Source: Pseudomonadales bacterium (GTDB lineage: Bacteria > Pseudomonadota > Gammaproteobacteria > Pseudomonadales > Azotimanducaceae). Taken from it: DNA of 55,938 nt. A program made the translations under genes and the position numbers. The stretch is taken from NCBI GenBank assembly GCA_007131295.1, contig SLQW01000115.1, positions 1 to 55,938 of the forward strand, read 5' to 3'. Shown here in pieces: positions 1 to 55,938 of the stretch (within the stretch, counting starts at the first letter, position 1; the number at the start of each line of letters is the position of its first letter). The notes under the pieces are model-generated. The model saw only the letters and a program-made list of their open reading frames with translations, ran no database searches and was not told the origin of the DNA.

Positions 1-3
1 AAA

Positions 4-38
4 CTGCGGCCCATGGCGCTTGGCGCCATGGGCCGCAG
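4..38 (-). terminator. Perfect hairpin after the TonB receptor gene
   Basis: Positions 4-19 pair perfectly with 23-38 (16 bp, loop TTG at 20-22). It lies about 22 nt past the stop codon of the minus-strand receptor gene, where an intrinsic terminator would be expected. Reading in that direction I can see only three T residues after the stem (positions 3-1), so the U tract cannot be judged. The palindrome is symmetric and could serve transcription from either side. Confidence 0.6.
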
Positions 39-60
39 GGTGAACGACTGCGTCCGGAGA

Positions 61-3000
61 TCAGAGGCCGGAGAAGCTGTAGCGCACGGAGGCGCCGTAG
101 ATTCGCGGCTCGGTCAGGAAGTAATTGCGGTAGAACCCGGACGTATCCGAGGTCAGGTACTTGCCGGTGATGTTGTCCTTGTCGGCGATGTTGCGGATGA
201 AGGCGCGCACGGTCCAGTGGCCGTCGTCGCTCTCGTAGATCAGCGACGCATTGTGCTGATCCCAGCTGCTGATGCGATCGCCCTGGGTATTGAACTCGCG
301 GGCGAACATCTTGCCTTGCCAGTAGTAGTCGTAGCGCGCCGTCACCGAGCCGCGCAGGGCAGCGACCGGCCAGGTGTAGGCGAGCCCGAGGCGGATGCTG
401 TGTTCCGGCGAGTTGGGCAGCGAATTGCCGTCCAGGTTGGTCGGCAGACCGTCCGAGGTCTCCACGCCTGCCGCATCGAGGAAGCCGCGGGAGAAGTAGG
501 CGGGAATCTCCACGCCGGCCGCGTTCGGTTCGTAGGTGACGTTGGTTCCCGGCTCGGTACCGCCGTTGGCCGGCGTCAGGGCGGCGTTTCCTGCCAGTGC
601 CGCATCCACCACAGCCTGGGTGATCTGCGATTCACGCGCGATGTAGTTCACCGCCGTGAGCGAACCCGGGTCGATGTTGTTGAGCAGGATGAAGTCCGGA
701 TTGCCCGCCGTCCGGTTGACGGGGTCGACGGATAGACTGCCGTCCACTTTACTCTTCAGGAACGAGTAGGCACCGTCAATGGACAGTCCGGGGACCGCCT
801 GCGGCCGCCAGAAAGCCTCCAGCTCGAGGCCGTAGATGTCGGCGTCGATGTTGTCGTTCAACGAGGTGTTGTTGGCGATCCGGGTGACCTGCAACCCGCT
901 GTAGTCGTAGTAGAACGCCGCGGCGTTCAGCACCAGGGTGCCGTCGAGCAGCACGTTCTTGCTGCCGATCTCGAAGGCGTTGATCTTCTCCGGATCGAAG
1001 GTGAACGACGAGGTGGCCTGGAACGCCGGCGGGATGGCCGGGTTGAAGCCGCCGGGCTTGTAGCCTCGGCTGAAGAAGCCGTACACCATCGAGTCGTTGT
1101 TGATCTGCCAGTCGAGACCTATGCGACCGCTCCATTCCTTGAAGTTGGTCTTGCTCGGGCTGCCGGTCAGGATCCGGGTCTCGCCGAACTGGGGCACGAT
1201 GGGGACCGCCGCCGAGACTGCGAAACGTTCAGGGCTCAGCGGTGGTGTGTCCATGGCCGCGGCCACGAGCTCTGGGGCGTAGAGATTGCCCAGAGCGACG
1301 TCCGTGGGATCGCCGAACATGAAGCCGGTCGTGCGGGTCCAGAATGGATCGGGCCCGAGTGCGCCTCCTAAAATCGCGTTCAGATCCACGGCATTGAAGA
1401 GCACGCTGGTGTCGCTGGTCTCCTTGTTGTCCCGGTTGTAGCGCAGGCCGACCGTGAGCTTCAGCGCCTCGTTGATCTGATAGTAACCCTCGCCAAAGAA
1501 CGCGTAGCCGTCACTCATGGTGCCGCCGGAAGGGTTGGTCGTGTTGTTGAAGTAGCCGGGGTACAGAGGTGGTGCTTCGAGGAACGCTGAGCCGAAACTC
1601 GTCACAAGGTCGAGCGTATTGGCGAGCACGTAGTAGTCGCCGTGGCCCTCCGAATCATAAGCGTTGGCGCCGAGGATGAAATTGAACGGCCCCTCGAAGT
1701 CCGATGCCACCTTCGCCTCGATGGTCCAGTACTCGGACTTGCCCGATGCCTGATCGAAGGCGAACAGGCGCGTCTGGTCGATGGGCAGGATGCACTCGCC
1801 GCCCGCCACGCCCGTGTTGCCATCGTTGATGTTGCAGGGTCCCTCGGCCCAGTCGCCGCCGGCACGCCCTGCGGGTCGTGACGTGGGCCAGAGTCCCTCC
1901 GGGTTCTGCGGCGTGGGATTCAGGGTCGCACCCACGTTCATCAGGTAGTCCTGTTGCGACAGGTAGTCCGTCTCCTGATAGGCGCCCTGCAGGCTGAAGC
2001 TGTAGCGGTCGAACTGATGATCGAAGCCGAAGGCGAACACGTCCTCCTCGTTCTGGAAGATCGGTTCGAAGTCCGTGTGCATGGTGCGCAGCCCGAGTTC
2101 CGGTCGCGGGAAGTCGTAGCTCAGTCCCGGGAAGCCGACTTCGGTGCCGTCGACCCCGAGCGGTAGCGCACCTGCCGTACCGGCGAAGATACCGCCGGTG
2201 GTGGCCCCGAGGTGGGGCTGCTCGAAGCCGAAGGCATCCGGATCACAGCCCGTTGTGGGCAACGGATTGGTGACGCAGACCTGGTTCGTGATCCGGGCCC
2301 GGTTGCTGTCCTCATCGAACCTGGAGTACATCACCCAGAGGTTGGTCCGGTCGGAAATGGCCCATTCCGCCGTGAGCCGTACGGACCAGAGATCACGTCC
2401 GTCCACGCGCTTGCTGGCCAACGGCAGCTCGAGACCCACTTCTTCCTGCTGGGCCCAGGCCAGGTTCTTGGTGTAGCCGTCCCGGTCGAGCCACATGCCC
2501 GCTGCGCGCACGGCGAAGGTCTCGGTGATCGGAATGTTGATTGCGCCCTTCAGGCGGCGGTTGCTGTAGTCGCCGATCTCGCCGTCGATGTGGGCGTCGA
2601 AGGCGCGCGGGTCCGGGCGTGCGGTGACGAAGTTGATGGCCCCGCCGGTGGCGTTGCGGCCGAACAGGGTGCCCTGGGGACCGCGCAGGATCTCCACCCG
2701 CTCCATGTCGTAGAACTCGATCGCATTCAGATTGCTGTTGATCGGGATCTCGTTGATGTGGGTGGACACACCGGGTTCCCCGGAAGCGCCGATCACGAGC
2801 CGGCCGATACCGCGGATACTGAAGCTCGAGCCGCCGAAGTTGGTGGCGGTGAAGCTGACGTTAGGTGCGTTCATCTGCAGGTCGGAAGGCGCGAGGATCT
2901 GGCGATCTTCGAGCATGTCACCACTGAACGCGGAGACCGCGATCGGCACGTCCTGTACGCTTTCCTCACGCCGCTGAGCGGTGACCGTGATCTCTTCGAT

Positions 3001-3135
3001 GATTGACTGGCGCTGCTGCGCCCCGGCGGGTTGCTGTGCGTAGGCGGCGGGTACGCCCGACAGAGCGGCGATGGCACTGGCCAGCACCATCCGCTCAGAC
3101 AGGCGCACTCGCGAACGATCGCGCGAATGCGTCAT
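61..3135 (-). CDS. TonB-dependent outer-membrane receptor
   Basis: The 1024-residue product is a typical large TonB-dependent receptor that would carry a scarce ligand across the outer membrane using ExbBD-TonB energy. A signal peptide with probable cleavage after AYA (about residue 33) is followed by a TonB box (EEITVTAQRREE, about 47-58). A plug domain follows (about 60-170), with the characteristic ERVEILRGPQGTLFGRNA and GGAINFVT segments, then a long beta-barrel ending in an aromatic-rich strand. The ATG at 3135 is preceded by GGGGAG at a somewhat long spacing. It is of the size and type often called IroN/FecA-like or associated with steroid, aromatic or oligosaccharide uptake in marine gammaproteobacteria, but the ligand cannot be read from sequence. 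The divergent amidase gene is its only close neighbour. Confidence 0.95.
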   Translation of the reverse strand: MTHSRDRSRVRLSERMVLASAIAALSGVPAAYAQQPAGAQQRQSIIEEITVTAQRREESVQDVPIAVSAFSGDMLEDRQILAPSDLQMNAPNVSFTATNFGGSSFSIRGIGRLVIGASGEPGVSTHINEIPINSNLNAIEFYDMERVEILRGPQGTLFGRNATGGAINFVTARPDPRAFDAHIDGEIGDYSNRRLKGAINIPITETFAVRAAGMWLDRDGYTKNLAWAQQEEVGLELPLASKRVDGRDLWSVRLTAEWAISDRTNLWVMYSRFDEDSNRARITNQVCVTNPLPTTGCDPDAFGFEQPHLGATTGGIFAGTAGALPLGVDGTEVGFPGLSYDFPRPELGLRTMHTDFEPIFQNEEDVFAFGFDHQFDRYSFSLQGAYQETDYLSQQDYLMNVGATLNPTPQNPEGLWPTSRPAGRAGGDWAEGPCNINDGNTGVAGGECILPIDQTRLFAFDQASGKSEYWTIEAKVASDFEGPFNFILGANAYDSEGHGDYYVLANTLDLVTSFGSAFLEAPPLYPGYFNNTTNPSGGTMSDGYAFFGEGYYQINEALKLTVGLRYNRDNKETSDTSVLFNAVDLNAILGGALGPDPFWTRTTGFMFGDPTDVALGNLYAPELVAAAMDTPPLSPERFAVSAAVPIVPQFGETRILTGSPSKTNFKEWSGRIGLDWQINNDSMVYGFFSRGYKPGGFNPAIPPAFQATSSFTFDPEKINAFEIGSKNVLLDGTLVLNAAAFYYDYSGLQVTRIANNTSLNDNIDADIYGLELEAFWRPQAVPGLSIDGAYSFLKSKVDGSLSVDPVNRTAGNPDFILLNNIDPGSLTAVNYIARESQITQAVVDAALAGNAALTPANGGTEPGTNVTYEPNAAGVEIPAYFSRGFLDAAGVETSDGLPTNLDGNSLPNSPEHSIRLGLAYTWPVAALRGSVTARYDYYWQGKMFAREFNTQGDRISSWDQHNASLIYESDDGHWTVRAFIRNIADKDNITGKYLTSDTSGFYRNYFLTEPRIYGASVRYSFSGL

Positions 3136-3422
3136 CTTGATTGACTCCCCAAGGTCCCCCTGTGAAGGTCAGCCGGCTTGGCGCCTGGGAGTCATGGTTA
3201 TGATTAGGCGACGGCTCACCGGGGGATCCATCCCGACTCCCGAAATCAAGAGTTCCCCGGACTGTCGTGATTGTCAAGCAGTCCGACGAGCCAGATGGCA
3301 AGCCGTTCGGCAACCCGCTCAGCGAATCACTCCGGCCCGGGATGCATAGTTGGGCCAAGCTGTGCGACGTAGACGCAAGGCTTCGGCTATGCTGCGCCCA
3401 TCTCGGGCCAGGGGGAGAAGGC

Positions 3423-4817
3423 ATGGATTTCAGGGACACGGACCTCACCACGCTGGCGGCGGATCTCCGCGCCGGGCGGATCTCGGCCGAGGAACTCATG
3501 CGCGGGACACTTTCCCGCATCGAGGCGCTGAATCCGAAGCTGAACGCCTTCGTCAGCCTGGCCGATCCGGATCGCCTGCTGGCGGAGGCGCGTGCGGTGG
3601 ACGCGGAATTCGCCCGAGGTGAGGATCCCGGGCCGCTTGCCGGCATTCCGATGGGCGTCAAGGACATCGAGGACGCTCGCGGTCTGGTGACCACTTTCGG
3701 TTCCGTGCTGTGGGCGGAGGCAGAGCCCGCTACCGCCGATTCAATCGAGGTCACCCGGCTGCGGGCAGCTGGGGCGATCGTGGTCGGCAAGACCAACTCG
3801 CCCGAGTTCGGCTGCAAGGGGGCGACGGACAACGCCCTGTTCGGCGCCACCAGGAACCCCTGGGATCACGACTACTCGCCAGGCGGCTCCTCTGGCGGCA
3901 GCAGCGCTGCGCTCGCTGCGGGCCTCGTGCCGCTCGCCACCGGGTCCGACGGTGGTGGCTCTATCCGCATCCCGGCAGCGCTCTGCGGCCACTCCGGTTT
4001 CAAGCCGTCGCAGGGCAGGGTGCCCATGGGCGGTGCGCCCACCACGGGCCTGCTTGCGGTGCGTGGGCCGATGACGCTGCGCCTCAAGGACACGGTGGTC
4101 GCACTGGACGTACTCCGGGGTGACCATCCGGGCGACATCTTCGGCCTGCCCGATGACTGTCGGCCCTGGCAGCCGGACTACGAGGCGCGGGAGTTGCCCG
4201 AGCGGGTGGTGTGGGCACCGACGCTCGGCTTTGCGGAGATCGATGCCGAAGTACTCCGGGTCTGCAACGCGGCGGTCGAGGCGCTGCAGGTAGCCGGCGT
4301 TGAGGTGATCGAGGCGGAAGCGGTATTCGACTCGCACCCGCTGCCGCACTGGTGGACGCTGTGGACCGTACTGATGGCGCGCAAGCTCGGTCGGTTCCGG
4401 GACGATCCCCGCTGGGAACGGGTGGATCCGGCCCTGCGCGGCATGGTCGAGACCGGGCTCGGCGCCAGCGGCGTCGACTTCGCCCTCGCCATCGACGCCT
4501 GCCACCACTACAACGACCAGCTCGAGTCTGCGTTCGCTGATGCGCCCTATATTCTGAGTCCCACCTGCGCCGGACGGACGCCGAAGTCGGGTGCCGACGG
4601 CACCATCAACGGCCGTCCCACCGCCGCCTGGGTGGAAATGACTTTCGGCTTCAACATGACCAGGAATCCGGCCGCCAGCGTGCACGCGGGATTGGATTCC
4701 GACGGCATGCCCGTTGGTCTGCAGGTGGTAGGCAGGCAGCGCGACGATCTCGGCGTGCTGTGCGCGGCGGGGGCCATCGAGGATCTCCTGGGAGGTCCGG
4801 GGAGGGCAGTCTTCTGA
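3423..4817 (+). CDS. Amidase signature family hydrolase
   Basis: A 464-residue member of the amidase signature (AS) family, which hydrolyses C-N bonds of amides with a Ser-cisSer-Lys triad. The residues are visible: Lys80 in GVKD, cis-Ser156 in GGSSGGSS, and nucleophile Ser180 in the GSDGGGSIRIPA segment. The reading frame is open upstream to 3267, but the ATG at 3423 is chosen because GGGGGAGAAGG directly precedes it and the protein then begins with a normal AS N-terminus (MDFRDTDLTTLAADLRAG). It is transcribed divergently from the TonB receptor and converges with the aspartic protease gene, 5 nt away. The substrate is unknown; a GatA role is unlikely because no gatB or gatC is adjacent. Confidence 0.92.
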   Translation: MDFRDTDLTTLAADLRAGRISAEELMRGTLSRIEALNPKLNAFVSLADPDRLLAEARAVDAEFARGEDPGPLAGIPMGVKDIEDARGLVTTFGSVLWAEAEPATADSIEVTRLRAAGAIVVGKTNSPEFGCKGATDNALFGATRNPWDHDYSPGGSSGGSSAALAAGLVPLATGSDGGGSIRIPAALCGHSGFKPSQGRVPMGGAPTTGLLAVRGPMTLRLKDTVVALDVLRGDHPGDIFGLPDDCRPWQPDYEARELPERVVWAPTLGFAEIDAEVLRVCNAAVEALQVAGVEVIEAEAVFDSHPLPHWWTLWTVLMARKLGRFRDDPRWERVDPALRGMVETGLGASGVDFALAIDACHHYNDQLESAFADAPYILSPTCAGRTPKSGADGTINGRPTAAWVEMTFGFNMTRNPAASVHAGLDSDGMPVGLQVVGRQRDDLGVLCAAGAIEDLLGGPGRAVF

Positions 4818-4822
4818 GCTGG

Positions 4823-5365
4823 TCAGTCTCGCGTCCGGCGCTGGGTGAGGACCAGAACCCCGTCGCGCTGGGCCATCTCCACCCTGCCCAGGGCACTCAT
4901 ACCGAGTAGTACCGTACCGTCAAGTCCCGGTGCGATCGCGCCTTCCACATCGCGCCAGGTCATTCGCCCGATCTCGAGTCGATCGATCCGCGTCAGCCAC
5001 GCGTGGTCCACTCCACTGGCGGTGCGTATGGGTATGCGCGTGCCGCGTTCGAGGCCCAGGCGGTCGGCGTCGGCGGCGGGTACGACCACGGCAGTGGCGC
5101 CGGTGTCGAGTAGAAAAGTGACGCGACGACCCTCGATCGTGCCGTCAGTCACGTAGTGGCCGGCGCGGTTGCGCTCGATGCGCACCTCGATGCGGTCGTC
5201 ATGAACGAACGTCTCCGGCGTTCTCGCGGCGCGCTCGCGACCTTCGTCCCGTGCTGAGAACAGCAGCGTGCCGCCCACGAGGACCAGGATCCAGAAAACC
5301 CAGAGCATGCCCCGACCCATGCCTCGCACCGGGTCCTCAGCGGAGCGTTTGTCGCTTTCGTTCAT
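4823..5365 (-). CDS. Membrane-anchored retropepsin-like aspartic protease
   Basis: A 180-residue protein with one N-terminal membrane segment (about residues 18-37) and a single retropepsin-like domain of the TIGR02281/clan AA type found in proteobacteria. The catalytic motif is LLDTGATAVVV with Asp87-Thr88-Gly89. One DTG per chain implies an active homodimer, as in viral proteases. The topology suggests the protease domain lies in the periplasm. The frame is open further upstream, but the ATG at 5365 gives the normal short cytoplasmic tail before the membrane helix. The substrate is unknown. Confidence 0.85.
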   Translation of the reverse strand: MNESDKRSAEDPVRGMGRGMLWVFWILVLVGGTLLFSARDEGRERAARTPETFVHDDRIEVRIERNRAGHYVTDGTIEGRRVTFLLDTGATAVVVPAADADRLGLERGTRIPIRTASGVDHAWLTRIDRLEIGRMTWRDVEGAIAPGLDGTVLLGMSALGRVEMAQRDGVLVLTQRRTRD

Positions 5366-5516
5366 GGCGAGCGCCGTTCCTGGTCGGCCCGTGCTGGGTC
5401 GGCCCGAGATGATACACCCTCGGCGACGGGCTTCGTCTGGCGCGTTGGGCCATGCCATACTCGGCCGCAGCGACCTGTCGCAAATGATTCCAACGCATAT
5501 CCGGGGAGGAAAGGGC

Positions 5517-5813
5517 ATGAGTGCGAGTGGCAAATGGGATGTGACCATGAACACGCCCATGGGGGCACAACAGGGCACGCTGGACATCGACGTCGATGGC
5601 GACACGCTCACGGGAACCATGACCGGCGCCCAGGGGGCGCTGCAGCTCGACAACGGCAAGGCCGACGGCAACAACCTCAGCTGGACGGCGAACATGACTC
5701 AGCCCATGCCGATGACGCTCGAGTTTTCGGCACTGGTCGACGGCGATGCCATCTCCGGAAGCGTCAAGCTGGGAGCTTTCGGGACGGCTAGCTTCAACGG
5801 CTCCCGCGTCTGA
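5517..5813 (+). CDS. Small beta-rich protein of unknown function
   Basis: A 98-residue protein with no signal peptide, made of repeated short hydrophobic/polar strands separated by Gly-Asp or Asn-Gly turns. This suggests an antiparallel beta sheet or small barrel. The start ATG at 5517 sits behind a strong GGGGAGGAAAGGGC ribosome binding site, which rules out the longer open frame from 5268. It ends 2 nt before the next gene, so the two are probably co-transcribed. I recognise the general type as a conserved hypothetical in proteobacteria but know no function. Confidence 0.75.
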   Translation: MSASGKWDVTMNTPMGAQQGTLDIDVDGDTLTGTMTGAQGALQLDNGKADGNNLSWTANMTQPMPMTLEFSALVDGDAISGSVKLGAFGTASFNGSRV

Positions 5814-5815
5814 AC

Positions 5816-7192
5816 GTGACGTCGAAGGCGGGCACTTCATTTCCTCAGGCAACACTCGCACGACGGCTCGGATCGCTGGTTGCGCGGGGTGTGGCCTCGC
5901 GCTCCTGGCGCAGGCTGCGGCAGGTGCCGGCGACGCTCCAGCGTCGTCTGCGCGGCGGCCGCTGGGTGGTGGAGTTCTTCCATCAGGTGGACGACCCCCA
6001 TTCTCATCTGGCCGTCCAGTGTCTGGCAGGATTGCGCCGCAACTATGACGTGGACCTGCGCGTGTATCTGGTTCCGGCACCGGCTTTTACCGACAACCCC
6101 AGTGCCGGGACGTATCTGACCTGGGCGCGACGCGATGTCGCAGACGTGGCCGCCGGTTACGGGATGCGCTTCGAGGATCCGGGTGAGCAGCCGCCCGCCG
6201 CGCTAGTGGACAAGGCGCGCGCCATTCTCTCTGCAGGTTTGACGCGAGCTTCGTTTCCGGAGCTCGCCCACTCGGTGGGCGAGGCGCTCTGGGCTGCGAA
6301 TGGTGCCGCGCTGGACGAGCTGGCCGGCCGTCACGGCGCCGATACGGACGCAGCCGCTCGCGCGCGCGAGGACATCGGCCGCGAGCGGCGCGAGCAGCTC
6401 GGTCACTACAGTGGTGGCATGTTTCACTTCGCTGGCGACTGGTACTGGGGCGTGGACCGACTGCTGCACCTCGAGGCCCGGCTCGCCGAGCTCGGTGCCA
6501 TCGTCGGTGCCCCCCCGCCGCTCGCGCCACGGCCAGCGCTGCAATGGCCGCGCGACCGCGTTGCGGCCGCGCAGATCCGGGTCGAGTGTTTCGCGTCGAT
6601 TCGCTCGCCGTACACCGCCATCGTCCTGCGCCGTCTGCTGGAGTGGGCGGATGTGGCCGGCGTGACGCTCGAACTGCGTCCGGTGCTGCCCATGGTCATG
6701 CGCGGCGTACCGCTGTCTCGATCCAAGAGCTTCTACATCCTTTCCGACACCGCCCGCGAAGCGGATCGGGCCGGTGCCCGCTTCGGCCGTCTGATCGATC
6801 CCATCGGCGTACCTGCAGAGAGGGCGCTTTCCCTGTGGCCCTGGGCAAAGTCGCGCGGTCGCGGCGAGCGTTACCTGTTGTCCTGTGTCGAAGGCGCCTG
6901 GGCCGACGGCATCGATCTCGGCAGTGACCACGGCCTCGCCCGCGTGGTGGAGCGCTGCAATCTGTCCTGGGCGGAGGCGCGGCGCCAACTCGCGGGCGAT
7001 GCCTGGCGGGAGGAGGTCGAGGCCAACCGCGAGACCCTTTACGGAATGGGGCTTTGGGGTGTGCCGAGTTTCCGCGTGACTGGACCCACCCCGGAGCACG
7101 GCAGCTGGCAGGGCTGGGGACAGGACCGACTCTGGCGTCTGGCGCGCGAGGCGGCGGAGCGCGCCGATCAGGTGGTATCAACGGAGGCGTAA
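5816..7192 (+). CDS. Tandem DsbA/kappa-GST-like (HCCA isomerase family) protein
   Basis: A 458-residue protein that appears to hold two thioredoxin-fold domains of the DsbA/2-hydroxychromene-2-carboxylate isomerase type. The first begins near residue 45 (WVVEFFHQVDDPHSHLA) and the second near residue 255 (IRVECFASIRSPYTAIVL). The second has the long helical insertion and the late GLWGVPSFRVTG strand with its cis-proline. Neither domain has a CXXC motif, so glutathione-dependent isomerase or transferase chemistry is more likely than disulfide exchange. The GTG start at 5816 is 2 nt after the upstream stop. The downstream alcohol dehydrogenase begins 2 nt after its stop, suggesting one operon. 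The family call is firm for the second domain and less so for the first. Confidence 0.8.
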   Translation: MTSKAGTSFPQATLARRLGSLVARGVASRSWRRLRQVPATLQRRLRGGRWVVEFFHQVDDPHSHLAVQCLAGLRRNYDVDLRVYLVPAPAFTDNPSAGTYLTWARRDVADVAAGYGMRFEDPGEQPPAALVDKARAILSAGLTRASFPELAHSVGEALWAANGAALDELAGRHGADTDAAARAREDIGRERREQLGHYSGGMFHFAGDWYWGVDRLLHLEARLAELGAIVGAPPPLAPRPALQWPRDRVAAAQIRVECFASIRSPYTAIVLRRLLEWADVAGVTLELRPVLPMVMRGVPLSRSKSFYILSDTAREADRAGARFGRLIDPIGVPAERALSLWPWAKSRGRGERYLLSCVEGAWADGIDLGSDHGLARVVERCNLSWAEARRQLAGDAWREEVEANRETLYGMGLWGVPSFRVTGPTPEHGSWQGWGQDRLWRLAREAAERADQVVSTEA

Positions 7193-7194
7193 GC

Positions 7195-8229
7195 ATGTAT
7201 GCAGCATTGGTGACGGGTAAACGGGAGATCCGTCAGGTGGAGTTCCCGGAACCCGAAGCGACACCGGGCCGGGCCGTGGTCGAAGTGGACTACTGCGGAA
7301 TCTGCGGGACCGACCTGCACGCTTGGGTGTCCGGCGAGCCCTACAACCCAGCCATCTGCGGCCACGAGTGGAGCGGTCGCGTGAGCCAGGTCGGTACCGG
7401 CGTCGCACACGTCCGTGAGGGCGACCGGGTGGCGGTGGGCGTTGCCAGTCCCTGTGGTGTCTGCCCCACCTGTCTGCGTGGTGACGGCAGCCACTGCGAG
7501 ACGGTGTTCGCGGGCATGATCGGCGTCGGCCCGATGGCCGCAGCGCACGGCGGCTTCGCGCCCGCCATCGCCATCGAGGCGGCCAGGCTGTACCTGCTCG
7601 AGGAGGGCATCGAACCGGCCACAGCCGCCATCCTGGAACCCGCTACCGTGGCCGTGCACGCGGTCAGGCGCACGCCCATGCGGCTCGGTGACACCGTGGT
7701 CGTGCTCGGCGGGGGGCCCATCGGCCTCCTGACTCTGCAGTGTGCCCGGATCGCCGGTGCCGGTACCGTGATTCTGGTGGAACCACAACCTGCGCGACGC
7801 AATCTGGGTCACCGCCTCGGCGCCGACCGCGTCATCGACCCGGGAGCCGAGAGCGTGCCGGAAGCCGTAGAGGCATGGCTCGGACAGCCCGGAGCGGACG
7901 TGGTGTTCGAATGCGCGGGCATTCCCGCCACCATTAATCAGGCGGTGACCCTGGCCCGCCGTGGAGGCGTCGTCTCGCTGGTAGGCGTGGCGGATCAGAA
8001 CGCGAACATCGTCCCGGCGGAGTGGCTGATCAAGGAGGTGCGCCTGGTGGCGTCGTTGGGCTACCAGCGCGAAGAATTCGCCGTGGCCCAGGCCCTGGTG
8101 CGGGACGGCCGCCTCGACCTGCCGGCTCTGCACACCTCGACCGTCCCACTGGAGCAGATCGAGGCCGCCTTCCAGCGCCTCACCGAAGCCCCTGAGGAAG
8201 TGAAGATCCTGGTGGATCCGCGCGCCTGA
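7195..8229 (+). CDS. Zinc-dependent medium-chain alcohol dehydrogenase
   Basis: A 344-residue zinc-containing MDR alcohol/polyol dehydrogenase. Catalytic zinc ligands are visible as Cys37 (GICGTDLH) and His57 (GHE). The structural zinc site is Cys87, Cys90, Cys93 and Cys101. A Rossmann motif GGGPIG near residue 170 binds NAD(P). The sequence resembles the 2,3-butanediol/threonine/sorbitol dehydrogenase branch, but the substrate is not determinable. Start ATG 7195 follows GGAGG and lies 2 nt after the stop of the DsbA-like gene. Confidence 0.92.
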   Translation: MYAALVTGKREIRQVEFPEPEATPGRAVVEVDYCGICGTDLHAWVSGEPYNPAICGHEWSGRVSQVGTGVAHVREGDRVAVGVASPCGVCPTCLRGDGSHCETVFAGMIGVGPMAAAHGGFAPAIAIEAARLYLLEEGIEPATAAILEPATVAVHAVRRTPMRLGDTVVVLGGGPIGLLTLQCARIAGAGTVILVEPQPARRNLGHRLGADRVIDPGAESVPEAVEAWLGQPGADVVFECAGIPATINQAVTLARRGGVVSLVGVADQNANIVPAEWLIKEVRLVASLGYQREEFAVAQALVRDGRLDLPALHTSTVPLEQIEAAFQRLTEAPEEVKILVDPRA

Positions 8230-8282
8230 TTCGCTCGCCGTCTCATCCGTCATTCTTGCAGTAGCGTAAGGAGGTCATGGCC

Positions 8283-9167
8283 ATGCCGAGTGCCGAGCAC
8301 GAAAAAATCGTCGAACTGTTCCAGAGCATGCCGCGTGAGGAGGCGCCCGATCTGGCCACGCAGCGGGCCAGTTTCGAGGCGTTGACCCAGGACTTCGCGC
8401 TTGCCCCGGGAACAGAAGTCATGCCGACCCAGGCGGGCGGCGTCCCCGCCGAGTGGGTGGGGGCATCCGGTGCCGATGCGCGCCGGGCGGTGCTGTATCT
8501 GCACGGCGGCGGCTACGTGATCGGTTCCCTCAACACCCATCGTTCGGTGGCATCACGCATTTCCGCCGCCAGCGGCGCCCGGGTGCTGCTGCTCGACTAT
8601 CGGCTCGCGCCCGAGCATCCGTTTCCGGCCGCAGTCGACGACGCCTTCAGCGCGTACCGCTGGCTCGCTACACAGGGCGTTCTGCCAGAGCATGTTGCCA
8701 TTGCCGGTGATTCTGCCGGGGGTGGCTTGACCCTGGCGCTCCTGGCGAAGATCAGAGACGAGGGCTTGCCGTTACCCGCCTGCGGGGTCTGCCTGTCACC
8801 CTGGGTGGACCTCGAGGGCAAAGGGGCCACCTGTGAGCCGGGCGCAGTGGATGATCCCATGGTCACCCTGGAGGGCTTGCGCGCAATGGGCCAGAGCTAT
8901 GCAGGCGGTTCTCTCGACGCACCGCTGGCATCGCCGCTGCACGCCGATCTGACTGGCCTGCCGCCGCTGCTCGTCCAGGTGGGCACCCGCGAGATTCTGC
9001 TGGACGACGCACGGCGCATTGCTGCCCTGGCCGAGGCAGCTGGGGTGTCGGTCACGCTGGAAGAGGAGGAGGGCCTGATGCACGTCTGGCAGCTCTTTCC
9101 CGATGTGCCCGAGTCCGATGCCGCGGTGGCGCGGATCGGCGCCTTCGTGGACCGGCACCTGGCCTGA
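8283..9167 (+). CDS. HSL-family (family IV) carboxylesterase
   Basis: A 294-residue alpha/beta hydrolase of the hormone-sensitive-lipase family, hydrolysing short or medium acyl esters. It has the oxyanion motif HGGGY (74-78) and the nucleophile elbow GDSAGG (Ser144). The catalytic Asp lies in the region of EILLDDA, and the His in LMHVWQLF near the C-terminus. Two in-frame ATGs lie near the ribosome binding site TAAGGAGGT (8267-8275). The one at 8283 leaves 8 nt after GGAGG and is preferred over 8277, which leaves only 2 nt. No signal peptide is seen, so it is probably cytoplasmic. Confidence 0.93.
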   Translation: MPSAEHEKIVELFQSMPREEAPDLATQRASFEALTQDFALAPGTEVMPTQAGGVPAEWVGASGADARRAVLYLHGGGYVIGSLNTHRSVASRISAASGARVLLLDYRLAPEHPFPAAVDDAFSAYRWLATQGVLPEHVAIAGDSAGGGLTLALLAKIRDEGLPLPACGVCLSPWVDLEGKGATCEPGAVDDPMVTLEGLRAMGQSYAGGSLDAPLASPLHADLTGLPPLLVQVGTREILLDDARRIAALAEAAGVSVTLEEEEGLMHVWQLFPDVPESDAAVARIGAFVDRHLA

Positions 9168-9260
9168 CGGCGCGTGCCGCCCGCCAGGTGTCGTCCTGCG
9201 CTCGCAAGACGGCAGAGCCAACGCAGCCAGAAAGCGCAGCCGTCGCGGGCCGACCGGTGA

Positions 9261-11591
9261 TTACCGGTTGCCCGCGAGCTCGGGTAGTGCGTGTTCGAGG
9301 ACCTGCTCGATGCGCTCGACGAGGATCGTCTCTACCGCCGCGGTCACTTCCTCCGGAAGCTTGGTGAGGTCGCTGGCGTTGTCCTTCGGCAGCAGCACCC
9401 GCTTCATGCCGGCGCGATGCGCTGCGAGCAGCTTTTCCTTGACGCCACCCACCGGCAGCACCAGTCCCGACAGGGTAATCTCACCGGTCATGGCCAGATC
9501 CGGCGCTACGGGCTTGCCTGAGTAGAGGCTCGCCAACGCCGCGACCATGGTGACGCCTGCTGAGGGTCCGTCCTTGGGAACGGCGCCGGCAGGTACGTGC
9601 ACGTGAACGCCATTGTCGGCAATGCGCTCCTGCTCGATACCGAGGCAGCTGGCTGCGGACCACAGCCAGCTGCGCGCAGTGCGCGCAGACTCCTGCATGA
9701 CGTCACCGAGCTGGCCGGTGAGGGTGACTTTTTCGTCCTTCGGAATCAGCGCGCTCTCCACGTAGAGCACATCGCCTCCGGCTTCGGTCCAGGCCAGCCC
9801 GGCGGCGACGCCCGGCGCCATGGCGCGGCGCGCCTGCTCCGGAAAAAAGCGTTCCGGGCCCAGCAGGTCCGCGAGGTCGTCGCGACAAATGCGGCGCGGT
9901 TCCGAACCTTCCAGGATGCGACGTGCGGTCTTGCGGGCGATACGGCCGAGGGCACGTTCCAGCTCGCGTACCCCCGCCTCGCGTGTGTAACGGGCGATGA
10001 CGGCCTCGAGGACGTCATCTTCTAGTTGGAGTTGGGCGGGTTCGAGGCCTGCCTCGCTGCGCTGGCGCGGCAACAGGTAGCGTTCGGCAATGCGTACCTT
10101 CTCCGCATCCGAGTAGCCGGCGAGCCGGATCACTTCCATGCGATCGAGCAGCGGCCTCGGGATGCCATCGAGATTGTTTGCCGTAGTGATGAAGAACACC
10201 TTCGACAGGTCGAACGGCAGGTTGAGATAGTTGTCCCTGAACTCCGCGTTCTGTGCCGGGTCGAGCACTTCCATCAGGGCAGCTGACGGATCACCCCGGA
10301 AGTCTCGACCGAGCTTGTCGACTTCGTCGAGCATCAGCAGGGGGTTGGCGACTTCCGCTCGGCGCAGTGCCTGCAGGATGCGACCTGGCATCGCGCCGAT
10401 GTAGGTGCGCCGGTGCCCGCGTAGTTCCGCCTCGTCATGCAGGCCGCCGAGTGCGAGTCGCTCGAACTTGCGTCCGATCGCGCGGGCAATCGACTGACCA
10501 AGGGAGGTTTTGCCGACGCCAGGTGGACCGACGAAGCAGAGGATCGGGGCCTTGGCAGTCGGGTTCATGCGCATCACGGCGAGAAACTCGAGGATGCGCT
10601 CCTTGACGTCTTCGAGCCCATAGTGGTCTTCGTCGAGCACCTCGCGGGCGTGGATGAGATCCAGATCGTCTGATGTGGTCTGCTGCCAGGGCAGCTCGGC
10701 CAGCAGCTCAAGATAACTCCGGGTCATCTGGTAGTCCGGAGACTGGGCGCTGGTGCGACCGAGGCGTTTCAGTTCGCGGTCCGCCTCCTGCTTCGCCAAC
10801 GGGGGCAGCTGTGCCTGATCGAGCTCCTCCCGCAGCAGCTCCAGGTCGTCGCCGTCATCATCGCCGAGTGCTTCTTCGATCGTCTGTTTCTGCTGCCGCA
10901 GCAAGGCTTCCCGCTGTTGCCGCTCGATGTCCTGTGATGCCTTGTCGGCTATTTCGCGCCGCAGTCGGTTCACCTCGAGTTCGTGGCCGAGCACTTCGTG
11001 CATCAGGCTGAGTACGTCGGCCAGCGTATCCGCCTCGAGCACGCTCTGTTGGCGGGCCATGTCGAGGTTCGCCAGCGAGGCCATGCGGTAGTGCTGGGCT
11101 AGCGGATCGCGGATCGAGAGCACGAGCTGCTGGAACATCTGCTCTCCGCCGCGGGGATCGATGAGATTGGCGATCTGCCGTGCCAGAGCGTGGTTCTCGC
11201 GGATCAGAGCGTCGACGCGGGCGTCGTGTCCCGATGGCAGGCGCAGCGATTCCGAGCGTGCAGCCAGGAAGGGGCCGCTGGTGTCGATGTCGGTAAGGCG
11301 CACCCGCTCCTGGCCCTGCACCAGCACCTGGGCACCACCTTCGCTGCGTTCGATGCGACGGATGCTTACCAGAGTGCCCACCGTGTGGATGTCCGCCTCC
11401 TGCACGTCTTCCACGTCACCACTGCGCTGGGCAACGCAGATCAGGTGCGCTGCATCGGGATCGGCGGCGGCCAGCGCCTCGGCTGCGTCGACGGCCGCCA
11501 GCGAGCGCTCGCGGCCGACCGCCAGGGGCACGGCCAGATGGGGGAAGACCACCGTATTCTTCAACGGCAGGACGGGAAGAGGTTTGGACAT
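9261..11591 (-). CDS. lon: ATP-dependent protease Lon
   Basis: A 776-residue LonA protease that degrades misfolded and regulatory proteins in the cytoplasm. The N-terminal substrate-binding domain and coiled coil (about 1-310) are followed by an AAA+ module with Walker A GPPGVGKTS. The C-terminal protease domain has catalytic Ser677 (PKDGPSAG) and Lys718 (GGVKEK), matching the E. coli Ser679/Lys722 dyad. Length agrees with the family (about 780-800). The ATG at 11591 follows CTGGAGTGATGC, a good ribosome binding site. It stands away from the clpX-lon-hupB order common in gammaproteobacteria, so it may be a second Lon copy. Confidence 0.97.
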   Translation of the reverse strand: MSKPLPVLPLKNTVVFPHLAVPLAVGRERSLAAVDAAEALAAADPDAAHLICVAQRSGDVEDVQEADIHTVGTLVSIRRIERSEGGAQVLVQGQERVRLTDIDTSGPFLAARSESLRLPSGHDARVDALIRENHALARQIANLIDPRGGEQMFQQLVLSIRDPLAQHYRMASLANLDMARQQSVLEADTLADVLSLMHEVLGHELEVNRLRREIADKASQDIERQQREALLRQQKQTIEEALGDDDGDDLELLREELDQAQLPPLAKQEADRELKRLGRTSAQSPDYQMTRSYLELLAELPWQQTTSDDLDLIHAREVLDEDHYGLEDVKERILEFLAVMRMNPTAKAPILCFVGPPGVGKTSLGQSIARAIGRKFERLALGGLHDEAELRGHRRTYIGAMPGRILQALRRAEVANPLLMLDEVDKLGRDFRGDPSAALMEVLDPAQNAEFRDNYLNLPFDLSKVFFITTANNLDGIPRPLLDRMEVIRLAGYSDAEKVRIAERYLLPRQRSEAGLEPAQLQLEDDVLEAVIARYTREAGVRELERALGRIARKTARRILEGSEPRRICRDDLADLLGPERFFPEQARRAMAPGVAAGLAWTEAGGDVLYVESALIPKDEKVTLTGQLGDVMQESARTARSWLWSAASCLGIEQERIADNGVHVHVPAGAVPKDGPSAGVTMVAALASLYSGKPVAPDLAMTGEITLSGLVLPVGGVKEKLLAAHRAGMKRVLLPKDNASDLTKLPEEVTAAVETILVERIEQVLEHALPELAGNR

Positions 11592-11731
11592 GCATCACTC
11601 CAGGTTTGATGGTCCGCAGCTGGCGGGACGCTGATCGACCATGCGCCGTCGCTCTGTGCGGACCGTACTCAGTCCTGGAGATGGGGTTCCATCAGCGTCG
11701 ATTCAACGCGGCCGACGGGACGGCTGCCGGT

Positions 11732-12148
11732 TCAGCGCAGCTGGATACCGCCACCACGAGGCCCGCCACCCATACCCGGAGGCATGCCGCCACCGCCACC
11801 CTGACCGGGAACGACGATGCCGGACGCCGCCTCGCGGCGCATTTCCTGCAATTGCTCGATGGCATCCTGCACTGCTTTCTGGGCTTCGGCACCGAATTTC
11901 TCCGCAGCTTCGCCCAGGCTCGCAGCCTCGATCTCGAAATTGATCGGCAGCGCCCCCGCCGGCGTCATCAGCGAGGCCTGGCCGATATAGAGCACCGGAC
12001 GACCGGGATCGTCGCTGCCGTCGGCCGTGACGGGCGTCAGGCGCTGGATGGAGCCCACCCGGCGATCGGTGAACTGCTCCTCACGATAGAGGTCGGCCAC
12101 CTCCATGCGGATGTCGTCGGTTCGCAATTCGCTCACGGCTGTCCTCAT
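11732..12148 (-). CDS. Conserved hypothetical protein with Gly/Met-rich tail
   Basis: A 138-residue protein of unknown function. The first two thirds are compact and predicted beta-rich (EVADLYREEQFTDRRVG, QRLTPV and PVLYIGQ segments), followed by a helical stretch (about 80-110). It ends in a Gly/Pro/Met-rich tail of roughly 25 residues finishing GGIQLR. No signal peptide, membrane segment or catalytic motif is visible. The frame is open far upstream, but the ATG at 12148 is the plausible start; a later ATG giving MEVADLY is an alternative. It is divergent from the asparaginase lipoprotein gene. Confidence 0.65.
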   Translation of the reverse strand: MRTAVSELRTDDIRMEVADLYREEQFTDRRVGSIQRLTPVTADGSDDPGRPVLYIGQASLMTPAGALPINFEIEAASLGEAAEKFGAEAQKAVQDAIEQLQEMRREAASGIVVPGQGGGGGMPPGMGGGPRGGGIQLR

Positions 12149-12152
12149 TTGC

Positions 12153-12179
12153 TTGCTGCAGTTCGAGGCGGCGTATGAT
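12153..12179 (+). promoter_or_regulatory. Possible promoter for the isoaspartyl peptidase gene
   Basis: TTGCTG at 12153-12158 and TATGAT at 12174-12179 resemble -35 and -10 boxes, but the spacer is only 15 nt, shorter than the optimum. They lie in the divergent gap upstream of the lipoprotein gene starting at 12287. Confidence 0.25.
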
Positions 12180-12286
12180 GCCGGGATCGGCGGCACTTGC
12201 CAAAACCGCATGTCGGTTTCTGGACCCGAGCGGTACGTCAGGGGATGCTTGCGCCCTGAATCGGATTCTCGAATGGAGCTCAGCAG

Positions 12287-13336
12287 ATGTCGGTCCGTTT
12301 CCCCTGGGTCGTTTTCCTCATAGGAGCCTGGCTCATGACTGCCTGCAGTGACGTTCAGGTGGACGCTGGTGCGAACGGCGGTGCGAACGCCGGCTCGGAG
12401 CCTGCTGCGATCGAGCGTCCCCGCTACGCCCTGGCTATCCACGGTGGTTCCGGCGTGATCGAGCGCGGGTCCCTCGATCCCGAGACGGAGGCCGCATACC
12501 TGCGCACCCTCGAGGAGGCCCTGGCGGCTGGCGAGCGCGTGCTCGAGCAGGAGGGTACGGCTCTCGATGCCGTCGTCGCAGCGATCGTGGTGATGGAGGA
12601 TTCGGACCTGTTCAATGCAGGGCGCGGCGCGGTTCTCACCCATGAGGGAACGGTGGAGCTCGACGCCTCGCTCATGCGCGGAGAAGACCTCGATGCCGGC
12701 GCAGTCGCAGGCGTGGGCCGGGTGCGCAATCCCATTCTTGCCGCCAGGGCCGTGATGGAGCACTCGCCCCACGTCCTGCTGGCCGGGACCGGTGCCGATA
12801 CCTTCGCGGCGGAGCAGGGTCTGGAGCTCGAGGACAACACATGGTTTCGCACCGAGCGCCGGCGCCAGCAGCTCGAGCGGGCGATCGAGCAGGATCAGGT
12901 GCGTCTCGATCACGACGATGACCTCGGCACGGTGGGTGCGGTGGCCCTGGATGTCCACGGCAACCTGGCTGCGGGCACCTCCACCGGGGGCATGACCAAC
13001 AAGCGCTGGGGCCGGGTGGGCGACTCGCCGATAATTGGTGCCGGCACCTACGCCAGCAACGCCTCTTGTGCGGTGTCGGCCACCGGGCACGGCGAGTACT
13101 TCATCCGCCGGACGGTGGCCCGCGAAGTCTGCGCGCTGATGGAATACGCGGGTCTCGACGTCGCCTCCGCGGCGCGGCAGGTGGTGCACGATCAGCTGGG
13201 GCCGATGGGCGGCAGCGGCGGACTGATCGCGGTGGACCATCGCGGCAACGTGGTGCTCGAGATGAATACGCCCGGCATGTATCGAGCGTCCGTGCGTTCC
13301 GGTGAGGATCCCATCGTGGCCATTTTCGCGCGATGA
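12287..13336 (+). CDS. Lipoprotein isoaspartyl peptidase/L-asparaginase (Ntn hydrolase)
   Basis: A 349-residue type 2 (plant-type) asparaginase/isoaspartyl dipeptidase, an N-terminal-nucleophile hydrolase that matures by autocleavage. The nucleophile Thr215 follows Gly in DDLGTVGAVALD. The alpha-subunit landmarks IHGGSG (51-56) and LFNAGRGAV, and the beta-subunit landmark STGGMTNK, are present. A lipoprotein signal with lipobox LMTAC (Cys20) precedes a Gly/Asn/Ala-rich linker, so the enzyme should be anchored in the cell envelope. The E. coli homologue IaaA is not lipidated. It would release aspartate from beta-aspartyl peptides or asparagine. ATG 12287 follows GGAG. The next gene overlaps by ATGA. 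Confidence 0.93.
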   Translation: MSVRFPWVVFLIGAWLMTACSDVQVDAGANGGANAGSEPAAIERPRYALAIHGGSGVIERGSLDPETEAAYLRTLEEALAAGERVLEQEGTALDAVVAAIVVMEDSDLFNAGRGAVLTHEGTVELDASLMRGEDLDAGAVAGVGRVRNPILAARAVMEHSPHVLLAGTGADTFAAEQGLELEDNTWFRTERRRQQLERAIEQDQVRLDHDDDLGTVGAVALDVHGNLAAGTSTGGMTNKRWGRVGDSPIIGAGTYASNASCAVSATGHGEYFIRRTVAREVCALMEYAGLDVASAARQVVHDQLGPMGGSGGLIAVDHRGNVVLEMNTPGMYRASVRSGEDPIVAIFAR

Positions 13337-14367
13337 CGGGAGAGGGCAGGAGTCCGCTACGTTTCCTGGCGGGCAGGCGGGTCCGCGATCACATCGAGAA
13401 GGAGGGGTTCCGGCTCGAGGACTTCCCGACCCTGCTCGGTGCGGCCGGCGGTCCCAAGTGGCTGGTGCTCTATGGTCTCGACCGTGTGCTGGCGCCTCGG
13501 CTGACCCGCTTGGGCCATCGCGTCCACCTCGTCGGTGCCTCCATCGGTGCCTGGCGCTTCGCCGCCTACGCCCAGGCCGATCCTGCTGCGGCGCTTGATC
13601 GGCTGCTGGCCAGCTACACCCGCTTCGACGTCGCGCATCAGGGCCCCATCGACATGAATGAGGTGTTCGAGGGCTACTGCCGCGACCTGCTTGGAGAGCG
13701 CGGTGCAGAGGAGATCCTGGCGAGTCCTCACGGTGCGCTTCATGTCGTCGTGGCCTGGATGCGACGGCGCTGGCTGCCGCCGCTGGCAGGCTTGGGGTTG
13801 GCCGCTGGAGTCAATACCCTGGGCCGCCGCATGCTGCTGCGCTTCGGCCCCGAGCGCCTGGTGCTGAGCAGCGCTGAGCCGAGGCCTGCGGCCGGTTGGC
13901 CGGCACGTCACGTCCCGCTCACAACCACGAACATGGCGGCGGCGCTGCGGGCCAGCGGCGCCATTCCAGGCTTGGTCCGCCCCGTGGCAGATCTGGTTCC
14001 AGGTGAGCCCGGCTTCGGTGTCGACGGCGGCATCATCGACTACCACTTCGACGCGTCCCTGGCCGCGGACGACTTCATCCTCTACCCGCACTTTTATCCA
14101 CATCTGGTGCCTGGCTGGTTCGACAAGCCCTTCCGCAGACGTCGTCTGCTTCCGCACGCCGTGGACAATCTGCTGCTGATCGCGCCGAGTCCCGAGTTCG
14201 TGGCCGGCCTGCCTCAGGGTAAGGTTCCGGATCGCAACGATCCACGACGCCTCGGCCTGGAAGCCTGCCAGCAGGCATGGTGCCAGGCCGCGGACGCGTC
14301 GCGCCGGCTCGGTGACGCCTTCTTGGAGGCGTTAGAGCGCGACCGCGTCCCGGCTCTGCTCGAGTGA
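13333..14367 (+). CDS. Patatin-like phospholipase family protein
   Basis: A 344-residue patatin-type serine acyl hydrolase. The oxyanion loop appears as AGGPKW (38-43), the nucleophile elbow as GASIG with Ser70, and the second dyad residue as the Asp of VDGG in the FGVDGGIIDYHFD segment. It has no signal peptide. It starts inside the stop codon of the asparaginase gene (ATGA at 13333-13336), so the two are translationally coupled. The substrate, phospholipid or other acyl ester, is not known. Confidence 0.87.
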   Translation: MTGEGRSPLRFLAGRRVRDHIEKEGFRLEDFPTLLGAAGGPKWLVLYGLDRVLAPRLTRLGHRVHLVGASIGAWRFAAYAQADPAAALDRLLASYTRFDVAHQGPIDMNEVFEGYCRDLLGERGAEEILASPHGALHVVVAWMRRRWLPPLAGLGLAAGVNTLGRRMLLRFGPERLVLSSAEPRPAAGWPARHVPLTTTNMAAALRASGAIPGLVRPVADLVPGEPGFGVDGGIIDYHFDASLAADDFILYPHFYPHLVPGWFDKPFRRRRLLPHAVDNLLLIAPSPEFVAGLPQGKVPDRNDPRRLGLEACQQAWCQAADASRRLGDAFLEALERDRVPALLE

Positions 14368-14430
14368 CGCCGCGAGCATTTTTTCCGGCGGCGCCGCTTC
14401 GGCCCGCCTGCACGAACGAGGAGAGACAAA

Positions 14431-15441
14431 ATGACCCGAAACCGCCGCATCCTGATCAAGACCCTGCCCGAGGGCACCCTGACCACTGACTGCTTCGAGA
14501 TGGACGAAGTGGAAGTCGCAAATCCCGGGTCCGGGCAGGTGCTCGTAAGAACGCTGCTGCTGTCGCAGGACGCAGCGAACAGGGCCTGGATGCAGGGTGC
14601 CACCTATCGCGACGCCATCGAGGCCGGCCAGGTCATGGCCAGTGGTGCCATCGCCGAGGTGGTGGCATCGGAGGCCGAAGGACTCGCCCTCGGCGACATT
14701 GTCTGGGGTGATACCGGCTGGCAGGAATATGCGCTGCTGTCAGGGCGCTCGGTGCAGAAGTTGCGCCGGCATGAGCCGTTGAGCCATCTGATTTCGCTCC
14801 TCGGCGTCGCCGGCAAGACGGCGTATCACGGGCTGATCAACGTTGCCGGTATCCATGCCGGTGAAACGCTGCTGGTGTCCGCAGCCGCGGGCTCGGTGGG
14901 TTCCATTGTCGGGCAGATCGGCCGCATCAAGGGCGCGCGGGTGGTCGGCATCGCTGGCGGTGCGGAAAAGTGCCGTTGGGTGGTAGACGAACTCGGTTTC
15001 GACGCCTGCCTCGACTACAAGGACACCTCGCTGGCCCTGCCGAAACAGCTGGGAGCGACCTGTCCGGATGGGGTCGACGTCTACTTCGACAATACCGGCG
15101 GCGACATCCTGCAGGCGGCGTTGTTCGCCATGCGGCAGCGTGGACGCGTCGCCTGCTGCGGCGCCGTGTCCATGTACGACGGCAAGCCGCGGCCTGGTCC
15201 TTACGGCGTACCCGGCCTCCTGGTGGTCAAGCGCCTGAAGATGGAGGGCTTCATCGTGATGGACTATGCCCATCTCGATGCGGACGCGGAACACGATCTG
15301 ACCATGTGGGCTGGGGATGGCCACCTGAAGGTGGTGGAGGACATCCTCGACGGCCTGGAGCAGGCCCCTGCGGGTCTGGTAGGCCTCCTGGCTGGCGAGA
15401 ACCGCGGCAAACGCATGATCCGGGTGGCGGAGCCGTCCTGA
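14431..15441 (+). CDS. Zinc-free MDR NADP-dependent oxidoreductase (PTGR/CurA-like)
   Basis: A 336-residue medium-chain reductase of the leukotriene B4 12-hydroxydehydrogenase/prostaglandin reductase group. It lacks the zinc-binding cysteines of alcohol dehydrogenases and has the nucleotide-binding motif AAAGSVGSIVGQI near residue 155. The family reduces alpha,beta-unsaturated carbonyls with NADPH. ATG 14431 is preceded by GAGGAGAGAC. It lies downstream of the patatin gene with a 63-nt gap and converges with the Nudix gene, 11 nt away. Confidence 0.9.
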   Translation: MTRNRRILIKTLPEGTLTTDCFEMDEVEVANPGSGQVLVRTLLLSQDAANRAWMQGATYRDAIEAGQVMASGAIAEVVASEAEGLALGDIVWGDTGWQEYALLSGRSVQKLRRHEPLSHLISLLGVAGKTAYHGLINVAGIHAGETLLVSAAAGSVGSIVGQIGRIKGARVVGIAGGAEKCRWVVDELGFDACLDYKDTSLALPKQLGATCPDGVDVYFDNTGGDILQAALFAMRQRGRVACCGAVSMYDGKPRPGPYGVPGLLVVKRLKMEGFIVMDYAHLDADAEHDLTMWAGDGHLKVVEDILDGLEQAPAGLVGLLAGENRGKRMIRVAEPS

Positions 15442-15452
15442 CCCCGCTGTCG

Positions 15453-16211
15453 TCATGCCCCGGGCGGCAGCACCGGGCGGTGGGTCGGGAACGTCTCCTG
15501 ACCAACGGCCCATGCGTGCAGCTCCGTAACCGACGCAAAGCCGTCGAGTGCCGCAAGCTGCCGCTCGGTGACCCGCATCAGTCCGAAGCTGCCCGCGGCG
15601 TAGTCGGCGAGCGCCTGTTCCGGTGAAACCCAGACACTGTGCACCGTCTCGCTGGCATCGTGAACGCCGTCCTGACCGGGCGGTGCCTCGGCGATGAAGA
15701 AGCGGGTGTCGAAGCGCCGGGGCCGACCGAGCGGCGTGACCCAGCGGTTGAAGTAGTGCACGTGGTCACAGGCCAGGGTCAGGCGTTCCAGCTGGCAAAG
15801 GTCGGCGAGATCGAGTTCGCCTTTGTAGACGGCTCGACGATAGGCGCGGAAGCGCTCGCGAGTGTCGGCGTCGTCGAAGCGCAGCAGTTGGCCCTCGGCA
15901 TCGTAGGCGAGCAGCAGGCCCGCTTCCTCGAAGGTCTCACGGATGGCGGCAATCCAGAAGCCGCGCCACTCGTTGCCGAGTGCGGCCATCTGTCGGGCCT
16001 GATCCTCGGACGGCCCGGCCCGCCAGGCGTCCAGGGCGTGCAGGTGGTCGTCGCCTTCCACCCGGCCGCCGGGGAAGACGTACATACCACCGGCGAAAGC
16101 CGCTTGGCTGGTGCGCCGCAGCATGAAGGTCTCTATGCCGCCGCCGGCCGCATCGCGGGCTATGATCACGGTTGCGGCGGGGCGGATCGGTTGGACGGGA
16201 AGGTCGGTCAT
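15453..16211 (-). CDS. NUDT19-like Nudix hydrolase
   Basis: A 252-residue Nudix protein. The segment FPGGRVEGDD is followed after a long insertion by RETFEEAGLLL, the REUxEEXGU core of the Nudix box. The separation between the two matches the NUDT19/RP2 branch rather than short MutT-like enzymes. In animals that branch hydrolyses CoA and acyl-CoA to 3'5'-ADP and phosphopantetheine; the bacterial substrate is inferred only. ATG 16211 follows GAGGAGCGTGGC. Confidence 0.85.
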   Translation of the reverse strand: MTDLPVQPIRPAATVIIARDAAGGGIETFMLRRTSQAAFAGGMYVFPGGRVEGDDHLHALDAWRAGPSEDQARQMAALGNEWRGFWIAAIRETFEEAGLLLAYDAEGQLLRFDDADTRERFRAYRRAVYKGELDLADLCQLERLTLACDHVHYFNRWVTPLGRPRRFDTRFFIAEAPPGQDGVHDASETVHSVWVSPEQALADYAAGSFGLMRVTERQLAALDGFASVTELHAWAVGQETFPTHRPVLPPGA

Positions 16212-16300
16212 GCCACGCTCCTCGGGTCAGGCGCGACTATAGCTCAGCTGACGCCATCTGACCGTCCCCCGCCAGGCATCCCGCGCAGGAGCACACACCC

Positions 16301-17521
16301 ATGCACGTCGATCCCGTTGCCGCCGGCATGGAGCCGGCCCAGCTCGCCCGCATCCGCCGCCACCTCGAAGAGCGCTACCTGAAACCGGGGAAGATCGCCG
16401 GCTTTCTGCCGCTGGTGTATCGCCGCGGTGCCATCGCCTACTGCGAGCCGCTGGGGATGATGGACATGGAGCGTGGCCGGCCGATGGCCGAGGACACGCT
16501 GTTCCGCATTTACAGCATGACCAAACCGATCACCTCGGTAGCGCTCATGATGCTTTACGAAGAGGGCCACTTTCAGCTCAACGACCCGGTGCACCGCTGG
16601 ATTCCGGAGTGGCGCGATCTGCGCGTCTTCCGCGGTGGCAACTGGCCGAACTTCCTGACTGAGCCCTGCGCGCGGCCAATGACGGTCAAGGACCTGTTGA
16701 CCCACATGTCCGGCCTCACCTACGACTTCATGCAGGCGTCGAACATTGACCGTGCCTACCGCAAGCTCGGCGTCCGCCTGGAACGCGAGGGCGGCACTTT
16801 GCGGGACATGGTGGAAACCCTCGCCCGCCTGCCGCTGGAATTTTCCCCTGGAACGCGCTGGAACTATTCGTTTGCCACTGACATCTGCGGCTATCTGGTA
16901 GAGGTCATGAGTGGTCAGCGCTTCGACCGCTTCCTCAGCGAGCGGATCTTCGAGCCGCTCGGCATGCACGACACCTTCTTCTCGGTGCCGGCCGACAAGC
17001 TGCAACGCTTCGCCGCGAACTATCAGCGCGGCCGGGATCGCACGCTGACTCTGCTCGACGATCCGCAGGCCAGCCCTTTCGCGCGCGCGAAGACGCTGTT
17101 TTCAGGTGGTGGCGGACTGGTTTCGAGCGCCGCAGATTACCTTCGCTTCTGTCGGATGCTGCTTGGTCGAGGCAGCCTCGACGGTGTCCGCATCATCGGC
17201 CCCAAGACCCTGGAGCTGATGACCTGCAATCATCTGCCGAACGGCGACGATCTCACCCGCTGGGCCATGGGAACCTTCAGCGAGACGACCTATGAAGGTT
17301 ATGGCTTCGGGCTGGGCTTCTCGGTAAATCTCGGGCCGGGGCCAACCTCCACCGTGGGTTCGGTTGGTGAGATCGCCTGGGGTGGGGCGGCGAGTACGCT
17401 GTTCTGGGTGGATCCGACCGAGGATCTCATCTGCATCCTCATGACCCAGTTCATGCCCTCCGGCACGTTCAACTTCCGCGGCCAGATGAAGGCGTTGGTC
17501 TACCCTGCCATTCGACCCTGA
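16301..17521 (+). CDS. Beta-lactamase-fold serine hydrolase (family VIII esterase type)
   Basis: A 406-residue class C beta-lactamase-fold hydrolase. The SxxK motif is Ser72-Met-Thr-Lys75, the Tyr motif is YSF (189-191), and a late WGGAAS stands in the place of the KTG box. This combination is typical of family VIII esterases (EstB-like) rather than true beta-lactamases or penicillin-binding proteins. There is no export signal, so it is probably cytoplasmic. It likely cleaves small carboxylic esters. Confidence 0.88.
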   Translation: MHVDPVAAGMEPAQLARIRRHLEERYLKPGKIAGFLPLVYRRGAIAYCEPLGMMDMERGRPMAEDTLFRIYSMTKPITSVALMMLYEEGHFQLNDPVHRWIPEWRDLRVFRGGNWPNFLTEPCARPMTVKDLLTHMSGLTYDFMQASNIDRAYRKLGVRLEREGGTLRDMVETLARLPLEFSPGTRWNYSFATDICGYLVEVMSGQRFDRFLSERIFEPLGMHDTFFSVPADKLQRFAANYQRGRDRTLTLLDDPQASPFARAKTLFSGGGGLVSSAADYLRFCRMLLGRGSLDGVRIIGPKTLELMTCNHLPNGDDLTRWAMGTFSETTYEGYGFGLGFSVNLGPGPTSTVGSVGEIAWGGAASTLFWVDPTEDLICILMTQFMPSGTFNFRGQMKALVYPAIRP

Positions 17522-17794
17522 GCGTAACGGCACCGTTTGGGGGCGCCCGCGCACTACCTGCATCATCTCGGTGCACGCACGTTGCGGGCTGAGGCGCCCG
17601 CCCAGGGGCGCCAATCGGTGCGGCATGCACCCGCGCCCTGCAGGAATGGCGGCCGCCACTTGCCTGGCAACGGCATGAAGCCGTCTGCCTGGACCCTGTC
17701 GCCGACCTCGGCACGAATCTCGCAAAGGCTGAGGCCGTGCTTACGCCCATCGCTGGCGTCTTGCGCCTGTTTCATGATGCTGGAGAGATATGGG
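17522..17794. other. Gap before the amine dehydrogenase operon
   Basis: About 270 nt of GC-rich sequence between the esterase stop and the amine dehydrogenase large-subunit start. The downstream frame stays open through it, but without a ribosome binding site or signal-peptide-like N-terminus. I see no convincing sigma70 promoter or clear operator; the operon promoter should lie here. Confidence 0.4.
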
Positions 17795-18901
17795 ATGCGG
17801 CTGCGCGCGCTCTTGGTTGTGTGTCTGGGTGTCGTACTTGGCGTGGCGGCAGCGGCCGAGCAGCGCTGGGATTCCATTCGGGGAGCCATCGAGAAGGCGG
17901 AACCGCCCGGTCCACAGTGGTTCACGCTCCGCAGCGGTCACACCGGTCACGTCCTCGACGCCGCTACCGGGCAGTCTCACGGCACGCTCACCTTGTCGCT
18001 CTTCTCGCCGGCACTGCGGCCGCACGTCGACCACGGCATGGTCTACACCTACGGCAGCTTCTACAGTCGCACCTATTACGGCGACCGAACCGACGCGGTC
18101 ATTTTCTTCGACCTCGAAACCATGTCCCCGGTGGACGAGGTCATCATTCCAGCCAAGGCCGCGGGTATCGGCCACAGCGGCATGATCGGCCTGATCGACG
18201 ATCGCTTCATCGGCGTGTGGAACATCACGCCGGCGATGTCGGTCAGCATCGTCGACATCGAGGAGCGCTCCTTCGTCGGCGAAATCAGTACGCCCGGATG
18301 CGCCACCGTTTATCCGCAGGATCGCGGCTTCCTGATGATCTGCGGTGACGGTGCTTTGCAATACATCATGCTGGACGAAAGCGGTGCGGAGAGCGGACGC
18401 CTCCGCAGCCCCGTTTTCTTCAGCGTCGAGGATGATCCGATCTTCGACTATTCGGTGCCTACCGAGCATGGCTGGGTGTTCGTTTCCCTCGAGGGTCATG
18501 TCTTCGAAGCGCGCATCGAAGACGACGAGATCGTCATCGAAGAGTCCTGGTCCGTCCTCTCCGAGCAGGACCGGGCAGAGGGCTGGCGCATCAGCGGGCG
18601 CCAACCCTTCGCCTACAACGAGGCCACCGGCATCTTCATGACGCTGATGCACCAGGGCGGCACCCAGGACAATTACAAGGACCCGGGCACGGAACTGTGG
18701 GCGTTCAACCTGCGCACCCAGCGTCGCGGTTACCGGGTCGAGCTGGACAATCCTTCCCGCAATATCGCCCTCACGCGGGATGATGATCCGGTCGCGCTCG
18801 TGGTGGGCACCCAGGAGCGTTCTGTTGCCGTTCGACACGCGCGTACCGGTCGGCTCGTGCGCACCATCGAAGAGGCGGGCGGCCTGGTGCAGGTGTTCTG
18901 A
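17795..18901 (+). CDS. aauB: TTQ amine dehydrogenase large subunit (AauB/MauB family)
   Basis: A 368-residue periplasmic seven-bladed beta-propeller subunit of a methylamine/aromatic amine dehydrogenase. A signal peptide (about 1-23, ending AAAAEQ) precedes the propeller, with blade segments such as TGHVLDAATG, VYTYGSFYSRTYYG and WAFNLRTQRRGYRVELDNPS. The last is close to the heavy-chain C-terminal blades of the family. ATG 17795 is chosen because GGAGAG lies 7 nt upstream; an ATG at 17774 is an alternative. Its stop overlaps the MauE start (TGATG). Together with the small subunit it would oxidatively deaminate primary amines and pass electrons to a periplasmic carrier. Confidence 0.9.
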   Translation: MRLRALLVVCLGVVLGVAAAAEQRWDSIRGAIEKAEPPGPQWFTLRSGHTGHVLDAATGQSHGTLTLSLFSPALRPHVDHGMVYTYGSFYSRTYYGDRTDAVIFFDLETMSPVDEVIIPAKAAGIGHSGMIGLIDDRFIGVWNITPAMSVSIVDIEERSFVGEISTPGCATVYPQDRGFLMICGDGALQYIMLDESGAESGRLRSPVFFSVEDDPIFDYSVPTEHGWVFVSLEGHVFEARIEDDEIVIEESWSVLSEQDRAEGWRISGRQPFAYNEATGIFMTLMHQGGTQDNYKDPGTELWAFNLRTQRRGYRVELDNPSRNIALTRDDDPVALVVGTQERSVAVRHARTGRLVRTIEEAGGLVQVF

Positions 18902-19437
18902 TGGTGGACCCGGTCCTGCAGCAGATCCTGGCGTTGGCGCTCGCTCTGCTTTTTCTTCATGCGGCCTGGCACAAGTGGCGCTCTGGCCTGCGCTTCGAGG
19001 CACAGCTGGCGGAGTACCGAGTTCTGCCGGAAGGACTGGTGCACGTGGGTGCACGGCTGCTGATGCTGCTCGAGTTTGCGGTGGCTCTGGGGCTGGTCCT
19101 GCCGGCATTCAGGCAGCCCGCAGCGCTGTTGGCCGCCGGGCTGCTGGCGCTGTACGCCACGGCCATGGCCGTCAACCTCATCCGCGGACGTCACCATATC
19201 GACTGTGGCTGCGGCGATACTCCCCAGCTTCTCTCCGTGTGGTTGGTGCTGCGTAACTTGTTTCTGGTGGCCGCGGCACTGGTGAGTGCGCTGCCTGCCG
19301 CACCCAGAGCTCCGGCCACGCTTGATCTGATGCTCGGCCTGCTGGCCATTAGCGCCCTGATCCTCACCTGGCTGATGCTGGAGCAGCTCCTGGCCAACGC
19401 CTCGCTGTTGCGAGAATGGAGGCAATCCCGTGATTGA
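18901..19437 (+). CDS. mauE: MauE family membrane protein for amine dehydrogenase maturation
   Basis: A 178-residue integral membrane protein with about four or five transmembrane helices and a conserved DCGCGD segment (about residues 101-106). That segment is the hallmark Cys pair of MauE. In Paracoccus, MauE and MauD are required for stable production of the small subunit, presumably for its many disulfides. The start overlaps the large-subunit stop by one base, and the next gene begins inside its 3' end. Confidence 0.93.
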   Translation: MVDPVLQQILALALALLFLHAAWHKWRSGLRFEAQLAEYRVLPEGLVHVGARLLMLLEFAVALGLVLPAFRQPAALLAAGLLALYATAMAVNLIRGRHHIDCGCGDTPQLLSVWLVLRNLFLVAAALVSALPAAPRAPATLDLMLGLLAISALILTWLMLEQLLANASLLREWRQSRD

Positions 19438-20044
19438 AATCCTGACTGCGAGCGTCATTCTGCTCTGGGTCGTGGTACTGGTACTGGTGTTCGCCGTGGT
19501 GGCGCTCGCGCGTCAGATCGGGCTTCTGCACGAGCGTGTCGCGCCAGCCGGTGCGCTCATGCACAGCACTGGGCCGAAGGTGGGGGAGCTCGCGCCGCCG
19601 CTCGAGCTCGAGGACATCGATGGCCGTCCCTTCACCGTCGGCGGCGAGCGTAAGGCTGCCCAACTGATTCTGTTCGTGTCGCCCACCTGCCCGATCTGCA
19701 AGACCCTCGTGCCGACTGCCAAGTCCCTTGCTCGCAGCGAGCGTGGCCGCCTCGAGTTGGCCTTCGGCAGTGACGGTGGCGAGACGGAAGTCCATCGCCG
19801 CTACATCGAGGATATGGGCATCGAAGGGCATCCCTATATCGTCTCCCTCGAACTCGGGATGAAGTTCGAGGTAGGCAAGCTCCCGTTCGCCGTCCTGATC
19901 GGTGCCGACGGCGTTCTGCGCTCTAAGGGCCTGGTCAACAACCGGGAGCACCTCGAGAGTCTGGTCGAGTCCATGGACACCGGGTTCGCGTCGATCCAGG
20001 ACTATCTGTTTCAGGAAGTGAAGTTGGAGAAGGAAGCATCATGA
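19430..20044 (+). CDS. mauD: MauD family thioredoxin-like disulfide protein
   Basis: A 204-residue membrane-anchored thioredoxin-fold protein. An N-terminal helix (about 2-24) anchors a periplasmic domain with redox motif CPIC in PTCPICKTLVP. The C-terminal part matches AhpC/TSA-type proteins, with a probable cis-Pro in GKLPFAVL. MauD is thought to form or shuffle disulfides in the cysteine-rich TTQ subunit. It starts at GTG 19430 behind ATGGAGGC, overlapping mauE by 8 nt, and its stop overlaps the small-subunit ATG (ATGA). Confidence 0.93.
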   Translation: MIEILTASVILLWVVVLVLVFAVVALARQIGLLHERVAPAGALMHSTGPKVGELAPPLELEDIDGRPFTVGGERKAAQLILFVSPTCPICKTLVPTAKSLARSERGRLELAFGSDGGETEVHRRYIEDMGIEGHPYIVSLELGMKFEVGKLPFAVLIGADGVLRSKGLVNNREHLESLVESMDTGFASIQDYLFQEVKLEKEAS

Positions 20045-20592
20045 GCGGCGTAGACATGCTCGGCAGACTGTTCTCGGGTGTGGACAAGGTGACCGCGGGT
20101 GCCAGCCGTATGCTCGCGCGCCACACATCGAGGCGTTCGTTTCTCGGCAAGGCCGGTGCGTTCATGGCTGGCCTTGGTGCCTTTCCCATGCTGCCGGTCT
20201 ACCGTGAGGCACAGGCTGCGTCGGTCGTCGATGAGATGGGCGACCCCAACAGTTGTGATTACTGGCGCTACTGTGCGTTCAGCGGATCCATCTGCGGTTG
20301 CTGCGGTGGTTCCGCAACCACCTGTCCTCCCGGCTCGGAGGTCGCCTCCGTGGCCTGGGTCGGTACCTGCCACAATCCGGCGGACGGGCGTGACTACCTG
20401 ATTTCCTACAACGACTGCTGTGGCAAGAGCTCCTGCGGCCGCTGTCGTTGCAGTCGTTCCGAGGGTGAAAAGCCGGTGTATTTTCCGTCCAAAGCGAACA
20501 CCATCTTGTGGTGCTTCGGCGCCAAGAGTCACGCCTATCACTGTACGTTGGGGCTGGTTATCGGCCGCGCCGATTCGACGACGCTCGGGTGA
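20041..20592 (+). CDS. aauA: TTQ amine dehydrogenase small (catalytic) subunit
   Basis: The 183-residue catalytic subunit carries the tryptophan-tryptophylquinone cofactor. A Tat signal (SRRSFLGK, 30-37) precedes a mature domain with 14 cysteines. Trp106 and Trp157 correspond to TTQ-forming Trp57 and Trp108 of Paracoccus methylamine dehydrogenase, with the same 51-residue spacing. Asp125 corresponds to Asp76 and Thr169 to Thr122. The two cysteines beyond the 12 of methylamine dehydrogenase (Cys88 and Cys132) occur, as I recall, in aromatic amine dehydrogenase. The WCFGA segment after the second TTQ Trp is instead as in methylamine dehydrogenase. Position 81, Asp32 in Paracoccus, is Ser. The true substrate is therefore open. 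Confidence 0.94.
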   Translation: MSGVDMLGRLFSGVDKVTAGASRMLARHTSRRSFLGKAGAFMAGLGAFPMLPVYREAQAASVVDEMGDPNSCDYWRYCAFSGSICGCCGGSATTCPPGSEVASVAWVGTCHNPADGRDYLISYNDCCGKSSCGRCRCSRSEGEKPVYFPSKANTILWCFGAKSHAYHCTLGLVIGRADSTTLG

Positions 20593-20602
20593 TGGAGGAA
20601 GC

Positions 20603-21013
20603 ATGAGAAATGGCCTGATGGCCGCCGGCTTGGTACTGGCAGTCACGCTCGTCAGCGGTGCTCACGGCAATCCTCGCTTCGACTATCTGCTGCATTGTGG
20701 GGGTTGCCATCTCGAGGATGGCAGCGGCGACCCTCCGGAAGTGCCTGATTTGCGGGTAGACGTCTCATACATGATCGGCTTCGATGCGGGTCGGGCTTAT
20801 CTCGTTCAGGTCCCCGGATCCGCGCAGTCGCCGATGTCCGATGCTGCGTTGGCGGACGTGTTGAATTGGATGGTGGACACCTACAACCCCGAGCTCGAGG
20901 GCGACTTCGAACGGTTCGACGAAGAAGAGGTGGCGCGGCACCGTGCGACACGCCTCCTCGACCCCAAGCGCGCCAGAGCCGCGCTCTGGCCTGAGCCCAC
21001 CGACTCCGATTGA
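20603..21013 (+). CDS. Periplasmic monohaem cytochrome c
   Basis: A 136-residue secreted protein: signal peptide (about 1-22, cleavage after AHG), one haem c site CGGCH (33-37), and a probable distal Met in SPMSDAAL. The length fits a small class I-like cytochrome. It follows the small-subunit gene by 10 nt behind GGAGGAAGC, so it is the natural candidate for the electron acceptor of the amine dehydrogenase. That is the place amicyanin (MauC) takes in many mau clusters. The acidic tail (LEGDFERFDEEE) could take part in docking; this is inference. Confidence 0.88.
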   Translation: MRNGLMAAGLVLAVTLVSGAHGNPRFDYLLHCGGCHLEDGSGDPPEVPDLRVDVSYMIGFDAGRAYLVQVPGSAQSPMSDAALADVLNWMVDTYNPELEGDFERFDEEEVARHRATRLLDPKRARAALWPEPTDSD

Positions 21014-21023
21014 CCCAGGTCAT

Positions 21024-21052
21024 TTGCGCCGAGCGCTCCGCGAGGCTTTAAT
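21024..21052 (+). promoter_or_regulatory. Possible sigma70 promoter upstream of cfa
   Basis: TTGCGC (21024-21029) and TTTAAT (21047-21052) are separated by 17 nt. The -10 box matches consensus at 5 of 6 positions and the -35 at 3 of 6. It lies just after the cytochrome stop and 47 nt before the chosen cfa start, suggesting the fatty acid gene is transcribed separately from the amine dehydrogenase operon. Confidence 0.4.
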
Positions 21053-21098
21053 CTTGTGCCTGAGCGGGACTGGGGAGGACGCCTCGGGCGGCGCGATC

Positions 21099-22319
21099 AT
21101 GATCTACTCGATGCTGCAGAAGCGGATCACCGAAGGCAGCCTTTTGCTGCGTGACGAGACCGGAGCAGAGCATCTTTTCGGGTCCGGAGAACCCAGGGCC
21201 ACCATGGTCCTGGAGAAGCCAGGGGTTTTGCGGCGTATCCTGCGTAATCCGGCCCTGGAGCTGGGTGATTCCTACATCGACGGCGACTGGAATACGCCAG
21301 ATCTGCTGACGCTGCTCAACGTCCTGCGGCGTAATTTCGATGCCGCAGCCGGCGCTGCCTGGATGCGACGGCTGCAGGCGCTGCTTCGGCTCGGCAATAC
21401 GCTCCGGCGTTCCCGCCACAACGTCTCCGTGCACTATGATCTCGACGAACCGCTGTTTCGGGCGTTCCTCGATGCGGAAATGCACTACTCCTGCGCCTAT
21501 TTTACCGACCCGTCTATGAGTCTGGAGGCGGCGCAGCAGGAGAAGGCGGATCTCATCGCACGCAAGCTCTGCCTGGAGACCGATCAAAGGGTGCTTGATA
21601 TCGGCTGTGGCTGGGGCAGTCTGGCGATTCATCTGGCGTCGCGTTTCGGCGTTCATGTCACCGGCCTGACGCTTTCGGTGGAGCAGCACCGCGTGGCAAC
21701 GGCGGAAGCCCGTCGCCGTGGCTTGAGCGATAAGGTGACGTTTTTGCTCGAGGACTATCGCGAACACCAGGGCAGCTATGATCGAGTCGTCAGCGTCGGC
21801 ATGTTCGAGCATGTCGGCAAGGCAGCCTACGACACATTCTTCGATGTGGTGCGGGAACGTCTGAATCCTGGTGGCGTCTGCCTCCTGCACACCATCGGCC
21901 GACCGGGCCCTCCGGTGCACCTCACCAATCCCTGGATCGACCGCCACATCTTCCCAGGAGGCTACATCCCGAGCGCTTCCGAGGTGCTCGTGCCGCTCGA
22001 ACAGAGCGGGCTCGTGCTCTGCGACCTGGAGATCTGGCGGCGTCACTATGCCTACACGCTGCATCACTGGCAGGAGCGCTTCCAGGCGCGCCGTGAAGAC
22101 TTCGTTGGCAGCAAGGGAGAGCGCTTCTGCCGGATCTGGGAGTTCTATCTCGCTGCCAGTGAGTCCTCTTTCGACGTTGGCGAGCTCGAGGTTTTCCACT
22201 TCCAGCTCGGCAAGGATCAGGACGCCGTCCCCTTGAGCCGCGATTACCTCTACCGGGACGACACCGGTGTGCCCCCCATGGCTCAGGCCGGATCGAGGCG
22301 CCTGTCCGAAGTTCGCTGA
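21099..22319 (+). CDS. cfa: Cyclopropane-fatty-acyl-phospholipid synthase
   Basis: A 406-residue SAM-dependent CFA synthase, which methylenates cis double bonds of membrane phospholipid acyl chains. It has an N-terminal lipid-binding domain (about 1-105) and a methyltransferase domain with the SAM motif DIGCGWGS (167-174). The family residues YSCAYF (Cys132 region) and FEHVG are also present. The frame is open upstream to 20943 across the cytochrome 3' end. ATG 21099 is the first plausible start, though its ribosome binding site is weak (GGGGAGG lies about 20 nt upstream). Confidence 0.93.
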   Translation: MIYSMLQKRITEGSLLLRDETGAEHLFGSGEPRATMVLEKPGVLRRILRNPALELGDSYIDGDWNTPDLLTLLNVLRRNFDAAAGAAWMRRLQALLRLGNTLRRSRHNVSVHYDLDEPLFRAFLDAEMHYSCAYFTDPSMSLEAAQQEKADLIARKLCLETDQRVLDIGCGWGSLAIHLASRFGVHVTGLTLSVEQHRVATAEARRRGLSDKVTFLLEDYREHQGSYDRVVSVGMFEHVGKAAYDTFFDVVRERLNPGGVCLLHTIGRPGPPVHLTNPWIDRHIFPGGYIPSASEVLVPLEQSGLVLCDLEIWRRHYAYTLHHWQERFQARREDFVGSKGERFCRIWEFYLAASESSFDVGELEVFHFQLGKDQDAVPLSRDYLYRDDTGVPPMAQAGSRRLSEVR

Positions 22320-22392
22320 TGCGTGCAGTCTTTTCGCTGGGGGCCACCCCGGAGTATCGTGGTTTGTCCGAATCCAGGCAGGGAGCATTTTC

Positions 22393-22863
22393 ATGGTGGT
22401 GATCTGGGTGCTGGTGGCCGATGGGTCGAGAGCGCGGCTGTTCCAGGCACAAGGTGCTCGCGGTGGCTTGACCGAGCTGGACACTTGGGTGCACCCGGAG
22501 TCGCGTCTCAAGGAGCGTGATCTGGCTTCCGATGCACCCGGTCAGGACCGTGACCGCGGCAGGCTCGGCAGCCTCGGCCGGCACGGCTTCAGTGACCACA
22601 GTTCCGCGCATGACCACGAAATCGAGAGTTTCGCCCGCGAGATCGCTCACAATCTCACCAAGGCGCTCAATGAGGATCGTTTCGGTCGCCTCGTGCTGTG
22701 TGCGCCGCCGAGATTTCTCGGGCTCCTGCGGGACCTTCTGCCTGCTTCGGTTCAGCAGCGCATCCGCCACGAAGTGGCCAAGGACCTGACCGGAATCCGC
22801 GACCTGCGTGAACTGCGCAAGCGGCTTCCCGCGTCCCTGTACAGCGAACTGGATGACGCTTGA
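22393..22863 (+). CDS. Host attachment protein family (PF10116-like)
   Basis: A 156-residue soluble protein beginning VVIWVLVADGSRARLFQ, the signature start of the host_attach family named after an Agrobacterium gene needed for attachment to plant cells. The central HDHEIESFAREIA segment and the C-terminal RLVLCAPPRFLGLLR segment also fit. The fold resembles release-factor eRF1-like RNase domains in related families; the true function is not known. ATG 22393 is behind GGCAGGGAG. It converges with the site-2 protease gene. Confidence 0.85.
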   Translation: MVVIWVLVADGSRARLFQAQGARGGLTELDTWVHPESRLKERDLASDAPGQDRDRGRLGSLGRHGFSDHSSAHDHEIESFAREIAHNLTKALNEDRFGRLVLCAPPRFLGLLRDLLPASVQQRIRHEVAKDLTGIRDLRELRKRLPASLYSELDDA

Positions 22864-22908
22864 TCCACTCGCGTCGCTGTCCCCGCCAGCTGGGGCGGCA
22901 CTTGGCGC

Positions 22909-24039
22909 TCAACCCTCGAGATCGCGCCTGAGGGCGAGATGGTTCAGCAGGTCCGCCACGGTGACGACGCCAATCACCCGGTCGCCGTCGGCAACGATGA
23001 TTTGACCGGTGCCGCTGCGCTGCATCTTCTCCAGCACCTTCTGCGCGTCCTCGTCGGGGGCAGCGACTTGCTGGTCCTCGAACGGGCGCATGATGTCTGC
23101 TACCGAATGCTGAGCCCATTCCTCCCTGGGAATCTGTTTCACGTCCCGTGTCCTGACCCGACCAAGGAGGCGGTCGTCCCGGGTAACCGGATAGACACTG
23201 TAGTGATCCCGGTAGGCGTGGTCTTCGATGAAGCTGACCAGGTCGAGGTCGGGGGACACGCTCACCGGATGTTCGGCCATGAAGCGGCGAATCGGGCTGC
23301 CCTCGAAGGTGAGGCGCATCGCGGTCTGCTCATAGGCCGCCCGGGCCACGCCGAGGACGAAAATGCCGATGAGAATCCACCATAGTCCGCCCAGTGCACC
23401 GATGCCGATCAGGGCCCAGAAGCCCAGGATCACCAGAGTGAGCCCGAATCCCTGGCCCATGCGGGATGCGGTTCGGGTGGCGGACAGTAGGTCCCCACGC
23501 CGGTGCCAGAGCCAGGCGCGAAGCACCCGGCCACCGTCGAGCGGGAACCCCGGGAACATGTTGAATACCGCCAGCAGCAGATTGATCAGGGACAGATAGC
23601 CGAACAGGGCAGCGACGTACTCCGGCAGCGGCGTTTGGATCAGCAATCCGGCAAGCAGGCCGAAGGCGAGGCAAAGGAACAGGCTCGCCAACGGCCCAGC
23701 CGCGGCGACCTCGAATTCGATGCGCGGCGTCGGCGGTTCTTCCGCCATCTCCGCGGCACCACCGAACAGGAACAGGGTAATGCCGGTGATTTCCATGCCG
23801 CGGGCCCTCGCCACCAGCGAGTGGGAGAATTCATGGAACAGCAGGGAAAAGAACACGCCGAGCATCCCCACCAGGCCGAGTGTCCAGTACACCGGTTCAG
23901 AAAGGCCCGGCAGCTGCGCCGGGAAGAAGCCCGTCGCCAGGGTCCAGAAGACGAGTACGGCGAGAATGACCCAACTGGTATTGGCCCGGACCTCCAGCCC
24001 GAACAGGGTGAACAAGGCGACGCGGTTACCGAACATCAT
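22909..24039 (-). CDS. Site-2 protease family (M50) with CBS pair
   Basis: A 376-residue intramembrane metalloprotease of the S2P/M50B family fused to two CBS domains. The zinc motif HEFSH (69-73) lies in a membrane segment and the third ligand is the Asp of [10 protein letters not shown]. About six transmembrane helices occupy residues 1-235, and the CBS pair (about 240-370) probably senses an adenine nucleotide. Related enzymes cut membrane-bound anti-sigma factors or other regulators; no target is adjacent. The start is placed at the first of two consecutive ATGs (24039/24036) behind GGAG. The frame continues nine codons upstream without a better start. Confidence 0.9.
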
Positions 24040-24189
24040 TGACTCCGAGCTGGTGAGGGACCGCATTCAGCATAGGCTTTAGCGGAAGACGAGCAAGGGG
24101 CAGGGGCCGGGGCGCCTTGGCCTGCACGTTGCGGTGGATGTCCTGGCCGCGGAAGATGGGACCGTATCCATTGTCAGCGAGGCCTGCGC

Positions 24190-25581
24190 GTGCCCAACCA
24201 CGATCGTCCCGCGCTTGCACCCGACCGGCTGAAGCCGCTGCTGAGGAACGCCGAGCACTGGCTCTGGCGTGACGTCAGCGATGAGCCGCTGTGGTTGCGT
24301 ACCGCCATGCGCGTCCTGCGCACCGCGGTCGCCGCCATACGCGACATGACCGAGGGCCAGCTCACCCTGCGCGCGATGAGTCTGGTCTACACCACTCTGT
24401 TGGCACTCGTGCCGCTGCTTGCCATCAGCTTTTCCATCCTCAAGGGCTTCGGTGTCCATAACCAGATCGAACCGTTTCTGCTCAGCATCCTCGAACCCCT
24501 GGGTGAACGCAGCGAGGAGATCACGTTCCAGATCGTCGACTTCGTCGACAACATCCAGGTCGGCGTGCTTGGTGTCGTCGGCCTGATGTTCCTGTTCTAC
24601 ACCGCGGTCTCGCTGATGCGAAAGATCGAACTCGCTTTCAACGAAACCTGGGAAGTCGCCCGGGAGCGGCGCATCGCAGAACGCTTCCGTGACTACTTCG
24701 CGGTGATTCTCCTGGGGCCGGTTTTGATCTTCATTTCGCTGGGGGTCACCGCCACGGTGATGAGCACCACGCTCGCGCAGGGCGTGATCGGAATCGAACC
24801 CGTGGGGCGCCTGGTGGAACTGGCGAGTCGCCTGGCGCCCATCGTGATGATCGTGTTCGCCTTCACTTTCATCAACATGTTCGTACCGAACACGCGTGTA
24901 CGCTTTGCATCGGCCTTCGTCGGTGGCGCCGTCTCCGGATTGCTCTGGCACGGCATGGGGCTCATGTTCGCTGCGTTCGTGGCCGGCGCGACGCGCTACA
25001 CGGCGATCTATTCCGGGTTCGCGACACCCATCCTGTTCATGATCTGGCTCTATCTGGGGTGGCTGATCCTGCTCATCGGCGGCACGATCGCGTTCTACCA
25101 TCAGTATCCGGACTACATGCCGGGACGGCGGCTCGCGGTGCATCTGAGCTTTGCCGAGAAGGAACAGCTCGCGCTGAGCATCGTCCGCATGATTGGCAAG
25201 CGTTTCTACGGCGTAGAGGCGCCGTTGGGCGTGGAGGCCATGGCCCGGCAGCTGCGGGTACCCAGCGATGTGGTAGGGAGTCTGCTTGCGGCCCTGGAAC
25301 GAGCCGGTCTGGTGGCACCGACCGCGGAGGATCGGCCGGGCTACCTGCCGGCTCGCCCGTGGGAGCAGGCGTCGGTGTACGAAGCGCTCGAGGCGGTGCG
25401 AAGCGGCACGCACGAGGACCCTGGGTCGCGGATGGCGCCGGACGCCGCCGGCCAGGAAGTCACGAGGGTGCTCGAGCGACTCGACAAACTTTCCCGGGAA
25501 GCCTTCGAAGGTCTGTCGCTGAGGGATTTCGTCACCGACGCTAGCCCGGTGCCGCAGGTCATGGCGGAGCGCCGCGCCTGA
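24190..25581 (+). CDS. YihY/UPF0761 family inner-membrane protein
   Basis: A 463-residue member of the YihY (formerly RNase BN) family. A cytoplasmic N-terminus leads to about six transmembrane helices (about residues 60-315). They include the family segments AMSLVYTTLLALVP, FNETWEV, and TRYTAIYSGFATPILFMIWLYLGW. A long C-terminal cytoplasmic domain (about 330-463) has a winged-helix-like stretch (GVEAMARQLRVPSDVVGSLLAALERAGL, cut here in two overlapping parts). The RNase activity once assigned to YihY was later attributed to another protein, so the role is unknown. The start is GTG at 24190 and no strong ribosome binding site is seen. Confidence 0.88.
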   Translation: MPNHDRPALAPDRLKPLLRNAEHWLWRDVSDEPLWLRTAMRVLRTAVAAIRDMTEGQLTLRAMSLVYTTLLALVPLLAISFSILKGFGVHNQIEPFLLSILEPLGERSEEITFQIVDFVDNIQVGVLGVVGLMFLFYTAVSLMRKIELAFNETWEVARERRIAERFRDYFAVILLGPVLIFISLGVTATVMSTTLAQGVIGIEPVGRLVELASRLAPIVMIVFAFTFINMFVPNTRVRFASAFVGGAVSGLLWHGMGLMFAAFVAGATRYTAIYSGFATPILFMIWLYLGWLILLIGGTIAFYHQYPDYMPGRRLAVHLSFAEKEQLALSIVRMIGKRFYGVEAPLGVEAMARQLRVPSDVVGSLLAALERAGLVAPTAEDRPGYLPARPWEQASVYEALEAVRSGTHEDPGSRMAPDAAGQEVTRVLERLDKLSREAFEGLSLRDFVTDASPVPQVMAERRA

Positions 25582-25601
25582 GGGAGCACCGACCCTGGTA
25601 T

Positions 25602-26126
25602 CTACTCGCCGATCACGATGACGTGATCGCTGCTTTCTCCCAGTTTCGCACAGCCGTCACGGTATGCAGCCAGGATGCTCTGGGCATCGAGAATGCCGGT
25701 GACGGCCCCCGCTGCGTCCAGGTTCACGTTTGCGCCATAGATGGCGAACCAGACTTCGGTGTCCTCGCTGTTGTCTTCCGGCACGATCAAAGTATGTACA
25801 GAGTGAGCCGGTTCGAACAGATATGAGCCGGCAGTATTCACCTGGTTCGGATACTCGCGGTAGTACCAACGGCCGGACTGGGTCACGGCGAAAACCGGGC
25901 CCGTGTGGTAGTGCGTCTCGACCTCCTTTCCGGGCGCGAAGCGAGTCCGCAGAATCCAGAGGCCCTGATTCAGATCCACCTGCAGCAGCTGCAGCGCGAC
26001 ACCGTCCCCGGGCACCCAGGGCGCGTCGTCGATGCCGATGTGAACAGCTTCGCGTGCGTGCGGAAGGAACATCCGGAACGGCTCAGTCGCGTTCTCGGTC
26101 AGCGTTTCTCGTCGTGCTTCGCTCAT
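25602..26126 (-). CDS. Cupin-domain protein, possibly a non-haem iron dioxygenase
   Basis: A 174-residue protein with a single cupin fold. Motif 1 is ETHYHTGPVFAVTQSGRW and motif 2 contains EPAHSVHTL, giving three or four candidate histidine metal ligands. The arrangement resembles the 2,4'-dihydroxyacetophenone dioxygenase/acetylacetone-cleaving enzyme group, but sequence alone does not fix the substrate. ATG 26126 is chosen because GGAGAGG precedes it; the frame is open further upstream. It is 14 nt downstream of the small membrane protein gene on the same strand. Confidence 0.75.
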   Translation of the reverse strand: MSEARRETLTENATEPFRMFLPHAREAVHIGIDDAPWVPGDGVALQLLQVDLNQGLWILRTRFAPGKEVETHYHTGPVFAVTQSGRWYYREYPNQVNTAGSYLFEPAHSVHTLIVPEDNSEDTEVWFAIYGANVNLDAAGAVTGILDAQSILAAYRDGCAKLGESSDHVIVIGE

Positions 26127-26140
26127 ATCCTCTCCGTGCA

Positions 26141-26320
26141 TCACCTTTTGGGGCCCAGCAGAAACCATAGGATCACCCCGATCACGGGCAGCACGAGGAT
26201 CAACACGATCCAGAGGACCTTCGATCCGACTCCGGCGCTGCTGCCTGCGGTCTTGACGATGGCGTAAACCACTACGATGAGCCAGATGAGGCCGAGCAGG
26301 CCGCCAACTTCGATGCCCAT
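26141..26320 (-). CDS. Small PLDc_N-like two-helix membrane protein
   Basis: A 59-residue protein with two hydrophobic helices (about 5-24 and 35-54). It ends LGPKR, the pattern of the PLDc_N domain (phospholipase D-nuclease N-terminal region, PF13396-like) found in many small bacterial membrane proteins. It has no catalytic phospholipase residues. ATG 26320 follows a G-rich ribosome binding site. It probably forms an operon with the cupin gene. Its function is unknown. Confidence 0.75.
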   Translation of the reverse strand: MGIEVGGLLGLIWLIVVVYAIVKTAGSSAGVGSKVLWIVLILVLPVIGVILWFLLGPKR

Positions 26321-26406
26321 GGGCAAACCCCCGATGCTGAAACCGGGACTACCCTATCCTGTATCCAGGACGAATTCACGAGGCACTTCATCTTGGCGCA
26401 ACCGCC

Positions 26407-27594
26407 ATGCCCGAGCTAGGCCCGATGGGCTTTGCGCCCCTTGCCGCGGCTGTGAGCCTGCTGCTGGCGCTGCTGCTGGCCAGTATCTTTCATCGCGGCC
26501 GTGCGGCGCTCACTGCCCTGGTCCTGCTCTGGCTTGGCTTCTGCCTTGGCGGTGCGATGGCCCTCGGTGTGCCTGCGCTGCCCGCGCAGCTCACCGAGGT
26601 CGCCCTCGTGCTTACCCCGTGGACCCTGCTGTTGATCCTGCTGCTGGCAGAGACGCCGCTCTTGTCCTTGCGCGGGCTGCTGGTGGTCGCGCTGCTGGGG
26701 CTGAAGACAGCGCTTGGGCTGTCGCTGCCGGCCGAGGTCTGGGGCGGAATATGGAGCCTGGAACGCTGGCCTGCGATGGTGCTGCCGGAAGCACTGCGCG
26801 ACGTTTCGGAGTTTCCGCTGCCGGGTGTCAGTGCCTGGGTGGGCATGCTTGGAGTGGTCGCCGCGGCGGCACGCTTCGCCCTCTGGCGCGATGCGCTGGA
26901 TCTCGGTCTGGCACTCGCACTGCTGGTTTCGGCCGTGTTGCCGTTGGGGTGGTTCCTCGGCGCCGCACCGTGGATGCCTCTGACGCTTGCGGGCATCGGT
27001 CTGCTTGCGAGTACCGGCTATGCGTCCTACCGCATGGCCTTTCTCGACGCGCTTACGGGGCTGCCGGGGCGCCGCATGCTGGACGAGTACCTGGCCCGCC
27101 TCGGCCGGCGCTATGCCGTGGCCATGGTGGACGTGGACCACTTCAAACAGTTCAACGACCGCCACGGTCACGAAGTCGGGGATCAGGTTCTGAAGCTGGT
27201 CGCGACCATGTTGCGGCGCCATTTTGGTCGTCATGCCTATCGCTATGGCGGTGAGGAGTTTACGGTGGTGTTCGCAGGAGGTGCCGCGGAGCGGGCAGAG
27301 GAGCGTTGCGAAGGCTTCCGGGCTGCGCTGGCGGTACGCAAGCTCGTCCTGCGCACAGGGGAGCGGACGGAAGGCGCCACTGGACCCAAGGCGCGTAAGT
27401 CCCGGACGAAGGCGGGTCGCGGGAAAGGGGTGGGCGTCACGGCGAGTATCGGTATCGCCGCCCGCGATGCCGATTACCGTACTCCCGAGGCCGTCCTCAA
27501 GCGCGCCGACGAGGCGCTTTATGCCGCGAAGCAGGCCGGCCGCAACCGGGTGGTCTTGGCCGGCCACAAGCCTGCTGCACGCCGAGCCGGTTAG
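26407..27594 (+). CDS. Membrane-bound diguanylate cyclase (GGEEF)
   Basis: A 395-residue diguanylate cyclase that should make c-di-GMP from two GTP. About seven hydrophobic helices (residues 8-205) form a membrane sensor region. A GGDEF domain follows, with metal-binding Asp242 (VDVDHFK) and the active-site loop GGEEF (281-285). The inhibitory RxxD site expected just before the loop is absent. About 25 Arg/Lys/Gly-rich residues (about 318-345) are inserted in the domain before the VTASIGIA strand. The 3' end overlaps the convergent SDR gene by 4 nt. Confidence 0.93.
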   Translation: MPELGPMGFAPLAAAVSLLLALLLASIFHRGRAALTALVLLWLGFCLGGAMALGVPALPAQLTEVALVLTPWTLLLILLLAETPLLSLRGLLVVALLGLKTALGLSLPAEVWGGIWSLERWPAMVLPEALRDVSEFPLPGVSAWVGMLGVVAAAARFALWRDALDLGLALALLVSAVLPLGWFLGAAPWMPLTLAGIGLLASTGYASYRMAFLDALTGLPGRRMLDEYLARLGRRYAVAMVDVDHFKQFNDRHGHEVGDQVLKLVATMLRRHFGRHAYRYGGEEFTVVFAGGAAERAEERCEGFRAALAVRKLVLRTGERTEGATGPKARKSRTKAGRGKGVGVTASIGIAARDADYRTPEAVLKRADEALYAAKQAGRNRVVLAGHKPAARRAG

Positions 27595-28574
27595 CCTGCC
27601 TGGGTCGTCTCCATCAGCTTCTGCAGATGGCCTTGCTGGGCGATGCGCTCGATGAACGACGGCCCGTAGGCGGCTTCCGGGTCGTCCCGTACGAGCTGGT
27701 CGATAACGTGGGCGTCGTCACCGATGAGAATGCGCCAGCGTTCGGCTCGAACCCCGTCGAGAATCACCGTCGCGGCCTCTGCGGCCGAGGTTGGGGCATT
27801 GTCCTTGAAGTCTCGGGCGCGTTGGCGGATCAGCTCGCGAATGCTGTCGTCGGGAAGATTGCCGACCGGCAGGCCCGCCGCTGAGATTTGATCCCGCAGC
27901 TCGGCGATTTCTGCTGCTGTCATCTGCTCCGGCGCACGCCCGAGCACCTTGCCGGAGTTCTCGACGATGGACGTGCCGATGTGGCCCGGCATGACCACCG
28001 ATACCTTGACGTGCGGGGCGTTGAGCCTGAGGTCGGTGATCAACGCTTCGGAGAAACCCTTGACCGCGAACTTGGCGGCGCAGTACGCGGTGTGCGGTGT
28101 CTGCGGGCCGATGGATGCCCAGAAGCCGTTGATGCTCGATGTGTTGACGATGTGTCCGGCATCCGCTGCCACCAGGGCAGGCATGAATGCGCGGCTGCAG
28201 TGGTAGACGCCGCCCCAGCAGATGGCGAAGGTCTTCTCCCAGCCGTCCACGGGACCATTGACGAAGCTGCCGCCGCCGCCGATGCCGGCGTTGTTGAAAA
28301 GCAGGTTGATGTGGTCGGTCTGATGTTCGGCCAGCACCGCATCGCGGAAGGCCTCGATCTGGGCCGGGTCGGAGACGTCGCAGATGTGCGAGGTCAGGCG
28401 GGTGCCGGCCGGAGCCTGGGCCAGGGCGAGTTCCCGCGTCTGGGCCATGTTGGCCTCATCGAGATCACAGATGGCGACGTGGCAGCCCTCGCCGGCGAGC
28501 TGGATAGCGAGCTCCCGTCCCATGCCGGTGCCGCCGCCGGTGATGACCGCGAGGCGGCCGGTGAAGTCCTTCAT
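27591..28574 (-). CDS. Short-chain dehydrogenase/reductase (extended C-terminus)
   Basis: A 327-residue classical SDR with cofactor motif TGGGTGMG (12-19), NNAG, catalytic Ser (NTSSINGF) and YCAAK. The Asp in ICDLDE after the second strand favours NAD(H) over NADP(H). It is about 70 residues longer than a standard SDR, with the extra part (about 225-327) helical and starting near VLGRAPEQMTAAEIAELRD. It overlaps the upstream VOC gene by ATGA and is convergent with the cyclase gene. The substrate is unknown. Confidence 0.88.
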   Translation of the reverse strand: MKDFTGRLAVITGGGTGMGRELAIQLAGEGCHVAICDLDEANMAQTRELALAQAPAGTRLTSHICDVSDPAQIEAFRDAVLAEHQTDHINLLFNNAGIGGGGSFVNGPVDGWEKTFAICWGGVYHCSRAFMPALVAADAGHIVNTSSINGFWASIGPQTPHTAYCAAKFAVKGFSEALITDLRLNAPHVKVSVVMPGHIGTSIVENSGKVLGRAPEQMTAAEIAELRDQISAAGLPVGNLPDDSIRELIRQRARDFKDNAPTSAAEAATVILDGVRAERWRILIGDDAHVIDQLVRDDPEAAYGPSFIERIAQQGHLQKLMETTQAG

Positions 28575-28948
28575 GCGTCTCCTCCCATGATGTATGCGCA
28601 GATTTTGTTGCCGTCGAGGTCGCGGAAGTAGGCGCCGAAGAAGTCGTCGCCACGTGGTCCGGGGTCGCCTTCGTTGCTGGCACCGAGTTCCAGGGCCTTC
28701 TTGTGGAGCGCGCGCACGGTCGCCTCGTCGCCGGCATTCAGCGCCACCATGGTGCCGTTGCCGGCGCTGGCCGACTCGCCGTCGTAGGGGGTACAGACGA
28801 CGAATATGGCCGCATCGGGGCGCGTTCCCCAGGCGATCATGCGGTCGTCCGACAGGAAGCGACGGGCGCCGAGTTCGTCGAGCAGAGCGTCATAGAATGC
28901 GCCTGCGGTACCGAGGTTGTTCGTGCCGAGGGTGATGTAGCCGATCAT
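28571..28948 (-). CDS. VOC (glyoxalase/bleomycin-resistance) family protein
   Basis: A 125-residue single VOC module: GYITLGTNNLGTAGAFYDALL at the N-terminus and YFRDLDGNKICAYI at the C-terminus. The latter includes the usual DPDGN-like motif in the form DLDGN. Members are metal-dependent lyases, dioxygenases or binding proteins. It is translationally coupled to the SDR gene. Confidence 0.87.
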   Translation of the reverse strand: MIGYITLGTNNLGTAGAFYDALLDELGARRFLSDDRMIAWGTRPDAAIFVVCTPYDGESASAGNGTMVALNAGDEATVRALHKKALELGASNEGDPGPRGDDFFGAYFRDLDGNKICAYIMGGDA

Positions 28949-29061
28949 GTGGCGCTTCCTCCCGATGGATCCTGCTGGCTCTGTCTTCGGAGCGCGGCGA
29001 CTTTACCACCACGCGCGGGATGTGGGCCGCTGGCCAGTTCGCGGCGATGCACCGCTTTCGT

Positions 29062-29089
29062 TTGCGCACAAGGTTCAGCGTTCGATAAT
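29062..29089 (+). promoter_or_regulatory. Possible promoter of the ABC importer operon
   Basis: TTGCGC (29062-29067) and GATAAT (29084-29089) are spaced by 16 nt. The -10 box matches 5 of 6 consensus positions. It lies 35 nt upstream of the substrate-binding lipoprotein start in the divergent gap with the VOC gene. Confidence 0.4.
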
Positions 29090-29123
29090 CTCAGTGGATT
29101 AATTTGGGGGCAAGGGAGCGGGC

Positions 29124-30713
29124 GTGCTGAGCCGGAGCGTTTGGAACGTGACCCGCTGCCGTCGCGGGGACCGACCTGTCGGCCTGCTGCTGGTCCTGTC
29201 GCTGCTGTGCCTGCTCTCTGCCTGTGAGCCGGGATCCGGGGCGGAAGTGCGCTACGGCGATGCCGACCCGGATGCGACCCTGCGCTTCGCCTTCGCCTCC
29301 GGCGTGACCCGCTTCGATCCCCATCGCGCGACCTCCAGCTACGACAATACCTGGCTGTTCCCGGTCTATGACCGACTGGTGCACATGGGCCCCGATGGCG
29401 CCGCCATCCCCGGGCTCGCGCGCGCCTGGCGCTATGGACCGGACGGAGCCTGGCTGGAGTTCGAGCTGCGCGAGGGCGTGTTGTTTCACGATGGCAGCCC
29501 CTTCGACGCCAGCGCCGTCGAAGCGAATCTCATGCGGGCCCGCAACATCCGCGGGTCGGCGGTGGCCTCCGAGCTCGCGGCAATAGAGCGTATCGAGATA
29601 CTCGACGATCACAGGCTGCGTTTGCATCTGCACTGGCCGGACGCGGCGCTGCCGCTGATTCTCTCGGATCGCGCCGGCATGATGATCGCGCCCGCCGCCT
29701 TCGACGACCCGCGTCTCGACCGCCGTGGCGTCGGCGCCGGCCCCTGGCGCCACTTGGAATTCCGGATGGGCAACCGCTCCGTCTACGAGCGCTTCGAGGA
29801 CCACTGGGATCCCACTGCGGCCGGTGTGAAGCGCCTCGAACTACGCCTGATCCCGGACGAAACCACGCGCCTGAATGCCGTCCGCAGCGGTCAGCTCGAC
29901 GGTACCAACCTGTCATCGCTGCAGATCGAGCAGGCCCGGCTCGCCGGCCTCGAGGTCATGAGCCGGGTCGGTGTCGAATTCCTGCACGTGCACCTGAACC
30001 GCAGCAGATCCCATTTCGATGACCGGCGCGTGCGCCAGGCCATGAACCATGCGCTCCGCCGCCAGGCCATTGTCGACGCGCTTGGCCTTGGCCACGGTCA
30101 GGCGACGATGCAGCCTTTTCCCGAAGGTTACGTTGCGTTCGATCCGGATACCGGGCGGCATTACTACGATCACGACCCGGCGCGTGCGCGGGCCCTGCTG
30201 GCGGAGGCCGGGCTGGCGGACGGTTTCGAGTTCGAACTGATCGTGCCCAACATCAGCGCCTTTCTGCCGCTTTTCGAAGCCGTATCGGATCAGCTGGCAA
30301 GCATCGGGATCCGCGCTCGGCCACGGGTTCTCGAAGGCGCGCAGATCAGCGAGCGCTTCTTCGGCGCCCAGGAGAGCGATGCGGCCCTGGTGCAGTGGGG
30401 CGGACGACCGGATCCGTCCCAGACCATCGATCTGTTGTTCACGCCGGGCGCGATGCCCAATCCGGGTGGACACAGCACGCCGGAAGTGGAGCGCCTCGCT
30501 GCAGCCGCGCGCCGTGAGATCGACCCTGAGCGTCGGCCGGAGGCCCTGCGCGCGGCGACGCGGGCGGTGTCTGAGGAGGCGTTGGCGCTGGTGCTTTCGC
30601 TGCCGCCAGCCAGCTTCGCGCTGAGTCCGGCGGTGGCCGGCTTCGAGACCTGGATCTCGGGCAACAAGCCCGAGTTTCGCGGCGTCACCCTGCGCCGGCG
30701 GGAGGGTGGCTGA
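29124..30713 (+). CDS. Peptide-type ABC transporter substrate-binding lipoprotein
   Basis: A 529-residue SBP_bac_5 (DppA/OppA-like) binding protein. A lipoprotein signal ending LLSAC (Cys34) anchors it. The domain contains the family segments DPHRATSSYDNTWLFPVYD, FELREGVLFHDGSPFDA and VRQAMNHALRRQAIVDA. It would capture oligopeptides, opines or related solutes in the periplasm and deliver them to the permeases encoded immediately downstream. The GTG start at 29124 lies 6 nt after AGGGAG. The next ATG begins directly after its stop. Confidence 0.93.
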   Translation: MLSRSVWNVTRCRRGDRPVGLLLVLSLLCLLSACEPGSGAEVRYGDADPDATLRFAFASGVTRFDPHRATSSYDNTWLFPVYDRLVHMGPDGAAIPGLARAWRYGPDGAWLEFELREGVLFHDGSPFDASAVEANLMRARNIRGSAVASELAAIERIEILDDHRLRLHLHWPDAALPLILSDRAGMMIAPAAFDDPRLDRRGVGAGPWRHLEFRMGNRSVYERFEDHWDPTAAGVKRLELRLIPDETTRLNAVRSGQLDGTNLSSLQIEQARLAGLEVMSRVGVEFLHVHLNRSRSHFDDRRVRQAMNHALRRQAIVDALGLGHGQATMQPFPEGYVAFDPDTGRHYYDHDPARARALLAEAGLADGFEFELIVPNISAFLPLFEAVSDQLASIGIRARPRVLEGAQISERFFGAQESDAALVQWGGRPDPSQTIDLLFTPGAMPNPGGHSTPEVERLAAAARREIDPERRPEALRAATRAVSEEALALVLSLPPASFALSPAVAGFETWISGNKPEFRGVTLRRREGG

Positions 30714-31658
30714 ATGCTGAACTTCATCCTGCAGCGGCTGCTGGCCCTGGTGCCGCTTCTGTTCATCGTCTCGCTGCTGGTTTTCTCTCTGGTGCTGATT
30801 ATTCCGGGCGACCCGGCCTTCATGCTGGCAGGGGAGGACGCCACGCCGGAGGAAATCGCGGCTATCCGTGCCGACATGGGTCTCGACGACCCGGTGCTGG
30901 TGCAGTACGCGCGCTGGACCGGTGGTGTCCTGCGGGGTGACCTCGGGACGTCACTGTTCTCCGATCAGCCGGTCCTGGAGGTGTTGCTGGAACGCCTGCC
31001 GGTCACCATTTCCCTCGCCGCGGCGGCGATCGTCATCTCGCTCCTGATCGCGATACCGGCCGGGGTCATCGCCGGTACCCGTCCTGGCAGCCTTGCCGAC
31101 CGCATCGTTACGCTGGGCGCTTCCAGCGGCCTCGCCATCCCGAATTTCTGGCTCGGCCTGATGCTGATCCTGGTGTTCGCGATCTGGAACGGCTGGCTCC
31201 CGGCGACCGGGTACGTGCCCATCACCGAGCACCCGGTGGCCTGGTTGCGCCACATCCTGTTGCCGGCGTTCACCCTAGGCCTGTCGGCGGCTGCGATCCT
31301 GACCCGACAGCTGCGTGGCGCGATGATCGAGGTCATGAACCAGGACTACATCCGCACCGCCCGTGCCAAGGGGCTGGCTTGGCGCTTCGTCGTGCTTAAG
31401 CACGGGCTCAAGAACGCCGCCATCCCGATGGTCACAATCCTCGGCCTGCAGGCGAACTACCTGCTTGGCGGTACGGTGATCGTGGAGCAGATCTTCGGCA
31501 TGCCCGGCCTCGGTCAGCTGGCTGTGGCATCGGTGTTCACCCGCGATCTGCCCATGATCCAGGGCGTCGTGGTGATGGCGGTGTTCGTTGCCGTGTTCGT
31601 CAACCTGCTGGTGGATATCTCCTACGGCTGGTTCAACCCTAAGGTGCGCCCACAATGA
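30714..31658 (+). CDS. dppB: ABC importer permease, DppB type
   Basis: A 314-residue inner-membrane permease with about six helices. It has the EAA-loop motif for ATPase contact (QDYIRTARAKGLAWRFVVLKH) and the N-terminal PGDPAFMLAGEDA region of DppB/OppB. Its stop overlaps the next permease by ATGA. Confidence 0.95.
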   Translation: MLNFILQRLLALVPLLFIVSLLVFSLVLIIPGDPAFMLAGEDATPEEIAAIRADMGLDDPVLVQYARWTGGVLRGDLGTSLFSDQPVLEVLLERLPVTISLAAAAIVISLLIAIPAGVIAGTRPGSLADRIVTLGASSGLAIPNFWLGLMLILVFAIWNGWLPATGYVPITEHPVAWLRHILLPAFTLGLSAAAILTRQLRGAMIEVMNQDYIRTARAKGLAWRFVVLKHGLKNAAIPMVTILGLQANYLLGGTVIVEQIFGMPGLGQLAVASVFTRDLPMIQGVVVMAVFVAVFVNLLVDISYGWFNPKVRPQ

Positions 31659-32541
31659 GCGAAGCGGCGGCAGGCCTCGAACAGCTCGGCGCGTCCGAGA
31701 GCGCGCGCCGGCGTTTCCTGCGGCGCTTTCGCAAGCAGCGGCCAGCGCTTTATGCGCTCGGCTTCCTGGTCCTGCTGGCGCTAGGTGCGCTGTTCGCGCC
31801 GTGGGTGGCGCCGTACGACCCATTGACCCAGAACCTGGATCGGGTCCTGGAATCACCGAGCTGGGACCACTGGTTTGGTACCGACGAGCTTGGCCGCGAC
31901 GTCGCCAGCCGCACTCTCTTCGCCGCCCGGATCTCGCTCATGGCCGCCTTCCAGGCGGTGCTGATCGCGCTCGTGATCGGCGTACCGCCAGGACTGCTGG
32001 CTGGCCTCGCCGGGGGCTGGGTCGACAACCTGATCATGCGGTTTACCGATGCGCTGATGGCTTTCCCGCCGCTGATTCTCGCTGTGGCCATCGTCGCTGC
32101 GCTCGGGCCGAGTCTGACCAACGCCATGATCGCGGTGGGCATTCTGCTGTCACCCACGTTCTTGCGGCTCATGCGCGGCACGGCCATGGCCGTTGCCCAT
32201 GAGACCTACGTGGAAGCGGCGCGCAGCATCGGCTGCAGCCAGGGTTGGATCATCGTTCGCCATATTCTGCCCAACGTCATCTCCCCGCTGTTCGTGCAGA
32301 TTTCGGTGTTCGCCGGTGTGGCCATGCTGGCGGAGGCGGGGCTGTCGTTTCTCGGGCTCGGTGCCCAGCCGCCGGATTCGAGCTGGGGTGCCATGGTGGG
32401 CCGTGGCTTCCGCTACATCAGCCTGTCGCCGTCCCTAATCGTGTTCCCGGGGTTGGCCATCGCCGTCACCGTGCTCGCGTTCTACGTCCTCGGGGACGGC
32501 TTGCGGGACGCCCTCGGGCGCGAAGTCCGGAGGGAAGACTG

Positions 32542-32542
<1 letters not shown>
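31655..32542 (+). CDS. dppC: ABC importer permease, DppC type
   Basis: A 295-residue permease of the DppC/OppC type. A cytoplasmic N-terminus leads to one helix, then the [19 protein letters not shown] segment and the core helices. The EAA-loop is [21 protein letters not shown], with [17 protein letters not shown] near the C-terminus. The stop overlaps the ATPase start by one base (TGATG). Confidence 0.95.
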
Positions 32543-33530
<988 letters not shown>

Positions 33531-33534
<4 letters not shown>

Positions 33535-34535
33535 GCACGCCGCTGCTTTCCGTACGGGATCTCGAAGTCACGTTCCGGCTGCGTGGCGGTCTGCTGCGTC
33601 CCACCCGTCTGCTGCGCGCCGTGAACGGAGTGAGCTTCGATATTGCGCCCGGGGAGACCCTGGCTGTGGTGGGGGAGTCGGGTTCCGGCAAGTCCACCAT
33701 CGCGCGCGCCGTCATGCGTCTGCTCGAGCCGAGTTCTGGCCGGATCCACCTCGATGGAGACGACGTCACGGCGCTGAAGGGTGAGGCGCTCCGGCGCATC
33801 AGGCCGAAACTGCAGATGGTGTTCCAGGATCCGTATTCGTCTCTGGACCCGTCCATGATCATCGCCGACGTGGTGGGCGAACCGCTCGTAGTGCATGGCC
33901 GGGCGCGGGGTGCCGATCTGGAGCGACGCGTGCAGGGACTGCTCGAGCACGTCGGGCTCGGCCGGTATCACATGAATCGTTACCCTTACGAGTTTTCGGG
34001 GGGCCAGCGCCAGCGTATCGCGATCGCCCGGGCCATCGCCCTGGAGCCGAAGCTTCTGGTGCTCGACGAAGCGGTGAGCGCGCTCGATGTGTCCACCCAG
34101 AATCAGATCCTGAACCTGCTCGAGGACCTGCGCAGTGAACTGGGCATCGCCTACCTGTTCATCTCGCACGATCTCGGTGTGGTGGAGCACATTGCCGACC
34201 GGGTCGCCGTGACCTATCTCGGTCGCATCGTCGAGGAAGGTCCAGCCGAACGCATCTTCTCTGCGCCGGCCCATCCCTACACGGAGGCGCTCCTGTCAGC
34301 GGTGCCGGTGCCGAATCCGCGTATCCAGCGCAGCCGTCAGCGCATCGTCCTGCCCGGAGACATTCCGAGCCCGCTGGCGCCGCCGGCGGGTTGTCCGTTT
34401 CACACCCGTTGCCCGCACGTCATGGATGTCTGCAAGACGGCGATGCCAGCGCACACGCCTATCGACGGCGGCGGCAGCGCTGCCTGTTTTCTGCACGACA
34501 CGGGAGTTGCGGGCGGTACGCGCCGCGCGTCATGA
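33531..34535 (+). CDS. dppF: ABC importer ATPase, DppF type
   Basis: A 334-residue second ATPase: Walker [22 protein letters not shown], signature FSGGQRQR, Walker [13 protein letters not shown], and the Cys-containing C-terminal segment [14 protein letters not shown]. It begins at the ATGA overlap with dppD and completes a self-sufficient five-gene importer. It converges with the VanZ-family gene. Confidence 0.95.
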
Positions 34536-34557
34536 GGCGCGGCTGCGAGGTCCTCGC

Positions 34558-35079
34558 TCAGGTATCCGAATGCTCGAGCGCCGAAGCCGGCGTCGGCGGC
34601 GGCCAACCCAGCCGTCGCACGGCCGCGAGCAGCGTGAGCCCGAGCAGCACCCCGGCCGTATTGAGGCCGACGTCCATGAGCGAGGGGTGGCGGCCGGGGG
34701 ATAGATGCTGCAACACCTCGGTGAGCACGACGAGGGCGGCAAGGAAGGCCCCAAGGCGCAGCCAGCCGATCACCGGGCGCAGACGGCCGAAGAGGAACCC
34801 GACCGCAGTGAACATGAGCACGTGTCCGAGCCCTGCACCGACCTGGCCTGGCGGCTTTTCATCCGCGACTGAGAACAGTGCCCAGAACCAGTTGGCAAGC
34901 GTGTGGATCGCATCGGCAGGCAGCAGGAGGGCAAGCAGCAGGCCCGTCAGCGCCAGCCGCGTTGCCCAGCGCAGCAGGCTGTGGTCGCGCTGGGTCCAGT
35001 ACACCGCGACAGCCAATGACGTCGCCGCGAACAGCATCAGCAGCGCTGGTCCTAGCATGGATTCGATCACTCCCATCAC
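34558..35079 (-). CDS. VanZ-like family membrane protein
   Basis: A 173-residue integral membrane protein with about five helices. It has the VanZ-family pattern: a hydrophobic segment followed by GLGHVLMFTAVGFLFGR and a late VLQHLSPGRHPSLMDVGLNTAGVLLG. The latter contains the conserved polar residues D and N of the last loop. VanZ homologues are linked to glycopeptide or lipoglycopeptide tolerance in some bacteria, but most proteobacterial members are uncharacterised. Confidence 0.82.
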   Translation of the reverse strand: MMGVIESMLGPALLMLFAATSLAVAVYWTQRDHSLLRWATRLALTGLLLALLLPADAIHTLANWFWALFSVADEKPPGQVGAGLGHVLMFTAVGFLFGRLRPVIGWLRLGAFLAALVVLTEVLQHLSPGRHPSLMDVGLNTAGVLLGLTLLAAVRRLGWPPPTPASALEHSDT

Positions 35080-35258
35080 GTACCGGCGGTTCTCCGACCC
35101 GAAGCGGTGGGACCGTAGTCGACGGCCCCGGTTCCATTGGCGCCCGTCTCATCCGCGGACATCAGTGGCACGGCATTGCACTTACGCCACGGTGTCACTG
35201 GCACCGCCCCGGTGCCTGTGGGCGTGCAACCATTCATCACTCGCTGGAGAGATAGCAC

Positions 35259-35723
35259 ATGAGTGAACGACTTGATGCGGAACTGCTCTACGAAATCACC
35301 TGTGATCTCGGCGAGGTTCAGAACATCGGCAAGACCCAGTACGGTACCCGCGGCATCATCCCCGTCACCGGCGGGCAGTTCGAAGGGCCGAAACTGCGCG
35401 GAATCATTCTGCCGAACTGTGCCGGCGAGTGGGGTCTCACGCGTCCTGACGGCGTCGGCCGCCTCGATGTCCGCATGACCCTCGCCACCGACGACGACGC
35501 CCTGATCTACCTCAGCTATAGCGGCGTCTTCGCCGGAGAGCCGGAAGTCATGGCCCGCGCCATGCGCGGTGAGGCGGACCCGCACGAGTTCTACTTCCGC
35601 ACCACGCCGCAGTTCGAGACCGGCGATCCACGCTACCTGTGGCTGAATCGCGTCGTGGCAGTCGGCTATGGACGCATGCTCCCCGGCTTCAAAGTGCATT
35701 ATCGTGTGTATCACATTCTCTGA
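35259..35723 (+). CDS. DUF3237 family protein
   Basis: A 154-residue soluble protein matching the DUF3237 pattern: an N-terminal ITCDLGEVQNIG strand, then GGQFEGPKLRGIILPNCAGEW, a YLSYSGVFAG segment, and a C-terminal YLWLNRVVAVGYGRML. The predicted fold is a lipocalin-like beta-barrel. No activity is established for the family as far as I know. ATG 35259 follows GGAGAGATAGC. Confidence 0.85.
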   Translation: MSERLDAELLYEITCDLGEVQNIGKTQYGTRGIIPVTGGQFEGPKLRGIILPNCAGEWGLTRPDGVGRLDVRMTLATDDDALIYLSYSGVFAGEPEVMARAMRGEADPHEFYFRTTPQFETGDPRYLWLNRVVAVGYGRMLPGFKVHYRVYHIL

Positions 35724-35771
35724 CCCTGTGAATGACTTTCCTGACCGACCACCCTGCGCAGGAGATGCGCG

Positions 35772-35803
35772 GGGTATCTCTGCGCGCTAGGCCACAGATA
35801 CCC
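35772..35803. repeat. Inverted repeat in the gap before the DUF2147 gene
   Basis: GGGTATCT (35772-35779) and AGATACCC (35796-35803) are perfect inverted arms separated by 16 nt, with partial extension outward (GCG and CGC). They lie in the 265-nt gap between the DUF3237 and DUF2147 genes, 48 nt after the first stop. The repeat could be a weak transcription terminator or a regulator site. Nothing else recognisable lies in this gap. Confidence 0.4.
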
Positions 35804-35988
35804 ACGCTGATGTCAGCGTTACGGTGGGAACGACCGCCGCAGCCATCGCAGCATCCGCTTTTCGCCCGCCGGATCATGAATGCAGGCGAGTCGCCGCATG
35901 AGCCCACTCCGTTTACCCCAAGGGGAAGTGACCGTGCGCGATCTCTCACCTATCCTGCCGGGCAACTTGCCCCACGCGGATCGCCATC

Positions 35989-36429
35989 ATGCGCCACCTT
36001 TCCATATCGCTGCTCGGCACGCTCCTGCTCGCCAGCGTCAACGCCCAGGGCGCCACTGGATTCTGGCGGACCATCGACGACAGCACCGGCGAACCCCGCT
36101 CGGTCGTCGCCATCATGGAGCGCGACGGCGCGCTCACGGGCCGCATCGTCGAACTCATCGATCCTCCCGTCGAGAACCCGGTCTGCGATCAGTGCCCCGG
36201 CGACAAGCGCGACGCCCCCGTGGAGGGTCTCGAGATCCTCTGGGGCTTCGAGGGTAGCCGCCGGGCCGATGAATGGACGGGCGGCGAACTGCTCGACCCG
36301 GAGAACGGCCGGGTCTACCGCGGACGGCTGCGGCTTATGGACGACGGTGAGCGACTCGAGGTGCGCGGCTTCGTCGGCGCGGCGCTGTTCGGCCGCAGCC
36401 AGATCTGGGAGCGGGTGGAGGCCCGCTGA
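35989..36429 (+). CDS. DUF2147 family periplasmic protein
   Basis: A 146-residue exported protein: signal peptide (about 1-22, ending NAQGA), then GFWRTIDDSTGEPRSVVAI and the family segments VCDQCPGDKRDAPVEG and RGFVGAALFGRSQIWERV. DUF2147 proteins are small beta-barrels common in proteobacteria with no settled role. The two close cysteines (CDQC) are conserved in the family and could bind metal or form a disulfide. Confidence 0.87.
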   Translation: MRHLSISLLGTLLLASVNAQGATGFWRTIDDSTGEPRSVVAIMERDGALTGRIVELIDPPVENPVCDQCPGDKRDAPVEGLEILWGFEGSRRADEWTGGELLDPENGRVYRGRLRLMDDGERLEVRGFVGAALFGRSQIWERVEAR

Positions 36430-36471
36430 GCACGACGCCGTCCTGATGTGGCGTCGGGGGTGAGGGGATCA

Positions 36472-36493
36472 GGGCGGGTCCCAAGACCCGCCC
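36472..36493. terminator. Hairpin between converging DUF2147 and SDR genes
   Basis: A 9-bp GC-only-type stem (GGGCGGGTC, 36472-36480, with GACCCGCCC, 36485-36493) and a CCAA loop lie between two converging stop codons. There is no T tract, so it would be a weak or bidirectional terminator. A second, smaller hairpin (CGACGCC 36433-36439 with GGCGTCG 36450-36456) lies just upstream. Confidence 0.5.
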
Positions 36494-36505
36494 CGAGCTG
36501 CGACC

Positions 36506-37270
36506 TCAGCGCGGAGCGAAGCGCTGGCCGCCGTCCACGCGGATGGTGGAGCCATTCATCATCGGGTTTTCGAAGATGGCAATGGCCTGGATCGCGAACT
36601 CGCGCGGCTTGCCCATGCGCCGCGGGAAGGCCGCATCCTTGGTGAGCTGGATCGCGCCTTCGTCCGGAATGCCCTTGGTCAGGCCAGTGGCGAACAGGCT
36701 CGGAGCGATGGTCATAACCCGAATGCCGAGCGTGCCGAGATCGCGGGCCATGGTCAGCGTCATGCCGGCGATGCCTGCCTTCGCTGCGGTGTAGGCCACC
36801 TGACCGATCTGCCCTTCGAATGCCGCGATGGAGGCTGTGTTGATCATGCAGCCACGCTCGCCTTCTTCGTTCGGCTCGTTCGCGCTCATGTGCTTCGCGG
36901 CGACCCGATTGATGTTGAAGCTGGCGATCAGGTTGAGATCGATCACGCGCTGGAAGTCGGCCAGCGGATGCATTTCGGCATCACGGGCGAGCGTGCGCTT
37001 GGCGACGCCGCCGCCTGCCGTGTTGACGCAGAAGTGCAGACCCCCGAGCTTCTCGACCGCCTCGCCGATGACTTTCTCCATCCCCTCGTAGTCCATGACG
37101 TTGCAGGGATGGAAGGTGCCGCCGAGCGCCTTGGCTGCCGCCTCGCCGTCGGACTTCTCGAGGTCGAGGATGGCGACCTTGCCGCCGCGCTCGGCGAAGA
37201 TCTCGGCGGTGGCACGGCACATGCCTGAGGCGCCACCGACGAAAATGCCTTTGCTGCCTGCGATATCCAT
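36506..37270 (-). CDS. SDR, 3-hydroxyacyl-CoA dehydrogenase type II-like (HSD10 group)
   Basis: A 254-residue SDR resembling HSD17B10/type II 3-hydroxyacyl-CoA dehydrogenases. These are recognisable by CMINTASIAAFEGQIGQVAYTAAKAGIAGMT (split motif with Ser, YTAAK) and ending VDGGQRFAPR. The glycine-rich cofactor motif is unusual: GGASGMCRAT replaces the usual GGxSGLGxAT, losing the third glycine. Asp in ILDLEKS indicates NAD(H). ATG 37270 lies behind GAGAGAATTAACAACC. It is divergent from the deacylase gene. Confidence 0.87.
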   Translation of the reverse strand: MDIAGSKGIFVGGASGMCRATAEIFAERGGKVAILDLEKSDGEAAAKALGGTFHPCNVMDYEGMEKVIGEAVEKLGGLHFCVNTAGGGVAKRTLARDAEMHPLADFQRVIDLNLIASFNINRVAAKHMSANEPNEEGERGCMINTASIAAFEGQIGQVAYTAAKAGIAGMTLTMARDLGTLGIRVMTIAPSLFATGLTKGIPDEGAIQLTKDAAFPRRMGKPREFAIQAIAIFENPMMNGSTIRVDGGQRFAPR

Positions 37271-37417
37271 GGTTGTTAATTCTCTCTCATTAGCATTCGG
37301 AGGCGCGGATGATACCGGGGGTTCGGCTGCGGCGTACAGTCGGCGGCCAGGGTGGTCGATTGAACCCCCGACGGCTTCGGTGCAAGCTCAAGGGTTGGGC
37401 ATTCGAGGAGCGCAGAC

Positions 37418-39148
37418 ATGCACGATCTGGTGATACGAGGCGGCCTGATCTATGACGGGAACGGCGGTGAGCCGTTCGAGGGAGACGTGGCCATCGATGG
37501 TGACCGCATCGTCGCCGTGGGTGAGGTGGCCGCAAGCGGTCGCGAAGAGATCGACGCCCGCGGCCAGATCGTCACCCCTGGCTTCGTCGACATCCACACC
37601 CACTTCGACGGCCAGGTGACCTGGGATCCATTCCTCACGCCGTCTACGTTCCACGGCGTGACGACCGTCGTGATGGGCAACTGTGGCGTCGGCTTCGCGC
37701 CCTGTGCGCCCGAGCGTCACGATTGGCTGATCCAGCTGATGGAGGGCGTGGAGGACATCCCGGGCACAGCGCTGGCGGAAGGCATCAAGTGGAACTGGGA
37801 AAGCTTCCCCGAGTACATGACCGCGGTGGAGCGCTCGCCGCTCGCCATCGACGTCGGCCTGCAGGTGCCCCACGGTGCGCTGCGCGCCTACGTCATGGGC
37901 GAGCGGGCAGCTCGCCTGGAACCGGCCAACCCCCAGGATGTGGAGCGGATGAGTGCCATGGTGGTCGAGGCCATCGAGGCCGGCGCACTCGGCTTCTCGA
38001 CCTCACGAACCGAGAAGCACCGGGATCGGGCTGGCAACCATACGCCCACCTTCAAGGCGGAGCAGGAAGAGCTCTGGGGCATTGCCCGGGCCCTTGGCGG
38101 TACCGGCCGTGGAGTGATCCAGCTCATCGCCGACTTCTGGGACTTCGACGCCGAGTTCGGTCTCGTTCGCGGTATGGCGGAGGCCTCAGGCAGGCCCCTG
38201 TCGCTCACCATCGAGCAGGACGACCGCCATCCCGAAATCTGGAGCAACGTTCTCGACCGGATCAGTCAGGCTCAGGCGGACGGCGTGAACATGCGCGGCC
38301 AGGTGCCGCCGCGTCCCACCGGGGTGATCCAGGGCCTCACCGTGACCCTCAATCCCTTCCTGGTCCACGAAACGTTCCGGCCGCTGCGCAACGCGCCGCT
38401 CGAGGAGAAAGTTCGGGCGCTTCGCGACCCGACGGTGCGTGAAAAGCTGCTGGCTGAAAAGATCGACTGGGACCCGCAGGGCAAGATCGGACACTTCCTG
38501 CTGTCGGCCTTCCACAAGATGTTCCCGCTCGGCGATCCGCCAAACTACGAACCGCACCCTGACGACAGCGTTGCGGCGCGGGCGGCCAGGGAAGGTCGGC
38601 AGCCTGAGGAAGTGGTGCTCGACCTCCTGCTCGAGAAGGACGGCCACAACCTGATCTACTTCCCGATCATGAACTACACGGAAGGGAATCTGGACGACGT
38701 GCGCCGCATGATGACCCATCCGCACACCCTGTTCGGGTTGTCGGATGCCGGAGCCCACTGCGGCGCCCTCTGCGATGCCAGCTTCCCCACCAGCACGCTG
38801 ACCCACTGGGCACGGGACCGCAATCGCGGCGAAGGGCTCGAACTTCCCTGGCTGATCCACGGCTTGACGCGCAAGACGGCAGCCCAGGTTGGCCTGAACG
38901 ACCGAGGCTTGCTTGCGCCGGGCTATGTCGCCGACGTCAATGTGATCGACTTCGATCGCCTGCAGCTGCATGCGCCGGAGGTCGTGCACGATCTGCCGGC
39001 CAAGGGCCGCCGGCTGATCCAGAAGGCCGACGGCTACACGGTCACGGTCAAATCCGGAGTTGTTGCCTTCCGGGAGGGTGAGGCTGTGCTGCGTGAGCCC
39101 GGTCAGCTCAAGGGCAAGCTCTTGCGCGGTGCTCGCGGCATAGCCTGA
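37418..39148 (+). CDS. N-acyl-D-amino-acid deacylase family amidohydrolase
   Basis: A 576-residue amidohydrolase-superfamily protein of the D-aminoacylase group, which removes the acyl group from N-acyl-D-amino acids. Zinc ligands are visible at HTHFD (His60 and His62) and in MGNCG (Cys89). The late LSDAGAHCG segment carries the catalytic Asp. The small N- and C-terminal beta-sandwich parts (IRGGLIYDGNG; PGYVADVNVIDFD) are present. It is longer than Alcaligenes D-aminoacylase (about 480), as in a subgroup of proteobacterial homologues. No signal peptide is seen. Confidence 0.9.
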   Translation: MHDLVIRGGLIYDGNGGEPFEGDVAIDGDRIVAVGEVAASGREEIDARGQIVTPGFVDIHTHFDGQVTWDPFLTPSTFHGVTTVVMGNCGVGFAPCAPERHDWLIQLMEGVEDIPGTALAEGIKWNWESFPEYMTAVERSPLAIDVGLQVPHGALRAYVMGERAARLEPANPQDVERMSAMVVEAIEAGALGFSTSRTEKHRDRAGNHTPTFKAEQEELWGIARALGGTGRGVIQLIADFWDFDAEFGLVRGMAEASGRPLSLTIEQDDRHPEIWSNVLDRISQAQADGVNMRGQVPPRPTGVIQGLTVTLNPFLVHETFRPLRNAPLEEKVRALRDPTVREKLLAEKIDWDPQGKIGHFLLSAFHKMFPLGDPPNYEPHPDDSVAARAAREGRQPEEVVLDLLLEKDGHNLIYFPIMNYTEGNLDDVRRMMTHPHTLFGLSDAGAHCGALCDASFPTSTLTHWARDRNRGEGLELPWLIHGLTRKTAAQVGLNDRGLLAPGYVADVNVIDFDRLQLHAPEVVHDLPAKGRRLIQKADGYTVTVKSGVVAFREGEAVLREPGQLKGKLLRGARGIA

Positions 39149-39197
39149 CGACTATGCAGGGGTGCGAAATGGCAGCGATGACGCCAAGCTCAAGGGT

Positions 39198-39974
39198 ATG
39201 AGCAGTCCGCGCCGAACCGCTCTGATCACGGGCGCTTCTGCGGGCCTTGGTGCAGAGTTCGCAGGGCAACTGGCCGAGCAGGGCATGAACCTGGTTCTGG
39301 TGGCCCGGCGCGAAGAGCAGATGGAAAGCGTCGCCGAACCGTTGCGGGTGCGGCACGGCATCGAGACCACCTTGATCGGAGCGGATCTCAGCGAGCGTGA
39401 GGCGCCTGCGCGCATCCATGCGGAGCTCGCCGAACGCGGCGTCAAAGTGGACTACCTGATAAACAATGCCGGCGCGAGCTCCGGCAATCTGCTGAAAGAC
39501 CGCGACTTCGTCGTCCATGCCCGCTACCTGGAACTCATGGTCCTCTCGGTGGCGCACATGTGCCATTTGTTCGTTCCCGGGATGCAGGAGCGGGGCTTCG
39601 GGCGGGTGATCAACGTTTCTTCAGTGGCTGCACGCGTTCCGCGGGCCGGCGGTTGCCTGTACGGCCCTTCCAAAGCCTATCTGGTGCACATGTCCGAGGA
39701 GCTGCACCTCACCGTCCGCGGGGATGGCGTGAACGTTTGTGCCCTCTGCCCGGGCTTCACCCACACTGAGTTTCACGCGGTCGCCGGCAGCCTGGAGATG
39801 AAGGCGAACTCACCTAAGATACTGTGGTACGACGCTGACGTGGTCGTGCGTGAGGGCCTGCGTGCGGTGGAGCGGGGCAAGCCTGTGCAGATCAGCGGTC
39901 GGATCTATCGCTTCGTCGATCCATTCATGCAGTCGGTATGGACGCGATGGTTGTTTCGCCGCATGGCTTCCTGA
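39198..39974 (+). CDS. Short-chain dehydrogenase/reductase (DltE/YqjQ-like)
   Basis: A 258-residue classical SDR: cofactor motif TGASAGLG (8-15), NNAG, SSVAAR and YGPSK. Arg residues after the second strand (VARREEQ) suggest NADP(H). The C-terminal hydrophobic stretch (SVWTRWLFRRMA) is typical of SDRs of the 3-ketoacyl reductase/DltE-like subgroup. ATG 39198 follows AAGGGT. It lies 36 nt upstream of the metallo-hydrolase gene on the same strand. Confidence 0.87.
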   Translation: MSSPRRTALITGASAGLGAEFAGQLAEQGMNLVLVARREEQMESVAEPLRVRHGIETTLIGADLSEREAPARIHAELAERGVKVDYLINNAGASSGNLLKDRDFVVHARYLELMVLSVAHMCHLFVPGMQERGFGRVINVSSVAARVPRAGGCLYGPSKAYLVHMSEELHLTVRGDGVNVCALCPGFTHTEFHAVAGSLEMKANSPKILWYDADVVVREGLRAVERGKPVQISGRIYRFVDPFMQSVWTRWLFRRMAS

Positions 39975-40010
39975 GGAAGCCATGCGGCGCTGTGCGCGAG
40001 GAGAGAGCCC

Positions 40011-40955
40011 ATGAACGCCCGATCGATCATCGTCACGGTACTGTTCGGCCTGTTGGCTGCAACGACCTGGGGTCATCCCAATGTGCTCGAGCGGCAGCAG
40101 ATGTTCGAGGCCTTCGGTTGGGATCCTGAGACTGCCGAGATCACCGTCGAGGAAATAGCGCCTGGCCGCTACGTGCTGTTCGGCATCGGCGGTAACATTC
40201 TCGCCTCCATCGGCGAGCAGGGTGTGCTGCTGGTGGACGACCAGATTCCTGAGATACGCGACCGGATCGATGCGGCGCTGGCTGAGCTTGGTGCCGAAGG
40301 GGTGGATTTCATCATCAACACCCATTGGCATTTCGACCACGCCGACGGCAACCTGAGTTACGGACCGGACGGCGTCTGGCTGATTTCGCATTCGGCGTCG
40401 CGGCAGATGATGACCGAGGACCAGATCATCAACCTTGTGGGTGTCGCCTACAAGCAGGAAGCCTACCCGGTGGAGGCGCTGCCCGTGATCACTTTCGACG
40501 ATCGCATGCAGCTGCACTTCAACGGCGAGCGCATCGATCTCGTCCATACCGGTCCTGCGCATACCACCGGCGACGCGGCAGTGATCTTCCGGGGCCAGAA
40601 CATCGTCCACATGGGCGACGTGTTCGTGCTGACCGGCTGGCCCTTCATCGACCATGACAGCGGTGGCGACCTCGATGGCCTCATCGCATTCGTGCGCGCC
40701 ATTCTGGACGAGATCGACAATGACACCATCGTCGTTCCCGGCCATGGCCCGGTTTCGGATCGTGCAGCGATGGTCAGCTATCTGGAAGATCTCGAACGGG
40801 CGCGGGCGCGCATTGCGCGCATGATCGCCGAGGGGGCGGATCTCGAGGAGATCATCGCGGCCGAACCGACTTCGGATCTCGACGAGCGGCGCGGTGATTC
40901 GGCCATGTTCCTCGACCGGGCCTACCACAGCCTCAAGGAGTCGGTGCTGCCCTGA
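40011..40955 (+). CDS. Exported metallo-beta-lactamase-fold hydrolase
   Basis: A 314-residue MBL-fold protein with a signal peptide (about 1-21, TWGHP). The zinc motif is HWHFDH (105-110), followed by GPAHTTGD, GDVF and a C-terminal GHGPVSD. The His-X-His-X-Asp-His set is complete, so it should bind two metals and hydrolyse a substrate in the periplasm. The closest-looking groups are broad, including subclass B3-like and quinoprotein-associated hydrolases. ATG 40011 follows GAGGAGAGAGCC. Its 3' end overlaps that of the convergent phosphopantetheinyl transferase gene by 23 nt. Confidence 0.9.
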   Translation: MNARSIIVTVLFGLLAATTWGHPNVLERQQMFEAFGWDPETAEITVEEIAPGRYVLFGIGGNILASIGEQGVLLVDDQIPEIRDRIDAALAELGAEGVDFIINTHWHFDHADGNLSYGPDGVWLISHSASRQMMTEDQIINLVGVAYKQEAYPVEALPVITFDDRMQLHFNGERIDLVHTGPAHTTGDAAVIFRGQNIVHMGDVFVLTGWPFIDHDSGGDLDGLIAFVRAILDEIDNDTIVVPGHGPVSDRAAMVSYLEDLERARARIARMIAEGADLEEIIAAEPTSDLDERRGDSAMFLDRAYHSLKESVLP

Positions 40956-41619
40956 GCGGGGTCGCGACCGCCACGGCAGCTACGATTCGCGCCTGCCCCG
41001 GTACGGTGTTCAGAGGTGCGGCGCGCAGCTCGAGCTGGCCGCTGCGGAAGGTGACCTCCCCGTCCGTCGTCCGGGTCAGCTCGAGGTCCCCCAGCGCGGG
41101 CAGGCCGCGGCCGTCCGCCTTCAGGGCGGCTTCCACCAGCGTCCAGCGCTGCAGCAGACTCGGCTGAACCAAGTCGTCAGGCCAGGGCAGGCGCCGCGTC
41201 AGCGCATCCGAGACAGGTCTCGCGGCATCCTCCAGGTCCAGGCCGAGACGTCCGCCACCCGGCAGGACACCGGCTATGACCCACTTCCCGGTATGCGCAA
41301 CGGACAGGCTCAGCGGTTCTGCCCAGCGCAAGGCGCGGACGCGCGGTCGCCGCTGCGATCGCCGCTCCAGCGGCAGCAGCCGCGGTGCAATGTCGAGATA
41401 TCGCGTCAGCGCAAAGCGCAACAGCGCGCTGGCAAGCTGGAAGGCGCGGCGGCGCTCGGGGAAACGATGGCGACGGGCCATTAGACGATCGCGTCCGGTC
41501 AGCCAGGGCGCCATGGCATGCATGGCGGCGGGTGTATTCGGCAGCAGCCAGCAGCGGCCGCGAGCAGCCGTCGGTGGCGTCCGCAGGGGGATGGGCTGAG
41601 GCTGCGGCCGCTGCCCCAT
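40933..41619 (-). CDS. 4'-phosphopantetheinyl transferase, Sfp type
   Basis: A 228-residue protein with the two core motifs of Sfp-type transferases: GLDLED (metal-binding acidic residues) and WTLVEAALKADG, the W-x-x-K-E-x-x-x-K motif with Val in place of the first Lys. An AHT segment (LSVAHTGKWV) contacts CoA. The enzyme converts apo- to holo-carrier protein. It starts at the last base of the reductase stop (TGATG). It belongs to the ligase-reductase operon, so the dedicated carrier protein at 51560-51805 is the natural substrate. Confidence 0.87.
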   Translation of the reverse strand: MGQRPQPQPIPLRTPPTAARGRCWLLPNTPAAMHAMAPWLTGRDRLMARRHRFPERRRAFQLASALLRFALTRYLDIAPRLLPLERRSQRRPRVRALRWAEPLSLSVAHTGKWVIAGVLPGGGRLGLDLEDAARPVSDALTRRLPWPDDLVQPSLLQRWTLVEAALKADGRGLPALGDLELTRTTDGEVTFRSGQLELRAAPLNTVPGQARIVAAVAVATPLRAAPTP

Positions 41620-42563
41620 CAGCTGTCGCCGAGAACGCTGGCGAGCCCGCGCTGCAGCTCCATCCGGGGTGTCCAGCCGCTGGCCTGCCGGAACGCAGCG
41701 GTATCGCAGGACCAGTCCGGGTGGGTCAGTTCACGGACCTTGCCCGGCGTCAACATGGGTGCCCGGTGCAGTATCCGGGACAGGCCCAGATTCGTTTTTC
41801 CGAGGACGCTCAGCAGTGCCGTTGGCACCGGAATCGCGCGCACCTTCCGGCCGCGCAGCGTTGCGACCGCCGCACACAATTCCGACCAGGCGTAGCCGTC
41901 GGGGCGGTTGTCGGCGATCTCGAAGCAGCCGTCGATGCAGTCGACGCTGGCCGCGGCCGCGAGGATTGCCGCCACCGCGTCGTCGATGTGTATGAGGGTC
42001 ACGCGCGCCTCGGCCACGCCGGGCACGAAGGCCCAGCCGCGGGCCATGGCCTTGAGCAGGGGCAGCAGCTCCCGATCGCCCGGGCCGTAGATCGCAGTCG
42101 GGCGCAGCAGGGTCCAGCGGCAACGCGTATCGGCGCCGTAGAGATCCTCGGCGGCACGCTTGCTCGCCGCGTAATGAGAAAGCTCGGGCGCGCGCGCGGC
42201 GAGGGAAGAAAGATGGATGAGGCGTACGCCGGGGTGAACCTGGCCGACGCGCGCCAGCAGCATCTCCGTACCGGCTACGTTGACTCGGTCGAATGCTTCA
42301 CGGCTGGCGCCGCGTACGGCGCCAGCGCAGTGCACGACCAGCGAGGTATCCGCGATCAGGTGATCGATGGCGGCGGGGTCGGCCAGATCGCCTTGGATTC
42401 GCTCCACGGCGGCCGGGAGCTTCACATCCTGACGTCGCAGCAGCGCGCGGACGACGATGCCTTGCTCCACCAGCCGCGCGGTCAGGGCCCGGCCGACGAA
42501 GCCCGTGGCGCCGGTGACGGCAACCGGGCCGTGCAGTTCCGGACTGGAGAATGGATCCGTCAT
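41619..42563 (-). CDS. Extended SDR (NAD-dependent epimerase/dehydratase), CerR-like candidate
   Basis: A 314-residue extended SDR with nucleotide motif TGATGFVG near the N-terminus, LSSLAAR, and catalytic HYAASK. This is the atypical-reductase family to which Caulobacter CerR, reducing the 3-keto group of oxidised ceramide, belongs. A sterol or hydroxysteroid dehydrogenase-like function is the alternative. Its position, 23 nt after the fatty-acid ligase gene and overlapping the phosphopantetheinyl transferase, supports a step in lipid synthesis. The specific CerR assignment is inferred from context. Confidence 0.82.
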   Translation of the reverse strand: MTDPFSSPELHGPVAVTGATGFVGRALTARLVEQGIVVRALLRRQDVKLPAAVERIQGDLADPAAIDHLIADTSLVVHCAGAVRGASREAFDRVNVAGTEMLLARVGQVHPGVRLIHLSSLAARAPELSHYAASKRAAEDLYGADTRCRWTLLRPTAIYGPGDRELLPLLKAMARGWAFVPGVAEARVTLIHIDDAVAAILAAAASVDCIDGCFEIADNRPDGYAWSELCAAVATLRGRKVRAIPVPTALLSVLGKTNLGLSRILHRAPMLTPGKVRELTHPDWSCDTAAFRQASGWTPRMELQRGLASVLGDS

Positions 42564-42586
42564 GGCTGCGCCCGCAGGGGCGGGCC

Positions 42587-44320
42587 TCAGGAACCCTGCT
42601 CGGCGAGAGAGGCGAGGTAGTCGAGGCGCGCCTGGGAGCGAGACAGCTTACCGGAGGTGGTACGCGGCAGGCTGTGGGGTGGCACCGCCTGCACCCGCGC
42701 CTCGACCCCGAATTCGGCCTGAATGTCACGGCGGATCGCGCGCAGCATCTGCTCGCGGGCCTCCTCGTCCGGCTCGCGACATTGCAGCAGCACCACGAGC
42801 AGGCTGCCACCGTCCTCGGTGTCGATGGTGAATGCGGCCGCATCGGTCGTGCGTACCCCTGGATGCTGCTCGGCTACGTGTTCCACATCCTGCGGCCAGA
42901 TGTTGCGGCCGTTGACGATCATCAGGTCCTTACGGCGCCCCGTGATCACAAGCTCGCCGTCGACCATGTAGCCGAGATCGCCGGTGTCGAGCCAGCCGTC
43001 CTTGAGGATCTGAGCGTTGATTTCGGGTGCCGCGTAATAGCCTTCCATGGTGCTCGGTGTATGCAGGAAGATGGAACCTTCACGCCGCTCCGGCATCAGG
43101 CTGCCGTCCTCGGCCCGGATCTCCACCACGTAGCCGGGCAGGGGCTTGCCGCAGCGGGTGAAACGGGTGGTCCGGCCAGGCGCCGCCTGCCCGGGCTCCG
43201 GCGGGCGGTGCGCGTGGAGGTCGATGGTGTCGGCACGCATGCCGGTGCCTGGCGGGGTGAAGCTGACGGCAAGGGATACCTCGGCCATGCCGTAGGAAGG
43301 CAACAGGGCGCGGCGGTCGAATCCGGCGGGGGCGAGCGCGGTGGCGAAGCGCTCGAGCGTCTCCGGGCGGATCATGTCTGCCCCGCAGCCGGCAATGCGC
43401 CAGGCGCGGAGGTCGAGGTCGGCAGCGTCGCCCTCGCGCAGTCGACGGGTGGTGAGCTCGTAACCGAACGGTGGCGCGAAAGAAATGCTCGAGCGATGCT
43501 CGCTCAGAAGGCGTAGCCAGAGCCGCGGCCGCATGGCGAATTCGCGCGTGCCGAGATAATCGATGGAGGCCTGGCTCACCATCGGCACGATCAGTTTTCC
43601 GACCAGGCCCATGTCGTGGTACAGCGGCAGCCAGGAGCAGAAGCGATCCTGTTCGTCGAGCGCGAGGCCATCCTGAATGATGGCGTACACGTTGCGCAGG
43701 GTGGAACGCTCAGAGAGCATCGCGCCGCGTGGAAAGCGAGTGCTGCCCGAAGTGTACTGGATGTAAGCAAGCTCGCCGGGGTCGGGGGCCTCCGGCAGCT
43801 GCGCCGGGTCCCGGTGCAACAGCGTCTCGACGCTGCCGCTGAAGGCCAGTTCGTCGGCACCCGGCATGGCGTCGAGGAAGCTGGCAAAGGCGGCGCTGCC
43901 GAGGCAGACACGCGCATCTGCGTTGCTCAGCATGCGCCCGAGCAGGTCTACGAACTGACGCTGACCACCGAGATGCACCGTGGCCGGCAGTGGTACCGGG
44001 GTGAGCCCGGCGAAACGGCAGCCGAAGAACGCGACAGGAAAGTCGACGTGGGTCTCGGCGATGATGCCTACCTGAGTACCGCGAGGCAGTCCCAGGCTCG
44101 CGAGACGTTCTCCGGTGGCCCGCGCCTCGGTGCGGATCTCACCCCAGGTAACGGAACGGTCGAGACGGCCGCGCCCATCGTAGAAATTGACGCCGGTACC
44201 CGCACCGGCGGCGTAGTCCAGAGCCTCGAGCAGGGTTCTGAAGCCGGCCGTCCGCAGCGGCTGGGCCCGTTCCGTCGGTGTCACGCTGACAGGGTCGATC
44301 GGCTCGGCGGTTCCGGACAC
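42587..44320 (-). CDS. Fatty-acyl-AMP ligase (FAAL-like, acyl-ACP synthetase candidate)
   Basis: A 577-residue ANL-superfamily adenylating enzyme of the FAAL type. It has the AMP-binding loop YTSGSTRFPRG, the YGMAE motif, WLPLYHDMGL, and the C-terminal hinge TGDLGYMVDGELVITGRRKD followed by VNGRNIWPQDVE. FAALs activate fatty acids and hand them to a carrier protein. GTG 44320 is chosen because GGAG lies 7 nt upstream and the protein then starts VSGTAEP; the open frame to 44440 lacks a ribosome binding site. It is the first gene of a ligase-reductase-transferase operon. Confidence 0.92.
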   Translation of the reverse strand: MSGTAEPIDPVSVTPTERAQPLRTAGFRTLLEALDYAAGAGTGVNFYDGRGRLDRSVTWGEIRTEARATGERLASLGLPRGTQVGIIAETHVDFPVAFFGCRFAGLTPVPLPATVHLGGQRQFVDLLGRMLSNADARVCLGSAAFASFLDAMPGADELAFSGSVETLLHRDPAQLPEAPDPGELAYIQYTSGSTRFPRGAMLSERSTLRNVYAIIQDGLALDEQDRFCSWLPLYHDMGLVGKLIVPMVSQASIDYLGTREFAMRPRLWLRLLSEHRSSISFAPPFGYELTTRRLREGDAADLDLRAWRIAGCGADMIRPETLERFATALAPAGFDRRALLPSYGMAEVSLAVSFTPPGTGMRADTIDLHAHRPPEPGQAAPGRTTRFTRCGKPLPGYVVEIRAEDGSLMPERREGSIFLHTPSTMEGYYAAPEINAQILKDGWLDTGDLGYMVDGELVITGRRKDLMIVNGRNIWPQDVEHVAEQHPGVRTTDAAAFTIDTEDGGSLLVVLLQCREPDEEAREQMLRAIRRDIQAEFGVEARVQAVPPHSLPRTTSGKLSRSQARLDYLASLAEQGS

Positions 44321-44446
44321 GCTTGCTCCATGCGGTGGCTGGTGAGATCCGGAGCGGTGGCAGGAGCACGCGGCTGCCCGCATCAACGGACGGCCATGCA
44401 TCAGCCTGCACGCCGCCCTCGACCGCCTCACGGACGTCAAACGCCT

Positions 44447-44475
44447 ATTATGACGGCAATCGGTCCCGCTGGCAC
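44447..44475 (-). promoter_or_regulatory. Possible promoter for the ligase-reductase-transferase operon
   Basis: Read on the minus strand, GTGCCA (44475-44470) and CATAAT (44452-44447) are spaced by 17 nt, matching consensus at 4 and 5 of 6 positions. Transcription would start about 120 nt before the GTG at 44320. A 15-nt palindrome, CCTGCGGCCCGCAGG (44488-44502), lies just upstream in the divergent gap and could be an operator. Confidence 0.35.
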
Positions 44476-44584
44476 GCTTGCTCGGTCCCTGCGGCCCGCA
44501 GGCCGCGTGATTACTGGCTCGTGCCGCTGCGCCGGCCTTTCATCCTGAGTATCATGCGCGGCTGTTCTTTCGTGAGCTGTCAGC

Positions 44585-45436
44585 ATGGTTCCGCCCCCGC
44601 AACAGGCTGACCGGACGCCTGCGGCAACTGCACCCGCGTCTGTCGTCGCGGCCGTCCTCGCTGGGGCCCGCTCCCGTGAGGACACCGTTGCTGCAGCCGA
44701 AGGCGTCGCCACAAAGGTTTTTGCCGACATCGCGGGCGTACCCATGTTGCAGCGCGTTCTCGAAGTGATGCTTGCCGTCACAGGGCGTACGTCGGTGTAT
44801 CTCTCTGGTCCGGAGCATAGCCTGCTCGAAGCGACGTCCTGGCTCGCGGCACGCGTCGAGCGAGGCGAGGTTGCATGGCAGCCTCCGCAGGATTCGCCCG
44901 CTCTGAGCGCTGCCGCCGTGGTCGAGCGCGCGTTTGCAGCCGAGCCGGCGCCAGCTGCCGTACTCCTGACGACCGGCGACCACCCCCTGCTATCGGTCTC
45001 GACGGCGGAACGTTTCGTGGTCGATGCGCTGGCTGCGGGCACCGACGTGGCCGTCGGGCTGGCAAGGCACGCCGAAGTGCAGGCTGCTTTCCCGGGCAGC
45101 CGGCGCACGGCGCTGAAGCTTGCGGACGGACCGTTTTGTGGCTGCAACCTTTTCCTGATCCGCACCGATCGCGGTCGCGCCGTCCTCGATCTCTGGCGGC
45201 AGCTGGAAACGGATCGCAAGCGACCGTTGCGCATGGCGGCCACCCTGGGGTCGGGCATGATGCTGCGCTATCTCACTGGCCGGCTTACGTCCGCCTCGGT
45301 GGTCGGACGACTCGAAGCGCTGACCGGTGCAAGCGTTGCGGTCGTTCCCGTGACGGATCCGGATGCAGCGGTAGACGTGGATTCGCTGGCGGACCTCGCG
45401 ACGGTGCGCGCCCGCTGGCAGGTTCGCAGCGCATGA
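44585..45436 (+). CDS. MobA-like nucleotidyltransferase
   Basis: A 283-residue protein of the NTP_transf_3/MobA-like fold. The N-terminal nucleotide loop is present in altered form, AAVLAGARS rather than LAGGxS, followed by ATKVFADIAGVPMLQRVLE with the usual Lys. The metal-binding Asp is in LTTGDHPLL. C-terminal DVDSLADLATVRA resembles the end of such enzymes. It is the first gene of a six-gene chain with lipid genes, so it probably makes or uses a nucleotide-activated headgroup; that is inference. The start ATG 44585 has only a weak ribosome binding site. Confidence 0.8.
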   Translation: MVPPPQQADRTPAATAPASVVAAVLAGARSREDTVAAAEGVATKVFADIAGVPMLQRVLEVMLAVTGRTSVYLSGPEHSLLEATSWLAARVERGEVAWQPPQDSPALSAAAVVERAFAAEPAPAAVLLTTGDHPLLSVSTAERFVVDALAAGTDVAVGLARHAEVQAAFPGSRRTALKLADGPFCGCNLFLIRTDRGRAVLDLWRQLETDRKRPLRMAATLGSGMMLRYLTGRLTSASVVGRLEALTGASVAVVPVTDPDAAVDVDSLADLATVRARWQVRSA

Positions 45437-46389
45437 ATCGGCTCGCGATTCTCAGTAACCCCGGCAGTGGCGGCAACCGGGCCGCATCGTCCCGCTTCGC
45501 CACCCTGGACGGCCTCAGCGGTGTCGAACACCATTTGACGGGTCCGATCGAGGCGCTGCCGGAGCTTCTGACCGGGATACTCGCCCGACGGCCGGCGGCG
45601 CTCGCGGTCAATGGCGGCGACGGCACCCTGCAGGCGGTGCTGACGGTGCTGCTCGCTCGCGACGACCTCGATGTTCCGCCGCTGTTCGCGCTGCCGGGGG
45701 GCTCCACCAATATGAGCGCGCGGGACCTGGGCTCCGGTGCGTCCCTGCGCGCGGCCCTGCATGCGTTTCTCGCCCTGCGGGACCGGCCCGCCGCTACCTG
45801 GCCGGTGGAACGACGTCCCGTGCTCGAAGTACGGGATGCACAGGGTCGGCTGTTCGCCGGGTTGTTCTTCGGGGTCGGGACCATAGTCCGCGGAGCCGAG
45901 TTCTGGAATAAGGAACTCGGTGCGGCGCGCCGTGCTGGAGAGTTGGCCGCCGGCGTCGCCTTTGCGCGCGGTGCCTGGGGGATCCTGCGGCGCCAGCCGC
46001 CGTTTGCTGAAGGCACCCGCCTGCGGCTTGCTTTCGACGCTGCTGCGAGCAGTACGGACGCGCGAGTCTCACTGCTGCTGGTCACCGTGATGCGGCGGTT
46101 GTTTCTCGGCATGACGCCGTTCTGGGGAAGTGACGCCGGGGCGCTGGCTTGCACCTGGCTCGATGACCCGCCGCGACGCCTGCTGCGTCGGTTGCCAGCG
46201 CTCCTGCGTGGCCAGGGCGAGCGCTTGTGTGCCGACGAGGGCTACAAAAGCCAGCGTTGTAACCGGGTCGACATCGGGATCGAGGAGAGTTGGCTGCTCG
46301 ATGGCGAGCTCCATCCCGGTGGCGGTACGCTCAGGCTCTGTGCGAGCCGACCCTTGCCCTTCATCGATCTCCGGCGCGAGCTGACATGA
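45433..46389 (+). CDS. Diacylglycerol/ceramide-kinase-like lipid kinase
   Basis: A 318-residue DAGK-catalytic-domain protein. The start LAILSNPGSGGNR and the ATP-binding motif GGDGT (61-65) are diagnostic; PGGSTNMSARDLG stands for the usual GTANDxARxL. A C-terminal beta-sandwich with GIEESWLLDGEL matches the D-G-E segment of lipid kinases. The neighbours point to ceramide as substrate, as for the Caulobacter ceramide kinase CpgB of the same domain family, but diacylglycerol is not excluded. It starts at the ATGA overlap with the nucleotidyltransferase gene. Confidence 0.87.
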   Translation: MNRLAILSNPGSGGNRAASSRFATLDGLSGVEHHLTGPIEALPELLTGILARRPAALAVNGGDGTLQAVLTVLLARDDLDVPPLFALPGGSTNMSARDLGSGASLRAALHAFLALRDRPAATWPVERRPVLEVRDAQGRLFAGLFFGVGTIVRGAEFWNKELGAARRAGELAAGVAFARGAWGILRRQPPFAEGTRLRLAFDAAASSTDARVSLLLVTVMRRLFLGMTPFWGSDAGALACTWLDDPPRRLLRRLPALLRGQGERLCADEGYKSQRCNRVDIGIEESWLLDGELHPGGGTLRLCASRPLPFIDLRRELT

Positions 46390-47288
46390 GTGGCGCGCGC
46401 CTCGGTCCTGTGGCGCGGGAGCAGATCCGGTCGGTGCTGCGCGCGGAGGCGGCGCGCCCCGCGCAGCCGGAGGTAGAGGTGTTGCTGGCCGCGTTGCGGG
46501 CGCGCTTCGGCGAGTGCTACGTGGGTGCCCTCTACTATGGTTCCTGCCGGCGCCAGGCTGTAGTCGAGGGCCTGATCGACCTGCATGTGCTGGTGACCGA
46601 CCCACGACGCGCGCTCGGTCGCGTTTCTGGAACCCTGTGCCGGCTGCTACCGCCCAACGTCTACTATCTCGAAGCCAGTCACGGTGACGCGGTGGTGCGC
46701 TGCAAATATGCCGTGCTGTCGCTGCGGCAGTTCCAGAAGGTCTGCACGCGTGCCGCGTTCCACTCCTATTTCTGGGCGCGCTACGCCCAGCCCCTGACCG
46801 TGCTCGACGTGACGGACCGGGAGCGCGTACTGGACAGCCTCGTGGATGCCGTGGAAACCCTCGCCGTGCGGGCCCTGCCGCTGCTGCCCGAGGACGTGGA
46901 TTGGGAGGGTTTCTGGGTGCAGACCCTGGGCTGGTGTTACCGGGCCGAGCTGCGCGCGGAAGGCGGTGGTCGGGCCGGGACACTGGTGGCGGCCCATCCG
47001 GACTATTATCGCGCCGTCGGCGAGGCCGTACTGGCTGATCTGACATCGGGTCGGCGCCCTGCAGCGCGCCTGGCGTGGTGGCTGCGGATCGCCGTGGGCA
47101 AACCACTGTCGCTGGCACGCTTGCTCAAGGGCCTGTACACCTTCGACGGCGGGCTCGACTATGTGGCCTGGAAACTGGAACGACACACCGGCCGTCCGGT
47201 CGAAATCCCCGAACGGGTCCGGCGGCGCCCGTTGATCCATCTCTGGCCTCTGATCTGGAAACTCTGGCGCGAGGGCATGTTTCGATGA
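46386..47288 (+). CDS. Tam41-like cytidylyltransferase family protein
   Basis: A 300-residue protein that I recognise by pattern as Tam41-like (mitochondrial phosphatidate cytidylyltransferase family). Segments align in order: ALYYGSCRRQ (Tam41 YGSGxxxQ), LIDLHVLVTDP (the D-F-I-x-A-V stretch), NVYYLEA, CKYAVLSLRQF (KYGVIS) and SYFWARYAQPL (LYxAGRLxKP). Tam41 makes CDP-diacylglycerol from phosphatidate and CTP. Being directly after a lipid kinase gene in an SPT locus, this protein may make CDP-ceramide; that step is inference. It overlaps both neighbours by ATGA. Confidence 0.72.
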   Translation: MSGARLGPVAREQIRSVLRAEAARPAQPEVEVLLAALRARFGECYVGALYYGSCRRQAVVEGLIDLHVLVTDPRRALGRVSGTLCRLLPPNVYYLEASHGDAVVRCKYAVLSLRQFQKVCTRAAFHSYFWARYAQPLTVLDVTDRERVLDSLVDAVETLAVRALPLLPEDVDWEGFWVQTLGWCYRAELRAEGGGRAGTLVAAHPDYYRAVGEAVLADLTSGRRPAARLAWWLRIAVGKPLSLARLLKGLYTFDGGLDYVAWKLERHTGRPVEIPERVRRRPLIHLWPLIWKLWREGMFR

Positions 47289-48058
47289 ATGACGCAGTCT
47301 CCGACGAGACACGCAGCAGGCGCGGAGTGCTGCAGCTGCTGGCCAAGCGCGGCGTTCGCGCCTTGAACGATTTTCAGGGCCGACATTCGCCGATCGGCAT
47401 CGCGCCGATCTTCCCGGAAGCCCGTGTGTTTCCGTTCACGGTGCCCCTGGAGGATGCCTGGCAGGATATCCGAGCCGACCTCGACGAGGTGCTGAAACGG
47501 CGCGAGGACGTGCCGGCTTTCCATCAGATATCGCCGGATCAGGCGCGGATCTCCAAGGGTGACAACTGGAAGACCTTCACGTTCTACGTGATGGGTCACC
47601 GGGTGGACGACAACTGCGCCCAGTGCCCGCGGACGGCTGCGCTTCTCGATCGGCTGCCCGGGCTGCAGAACGCGTTTTTTTCGATCCTTGCGCCGCGTTA
47701 CCACATTCCGCCGCACTGCGGGCCCTCCCGGGCCCTGCTGCGTGCCCACCTCGGGCTCAAGGTGCCGAGCGACCGCGACAACTGTTGGATCCGGGTCGAT
47801 CAGCAGCGGCATCACTGGCAGGAAGGCAAGGTGGTCGTGCTCGATGACACCTATGAACACGAGGTGCGCAACGACACGGATCAAGAACGTGTGGTCCTGT
47901 TCCTCGATTTCGATCGCCCCATGGATCTGCCGGGCCGTATCGTCGACGGTCTGCTGGTGCGAGTAATGCGGGCCACGGCGTTCGTTCGCGATCCCTTGCG
48001 CAATCTCGAAGCGTGGCGCAACCGGCGTGGGCCGGACCCTGACCAGGTCGCTCCATGA
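47285..48058 (+). CDS. Aspartyl/asparaginyl beta-hydroxylase family dioxygenase (LpxO-like)
   Basis: A 257-residue Fe(II)/2-oxoglutarate dioxygenase of the Asp_Arg_Hydrox fold. It includes the metal- and cosubstrate-binding segments IPPHCGPSRALLRAHLGL and VLDDTYEHEVRNDT. The WKTFTFYVMG segment after NDxQG-like regions is typical of the LpxO branch, which hydroxylates a fatty acyl chain of lipid A. Located among sphingolipid-type genes, it may hydroxylate the ceramide acyl chain or long-chain base. There is no signal peptide and no strong membrane helix. It overlaps the neighbours by ATGA on both sides. Confidence 0.85.
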   Translation: MNDAVSDETRSRRGVLQLLAKRGVRALNDFQGRHSPIGIAPIFPEARVFPFTVPLEDAWQDIRADLDEVLKRREDVPAFHQISPDQARISKGDNWKTFTFYVMGHRVDDNCAQCPRTAALLDRLPGLQNAFFSILAPRYHIPPHCGPSRALLRAHLGLKVPSDRDNCWIRVDQQRHHWQEGKVVVLDDTYEHEVRNDTDQERVVLFLDFDRPMDLPGRIVDGLLVRVMRATAFVRDPLRNLEAWRNRRGPDPDQVAP

Positions 48059-49113
48059 CTGTCGATCGCTACTTCATGCGGGAAATGCTGCTGCCGTTCC
48101 TGGCGGGCTGGTTCCTGCTGTCGGCAATTTTCGCCGCGTACATTGCCGCGGGACTGCTGCAGGATGCCGCTGCTGCCGGACTGGCGCCGGCTTCGCTCTG
48201 GGCGCTGGTGCTGCTGCGCTGCATGATCGCTGCGGAGGTGATCGTTCCGACCTCCATGTTCTTCTCCGTGCTGTTCGCGTTCGAGCGCATGAATCGTGAT
48301 CGGGAACTGGTCGCGCTGTTTGCGGGTGGCTGGTCGCGGGCGCGCATGCTCATGCCGGTGCTCGGCATCGGCTTCGTGATGGTTGTCGTGGTGGCCGTGC
48401 TCACGCTGCAGGCGCGGCCGTGGGCCTATCGCACCGTGGACCTGGTTCAGGACCGCGCGGCCCGCCCCGACGTGGCTGCCATGCAGCCCGGTCGCTTTTA
48501 CGGCCTGAGCAACGAGCTGGTCCTGACCGCCGGACGCATCGACTACGCAGGAGAATTCCTCGAGGACGTGTTCGCCCGGCAGCAACGCATCCTCGGCGAC
48601 CGCCTGATTCGCGCCGAGCGTGCCCGTCTAGCGCCCCAGCAGGCGGATGGCTCGAATCTGGTGGAGTTCTTCAACGGCCAGGTGGTGACGCTCGGAGCCA
48701 ATGCGGCCGGCGACACCCGGCATGGGTTTGAGCGTCTCGGCGTGCGCTGGCGTGATGCTCCCGCAGAAGATGACGAGATCACCGATCGCCGCTCGCGGCC
48801 GTCCCTGGATCTTCGTTTTTCGGAAATGCCGAAGGAGATCGCCGAGCTGCAGTGGCGGGTTACGCTGCCCTTTCTGACGTTCGGGATGACCCTGATTGCC
48901 GGCGTGCTCGGGTCCACCGCGCCGGGGCGGGTCACGGCCTTGCGCATGCTCGCTGCCATCGGTACGTACGTGGTGGTGTTCAACGTGGCGGCAGCGGCCC
49001 GGAGTGCCCTGGAGAACGGCAACCTGGCGGTGTTCCCCGGGATTTTCTGGCTGCCTCTGTTGCCGTTGGCCCTGACTGTTCTGGTTCTGCTCTGGTCGAG
49101 GCGTAACGGATGA
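48055..49113 (+). CDS. lptF: LptF-family permease
   Basis: A 352-residue inner-membrane protein of the LptF/LptG family. Helices lie at about 10-33, 47-75 and 98-120, followed by a periplasmic beta-jellyroll domain (about 125-265) and three more helices (about 270-292, 300-322, 328-348). LptF and LptG form the LptB2FG transporter that extracts LPS from the inner membrane. Because it is encoded in a lipid-synthesis operon, a specialised pair for another lipid is possible. If no other copy exists, it is the housekeeping one. It starts at ATGA overlap with the dioxygenase gene. Confidence 0.87.
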   Translation: MTVDRYFMREMLLPFLAGWFLLSAIFAAYIAAGLLQDAAAAGLAPASLWALVLLRCMIAAEVIVPTSMFFSVLFAFERMNRDRELVALFAGGWSRARMLMPVLGIGFVMVVVVAVLTLQARPWAYRTVDLVQDRAARPDVAAMQPGRFYGLSNELVLTAGRIDYAGEFLEDVFARQQRILGDRLIRAERARLAPQQADGSNLVEFFNGQVVTLGANAAGDTRHGFERLGVRWRDAPAEDDEITDRRSRPSLDLRFSEMPKEIAELQWRVTLPFLTFGMTLIAGVLGSTAPGRVTALRMLAAIGTYVVVFNVAAAARSALENGNLAVFPGIFWLPLLPLALTVLVLLWSRRNG

Positions 49114-50174
49114 TCCGCATCACGCGCATGGATCGCTACATTGCGGCGGAGCTGTTCCGCGGCTATGCCGTGGTGGCTGCTGTGCTCGTGGCCCTGTTTT
49201 CGGTCATGGCCTTCATCGACGAATTGGGGCGTATCGGCGACGGCATGTACAACGCGGCTCAGGCGTTCGCCTTCGTGCTGATGACTACGCCGAGCCGTGT
49301 GCTGCGGCTGCTGCCCTTCATCGCGCTGTTCGGGGGCGCCCTGGCGATCTGGCAGCTCGCCCGCCGCAGCGAACTGGTCATTCTGCGCGCGGCGGGTCTT
49401 TCGATCCGGCGCTTCGCGCTCTCCACCATGCTGCCCGGCCTGGTGCTGGTACTGCTGGTGCCCGTGCTCTATGAGTTCGTCGCGCCGGCCCTGTATCAGG
49501 GTGCGACCATGAGCCGCGACACCGCTATCGGTGGAGAAGGGCGTGCGGCGCAGGGGTTCTGGTCCCGTCAGGGCGACGTGGTCATCGAGGTGCGCGGTCT
49601 GGAGTACGGGCGAGTGCCGGTGGACATCCGCATTTATCGCCTGACGCCTGATGCCGGTCTCGACTCGATCATGGAAGCGACATCTGCGGACCCCCAGGAC
49701 GACGGTACCTGGCGGCTGCAGAATGCACGCCAGAGGTTCTACCGCGAGGATCGGGTGGAGTACGAGCCTCTGCCCTTCGACGCCTGGCGCCCGTGGTGGG
49801 CCGACGACACGCCGCTCAACCCGCCGCCGGTCGATAGCCTTTCGTTCAGTGACCTGCGTGGCTACATCGATTACCTGGCAGATACCGGTCAGCCGCGGCA
49901 GCGCTGGGAACTGGCGTACTGGCGCATGTGGCTGCTGCCGGTATCGGCGCTGCTGATGGGTCTGCTGGCGGTTCCGATCGCCCTGATGGGTCCTCGGGAG
50001 GGTGAAATCAAGTTTGTCGGGCTGGCCGCTGGTGGCGGCCTGTTTTACTACCTCGGTGACCAGGTGGTCGCAAATGCCGTGCTCGTCAGCGGTGCCCCGC
50101 CGCTGGTGGCCGCATTGGTACCGCCTCTTGCGCTGGCGGTGGTGGTGACGATCATCCTGCGACGGATCGACTGA
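49110..50174 (+). CDS. lptG: LptG-family permease
   Basis: A 354-residue partner of the preceding protein. Its N-terminus ITRMDRYIAAELFRGY aligns with the LptG start. LARRSELVILRAAGLS is the conserved coupling segment facing LptB. A jellyroll domain (about 130-260) and C-terminal helices with GLFYYLGDQVVANAVL follow. It shows clear family-wide resemblance to E. coli LptG. No LptB ATPase gene is present nearby, so the housekeeping LptB would have to serve it. It ends the six-gene plus-strand chain. Confidence 0.88.
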   Translation: MIRITRMDRYIAAELFRGYAVVAAVLVALFSVMAFIDELGRIGDGMYNAAQAFAFVLMTTPSRVLRLLPFIALFGGALAIWQLARRSELVILRAAGLSIRRFALSTMLPGLVLVLLVPVLYEFVAPALYQGATMSRDTAIGGEGRAAQGFWSRQGDVVIEVRGLEYGRVPVDIRIYRLTPDAGLDSIMEATSADPQDDGTWRLQNARQRFYREDRVEYEPLPFDAWRPWWADDTPLNPPPVDSLSFSDLRGYIDYLADTGQPRQRWELAYWRMWLLPVSALLMGLLAVPIALMGPREGEIKFVGLAAGGGLFYYLGDQVVANAVLVSGAPPLVAALVPPLALAVVVTIILRRID

Positions 50175-50200
50175 GGGCCGGCGGCGACCGGACCTGCGCT

Positions 50201-50248
50201 CGCAACTGCGTCTGCAACTGCGTCCGCAACTGCGTTCGCAACTGCGTC
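50201..50248. repeat. Four tandem copies of a 12-bp unit
   Basis: The unit CGCAACTGCGTC occurs four times in tandem (50201, 50213, 50225, 50237) with one base change in two of the copies, plus a partial CGCA. It sits between the LptG stop and a terminator hairpin, so it is noncoding. Each unit contains the short palindrome CGCAnnTGCG. Confidence 0.8.
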
Positions 50249-50263
50249 CGCACAGTAAACGAA

Positions 50264-50291
50264 ACGGCCGGGGAACGATGTCCCCGGCCGT
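50264..50291. terminator. Bidirectional terminator between lptG-like and SPT genes
   Basis: A perfect 11-bp stem (50264-50274 with 50281-50291; ACGGCCGGGGA arm, loop ACGATG) lies between the two convergent genes. A-rich sequence on the left (AAACGAA) gives a short U run for minus-strand transcripts, whereas the right side is only TATG. It probably ends both operons. Confidence 0.7.
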
Positions 50292-50338
50292 ATGTTCATC
50301 AGTGAGCGGATCCGCGGTTTGAGGCGGGCTGGCCCCGC

Positions 50339-51556
50339 TTAGAGACTACCGCCGGCAGCAGCCTTAGGCCGGCTCAGCAGGTGTTCTGCCACCAACGAGT
50401 AGGCGCTGATGATGCTGTCGATCTGCTCGGCGGAGTGGGCTGCGGAGAGGCTGCAACGAAGAATGCTCAGGTTCTTGGGTGCACCCGGTGGAACAACCAG
50501 GTTCACGTAGACGCCAGCATCGAGCAGCATCTGCCAGGCATCGGCTGCCTGCTGCGGCGAATCCATGATCGTGGCAATGACCGGACTCGCATCGGCACCG
50601 AGGGTGAATCCCAACTGCGACAAGGCGCTGTGAACCCGCTTGGCGTTGTTCCACAACCGGGTACGCAGTTCCGGGCGCTTGCCGATGAGCTTCAGGGCAG
50701 CCCGGGTCGAGGCGATCACCGAGGGCGTCGACGACGCGGTGAACATGTAGGCGCGGATCTGTGCCCGCAGCGGGTTGATGTCGTGCCTGCGGCTCGCGCA
50801 GTACCCGCCGACGCTGCCGAGACTCTTGGAGAAGGTCCCGGTGATGAAGTCGACCTGGTCTTCGCAGCCCTGGTCTTCGGCAAGACCACGGCCGTTAGTG
50901 CCCATGGTGCCGAAACTGTGGGCGTCGTCGAGCAGGAGGTAGGCGCCGTAGCGGTCTTTGACCTCACAGATCTCTTTCAACGGCGATACGTCGCCAAGCA
51001 TGCTGTAAAGGCCTTCGGCGATGACCAGGGTGCGGCTCGCGCGCTCGCCGAGCCGGCGCAGGCGTTTCGCCAAGTCTTCCGGATCGTTGTGACGGAATCG
51101 ATAGACCTCGGCACCGGAGAGCTTCGCGCCTTCGTAAATGCTGGCATGAGAATCCGCGTCGAGCACGATCACGTCACCGGGGCCGGCCAGCGTGGAGATG
51201 GTGCCCACATTGGCCACGTAGCCGGTCGTGAATACGATGGCAGATCGGGCGTCGAGGAAATCCGACAGCTCCTGCTCGAGGGAGGCATGGCAGCCGTAGG
51301 TGCCATTCGCGAGCCGCGAACCGGTAGTGCCGGTGCCATGACTGCGCACTGCATTCACCGCCGCGTCGACACACTCCGGGTCGAAGGTCAGCCCGAGGTA
51401 GTTGTTGGTGCCCGCCAACACGACCCGGTTGCCAGCGATCTCACCTTCGGTCGCAGACCCTGCGACGTCGATGGTGGCGCCGATGGCATGTACCCCGAGG
51501 GCTTGAAGAACGTCCTGGCTGCGCTGGGCAGCCTCGAGTTTTTCCAGAAGGCTCAT
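50339..51556 (-). CDS. spt: Serine palmitoyltransferase-like alpha-oxoamine synthase
   Basis: A 405-residue PLP enzyme of the alpha-oxoamine synthase family. PLP-Lys244 lies in GTFSKSLGSVGG, the GTFSKSxGxxGG form typical of bacterial SPT. Other residues are His137 in DSHAS and Asp210 in LDDAH, where most relatives have DEAH. SPT condenses L-serine with an acyl thioester to 3-ketosphinganine. 2-amino-3-ketobutyrate ligase and 8-amino-7-oxononanoate synthase are the alternatives. The carrier-protein gene 3 nt upstream and the locus favour SPT. Confidence 0.87.
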   Translation of the reverse strand: MSLLEKLEAAQRSQDVLQALGVHAIGATIDVAGSATEGEIAGNRVVLAGTNNYLGLTFDPECVDAAVNAVRSHGTGTTGSRLANGTYGCHASLEQELSDFLDARSAIVFTTGYVANVGTISTLAGPGDVIVLDADSHASIYEGAKLSGAEVYRFRHNDPEDLAKRLRRLGERASRTLVIAEGLYSMLGDVSPLKEICEVKDRYGAYLLLDDAHSFGTMGTNGRGLAEDQGCEDQVDFITGTFSKSLGSVGGYCASRRHDINPLRAQIRAYMFTASSTPSVIASTRAALKLIGKRPELRTRLWNNAKRVHSALSQLGFTLGADASPVIATIMDSPQQAADAWQMLLDAGVYVNLVVPPGAPKNLSILRCSLSAAHSAEQIDSIISAYSLVAEHLLSRPKAAAGGSL

Positions 51557-51559
51557 TGG

Positions 51560-51805
51560 TCACCGATCAGTTAATTGTTGGACCCGACGTGCCAGATCGG
51601 AAATCGTTCTGACGTCACCCAGCTCGTTGATGGGAAACGAGATGTCGAAGACGTCTTCGAGCTGCTCTATGACCTCCATGACGTCCAGGGACGCCAAGCC
51701 GAGCTCTTCGATCAGGTCTACGTCTTCGCCGACCACCTCACCCTTAGCGACCGTCGACTGCAGCATCTGCTGAATCTGCGCGACACAATCGTTATAAGTT
51801 GTCAT
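51560..51805 (-). CDS. Acyl carrier protein dedicated to the SPT gene
   Basis: An 81-residue acyl carrier protein with the phosphopantetheine attachment site Ser39 in LGLASLDVMEV. This is ASLD rather than the usual DSLD. The surrounding four-helix pattern is normal for an ACP. ATG 51805 gives the typical start MTTYNDCVAQIQQML; an in-frame ATG at 51832 has a G-rich stretch upstream but only 2 nt spacing. The SPT gene begins 3 nt after its stop, so the pair is co-translated. The pairing matches the Caulobacter AcpR-Spt arrangement. Confidence 0.88.
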   Translation of the reverse strand: MTTYNDCVAQIQQMLQSTVAKGEVVGEDVDLIEELGLASLDVMEVIEQLEDVFDISFPINELGDVRTISDLARRVQQLTDR

Positions 51806-52169
51806 CACGATCGGTCGCAGTACGCGACCCATATCCCCTGAGGCCCTGAGCTTCGTCGGATTCAATGGTCATACCCCTGGGATGAATTCGACGAAAGAAC
51901 CTGCACTTTGCCATGTAACTTGCTGATGCACAACAGAACGCTTCCATAAGGGGGATGGGCTGCTCGGCTGGAGGACGGATTTGGCCGTTCAGACTCGTTC
52001 CTGCGTGTCTCCACAATTTCTCCAGCATTCCGCGAGTGTAGCGAGAAATCAAGCGCTCTGCCCGTTTCAAGCCGTAGAAACCGCAAAATGAAACGCTGCG
52101 GAAATGTCTCAGACACCGCTCGGTAGTAAAAGGTGCCCTGGCTGCCTCAGTTCAGTGCCTGTAGACGCG
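51806..52169. other. Gap upstream of the ACP-SPT operon
   Basis: This 364-nt noncoding stretch is less GC-rich than its surroundings and holds the start region of the ACP-SPT transcript and the end of the transporter gene. It contains one clear inverted repeat (51852-51895). I do not see a convincing sigma70 promoter for the minus-strand operon, although a lone TTGAAA reads on the minus strand at 52070-52065. Open frames here have no ribosome binding site or recognisable protein. Confidence 0.5.
51852..51895. repeat. Imperfect 13-bp inverted repeat upstream of the ACP gene
   Basis: TTCGTCGGATTCA (51852-51864) and TGAATTCGACGAA (51883-51895) pair at 12 of 13 positions across an 18-nt spacer. 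It begins 47 nt upstream of the ACP start codon. It could be an operator for a dimeric regulator or a leader hairpin. Confidence 0.5.
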
Positions 52170-52946
52170 TCAGGAACCAGTCTTGCCGGCGCCGGCGTAG
52201 GCGGCCGTCGGATCTTCGAGACGAAGGTAACGACGCAGCCAGTGCGTCAGCATGTAGAACGGACCCGTATCCACCAGGGCCACACTCATCTTGAACAGGT
52301 AATTGCTGCCCATGAGGACGAAGAGCGTGGCGAGAGCCACGTCTCCCGCTAAAAATGCGGCGCCAAACGTTACAGTAATAACCATGATCGAGTCCACCAT
52401 CTGGCTGATCAGGGTAGAGAAATTGTTCCGAAGCCAGAGGTGGCGGCCTTTGGTGAGCCGCTTCCAGAAGTGAAACAGCTGGACGTCGCAGAACTGTGCG
52501 GCGATGTAAGCGAGCATGGATGCGAACACTGCGCCGGAGGTGCAGTAGTAGAGCAGCTGGAAGAACTCCACCGACCCCACAACCACTTCGCCGTTGGGCA
52601 GGGCGACGGCCTCCTCCAGGGCCAGAACCTGCCATGGAGGCTGGGCCTCGGGGCTCACCGCGGGCAGCGCCTGGGCCAGCCACATGGTGCCGAGGATGAA
52701 GAAGTTCAGGCCAAGTCCTGTCCAGACCAGAAAGTTGGCCCGAGCGCGGCCATAGAGCTCGCTTATGAGGTCGGTGCAGAGAAAGGTCAGCGGATAGGGC
52801 AGGACGCCTACTGCGAGAGCCATCGGGCCGAGCTGGACGAAGCGCGTGATGCCGATCACGTTCAACAAAGTCATCGCGCACAGGAAGGTCCCGGCGAGCA
52901 CGATGAATACGCGCTCGCGCCGCTCGGTGAGCTCAGCGTCGGTCAT
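52170..52946 (-). CDS. yhhQ: Queuosine precursor transporter (YhhQ/VUT family)
   Basis: A 258-residue inner-membrane protein of the VUT family with about six helices. Conserved segments are PYPLTFLCTDLISELYGRARAN near the first third and WLRNNFSTLISQMVDSIMVI later. The E. coli homologue takes up queuosine precursors such as preQ0 and preQ1 for tRNA modification. The start ATG 52946 lies 25 nt after the SDR stop on the same strand. Confidence 0.93.
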   Translation of the reverse strand: MTDAELTERRERVFIVLAGTFLCAMTLLNVIGITRFVQLGPMALAVGVLPYPLTFLCTDLISELYGRARANFLVWTGLGLNFFILGTMWLAQALPAVSPEAQPPWQVLALEEAVALPNGEVVVGSVEFFQLLYYCTSGAVFASMLAYIAAQFCDVQLFHFWKRLTKGRHLWLRNNFSTLISQMVDSIMVITVTFGAAFLAGDVALATLFVLMGSNYLFKMSVALVDTGPFYMLTHWLRRYLRLEDPTAAYAGAGKTGS

Positions 52947-52971
52947 GGTCTTGAGTCCTCGAGGCAGGGCG

Positions 52972-53673
52972 TCAGCGCTCGAGCTGGCCCAGGTTGGCGT
53001 GGAGCACTGCGCCGTTGATCACCGGGTGCAGCGCCGCCCAGATAATGGCCTCGGCGATCTCTTCCGGCGTGATGAGGCGACCGAAGGCCGACATGGAGGC
53101 GACCGCCTGCTCGGTTTCGGGGTCGGTGCCGATGTGCGAGCGCAGCATCTCGGTGTCGGTGAAGCCGGGGCAGATGCAGGCGGTGTGGATACCGCGTCCG
53201 GCCAGATCCTGGCAGGTCGCACGCATCATGCCGATGGTCGCGTGCTTGGTGGTCACGTACGAATAGGAATTCGGTACCGCCTTTTCGGACAGCGTCGATC
53301 CCACGTAGATCACCGCTGATCCCGGCTTCATCGCTGGTAGAAGGGCAGCGTTCAGGGCATTGGGTGCCGCAAGATTTATCTGCAGGACCTCGCGAAAATC
53401 CGCGTCCGCCGTCGCGTCGGCGCGATCGTTGCGCAGCAGCGAAGCGTTGTGCACGAGGACGAGCGGGTTTGCCTCGGCGACAACTCCCAACAGATCGTCG
53501 CAGGCGCGCTGAACGGCCTGCGGGTCGCTGAAATCGCAGGCGATGCTGGTCGCGCCTGCTACTGGGCAGGGGCGACGGGAAAGATTGGTCACGGCCCAGC
53601 CCGCGGCGAGAAAACCCGCGGCGGTGGCCGCTCCGATGCCCGCGCTCGCACCACTGATGATGACCTGCTTCAT
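52972..53673 (-). CDS. SDR coupled to the PTPS gene (sepiapterin-reductase-like context)
   Basis: A 233-residue short SDR: cofactor motif SGASAGIG (7-14), Arg in LSRRPCP favouring NADPH, HNAS in place of NNAG, and YSYVTTKHA carrying the catalytic Tyr-Lys. ATG 53673 is chosen because it overlaps the stop of the upstream PTPS-family gene as ATGA, giving translational coupling. The coupling suggests reduction of a pterin side chain, as sepiapterin reductase does. A different carbonyl substrate is possible. Confidence 0.83.
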   Translation of the reverse strand: MKQVIISGASAGIGAATAAGFLAAGWAVTNLSRRPCPVAGATSIACDFSDPQAVQRACDDLLGVVAEANPLVLVHNASLLRNDRADATADADFREVLQINLAAPNALNAALLPAMKPGSAVIYVGSTLSEKAVPNSYSYVTTKHATIGMMRATCQDLAGRGIHTACICPGFTDTEMLRSHIGTDPETEQAVASMSAFGRLITPEEIAEAIIWAALHPVINGAVLHANLGQLER

Positions 53674-54209
53674 GCCACACGCCACTCCCTGCTGGCCCAT
53701 TGGTTGGTGCCCGACGATACCCGGATCAGGAGACGGCGAATATCCTCATCGGCGAGGTTCGGGTGCTGCCGTACGCGCTCGAGGATCCACCCTGCGAGTT
53801 CTTCGACGGTGATGTTGCGCACGTCGATGACGAGCACGTCGCGAGGCAGGAAGGGAATACGCTCGTCTGCATAGTGGGCGAGCACGAGGTCGTCGCGCCG
53901 CTCCACCTGCAGCCACGGGCTCAGGCTCGGCAGCAGCACTTTTTCGTCGAGCTCTTCGCAGATCTCCTCCAGTAGACGCTTGAGCTTCACGTAATCGAAG
54001 CAGAGTCCGCCGTCGCTTACGGGTGTCGTCACCTCGCAGGCCACCCGCCAGTTGTGCCCGTGCAGGTTCTCGCGCTCTGTCGCGGAGAACAGCGTGAAGT
54101 GCCCGGCGGAAAAGTTCAGGTAATCCTTGGCGATTTCGATGGTGGCGAGCGCTTCGGCCGCAGCGGCGTCATCGCTGCTTGCGGTCAGCGCTCCGCGTTC
54201 GGACGTCAT
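53670..54209 (-). CDS. 6-pyruvoyl/6-carboxytetrahydropterin synthase family protein
   Basis: A 179-residue PTPS/QueD-family protein. Zinc ligands are His37 (FSAGHF), His50 and His52 (LHGHNW). The catalytic Cys normally just before HGH is absent; the sequence is TERENLHGH, with Glu47 in an ExxHGH arrangement. VIDVRNITVEELAGWI is the usual C-terminal helix-strand region with the conserved Thr-Glu. It is longer than QueD (about 120). The start ATG 54209 follows GGAG by 7 nt. It lies beside the queuosine transporter and is coupled to an SDR, so the true pterin product is open. Confidence 0.87.
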   Translation of the reverse strand: MTSERGALTASSDDAAAAEALATIEIAKDYLNFSAGHFTLFSATERENLHGHNWRVACEVTTPVSDGGLCFDYVKLKRLLEEICEELDEKVLLPSLSPWLQVERRDDLVLAHYADERIPFLPRDVLVIDVRNITVEELAGWILERVRQHPNLADEDIRRLLIRVSSGTNQWASREWRVA

Positions 54210-54331
54210 GAGGCACTCCAGCTCGGAACGTTGGCGCCGGCATTCTGCCATGGCGAGCGGTGCAGGTCGCGAGCCGGCCTGGCCGATGGTAGCGTTTTGC
54301 CTTCGGCGAGGGAGACGAGAGAGGCGATGAC

Positions 54332-55039
54332 ATGGCGTTTTTCGAACGGGGCGACCTGAAGATCCACTACGAGGTGCGCGGCGAGGGCTCCGCGGTGCTG
54401 CTGCTTGCTCCGGGAGGGATGCGCTCCGCGGCACCGCTGTGGGAGCGCGCACCCTTCGATCCGCGCGAGGTGCTTGCCGGCGAATTCCAGGTTATTGCGA
54501 TGGATCAGCGCAATGCGGGCGAATCCTCAGGGCCCGTGTCGGAGGACGACGGTTGGCATACCTATGCGGCGGACCAGCTCGCGTTGCTCGACCATCTGGG
54601 CATCGAGCGCTGTCACGTGCTCGGCATGTGCATCGGTGGCCCGTTCTGCCTGGAACTCATGCGCCGGGCCCCCGAGCGGATTCTTTCCGGGGTGCTGCTG
54701 CAGCCGATCGGGTACGACGATAATCGTGACATCTTCTTCGAGCTGTTCGACGGCTGGGCCGAGAGTCTGCCGCAGCAGCCTTCCCGGTCTGTTGCCGAAG
54801 CTTTCCGCGAGAACATGTTCGGCGGGACGTTCACCTTCAACCTCGAGCCCGAGCAGGTGACGGAGATCAAGACGCCCATGCTCATCCTGCGCGGCGATGA
54901 CCCCTATCATCCAGCAGCGACCTCCGATGCCATTGCCGCACGCGCCCCGCACGCGGAGTTGATCCGGACCTGGAAAGAGGAGCCGGAACGATCCGAGGCG
55001 GTGGCGAGAGTGCGCGCGTTCCTGGCCGAGCATTCGTGA
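54332..55039 (+). CDS. Alpha/beta hydrolase with Cys at the nucleophile elbow
   Basis: A 235-residue alpha/beta-hydrolase-fold protein of the broad COG0596 type. The nucleophile elbow is GMCIGG, putting Cys100 where Ser is usual. The strand before it (CHVLG) and the acid loop LILRGDDPYHPAA are normal. The segment where the catalytic His is expected (LIRTWKEEPERSEA) has no His. Activity through a Cys nucleophile is known in dienelactone hydrolases, but without the His this protein may be non-catalytic or use another residue. It is divergent from the PTPS gene. Confidence 0.82.
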   Translation: MAFFERGDLKIHYEVRGEGSAVLLLAPGGMRSAAPLWERAPFDPREVLAGEFQVIAMDQRNAGESSGPVSEDDGWHTYAADQLALLDHLGIERCHVLGMCIGGPFCLELMRRAPERILSGVLLQPIGYDDNRDIFFELFDGWAESLPQQPSRSVAEAFRENMFGGTFTFNLEPEQVTEIKTPMLILRGDDPYHPAATSDAIAARAPHAELIRTWKEEPERSEAVARVRAFLAEHS

Positions 55040-55111
55040 AGGCAGCCGGTCTTCTGTATCATATTTGAACATGTCGTTTGATTTCTGCACATCGATCTGC
55101 GCCAGCGGGCG

Positions 55112-55938
55112 ATGAACATGTCGGTTTTTCGCTTGCCGGGTATCAGCCTGCGCGGCATCGGCCTGGTCATGCTGCTCCTGCCTGTGGGTCTCCTTTCGGC
55201 GTTGGTCACCACTGCCATCGTGCGGGTGGCCGAATCCTCTCTCGAGCAGCGGCTGCAGGGCGAGATCGAGCTGATCGCACGCGCAGTCGCACCGTTGATC
55301 TCCCGCCACATCGATCAGGGGGATGCCTTCATGGTGCGCCAGTCCCTCGAGGGCGTGTTCGACATCGGTCGCGTATATGGCGCAGCGGTCTACGACGAGG
55401 ATGGGCTGCTCATCGCTCGCGCCGGGCGGGCCGACGCCCAGGTCCGCACGAGTCGTGAGGCTGCTGAGCGGGTCGAAACCCGCCAGGAAGGTGGCGCCTA
55501 TCGCACCGTCGGCCAACAGGACGTGTACAGCTTTTTCACGCCCATGTTCGGACATGGGGGGCGCATCACCGGTCTGTTGCAGGTGAATCGGGAACGCGCC
55601 GAAATCGATGCCGCTCTCACCCGACTCCGTGTCGGGTCCTGGATCGCCTGGAGCATCACGCTGGTCGTCATCGGGCTGCTCCTCTTCTTCGGCTACCGGC
55701 GCCTGATCGAGTGGCCGCTCGAACGGCTGCTGGCGGGCATGAGCGCAGTCACCGCGGGTAGCCGCTCTACGCGTATCGACGTGCGCCGGCCGCGGGAGTT
55801 CGCCGGCCTGGCGCGCGCTTTCAACGGCATGATCGAAGCGGTGACTCGCGCCGAGAGCGAGCGCGAGGCGGCCCGAAGACGCGAGCTGGAGCTGCTCGGG
55901 CGCCTGCAGGAGACGGAGAAGATCGCCGCGATCGGGCG
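55112..55938 (+). CDS. Sensor histidine kinase, 5' part only
   Basis: The frame from ATG 55112 (a second ATG lies at 55118) stays open to the window edge, giving 275 residues. A membrane helix (about 13-36) is followed by a periplasmic sensing domain (about 40-175) with a VYGAAVYDEDGLLIA strand. A second helix (about 188-210), a HAMP domain (about 212-262) and the first residues of a dimerisation helix ending EKIAAIG follow. That last segment is the start of a HisKA helix leading to the phospho-acceptor His, which lies beyond the window. The signal and partner response regulator are not visible. Confidence 0.82.
   Translation, partial: MNMSVFRLPGISLRGIGLVMLLLPVGLLSALVTTAIVRVAESSLEQRLQGEIELIARAVAPLISRHIDQGDAFMVRQSLEGVFDIGRVYGAAVYDEDGLLIARAGRADAQVRTSREAAERVETRQEGGAYRTVGQQDVYSFFTPMFGHGGRITGLLQVNRERAEIDAALTRLRVGSWIAWSITLVVIGLLLFFGYRRLIEWPLERLLAGMSAVTAGSRSTRIDVRRPREFAGLARAFNGMIEAVTRAESEREAARRRELELLGRLQETEKIAAIG

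Follow-up and report, generated by a model that had tools for sequence, protein, structure and literature searches.

Which lipid does a sphingolipid locus make in a lineage where the ceramide synthase is not found? As described in part of PMC11324152, the proteobacterial ceramide pathway comprises five genes, aasR, acpR, spt, cerR and cerS; whether acylation precedes reduction in bacteria is disputed (PMC11087976 and PMC9386255, both in part). The window, the whole 55,938-nucleotide stretch of a Pseudomonadales bacterium contig analysed here, carries counterparts of aasR, acpR, spt and cerR together in one locus, and profile searches for the ceramide synthase, bCerS, gave no match in the window, its own genome or ten related genomes. 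Judging from sequence, we consider it likely that the locus is functional and of the Caulobacter type, serving to make and export phosphosphingolipids in a lineage without the known ceramide synthase.

A gammaproteobacterial sphingolipid locus is by itself ordinary. Such loci have been published for E. coli B / BL21, Azotobacter (A. vinelandii) and P. luteola (PMC9386255 and PMC11324152, in part), which contradicts the original prediction that these lipids are not typical of gammaproteobacteria and disposes of any claim that they are new there. In a 145-genome sample of the order, SPT was found in 31 genomes (E ≤ 1e-100), the window's own included. What is out of the ordinary is that the pathway has been kept without bCerS.

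Eleven genes in one sphingolipid-type locus

Eleven genes at 40933-51805 form one sphingolipid-type locus, whose parts match the proteobacterial phosphosphingolipid locus of the Caulobacter CC_1168-CC_1152 type. The features are:

40933..41619, minus strand: probable 4'-phosphopantetheinyl transferase (PPTase); HetI model and ACPS, both under cut-off; neighbour of CerR
41619..42563, minus strand: CerR-like extended SDR (3-ketosphinganine / oxidised-ceramide reductase); PF01370, E 3e-24
42587..44320, minus strand: AasR-like fatty acyl-AMP ligase / acyl-ACP synthetase; NF006624, 688.6 bits, cut-off 600
44321..44584, no strand: gap of ≤264 bp between ligase and nucleotidyltransferase; the bCerS slot in bCerS-bearing relatives
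44585..45436, plus strand: MobA/CofC-like nucleotidyltransferase, CC_1153 position; PF12804, E 7e-8
45433..46389, plus strand: CpgB-like lipid kinase (DAGK_cat, GGDGT motif); PF00781, E 2e-10
46386..47288, plus strand: Tam41-fold nucleotidyltransferase, CpgC (CC_1161) position; profile, AlphaFold2 model and synteny
47285..48058, plus strand: LpxO/OlsC-like lipid hydroxylase (Asp/Asn beta-hydroxylase family); PF05118, E 6e-55
48055..49113, plus strand: LptF, sphingolipid-locus clade; TIGR04407, 233.6 bits, cut-off 230; tree
49110..50174, plus strand: LptG, outside the canonical LptG clade; TIGR04408, 260.5 bits, cut-off 240; tree
50339..51556, minus strand: serine palmitoyltransferase (SPT); NF047599, 577.6 bits, cut-off 500
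51560..51805, minus strand: AcpR-like acyl carrier protein; PF00550, E 4e-9

The original prediction named ten of these genes, all of which lie at 40933-51805, and missed the nucleotidyltransferase at 44585-45436; the kinase, the Tam41-like protein and LptF/LptG keep the company expected of them, and its assignment of the locus to sphingolipids is borne out by the SPT model, the SPT tree and the gene company. The order ACP-SPT, LptG-LptF-hydroxylase-CpgC-kinase-nucleotidyltransferase, FAAL-CerR-PPTase is kept in the four members of the window's genus (g1) that carry the whole locus (G001, G002, G004 and G005), and the genes have counterparts in other loci. The G002 nucleotidyltransferase is visible only as a 38-residue match, and ~4 kb separates SPT from LptG in G005. 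The G003 locus lies on a 3.8 kb contig holding LptG to CpgC only, and no SPT was matched there because the contig stops after LptG.

The window genes are 25-54% identical to those of loci in Roseomonas, a Pseudomonas plasmid, Diaphorobacter, Qipengyuania and E. coli BL21. The dN/dS values of all 11 genes (window versus G001 and G005) are 0.06-0.38, and by this measure purifying selection acts on every one of them; the locus is not a chance grouping. The genome is a draft assembly of 98% completeness. A tRNA scan and an Rfam search at gathering scores returned nothing.

Genes for the long-chain base

The predicted product of 50339..51556 is a serine palmitoyltransferase, expected to condense L-serine. 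It passes the curated SPT model and falls below the cut-offs for BioF (330.3 vs 426.45), both KBL models (322.3 vs 460; 281.1 vs 493) and ALA synthase (ALAS). In the tree its neighbours are SPTs, with E. coli KBL and BioF standing apart; the tree was rerooted, and support on the branch separating SPT from KBL/BioF is not safely readable. Neither profiles nor tree group it firmly with KBL or BioF, the check proposed at the outset. The alignment conserves TFSKSLG, DADSHAS and DDAHS, which we take to hold the PLP lysine and neighbouring His/Asp residues. That the enzyme is an acyltransferase of the KBL/BioF or cysteate type, and that the locus does not serve sphingolipids, is highly improbable: all belong to one common fold family and PDB matches include KBL (E 2e-69) and cysteate fatty acyltransferase (E 2e-59), but SPT structures (E 1e-111) are ahead by ~40 orders of magnitude, and the model scores, the tree and the gene company all speak for SPT.

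The carrier protein is 28-49% identical to carriers of three sphingolipid loci and keeps the attachment-site serine in the alignment. The ligase is 43-51% identical to ligases of five such loci (its start codon is uncertain, the frame being open to 44440), and the CerR-like SDR 36-42% identical to SDRs of four. The PPTase, a probable assignment, is the weakest of the locus: it reaches 19.3 bits with Pfam ACPS (cut-off 25) and E 7e-10 with the HetI model, far under cut-off. In four genus members its gene adjoins CerR, and partial matches place it there in loci of the sister genus (g11) as well. Beside acpR-spt, g1 and g11 have in common, among the matches listed, a queuosine transporter, an SDR, a QueD-like protein and an alpha/beta hydrolase.

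Kinase, CpgC-type protein, nucleotidyltransferase and hydroxylase

The kinase is 28-39% identical to five sphingolipid-locus kinases, and its gene is adjacent to that in the CpgC position. Equivalence of the two to CC_1160/CC_1161 was assigned through the Roseomonas locus order, which is that published for Caulobacter (PMC11324152, in part), rather than through comparison with the Caulobacter proteins. The CpgC-type protein matched no Pfam model. Its family profile matched Tam41 6ig2 (E 1.1e-5), and its AlphaFold2 model (pLDDT 89.9) aligned with CTP-bound bacterial Tam41 7ecd over 219 of 300 residues (Z 18.0) and with 6ig4 at Z 15.7, the next fold scoring Z 7.5. From profile, model and synteny we predict that the protein is a CTP:lipid-phosphate cytidylyltransferase.

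The MobA/CofC-like nucleotidyltransferase matched TTHA0179 2dpw (E 6e-20) and is 38-40% identical to those of four other sphingolipid loci; its gene overlaps the kinase gene by 4 bp. CpgA, CpgD and the CC_1158-type metallophosphoesterase of fuller loci are absent from the window locus, and because of this the head group is not nameable. The hydroxylase meets only the superfamily model PF05118, scoring 228 bits of the 450 needed for OlsC and 114.6 of 500 for LpxO; it is 47% identical to the hydroxylase of the Pseudomonas plasmid sphingolipid locus.

Absence of the known ceramide synthase

The original prediction named a ceramide synthase as part of the pathway and did not remark on its absence here. 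In the 145-genome sample, bCerS profile A1 matched 23 of the 33 genomes bearing the CpgC-type gene (a weak match in G117, E 2e-17, with no CpgC match, was left out), and those lacking it are exactly the six of six from g1 and the four of four from g11. Among 25 further named CpgC-bearing genomes, representing 24 of the 47 named loci whose flanks hold no bCerS, together with L143, which has bCerS in its flank, 24 matched; the only one without a match, G145, groups with g11. These 24 include two divergent matches (G146 and G147; E 5e-51 and 9e-48), a broken one (G151) and a partial one at a contig edge (G156). Taken together, 58 genome entries carry the CpgC-type gene and bCerS was matched in 47 of them; these are entries rather than proven distinct species, as the 25 may overlap the sample.

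The position of the gene is also informative. bCerS adjoins the nucleotidyltransferase in 12 of 12 loci read from the sample, 8 of which have the ligase on the opposite flank of bCerS, and in 27 of 32 named loci. It measures ~1.1 kb; the corresponding gap in the window is ≤264 bp. In the trees of SPT, ligase and CpgC, g1 and g11 group together in a single clade (support 1.0, 1.0 and 0.993) that is nested among loci with bCerS; the CpgC clade also takes in one MAG, whose place there is probably due to transfer. The g1/g11 lineage thus placed seems to have lost the known ceramide synthase, a loss that implies an unknown second-chain enzyme or an unusual lipid.

We lean towards the former, N-acylation by an unlinked, non-homologous acyltransferase, as more likely than a one-chain sphingoid lipid. 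Under the latter, which we regard as unlikely, there would be no N-acylation, and CerR, CpgB and CpgC would act on the free long-chain base to give a one-chain phospholipid derived from sphinganine-1-phosphate. No bCerS homologue was detected while the other genes are retained under selection, and no new gene fills the bCerS slot of the window, as this would predict. A one-chain lipid, however, would be an odd outer-membrane component, and the locus has kept a hydroxylase of the LpxO/OlsC type, a family whose known members modify the acyl chains of completed lipids.

Less probable than N-acylation by a non-homologous enzyme, and improbable overall, is that bCerS is present yet was missed through incomplete assembly or extreme divergence. 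All 11 genomes of the g1/g11 clade are drafts, and other genomes hold bCerS-like proteins just 24-33% identical to a relative's bCerS. G069 (88% complete), outside g1/g11 and the 33 CpgC-bearing genomes, has SPT and matched neither bCerS nor CpgC, probably through its draft state; both are present in G017 and G048, of the same genus. Against this, the gene is absent in all ten rated genomes (90-98% complete), while the same profile succeeded in 47 of the 58 entries; a broader profile, A5, with divergent members included, recovered the control G151 and found nothing in the 11 genomes save one weak match (G004, 31 residues, E 0.93); and the sequence across the slot next to the nucleotidyltransferase is unbroken in the window and in several loci of g1 and g11.

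Candidates for a replacement were considered. In 27 of the window ORFs outside the locus, Pfam at two cut-offs found no acyltransferase. The hydroxylase was rejected, since two loci with bCerS, G020 and G087, carry it as well and every g11 locus lacks it; so was the PPTase, which catalyses another reaction. A search for a gene restricted to g1 and g11 gave, among the matches listed, only the shared neighbours of acpR-spt named above, which are more simply read as ordinary conserved context. G151 (CP070738.1) was discarded as evidence: its bCerS match is broken and its nucleotidyltransferase matches are split over ~350 kb, which looks like rearrangement or misassembly; it is counted with the bCerS-matching genomes.

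The LptF/LptG pair

The locus LptF/LptG is the only such pair found in the 98%-complete genome. Its LptF belongs, with support of 1.000, to a clade of LptFs from sphingolipid loci, apart from canonical ones; the Roseomonas and Diaphorobacter locus LptFs branch outside that clade. LptG does not fall within the canonical clade (0.983 with E. coli K-12). The locus LptGs, however, form no single supported clade, the branches between groups are weak, and some other locus LptGs lie nearer the canonical proteins (0.491). With LpxC present in the genome, LPS is probably produced, and the locus pair may serve both lipids. We think it rather unlikely that the pair is an ordinary LPS exporter lying beside sphingolipid genes by happenstance: it is the sole pair found, LPS is probably made and both proteins pass curated LPS-export models (TIGR04407 and TIGR04408), but the LptF clade and, within the limits of the weak LptG branches, the position of LptG argue otherwise, and two genus members also carry a canonical pair beside pepA and valS. 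Quite doubtful is a bolder combination in which both sister genera export phosphosphingolipids without an N-acyl chain, CerR acting on 3-ketosphinganine, and some species have the sphingolipid-type LptF/LptG as their only Lpt permease, carrying LPS too.

Proposed pathway

In the pathway that we propose, the PPTase would activate the carrier protein, the AasR-like ligase would load it with a free fatty acid, and SPT would condense the acyl-carrier with serine to 3-ketosphinganine, to be reduced by the CerR-like SDR. The CpgB-like kinase would phosphorylate the lipid and the Tam41-fold CpgC-type protein would activate the lipid phosphate with CTP; the CC_1153-type nucleotidyltransferase may help to build an anionic head group and the LpxO/OlsC-like enzyme may hydroxylate a chain. 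LptF2/LptG2 would export the product to the outer membrane.

A pathway under selection without the known ceramide synthase points either to a family of ceramide synthases yet to be discovered or to a novel class of lipid. It is relevant, too, to the acylation-versus-reduction dispute, since a CerR working without bCerS must reduce free ketosphinganine or depend on another acyltransferase. The modelled Tam41 fold suggests a concrete, testable activity for the CpgC step, the enzyme chemistry of which is described as unresolved in part of PMC11324152.

Comparison with known systems

Like the Caulobacter crescentus CC_1168-CC_1152 ceramide phosphoglycerate locus (PMC11324152, PMC10331486, PMC12275187), the window locus has SPT, AcpR, AasR, CerR, a CpgB-type kinase, a Tam41-type protein in the CpgC position, a CC_1153-type nucleotidyltransferase and its own LptF/LptG. 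Unlike it, the locus has no CpgA, CpgD or CC_1158-type phosphoesterase, the genome has no detected bCerS, and an LpxO/OlsC-like hydroxylase and a PPTase are added. The pathway had been described as extended; this holds for the latter two genes, whereas activation and export genes are already in the Caulobacter locus as published.

The yghO-spt locus of E. coli BL21 (PMC9386255, in part) is likewise gammaproteobacterial and shares ligase, CerR, ACP, SPT, LptF and LptG, but has yghO (bCerS), which the window lacks. In the BL21 stretch shown no gene is annotated as lipid kinase, and the window kinase and Tam41-like protein had no match among the BL21 locus proteins compared. The locus on plasmid pPNP1 of Pseudomonas sp. 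JS425 shares SPT, ACP, CerR, ligase, nucleotidyltransferase, LptF and LptG, and also kinase, CpgC-type protein and an Asp/Asn-type hydroxylase (47% identical). Unlike the window, it has CpgA- and CpgD-type genes, a glycosyltransferase and a bCerS sequence in separated pieces, with an IS5 transposase annotated between them. The CpgC-type protein resembles Tam41 CDP-diacylglycerol synthase (PDB 6ig2, 6ig4, 7ecd) in fold and short sequence signatures; it differs in sequence, with 13-14% identity over the structural alignment, and in its predicted substrate, a sphingoid lipid phosphate.

A sphingolipid locus of known kind

The window does contain a sphingolipid locus (40933–51805), and it belongs to a known type. 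Its source genome is a draft of 3.87 Mb in 222 contigs, 98.17% complete, in which the window is contig C126, and the locus comprises eleven genes:

One side of the locus, minus strand: PPTase, CerR-like SDR and fatty acyl-AMP ligase (AasR-like, 42587–44320)
Between the minus-strand groups, plus strand: nucleotidyltransferase (MobA/CofC-like, 44585–45436), DAGK-type kinase, Tam41-like protein (46386–47288), hydroxylase, LptF and LptG (pair, 48055–50174)
Farther along the locus, minus strand: SPT and carrier protein

The genes listed in the original prediction proved real, although the nucleotidyltransferase had been overlooked. From the nucleotidyltransferase to LptG, each plus-strand gene overlaps the next by 4 bp. 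Upstream lie an SBP_bac_5 binding protein (29124–30713) and an Amidohydro_3 protein (37418–39148), both apparently unrelated to the locus.

A grouping of the SPT with 2-amino-3-ketobutyrate ligase (KBL) or BioF would have spoken against a ceramide locus, and none was found. The protein scored 577.6 bits on the curated SPT model NF047599 (cut-off 500) and fell below the cut-offs for BioF (330.3 vs 426.45), KBL (322.3 vs 460; 281.1 vs 493) and ALA synthase (253.8 vs 338.55). Among solved structures it matched SPTs at E ~1e-111 and KBL at 2e-69, and in the tree it lay among SPTs from 30 other loci, apart from E. coli KBL and BioF, with support for the dividing branch unreadable after rerooting. 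By these sequence-based tests the enzyme classifies as an SPT.

Of 72,556 plasmid records, 17 encode a protein related to the Tam41-like one; through them, annotated comparison loci were found in Roseomonas and Pseudomonas and, in part, in Diaphorobacter and Qipengyuania. In Roseomonas haemaphysalidis the gene order is ACP, SPT, Tam41-like protein, kinase, CDP-alcohol transferase, phosphoesterase, DUF2141 and HIT, followed by two LptF/LptG permeases, a homologue of the known bacterial ceramide synthase (bCerS; CC_1154/YghO family) annotated as a dATP pyrophosphohydrolase, a nucleotidyltransferase and a cytidylyltransferase. Save for DUF2141, this is the Caulobacter CC_1163–CC_1152 order as described in PMC11324152, where CC_1161 is linked to a CDP-DAG-synthase-type domain. 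By position in this order, the Tam41-like protein corresponds to CC_1161 (CpgC). Identities to the locus counterparts found were 51–54% for SPT, 43–51% for the ligase, 36–42% for CerR, 38–40% for the nucleotidyltransferase, 30–37% for CpgC, 28–39% for the kinase, 28–49% for the carrier, 25–31% for LptF, 28–34% for LptG and 47% (one locus) for the hydroxylase; the PPTase had no match in the compared loci. On the Pseudomonas sp. JS425 plasmid, which also has intI1 and sul1, the bCerS sequence is broken into two parts that flank an annotated IS5 transposase (L050 8854–10895).

CpgC is predicted to be a Tam41

A CpgC family survey (581 confirmed matches, 79 loci kept) traced the family, by submitters' labels, into Alphaproteobacteria, Nitrospirota, Desulfobacterota and Marinimicrobia; a small contig labelled a Klebsiella pneumoniae MAG (L186), probably wrongly, also has such a locus. 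The family profile (27 sequences) matched mitochondrial Tam41 (6ig2) at E 1.1e-5, with KY(A/G)V and R-F-x-x-P as common stretches and YGS only in a further, insignificant alignment. In structural comparison, an AlphaFold2 model of the window protein (mean pLDDT 89.9; 33-sequence alignment) scored Z 18.0 against the CTP-bound Tam41 of a bacterium, 7ecd (rmsd 3.1 over 219 residues), and Z 15.7 against 6ig4; aminoglycoside nucleotidyltransferase, the fold ranking after Tam41, scored 7.5. The modelled CpgC has the fold of a Tam41 and is predicted to make a CDP-activated sphingoid lipid. Search listings of the open-licence literature showed no report of this fold for CpgC, and the word Tam41 is absent from PMC11324152.

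A lineage apparently without the known ceramide synthase

In the 145-genome sample of the order, bCerS adjoins the nucleotidyltransferase in 12/12 loci where it was read, with the divergent ligase gene on its other side in 8 of them; the adjacency holds in 27 of 32 named bCerS-bearing loci. At the corresponding place the window has no more than 264 bp between genes (44321–44584). Searching the window by tblastn with four bCerS proteins (best E 0.28) and its genome with YghO (best E 0.21) gave nothing.

CpgC-type proteins occur in 33 of the 145 genomes, the window's own included. bCerS was found in 23 of these (E 4e-111 or better); the ten without it are all six of the window's genus (g1) and all four of its sister genus (g11). 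Among 25 further named CpgC-bearing genomes, 24 had a bCerS match (two divergent, one broken, one partial at a contig edge), and the exception, G145, groups with g11 in the tree. A wider profile, built from 14 bCerS proteins with divergent members among them and searched to E 10 over the 11 g1, g11 and G145 genomes, returned only a 31-residue stray in G004 (E 0.93); the control, G151, matched at 1e-49. One genome outside these genera counts against the pattern: G069 (88% complete) has SPT and neither a CpgC nor a bCerS match, likely through an assembly gap because its genus mates carry both. On chromosome CP070738.1 (L145/L230) the bCerS match is broken and the nucleotidyltransferase matches are split across ~350 kb, suggesting rearrangement or misassembly.

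Gammaproteobacteria that lack bCerS in a locus otherwise intact did not come up in search listings of the open-licence literature. The Black Sea paper (PMC11334938) already names, as one possibility for Cloacimonadota, that non-homologous proteins have taken the place of bCerS and CerR.

Probable loss of bCerS and retention of the remaining genes

Since g1 and g11 join in the SPT (1.0), ligase (1.0) and CpgC (0.993) trees, the simplest reading is that bCerS was lost once, in their common ancestor. Their CpgC clade also includes a MAG labelled Trueperaceae with divergent bCerS genes, probably via horizontal transfer. On its contig SLRS01000097.1 (L143/L227/L228), a kinase (48% identical to the window's) and a CpgC (65%) adjoin two divergent bCerS-like genes, together with an SPT-like protein that groups with KBL/BioF; this mix reflects either gene transfer or a mixed bin.

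When the window was compared with two relatives, G001 and G005, dN/dS was 0.06–0.08 for SPT and the hydroxylase and 0.07–0.18 for the carrier, and no gene exceeded 0.38; given these low values, the pathway does not look like one in decay. In G005, ~4 kb separates SPT and LptG (L125 5493–9617). Loci of g1 and g11 share, next to acpR-spt, a queuosine transporter, an SDR, a QueD-like PTPS and an alpha/beta hydrolase (window 52170–55039). Among the matches listed, no other neighbours set the bCerS-less clade apart; for three of the four (transporter, PTPS, hydrolase) the other loci compared, with their limited flanks, gave no match. These genes are probably inherited context.

The export genes

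The window LptF falls in a clade of sphingolipid-locus LptF proteins (support 1.000) that includes E. coli BL21 LptF; those of the Roseomonas and Diaphorobacter loci branch outside it. The canonical LptG clade, which includes the E. coli K-12 protein (0.983), excludes the window LptG, and the locus LptGs do not form one supported clade, those of four genomes (G016, G017, G024, G036) being nearer the canonical proteins (0.491). The 48055–50174 pair (LptF2/LptG2) is the only LptF/LptG found in the 98%-complete genome, where LpxC is present. Two of six g1 genomes have an additional pair next to pepA and valS, the arrangement of E. coli K-12; in the other four and in the four g11 genomes, which are draft assemblies, the locus-type pair was the only one found. 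The canonical pair has either been lost, leaving the sphingolipid-type pair to serve LPS too, or lies in assembly gaps.

Proposed pathway and comparison with known systems

Judged by homologues of studied proteins, the route would run to 3-ketosphinganine and then reduction, the kinase would phosphorylate the lipid and LptF2/LptG2 would export it; from its fold, CpgC would carry out CTP activation. The N-acylation step is one for which the locus has no known enzyme, and this apparent lineage-wide absence of bCerS is what is new and merits lipid measurement. The locus contains no CpgA, CpgD or phosphoesterase gene from which a head group could be named.

The original prediction had held such lipids not to be typical of gammaproteobacteria, a class in which loci of this kind are already known; placement of the window's genus in that class follows submitters' labels. 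The related E. coli BL21 locus carries yghO (bCerS), ligase, CerR, ACP, SPT, LptG and LptF. In Caulobacter, PMC11324152 describes two of six tested genes, CC_1160 (CpgB) and CC_1161 (CpgC), as needed for the first head-group lipid, CPG, whereas mutants of CC_1153, the counterpart of the window nucleotidyltransferase, make CPG and no CPG2. On this basis a CPG-like product is possible in the window lineage.
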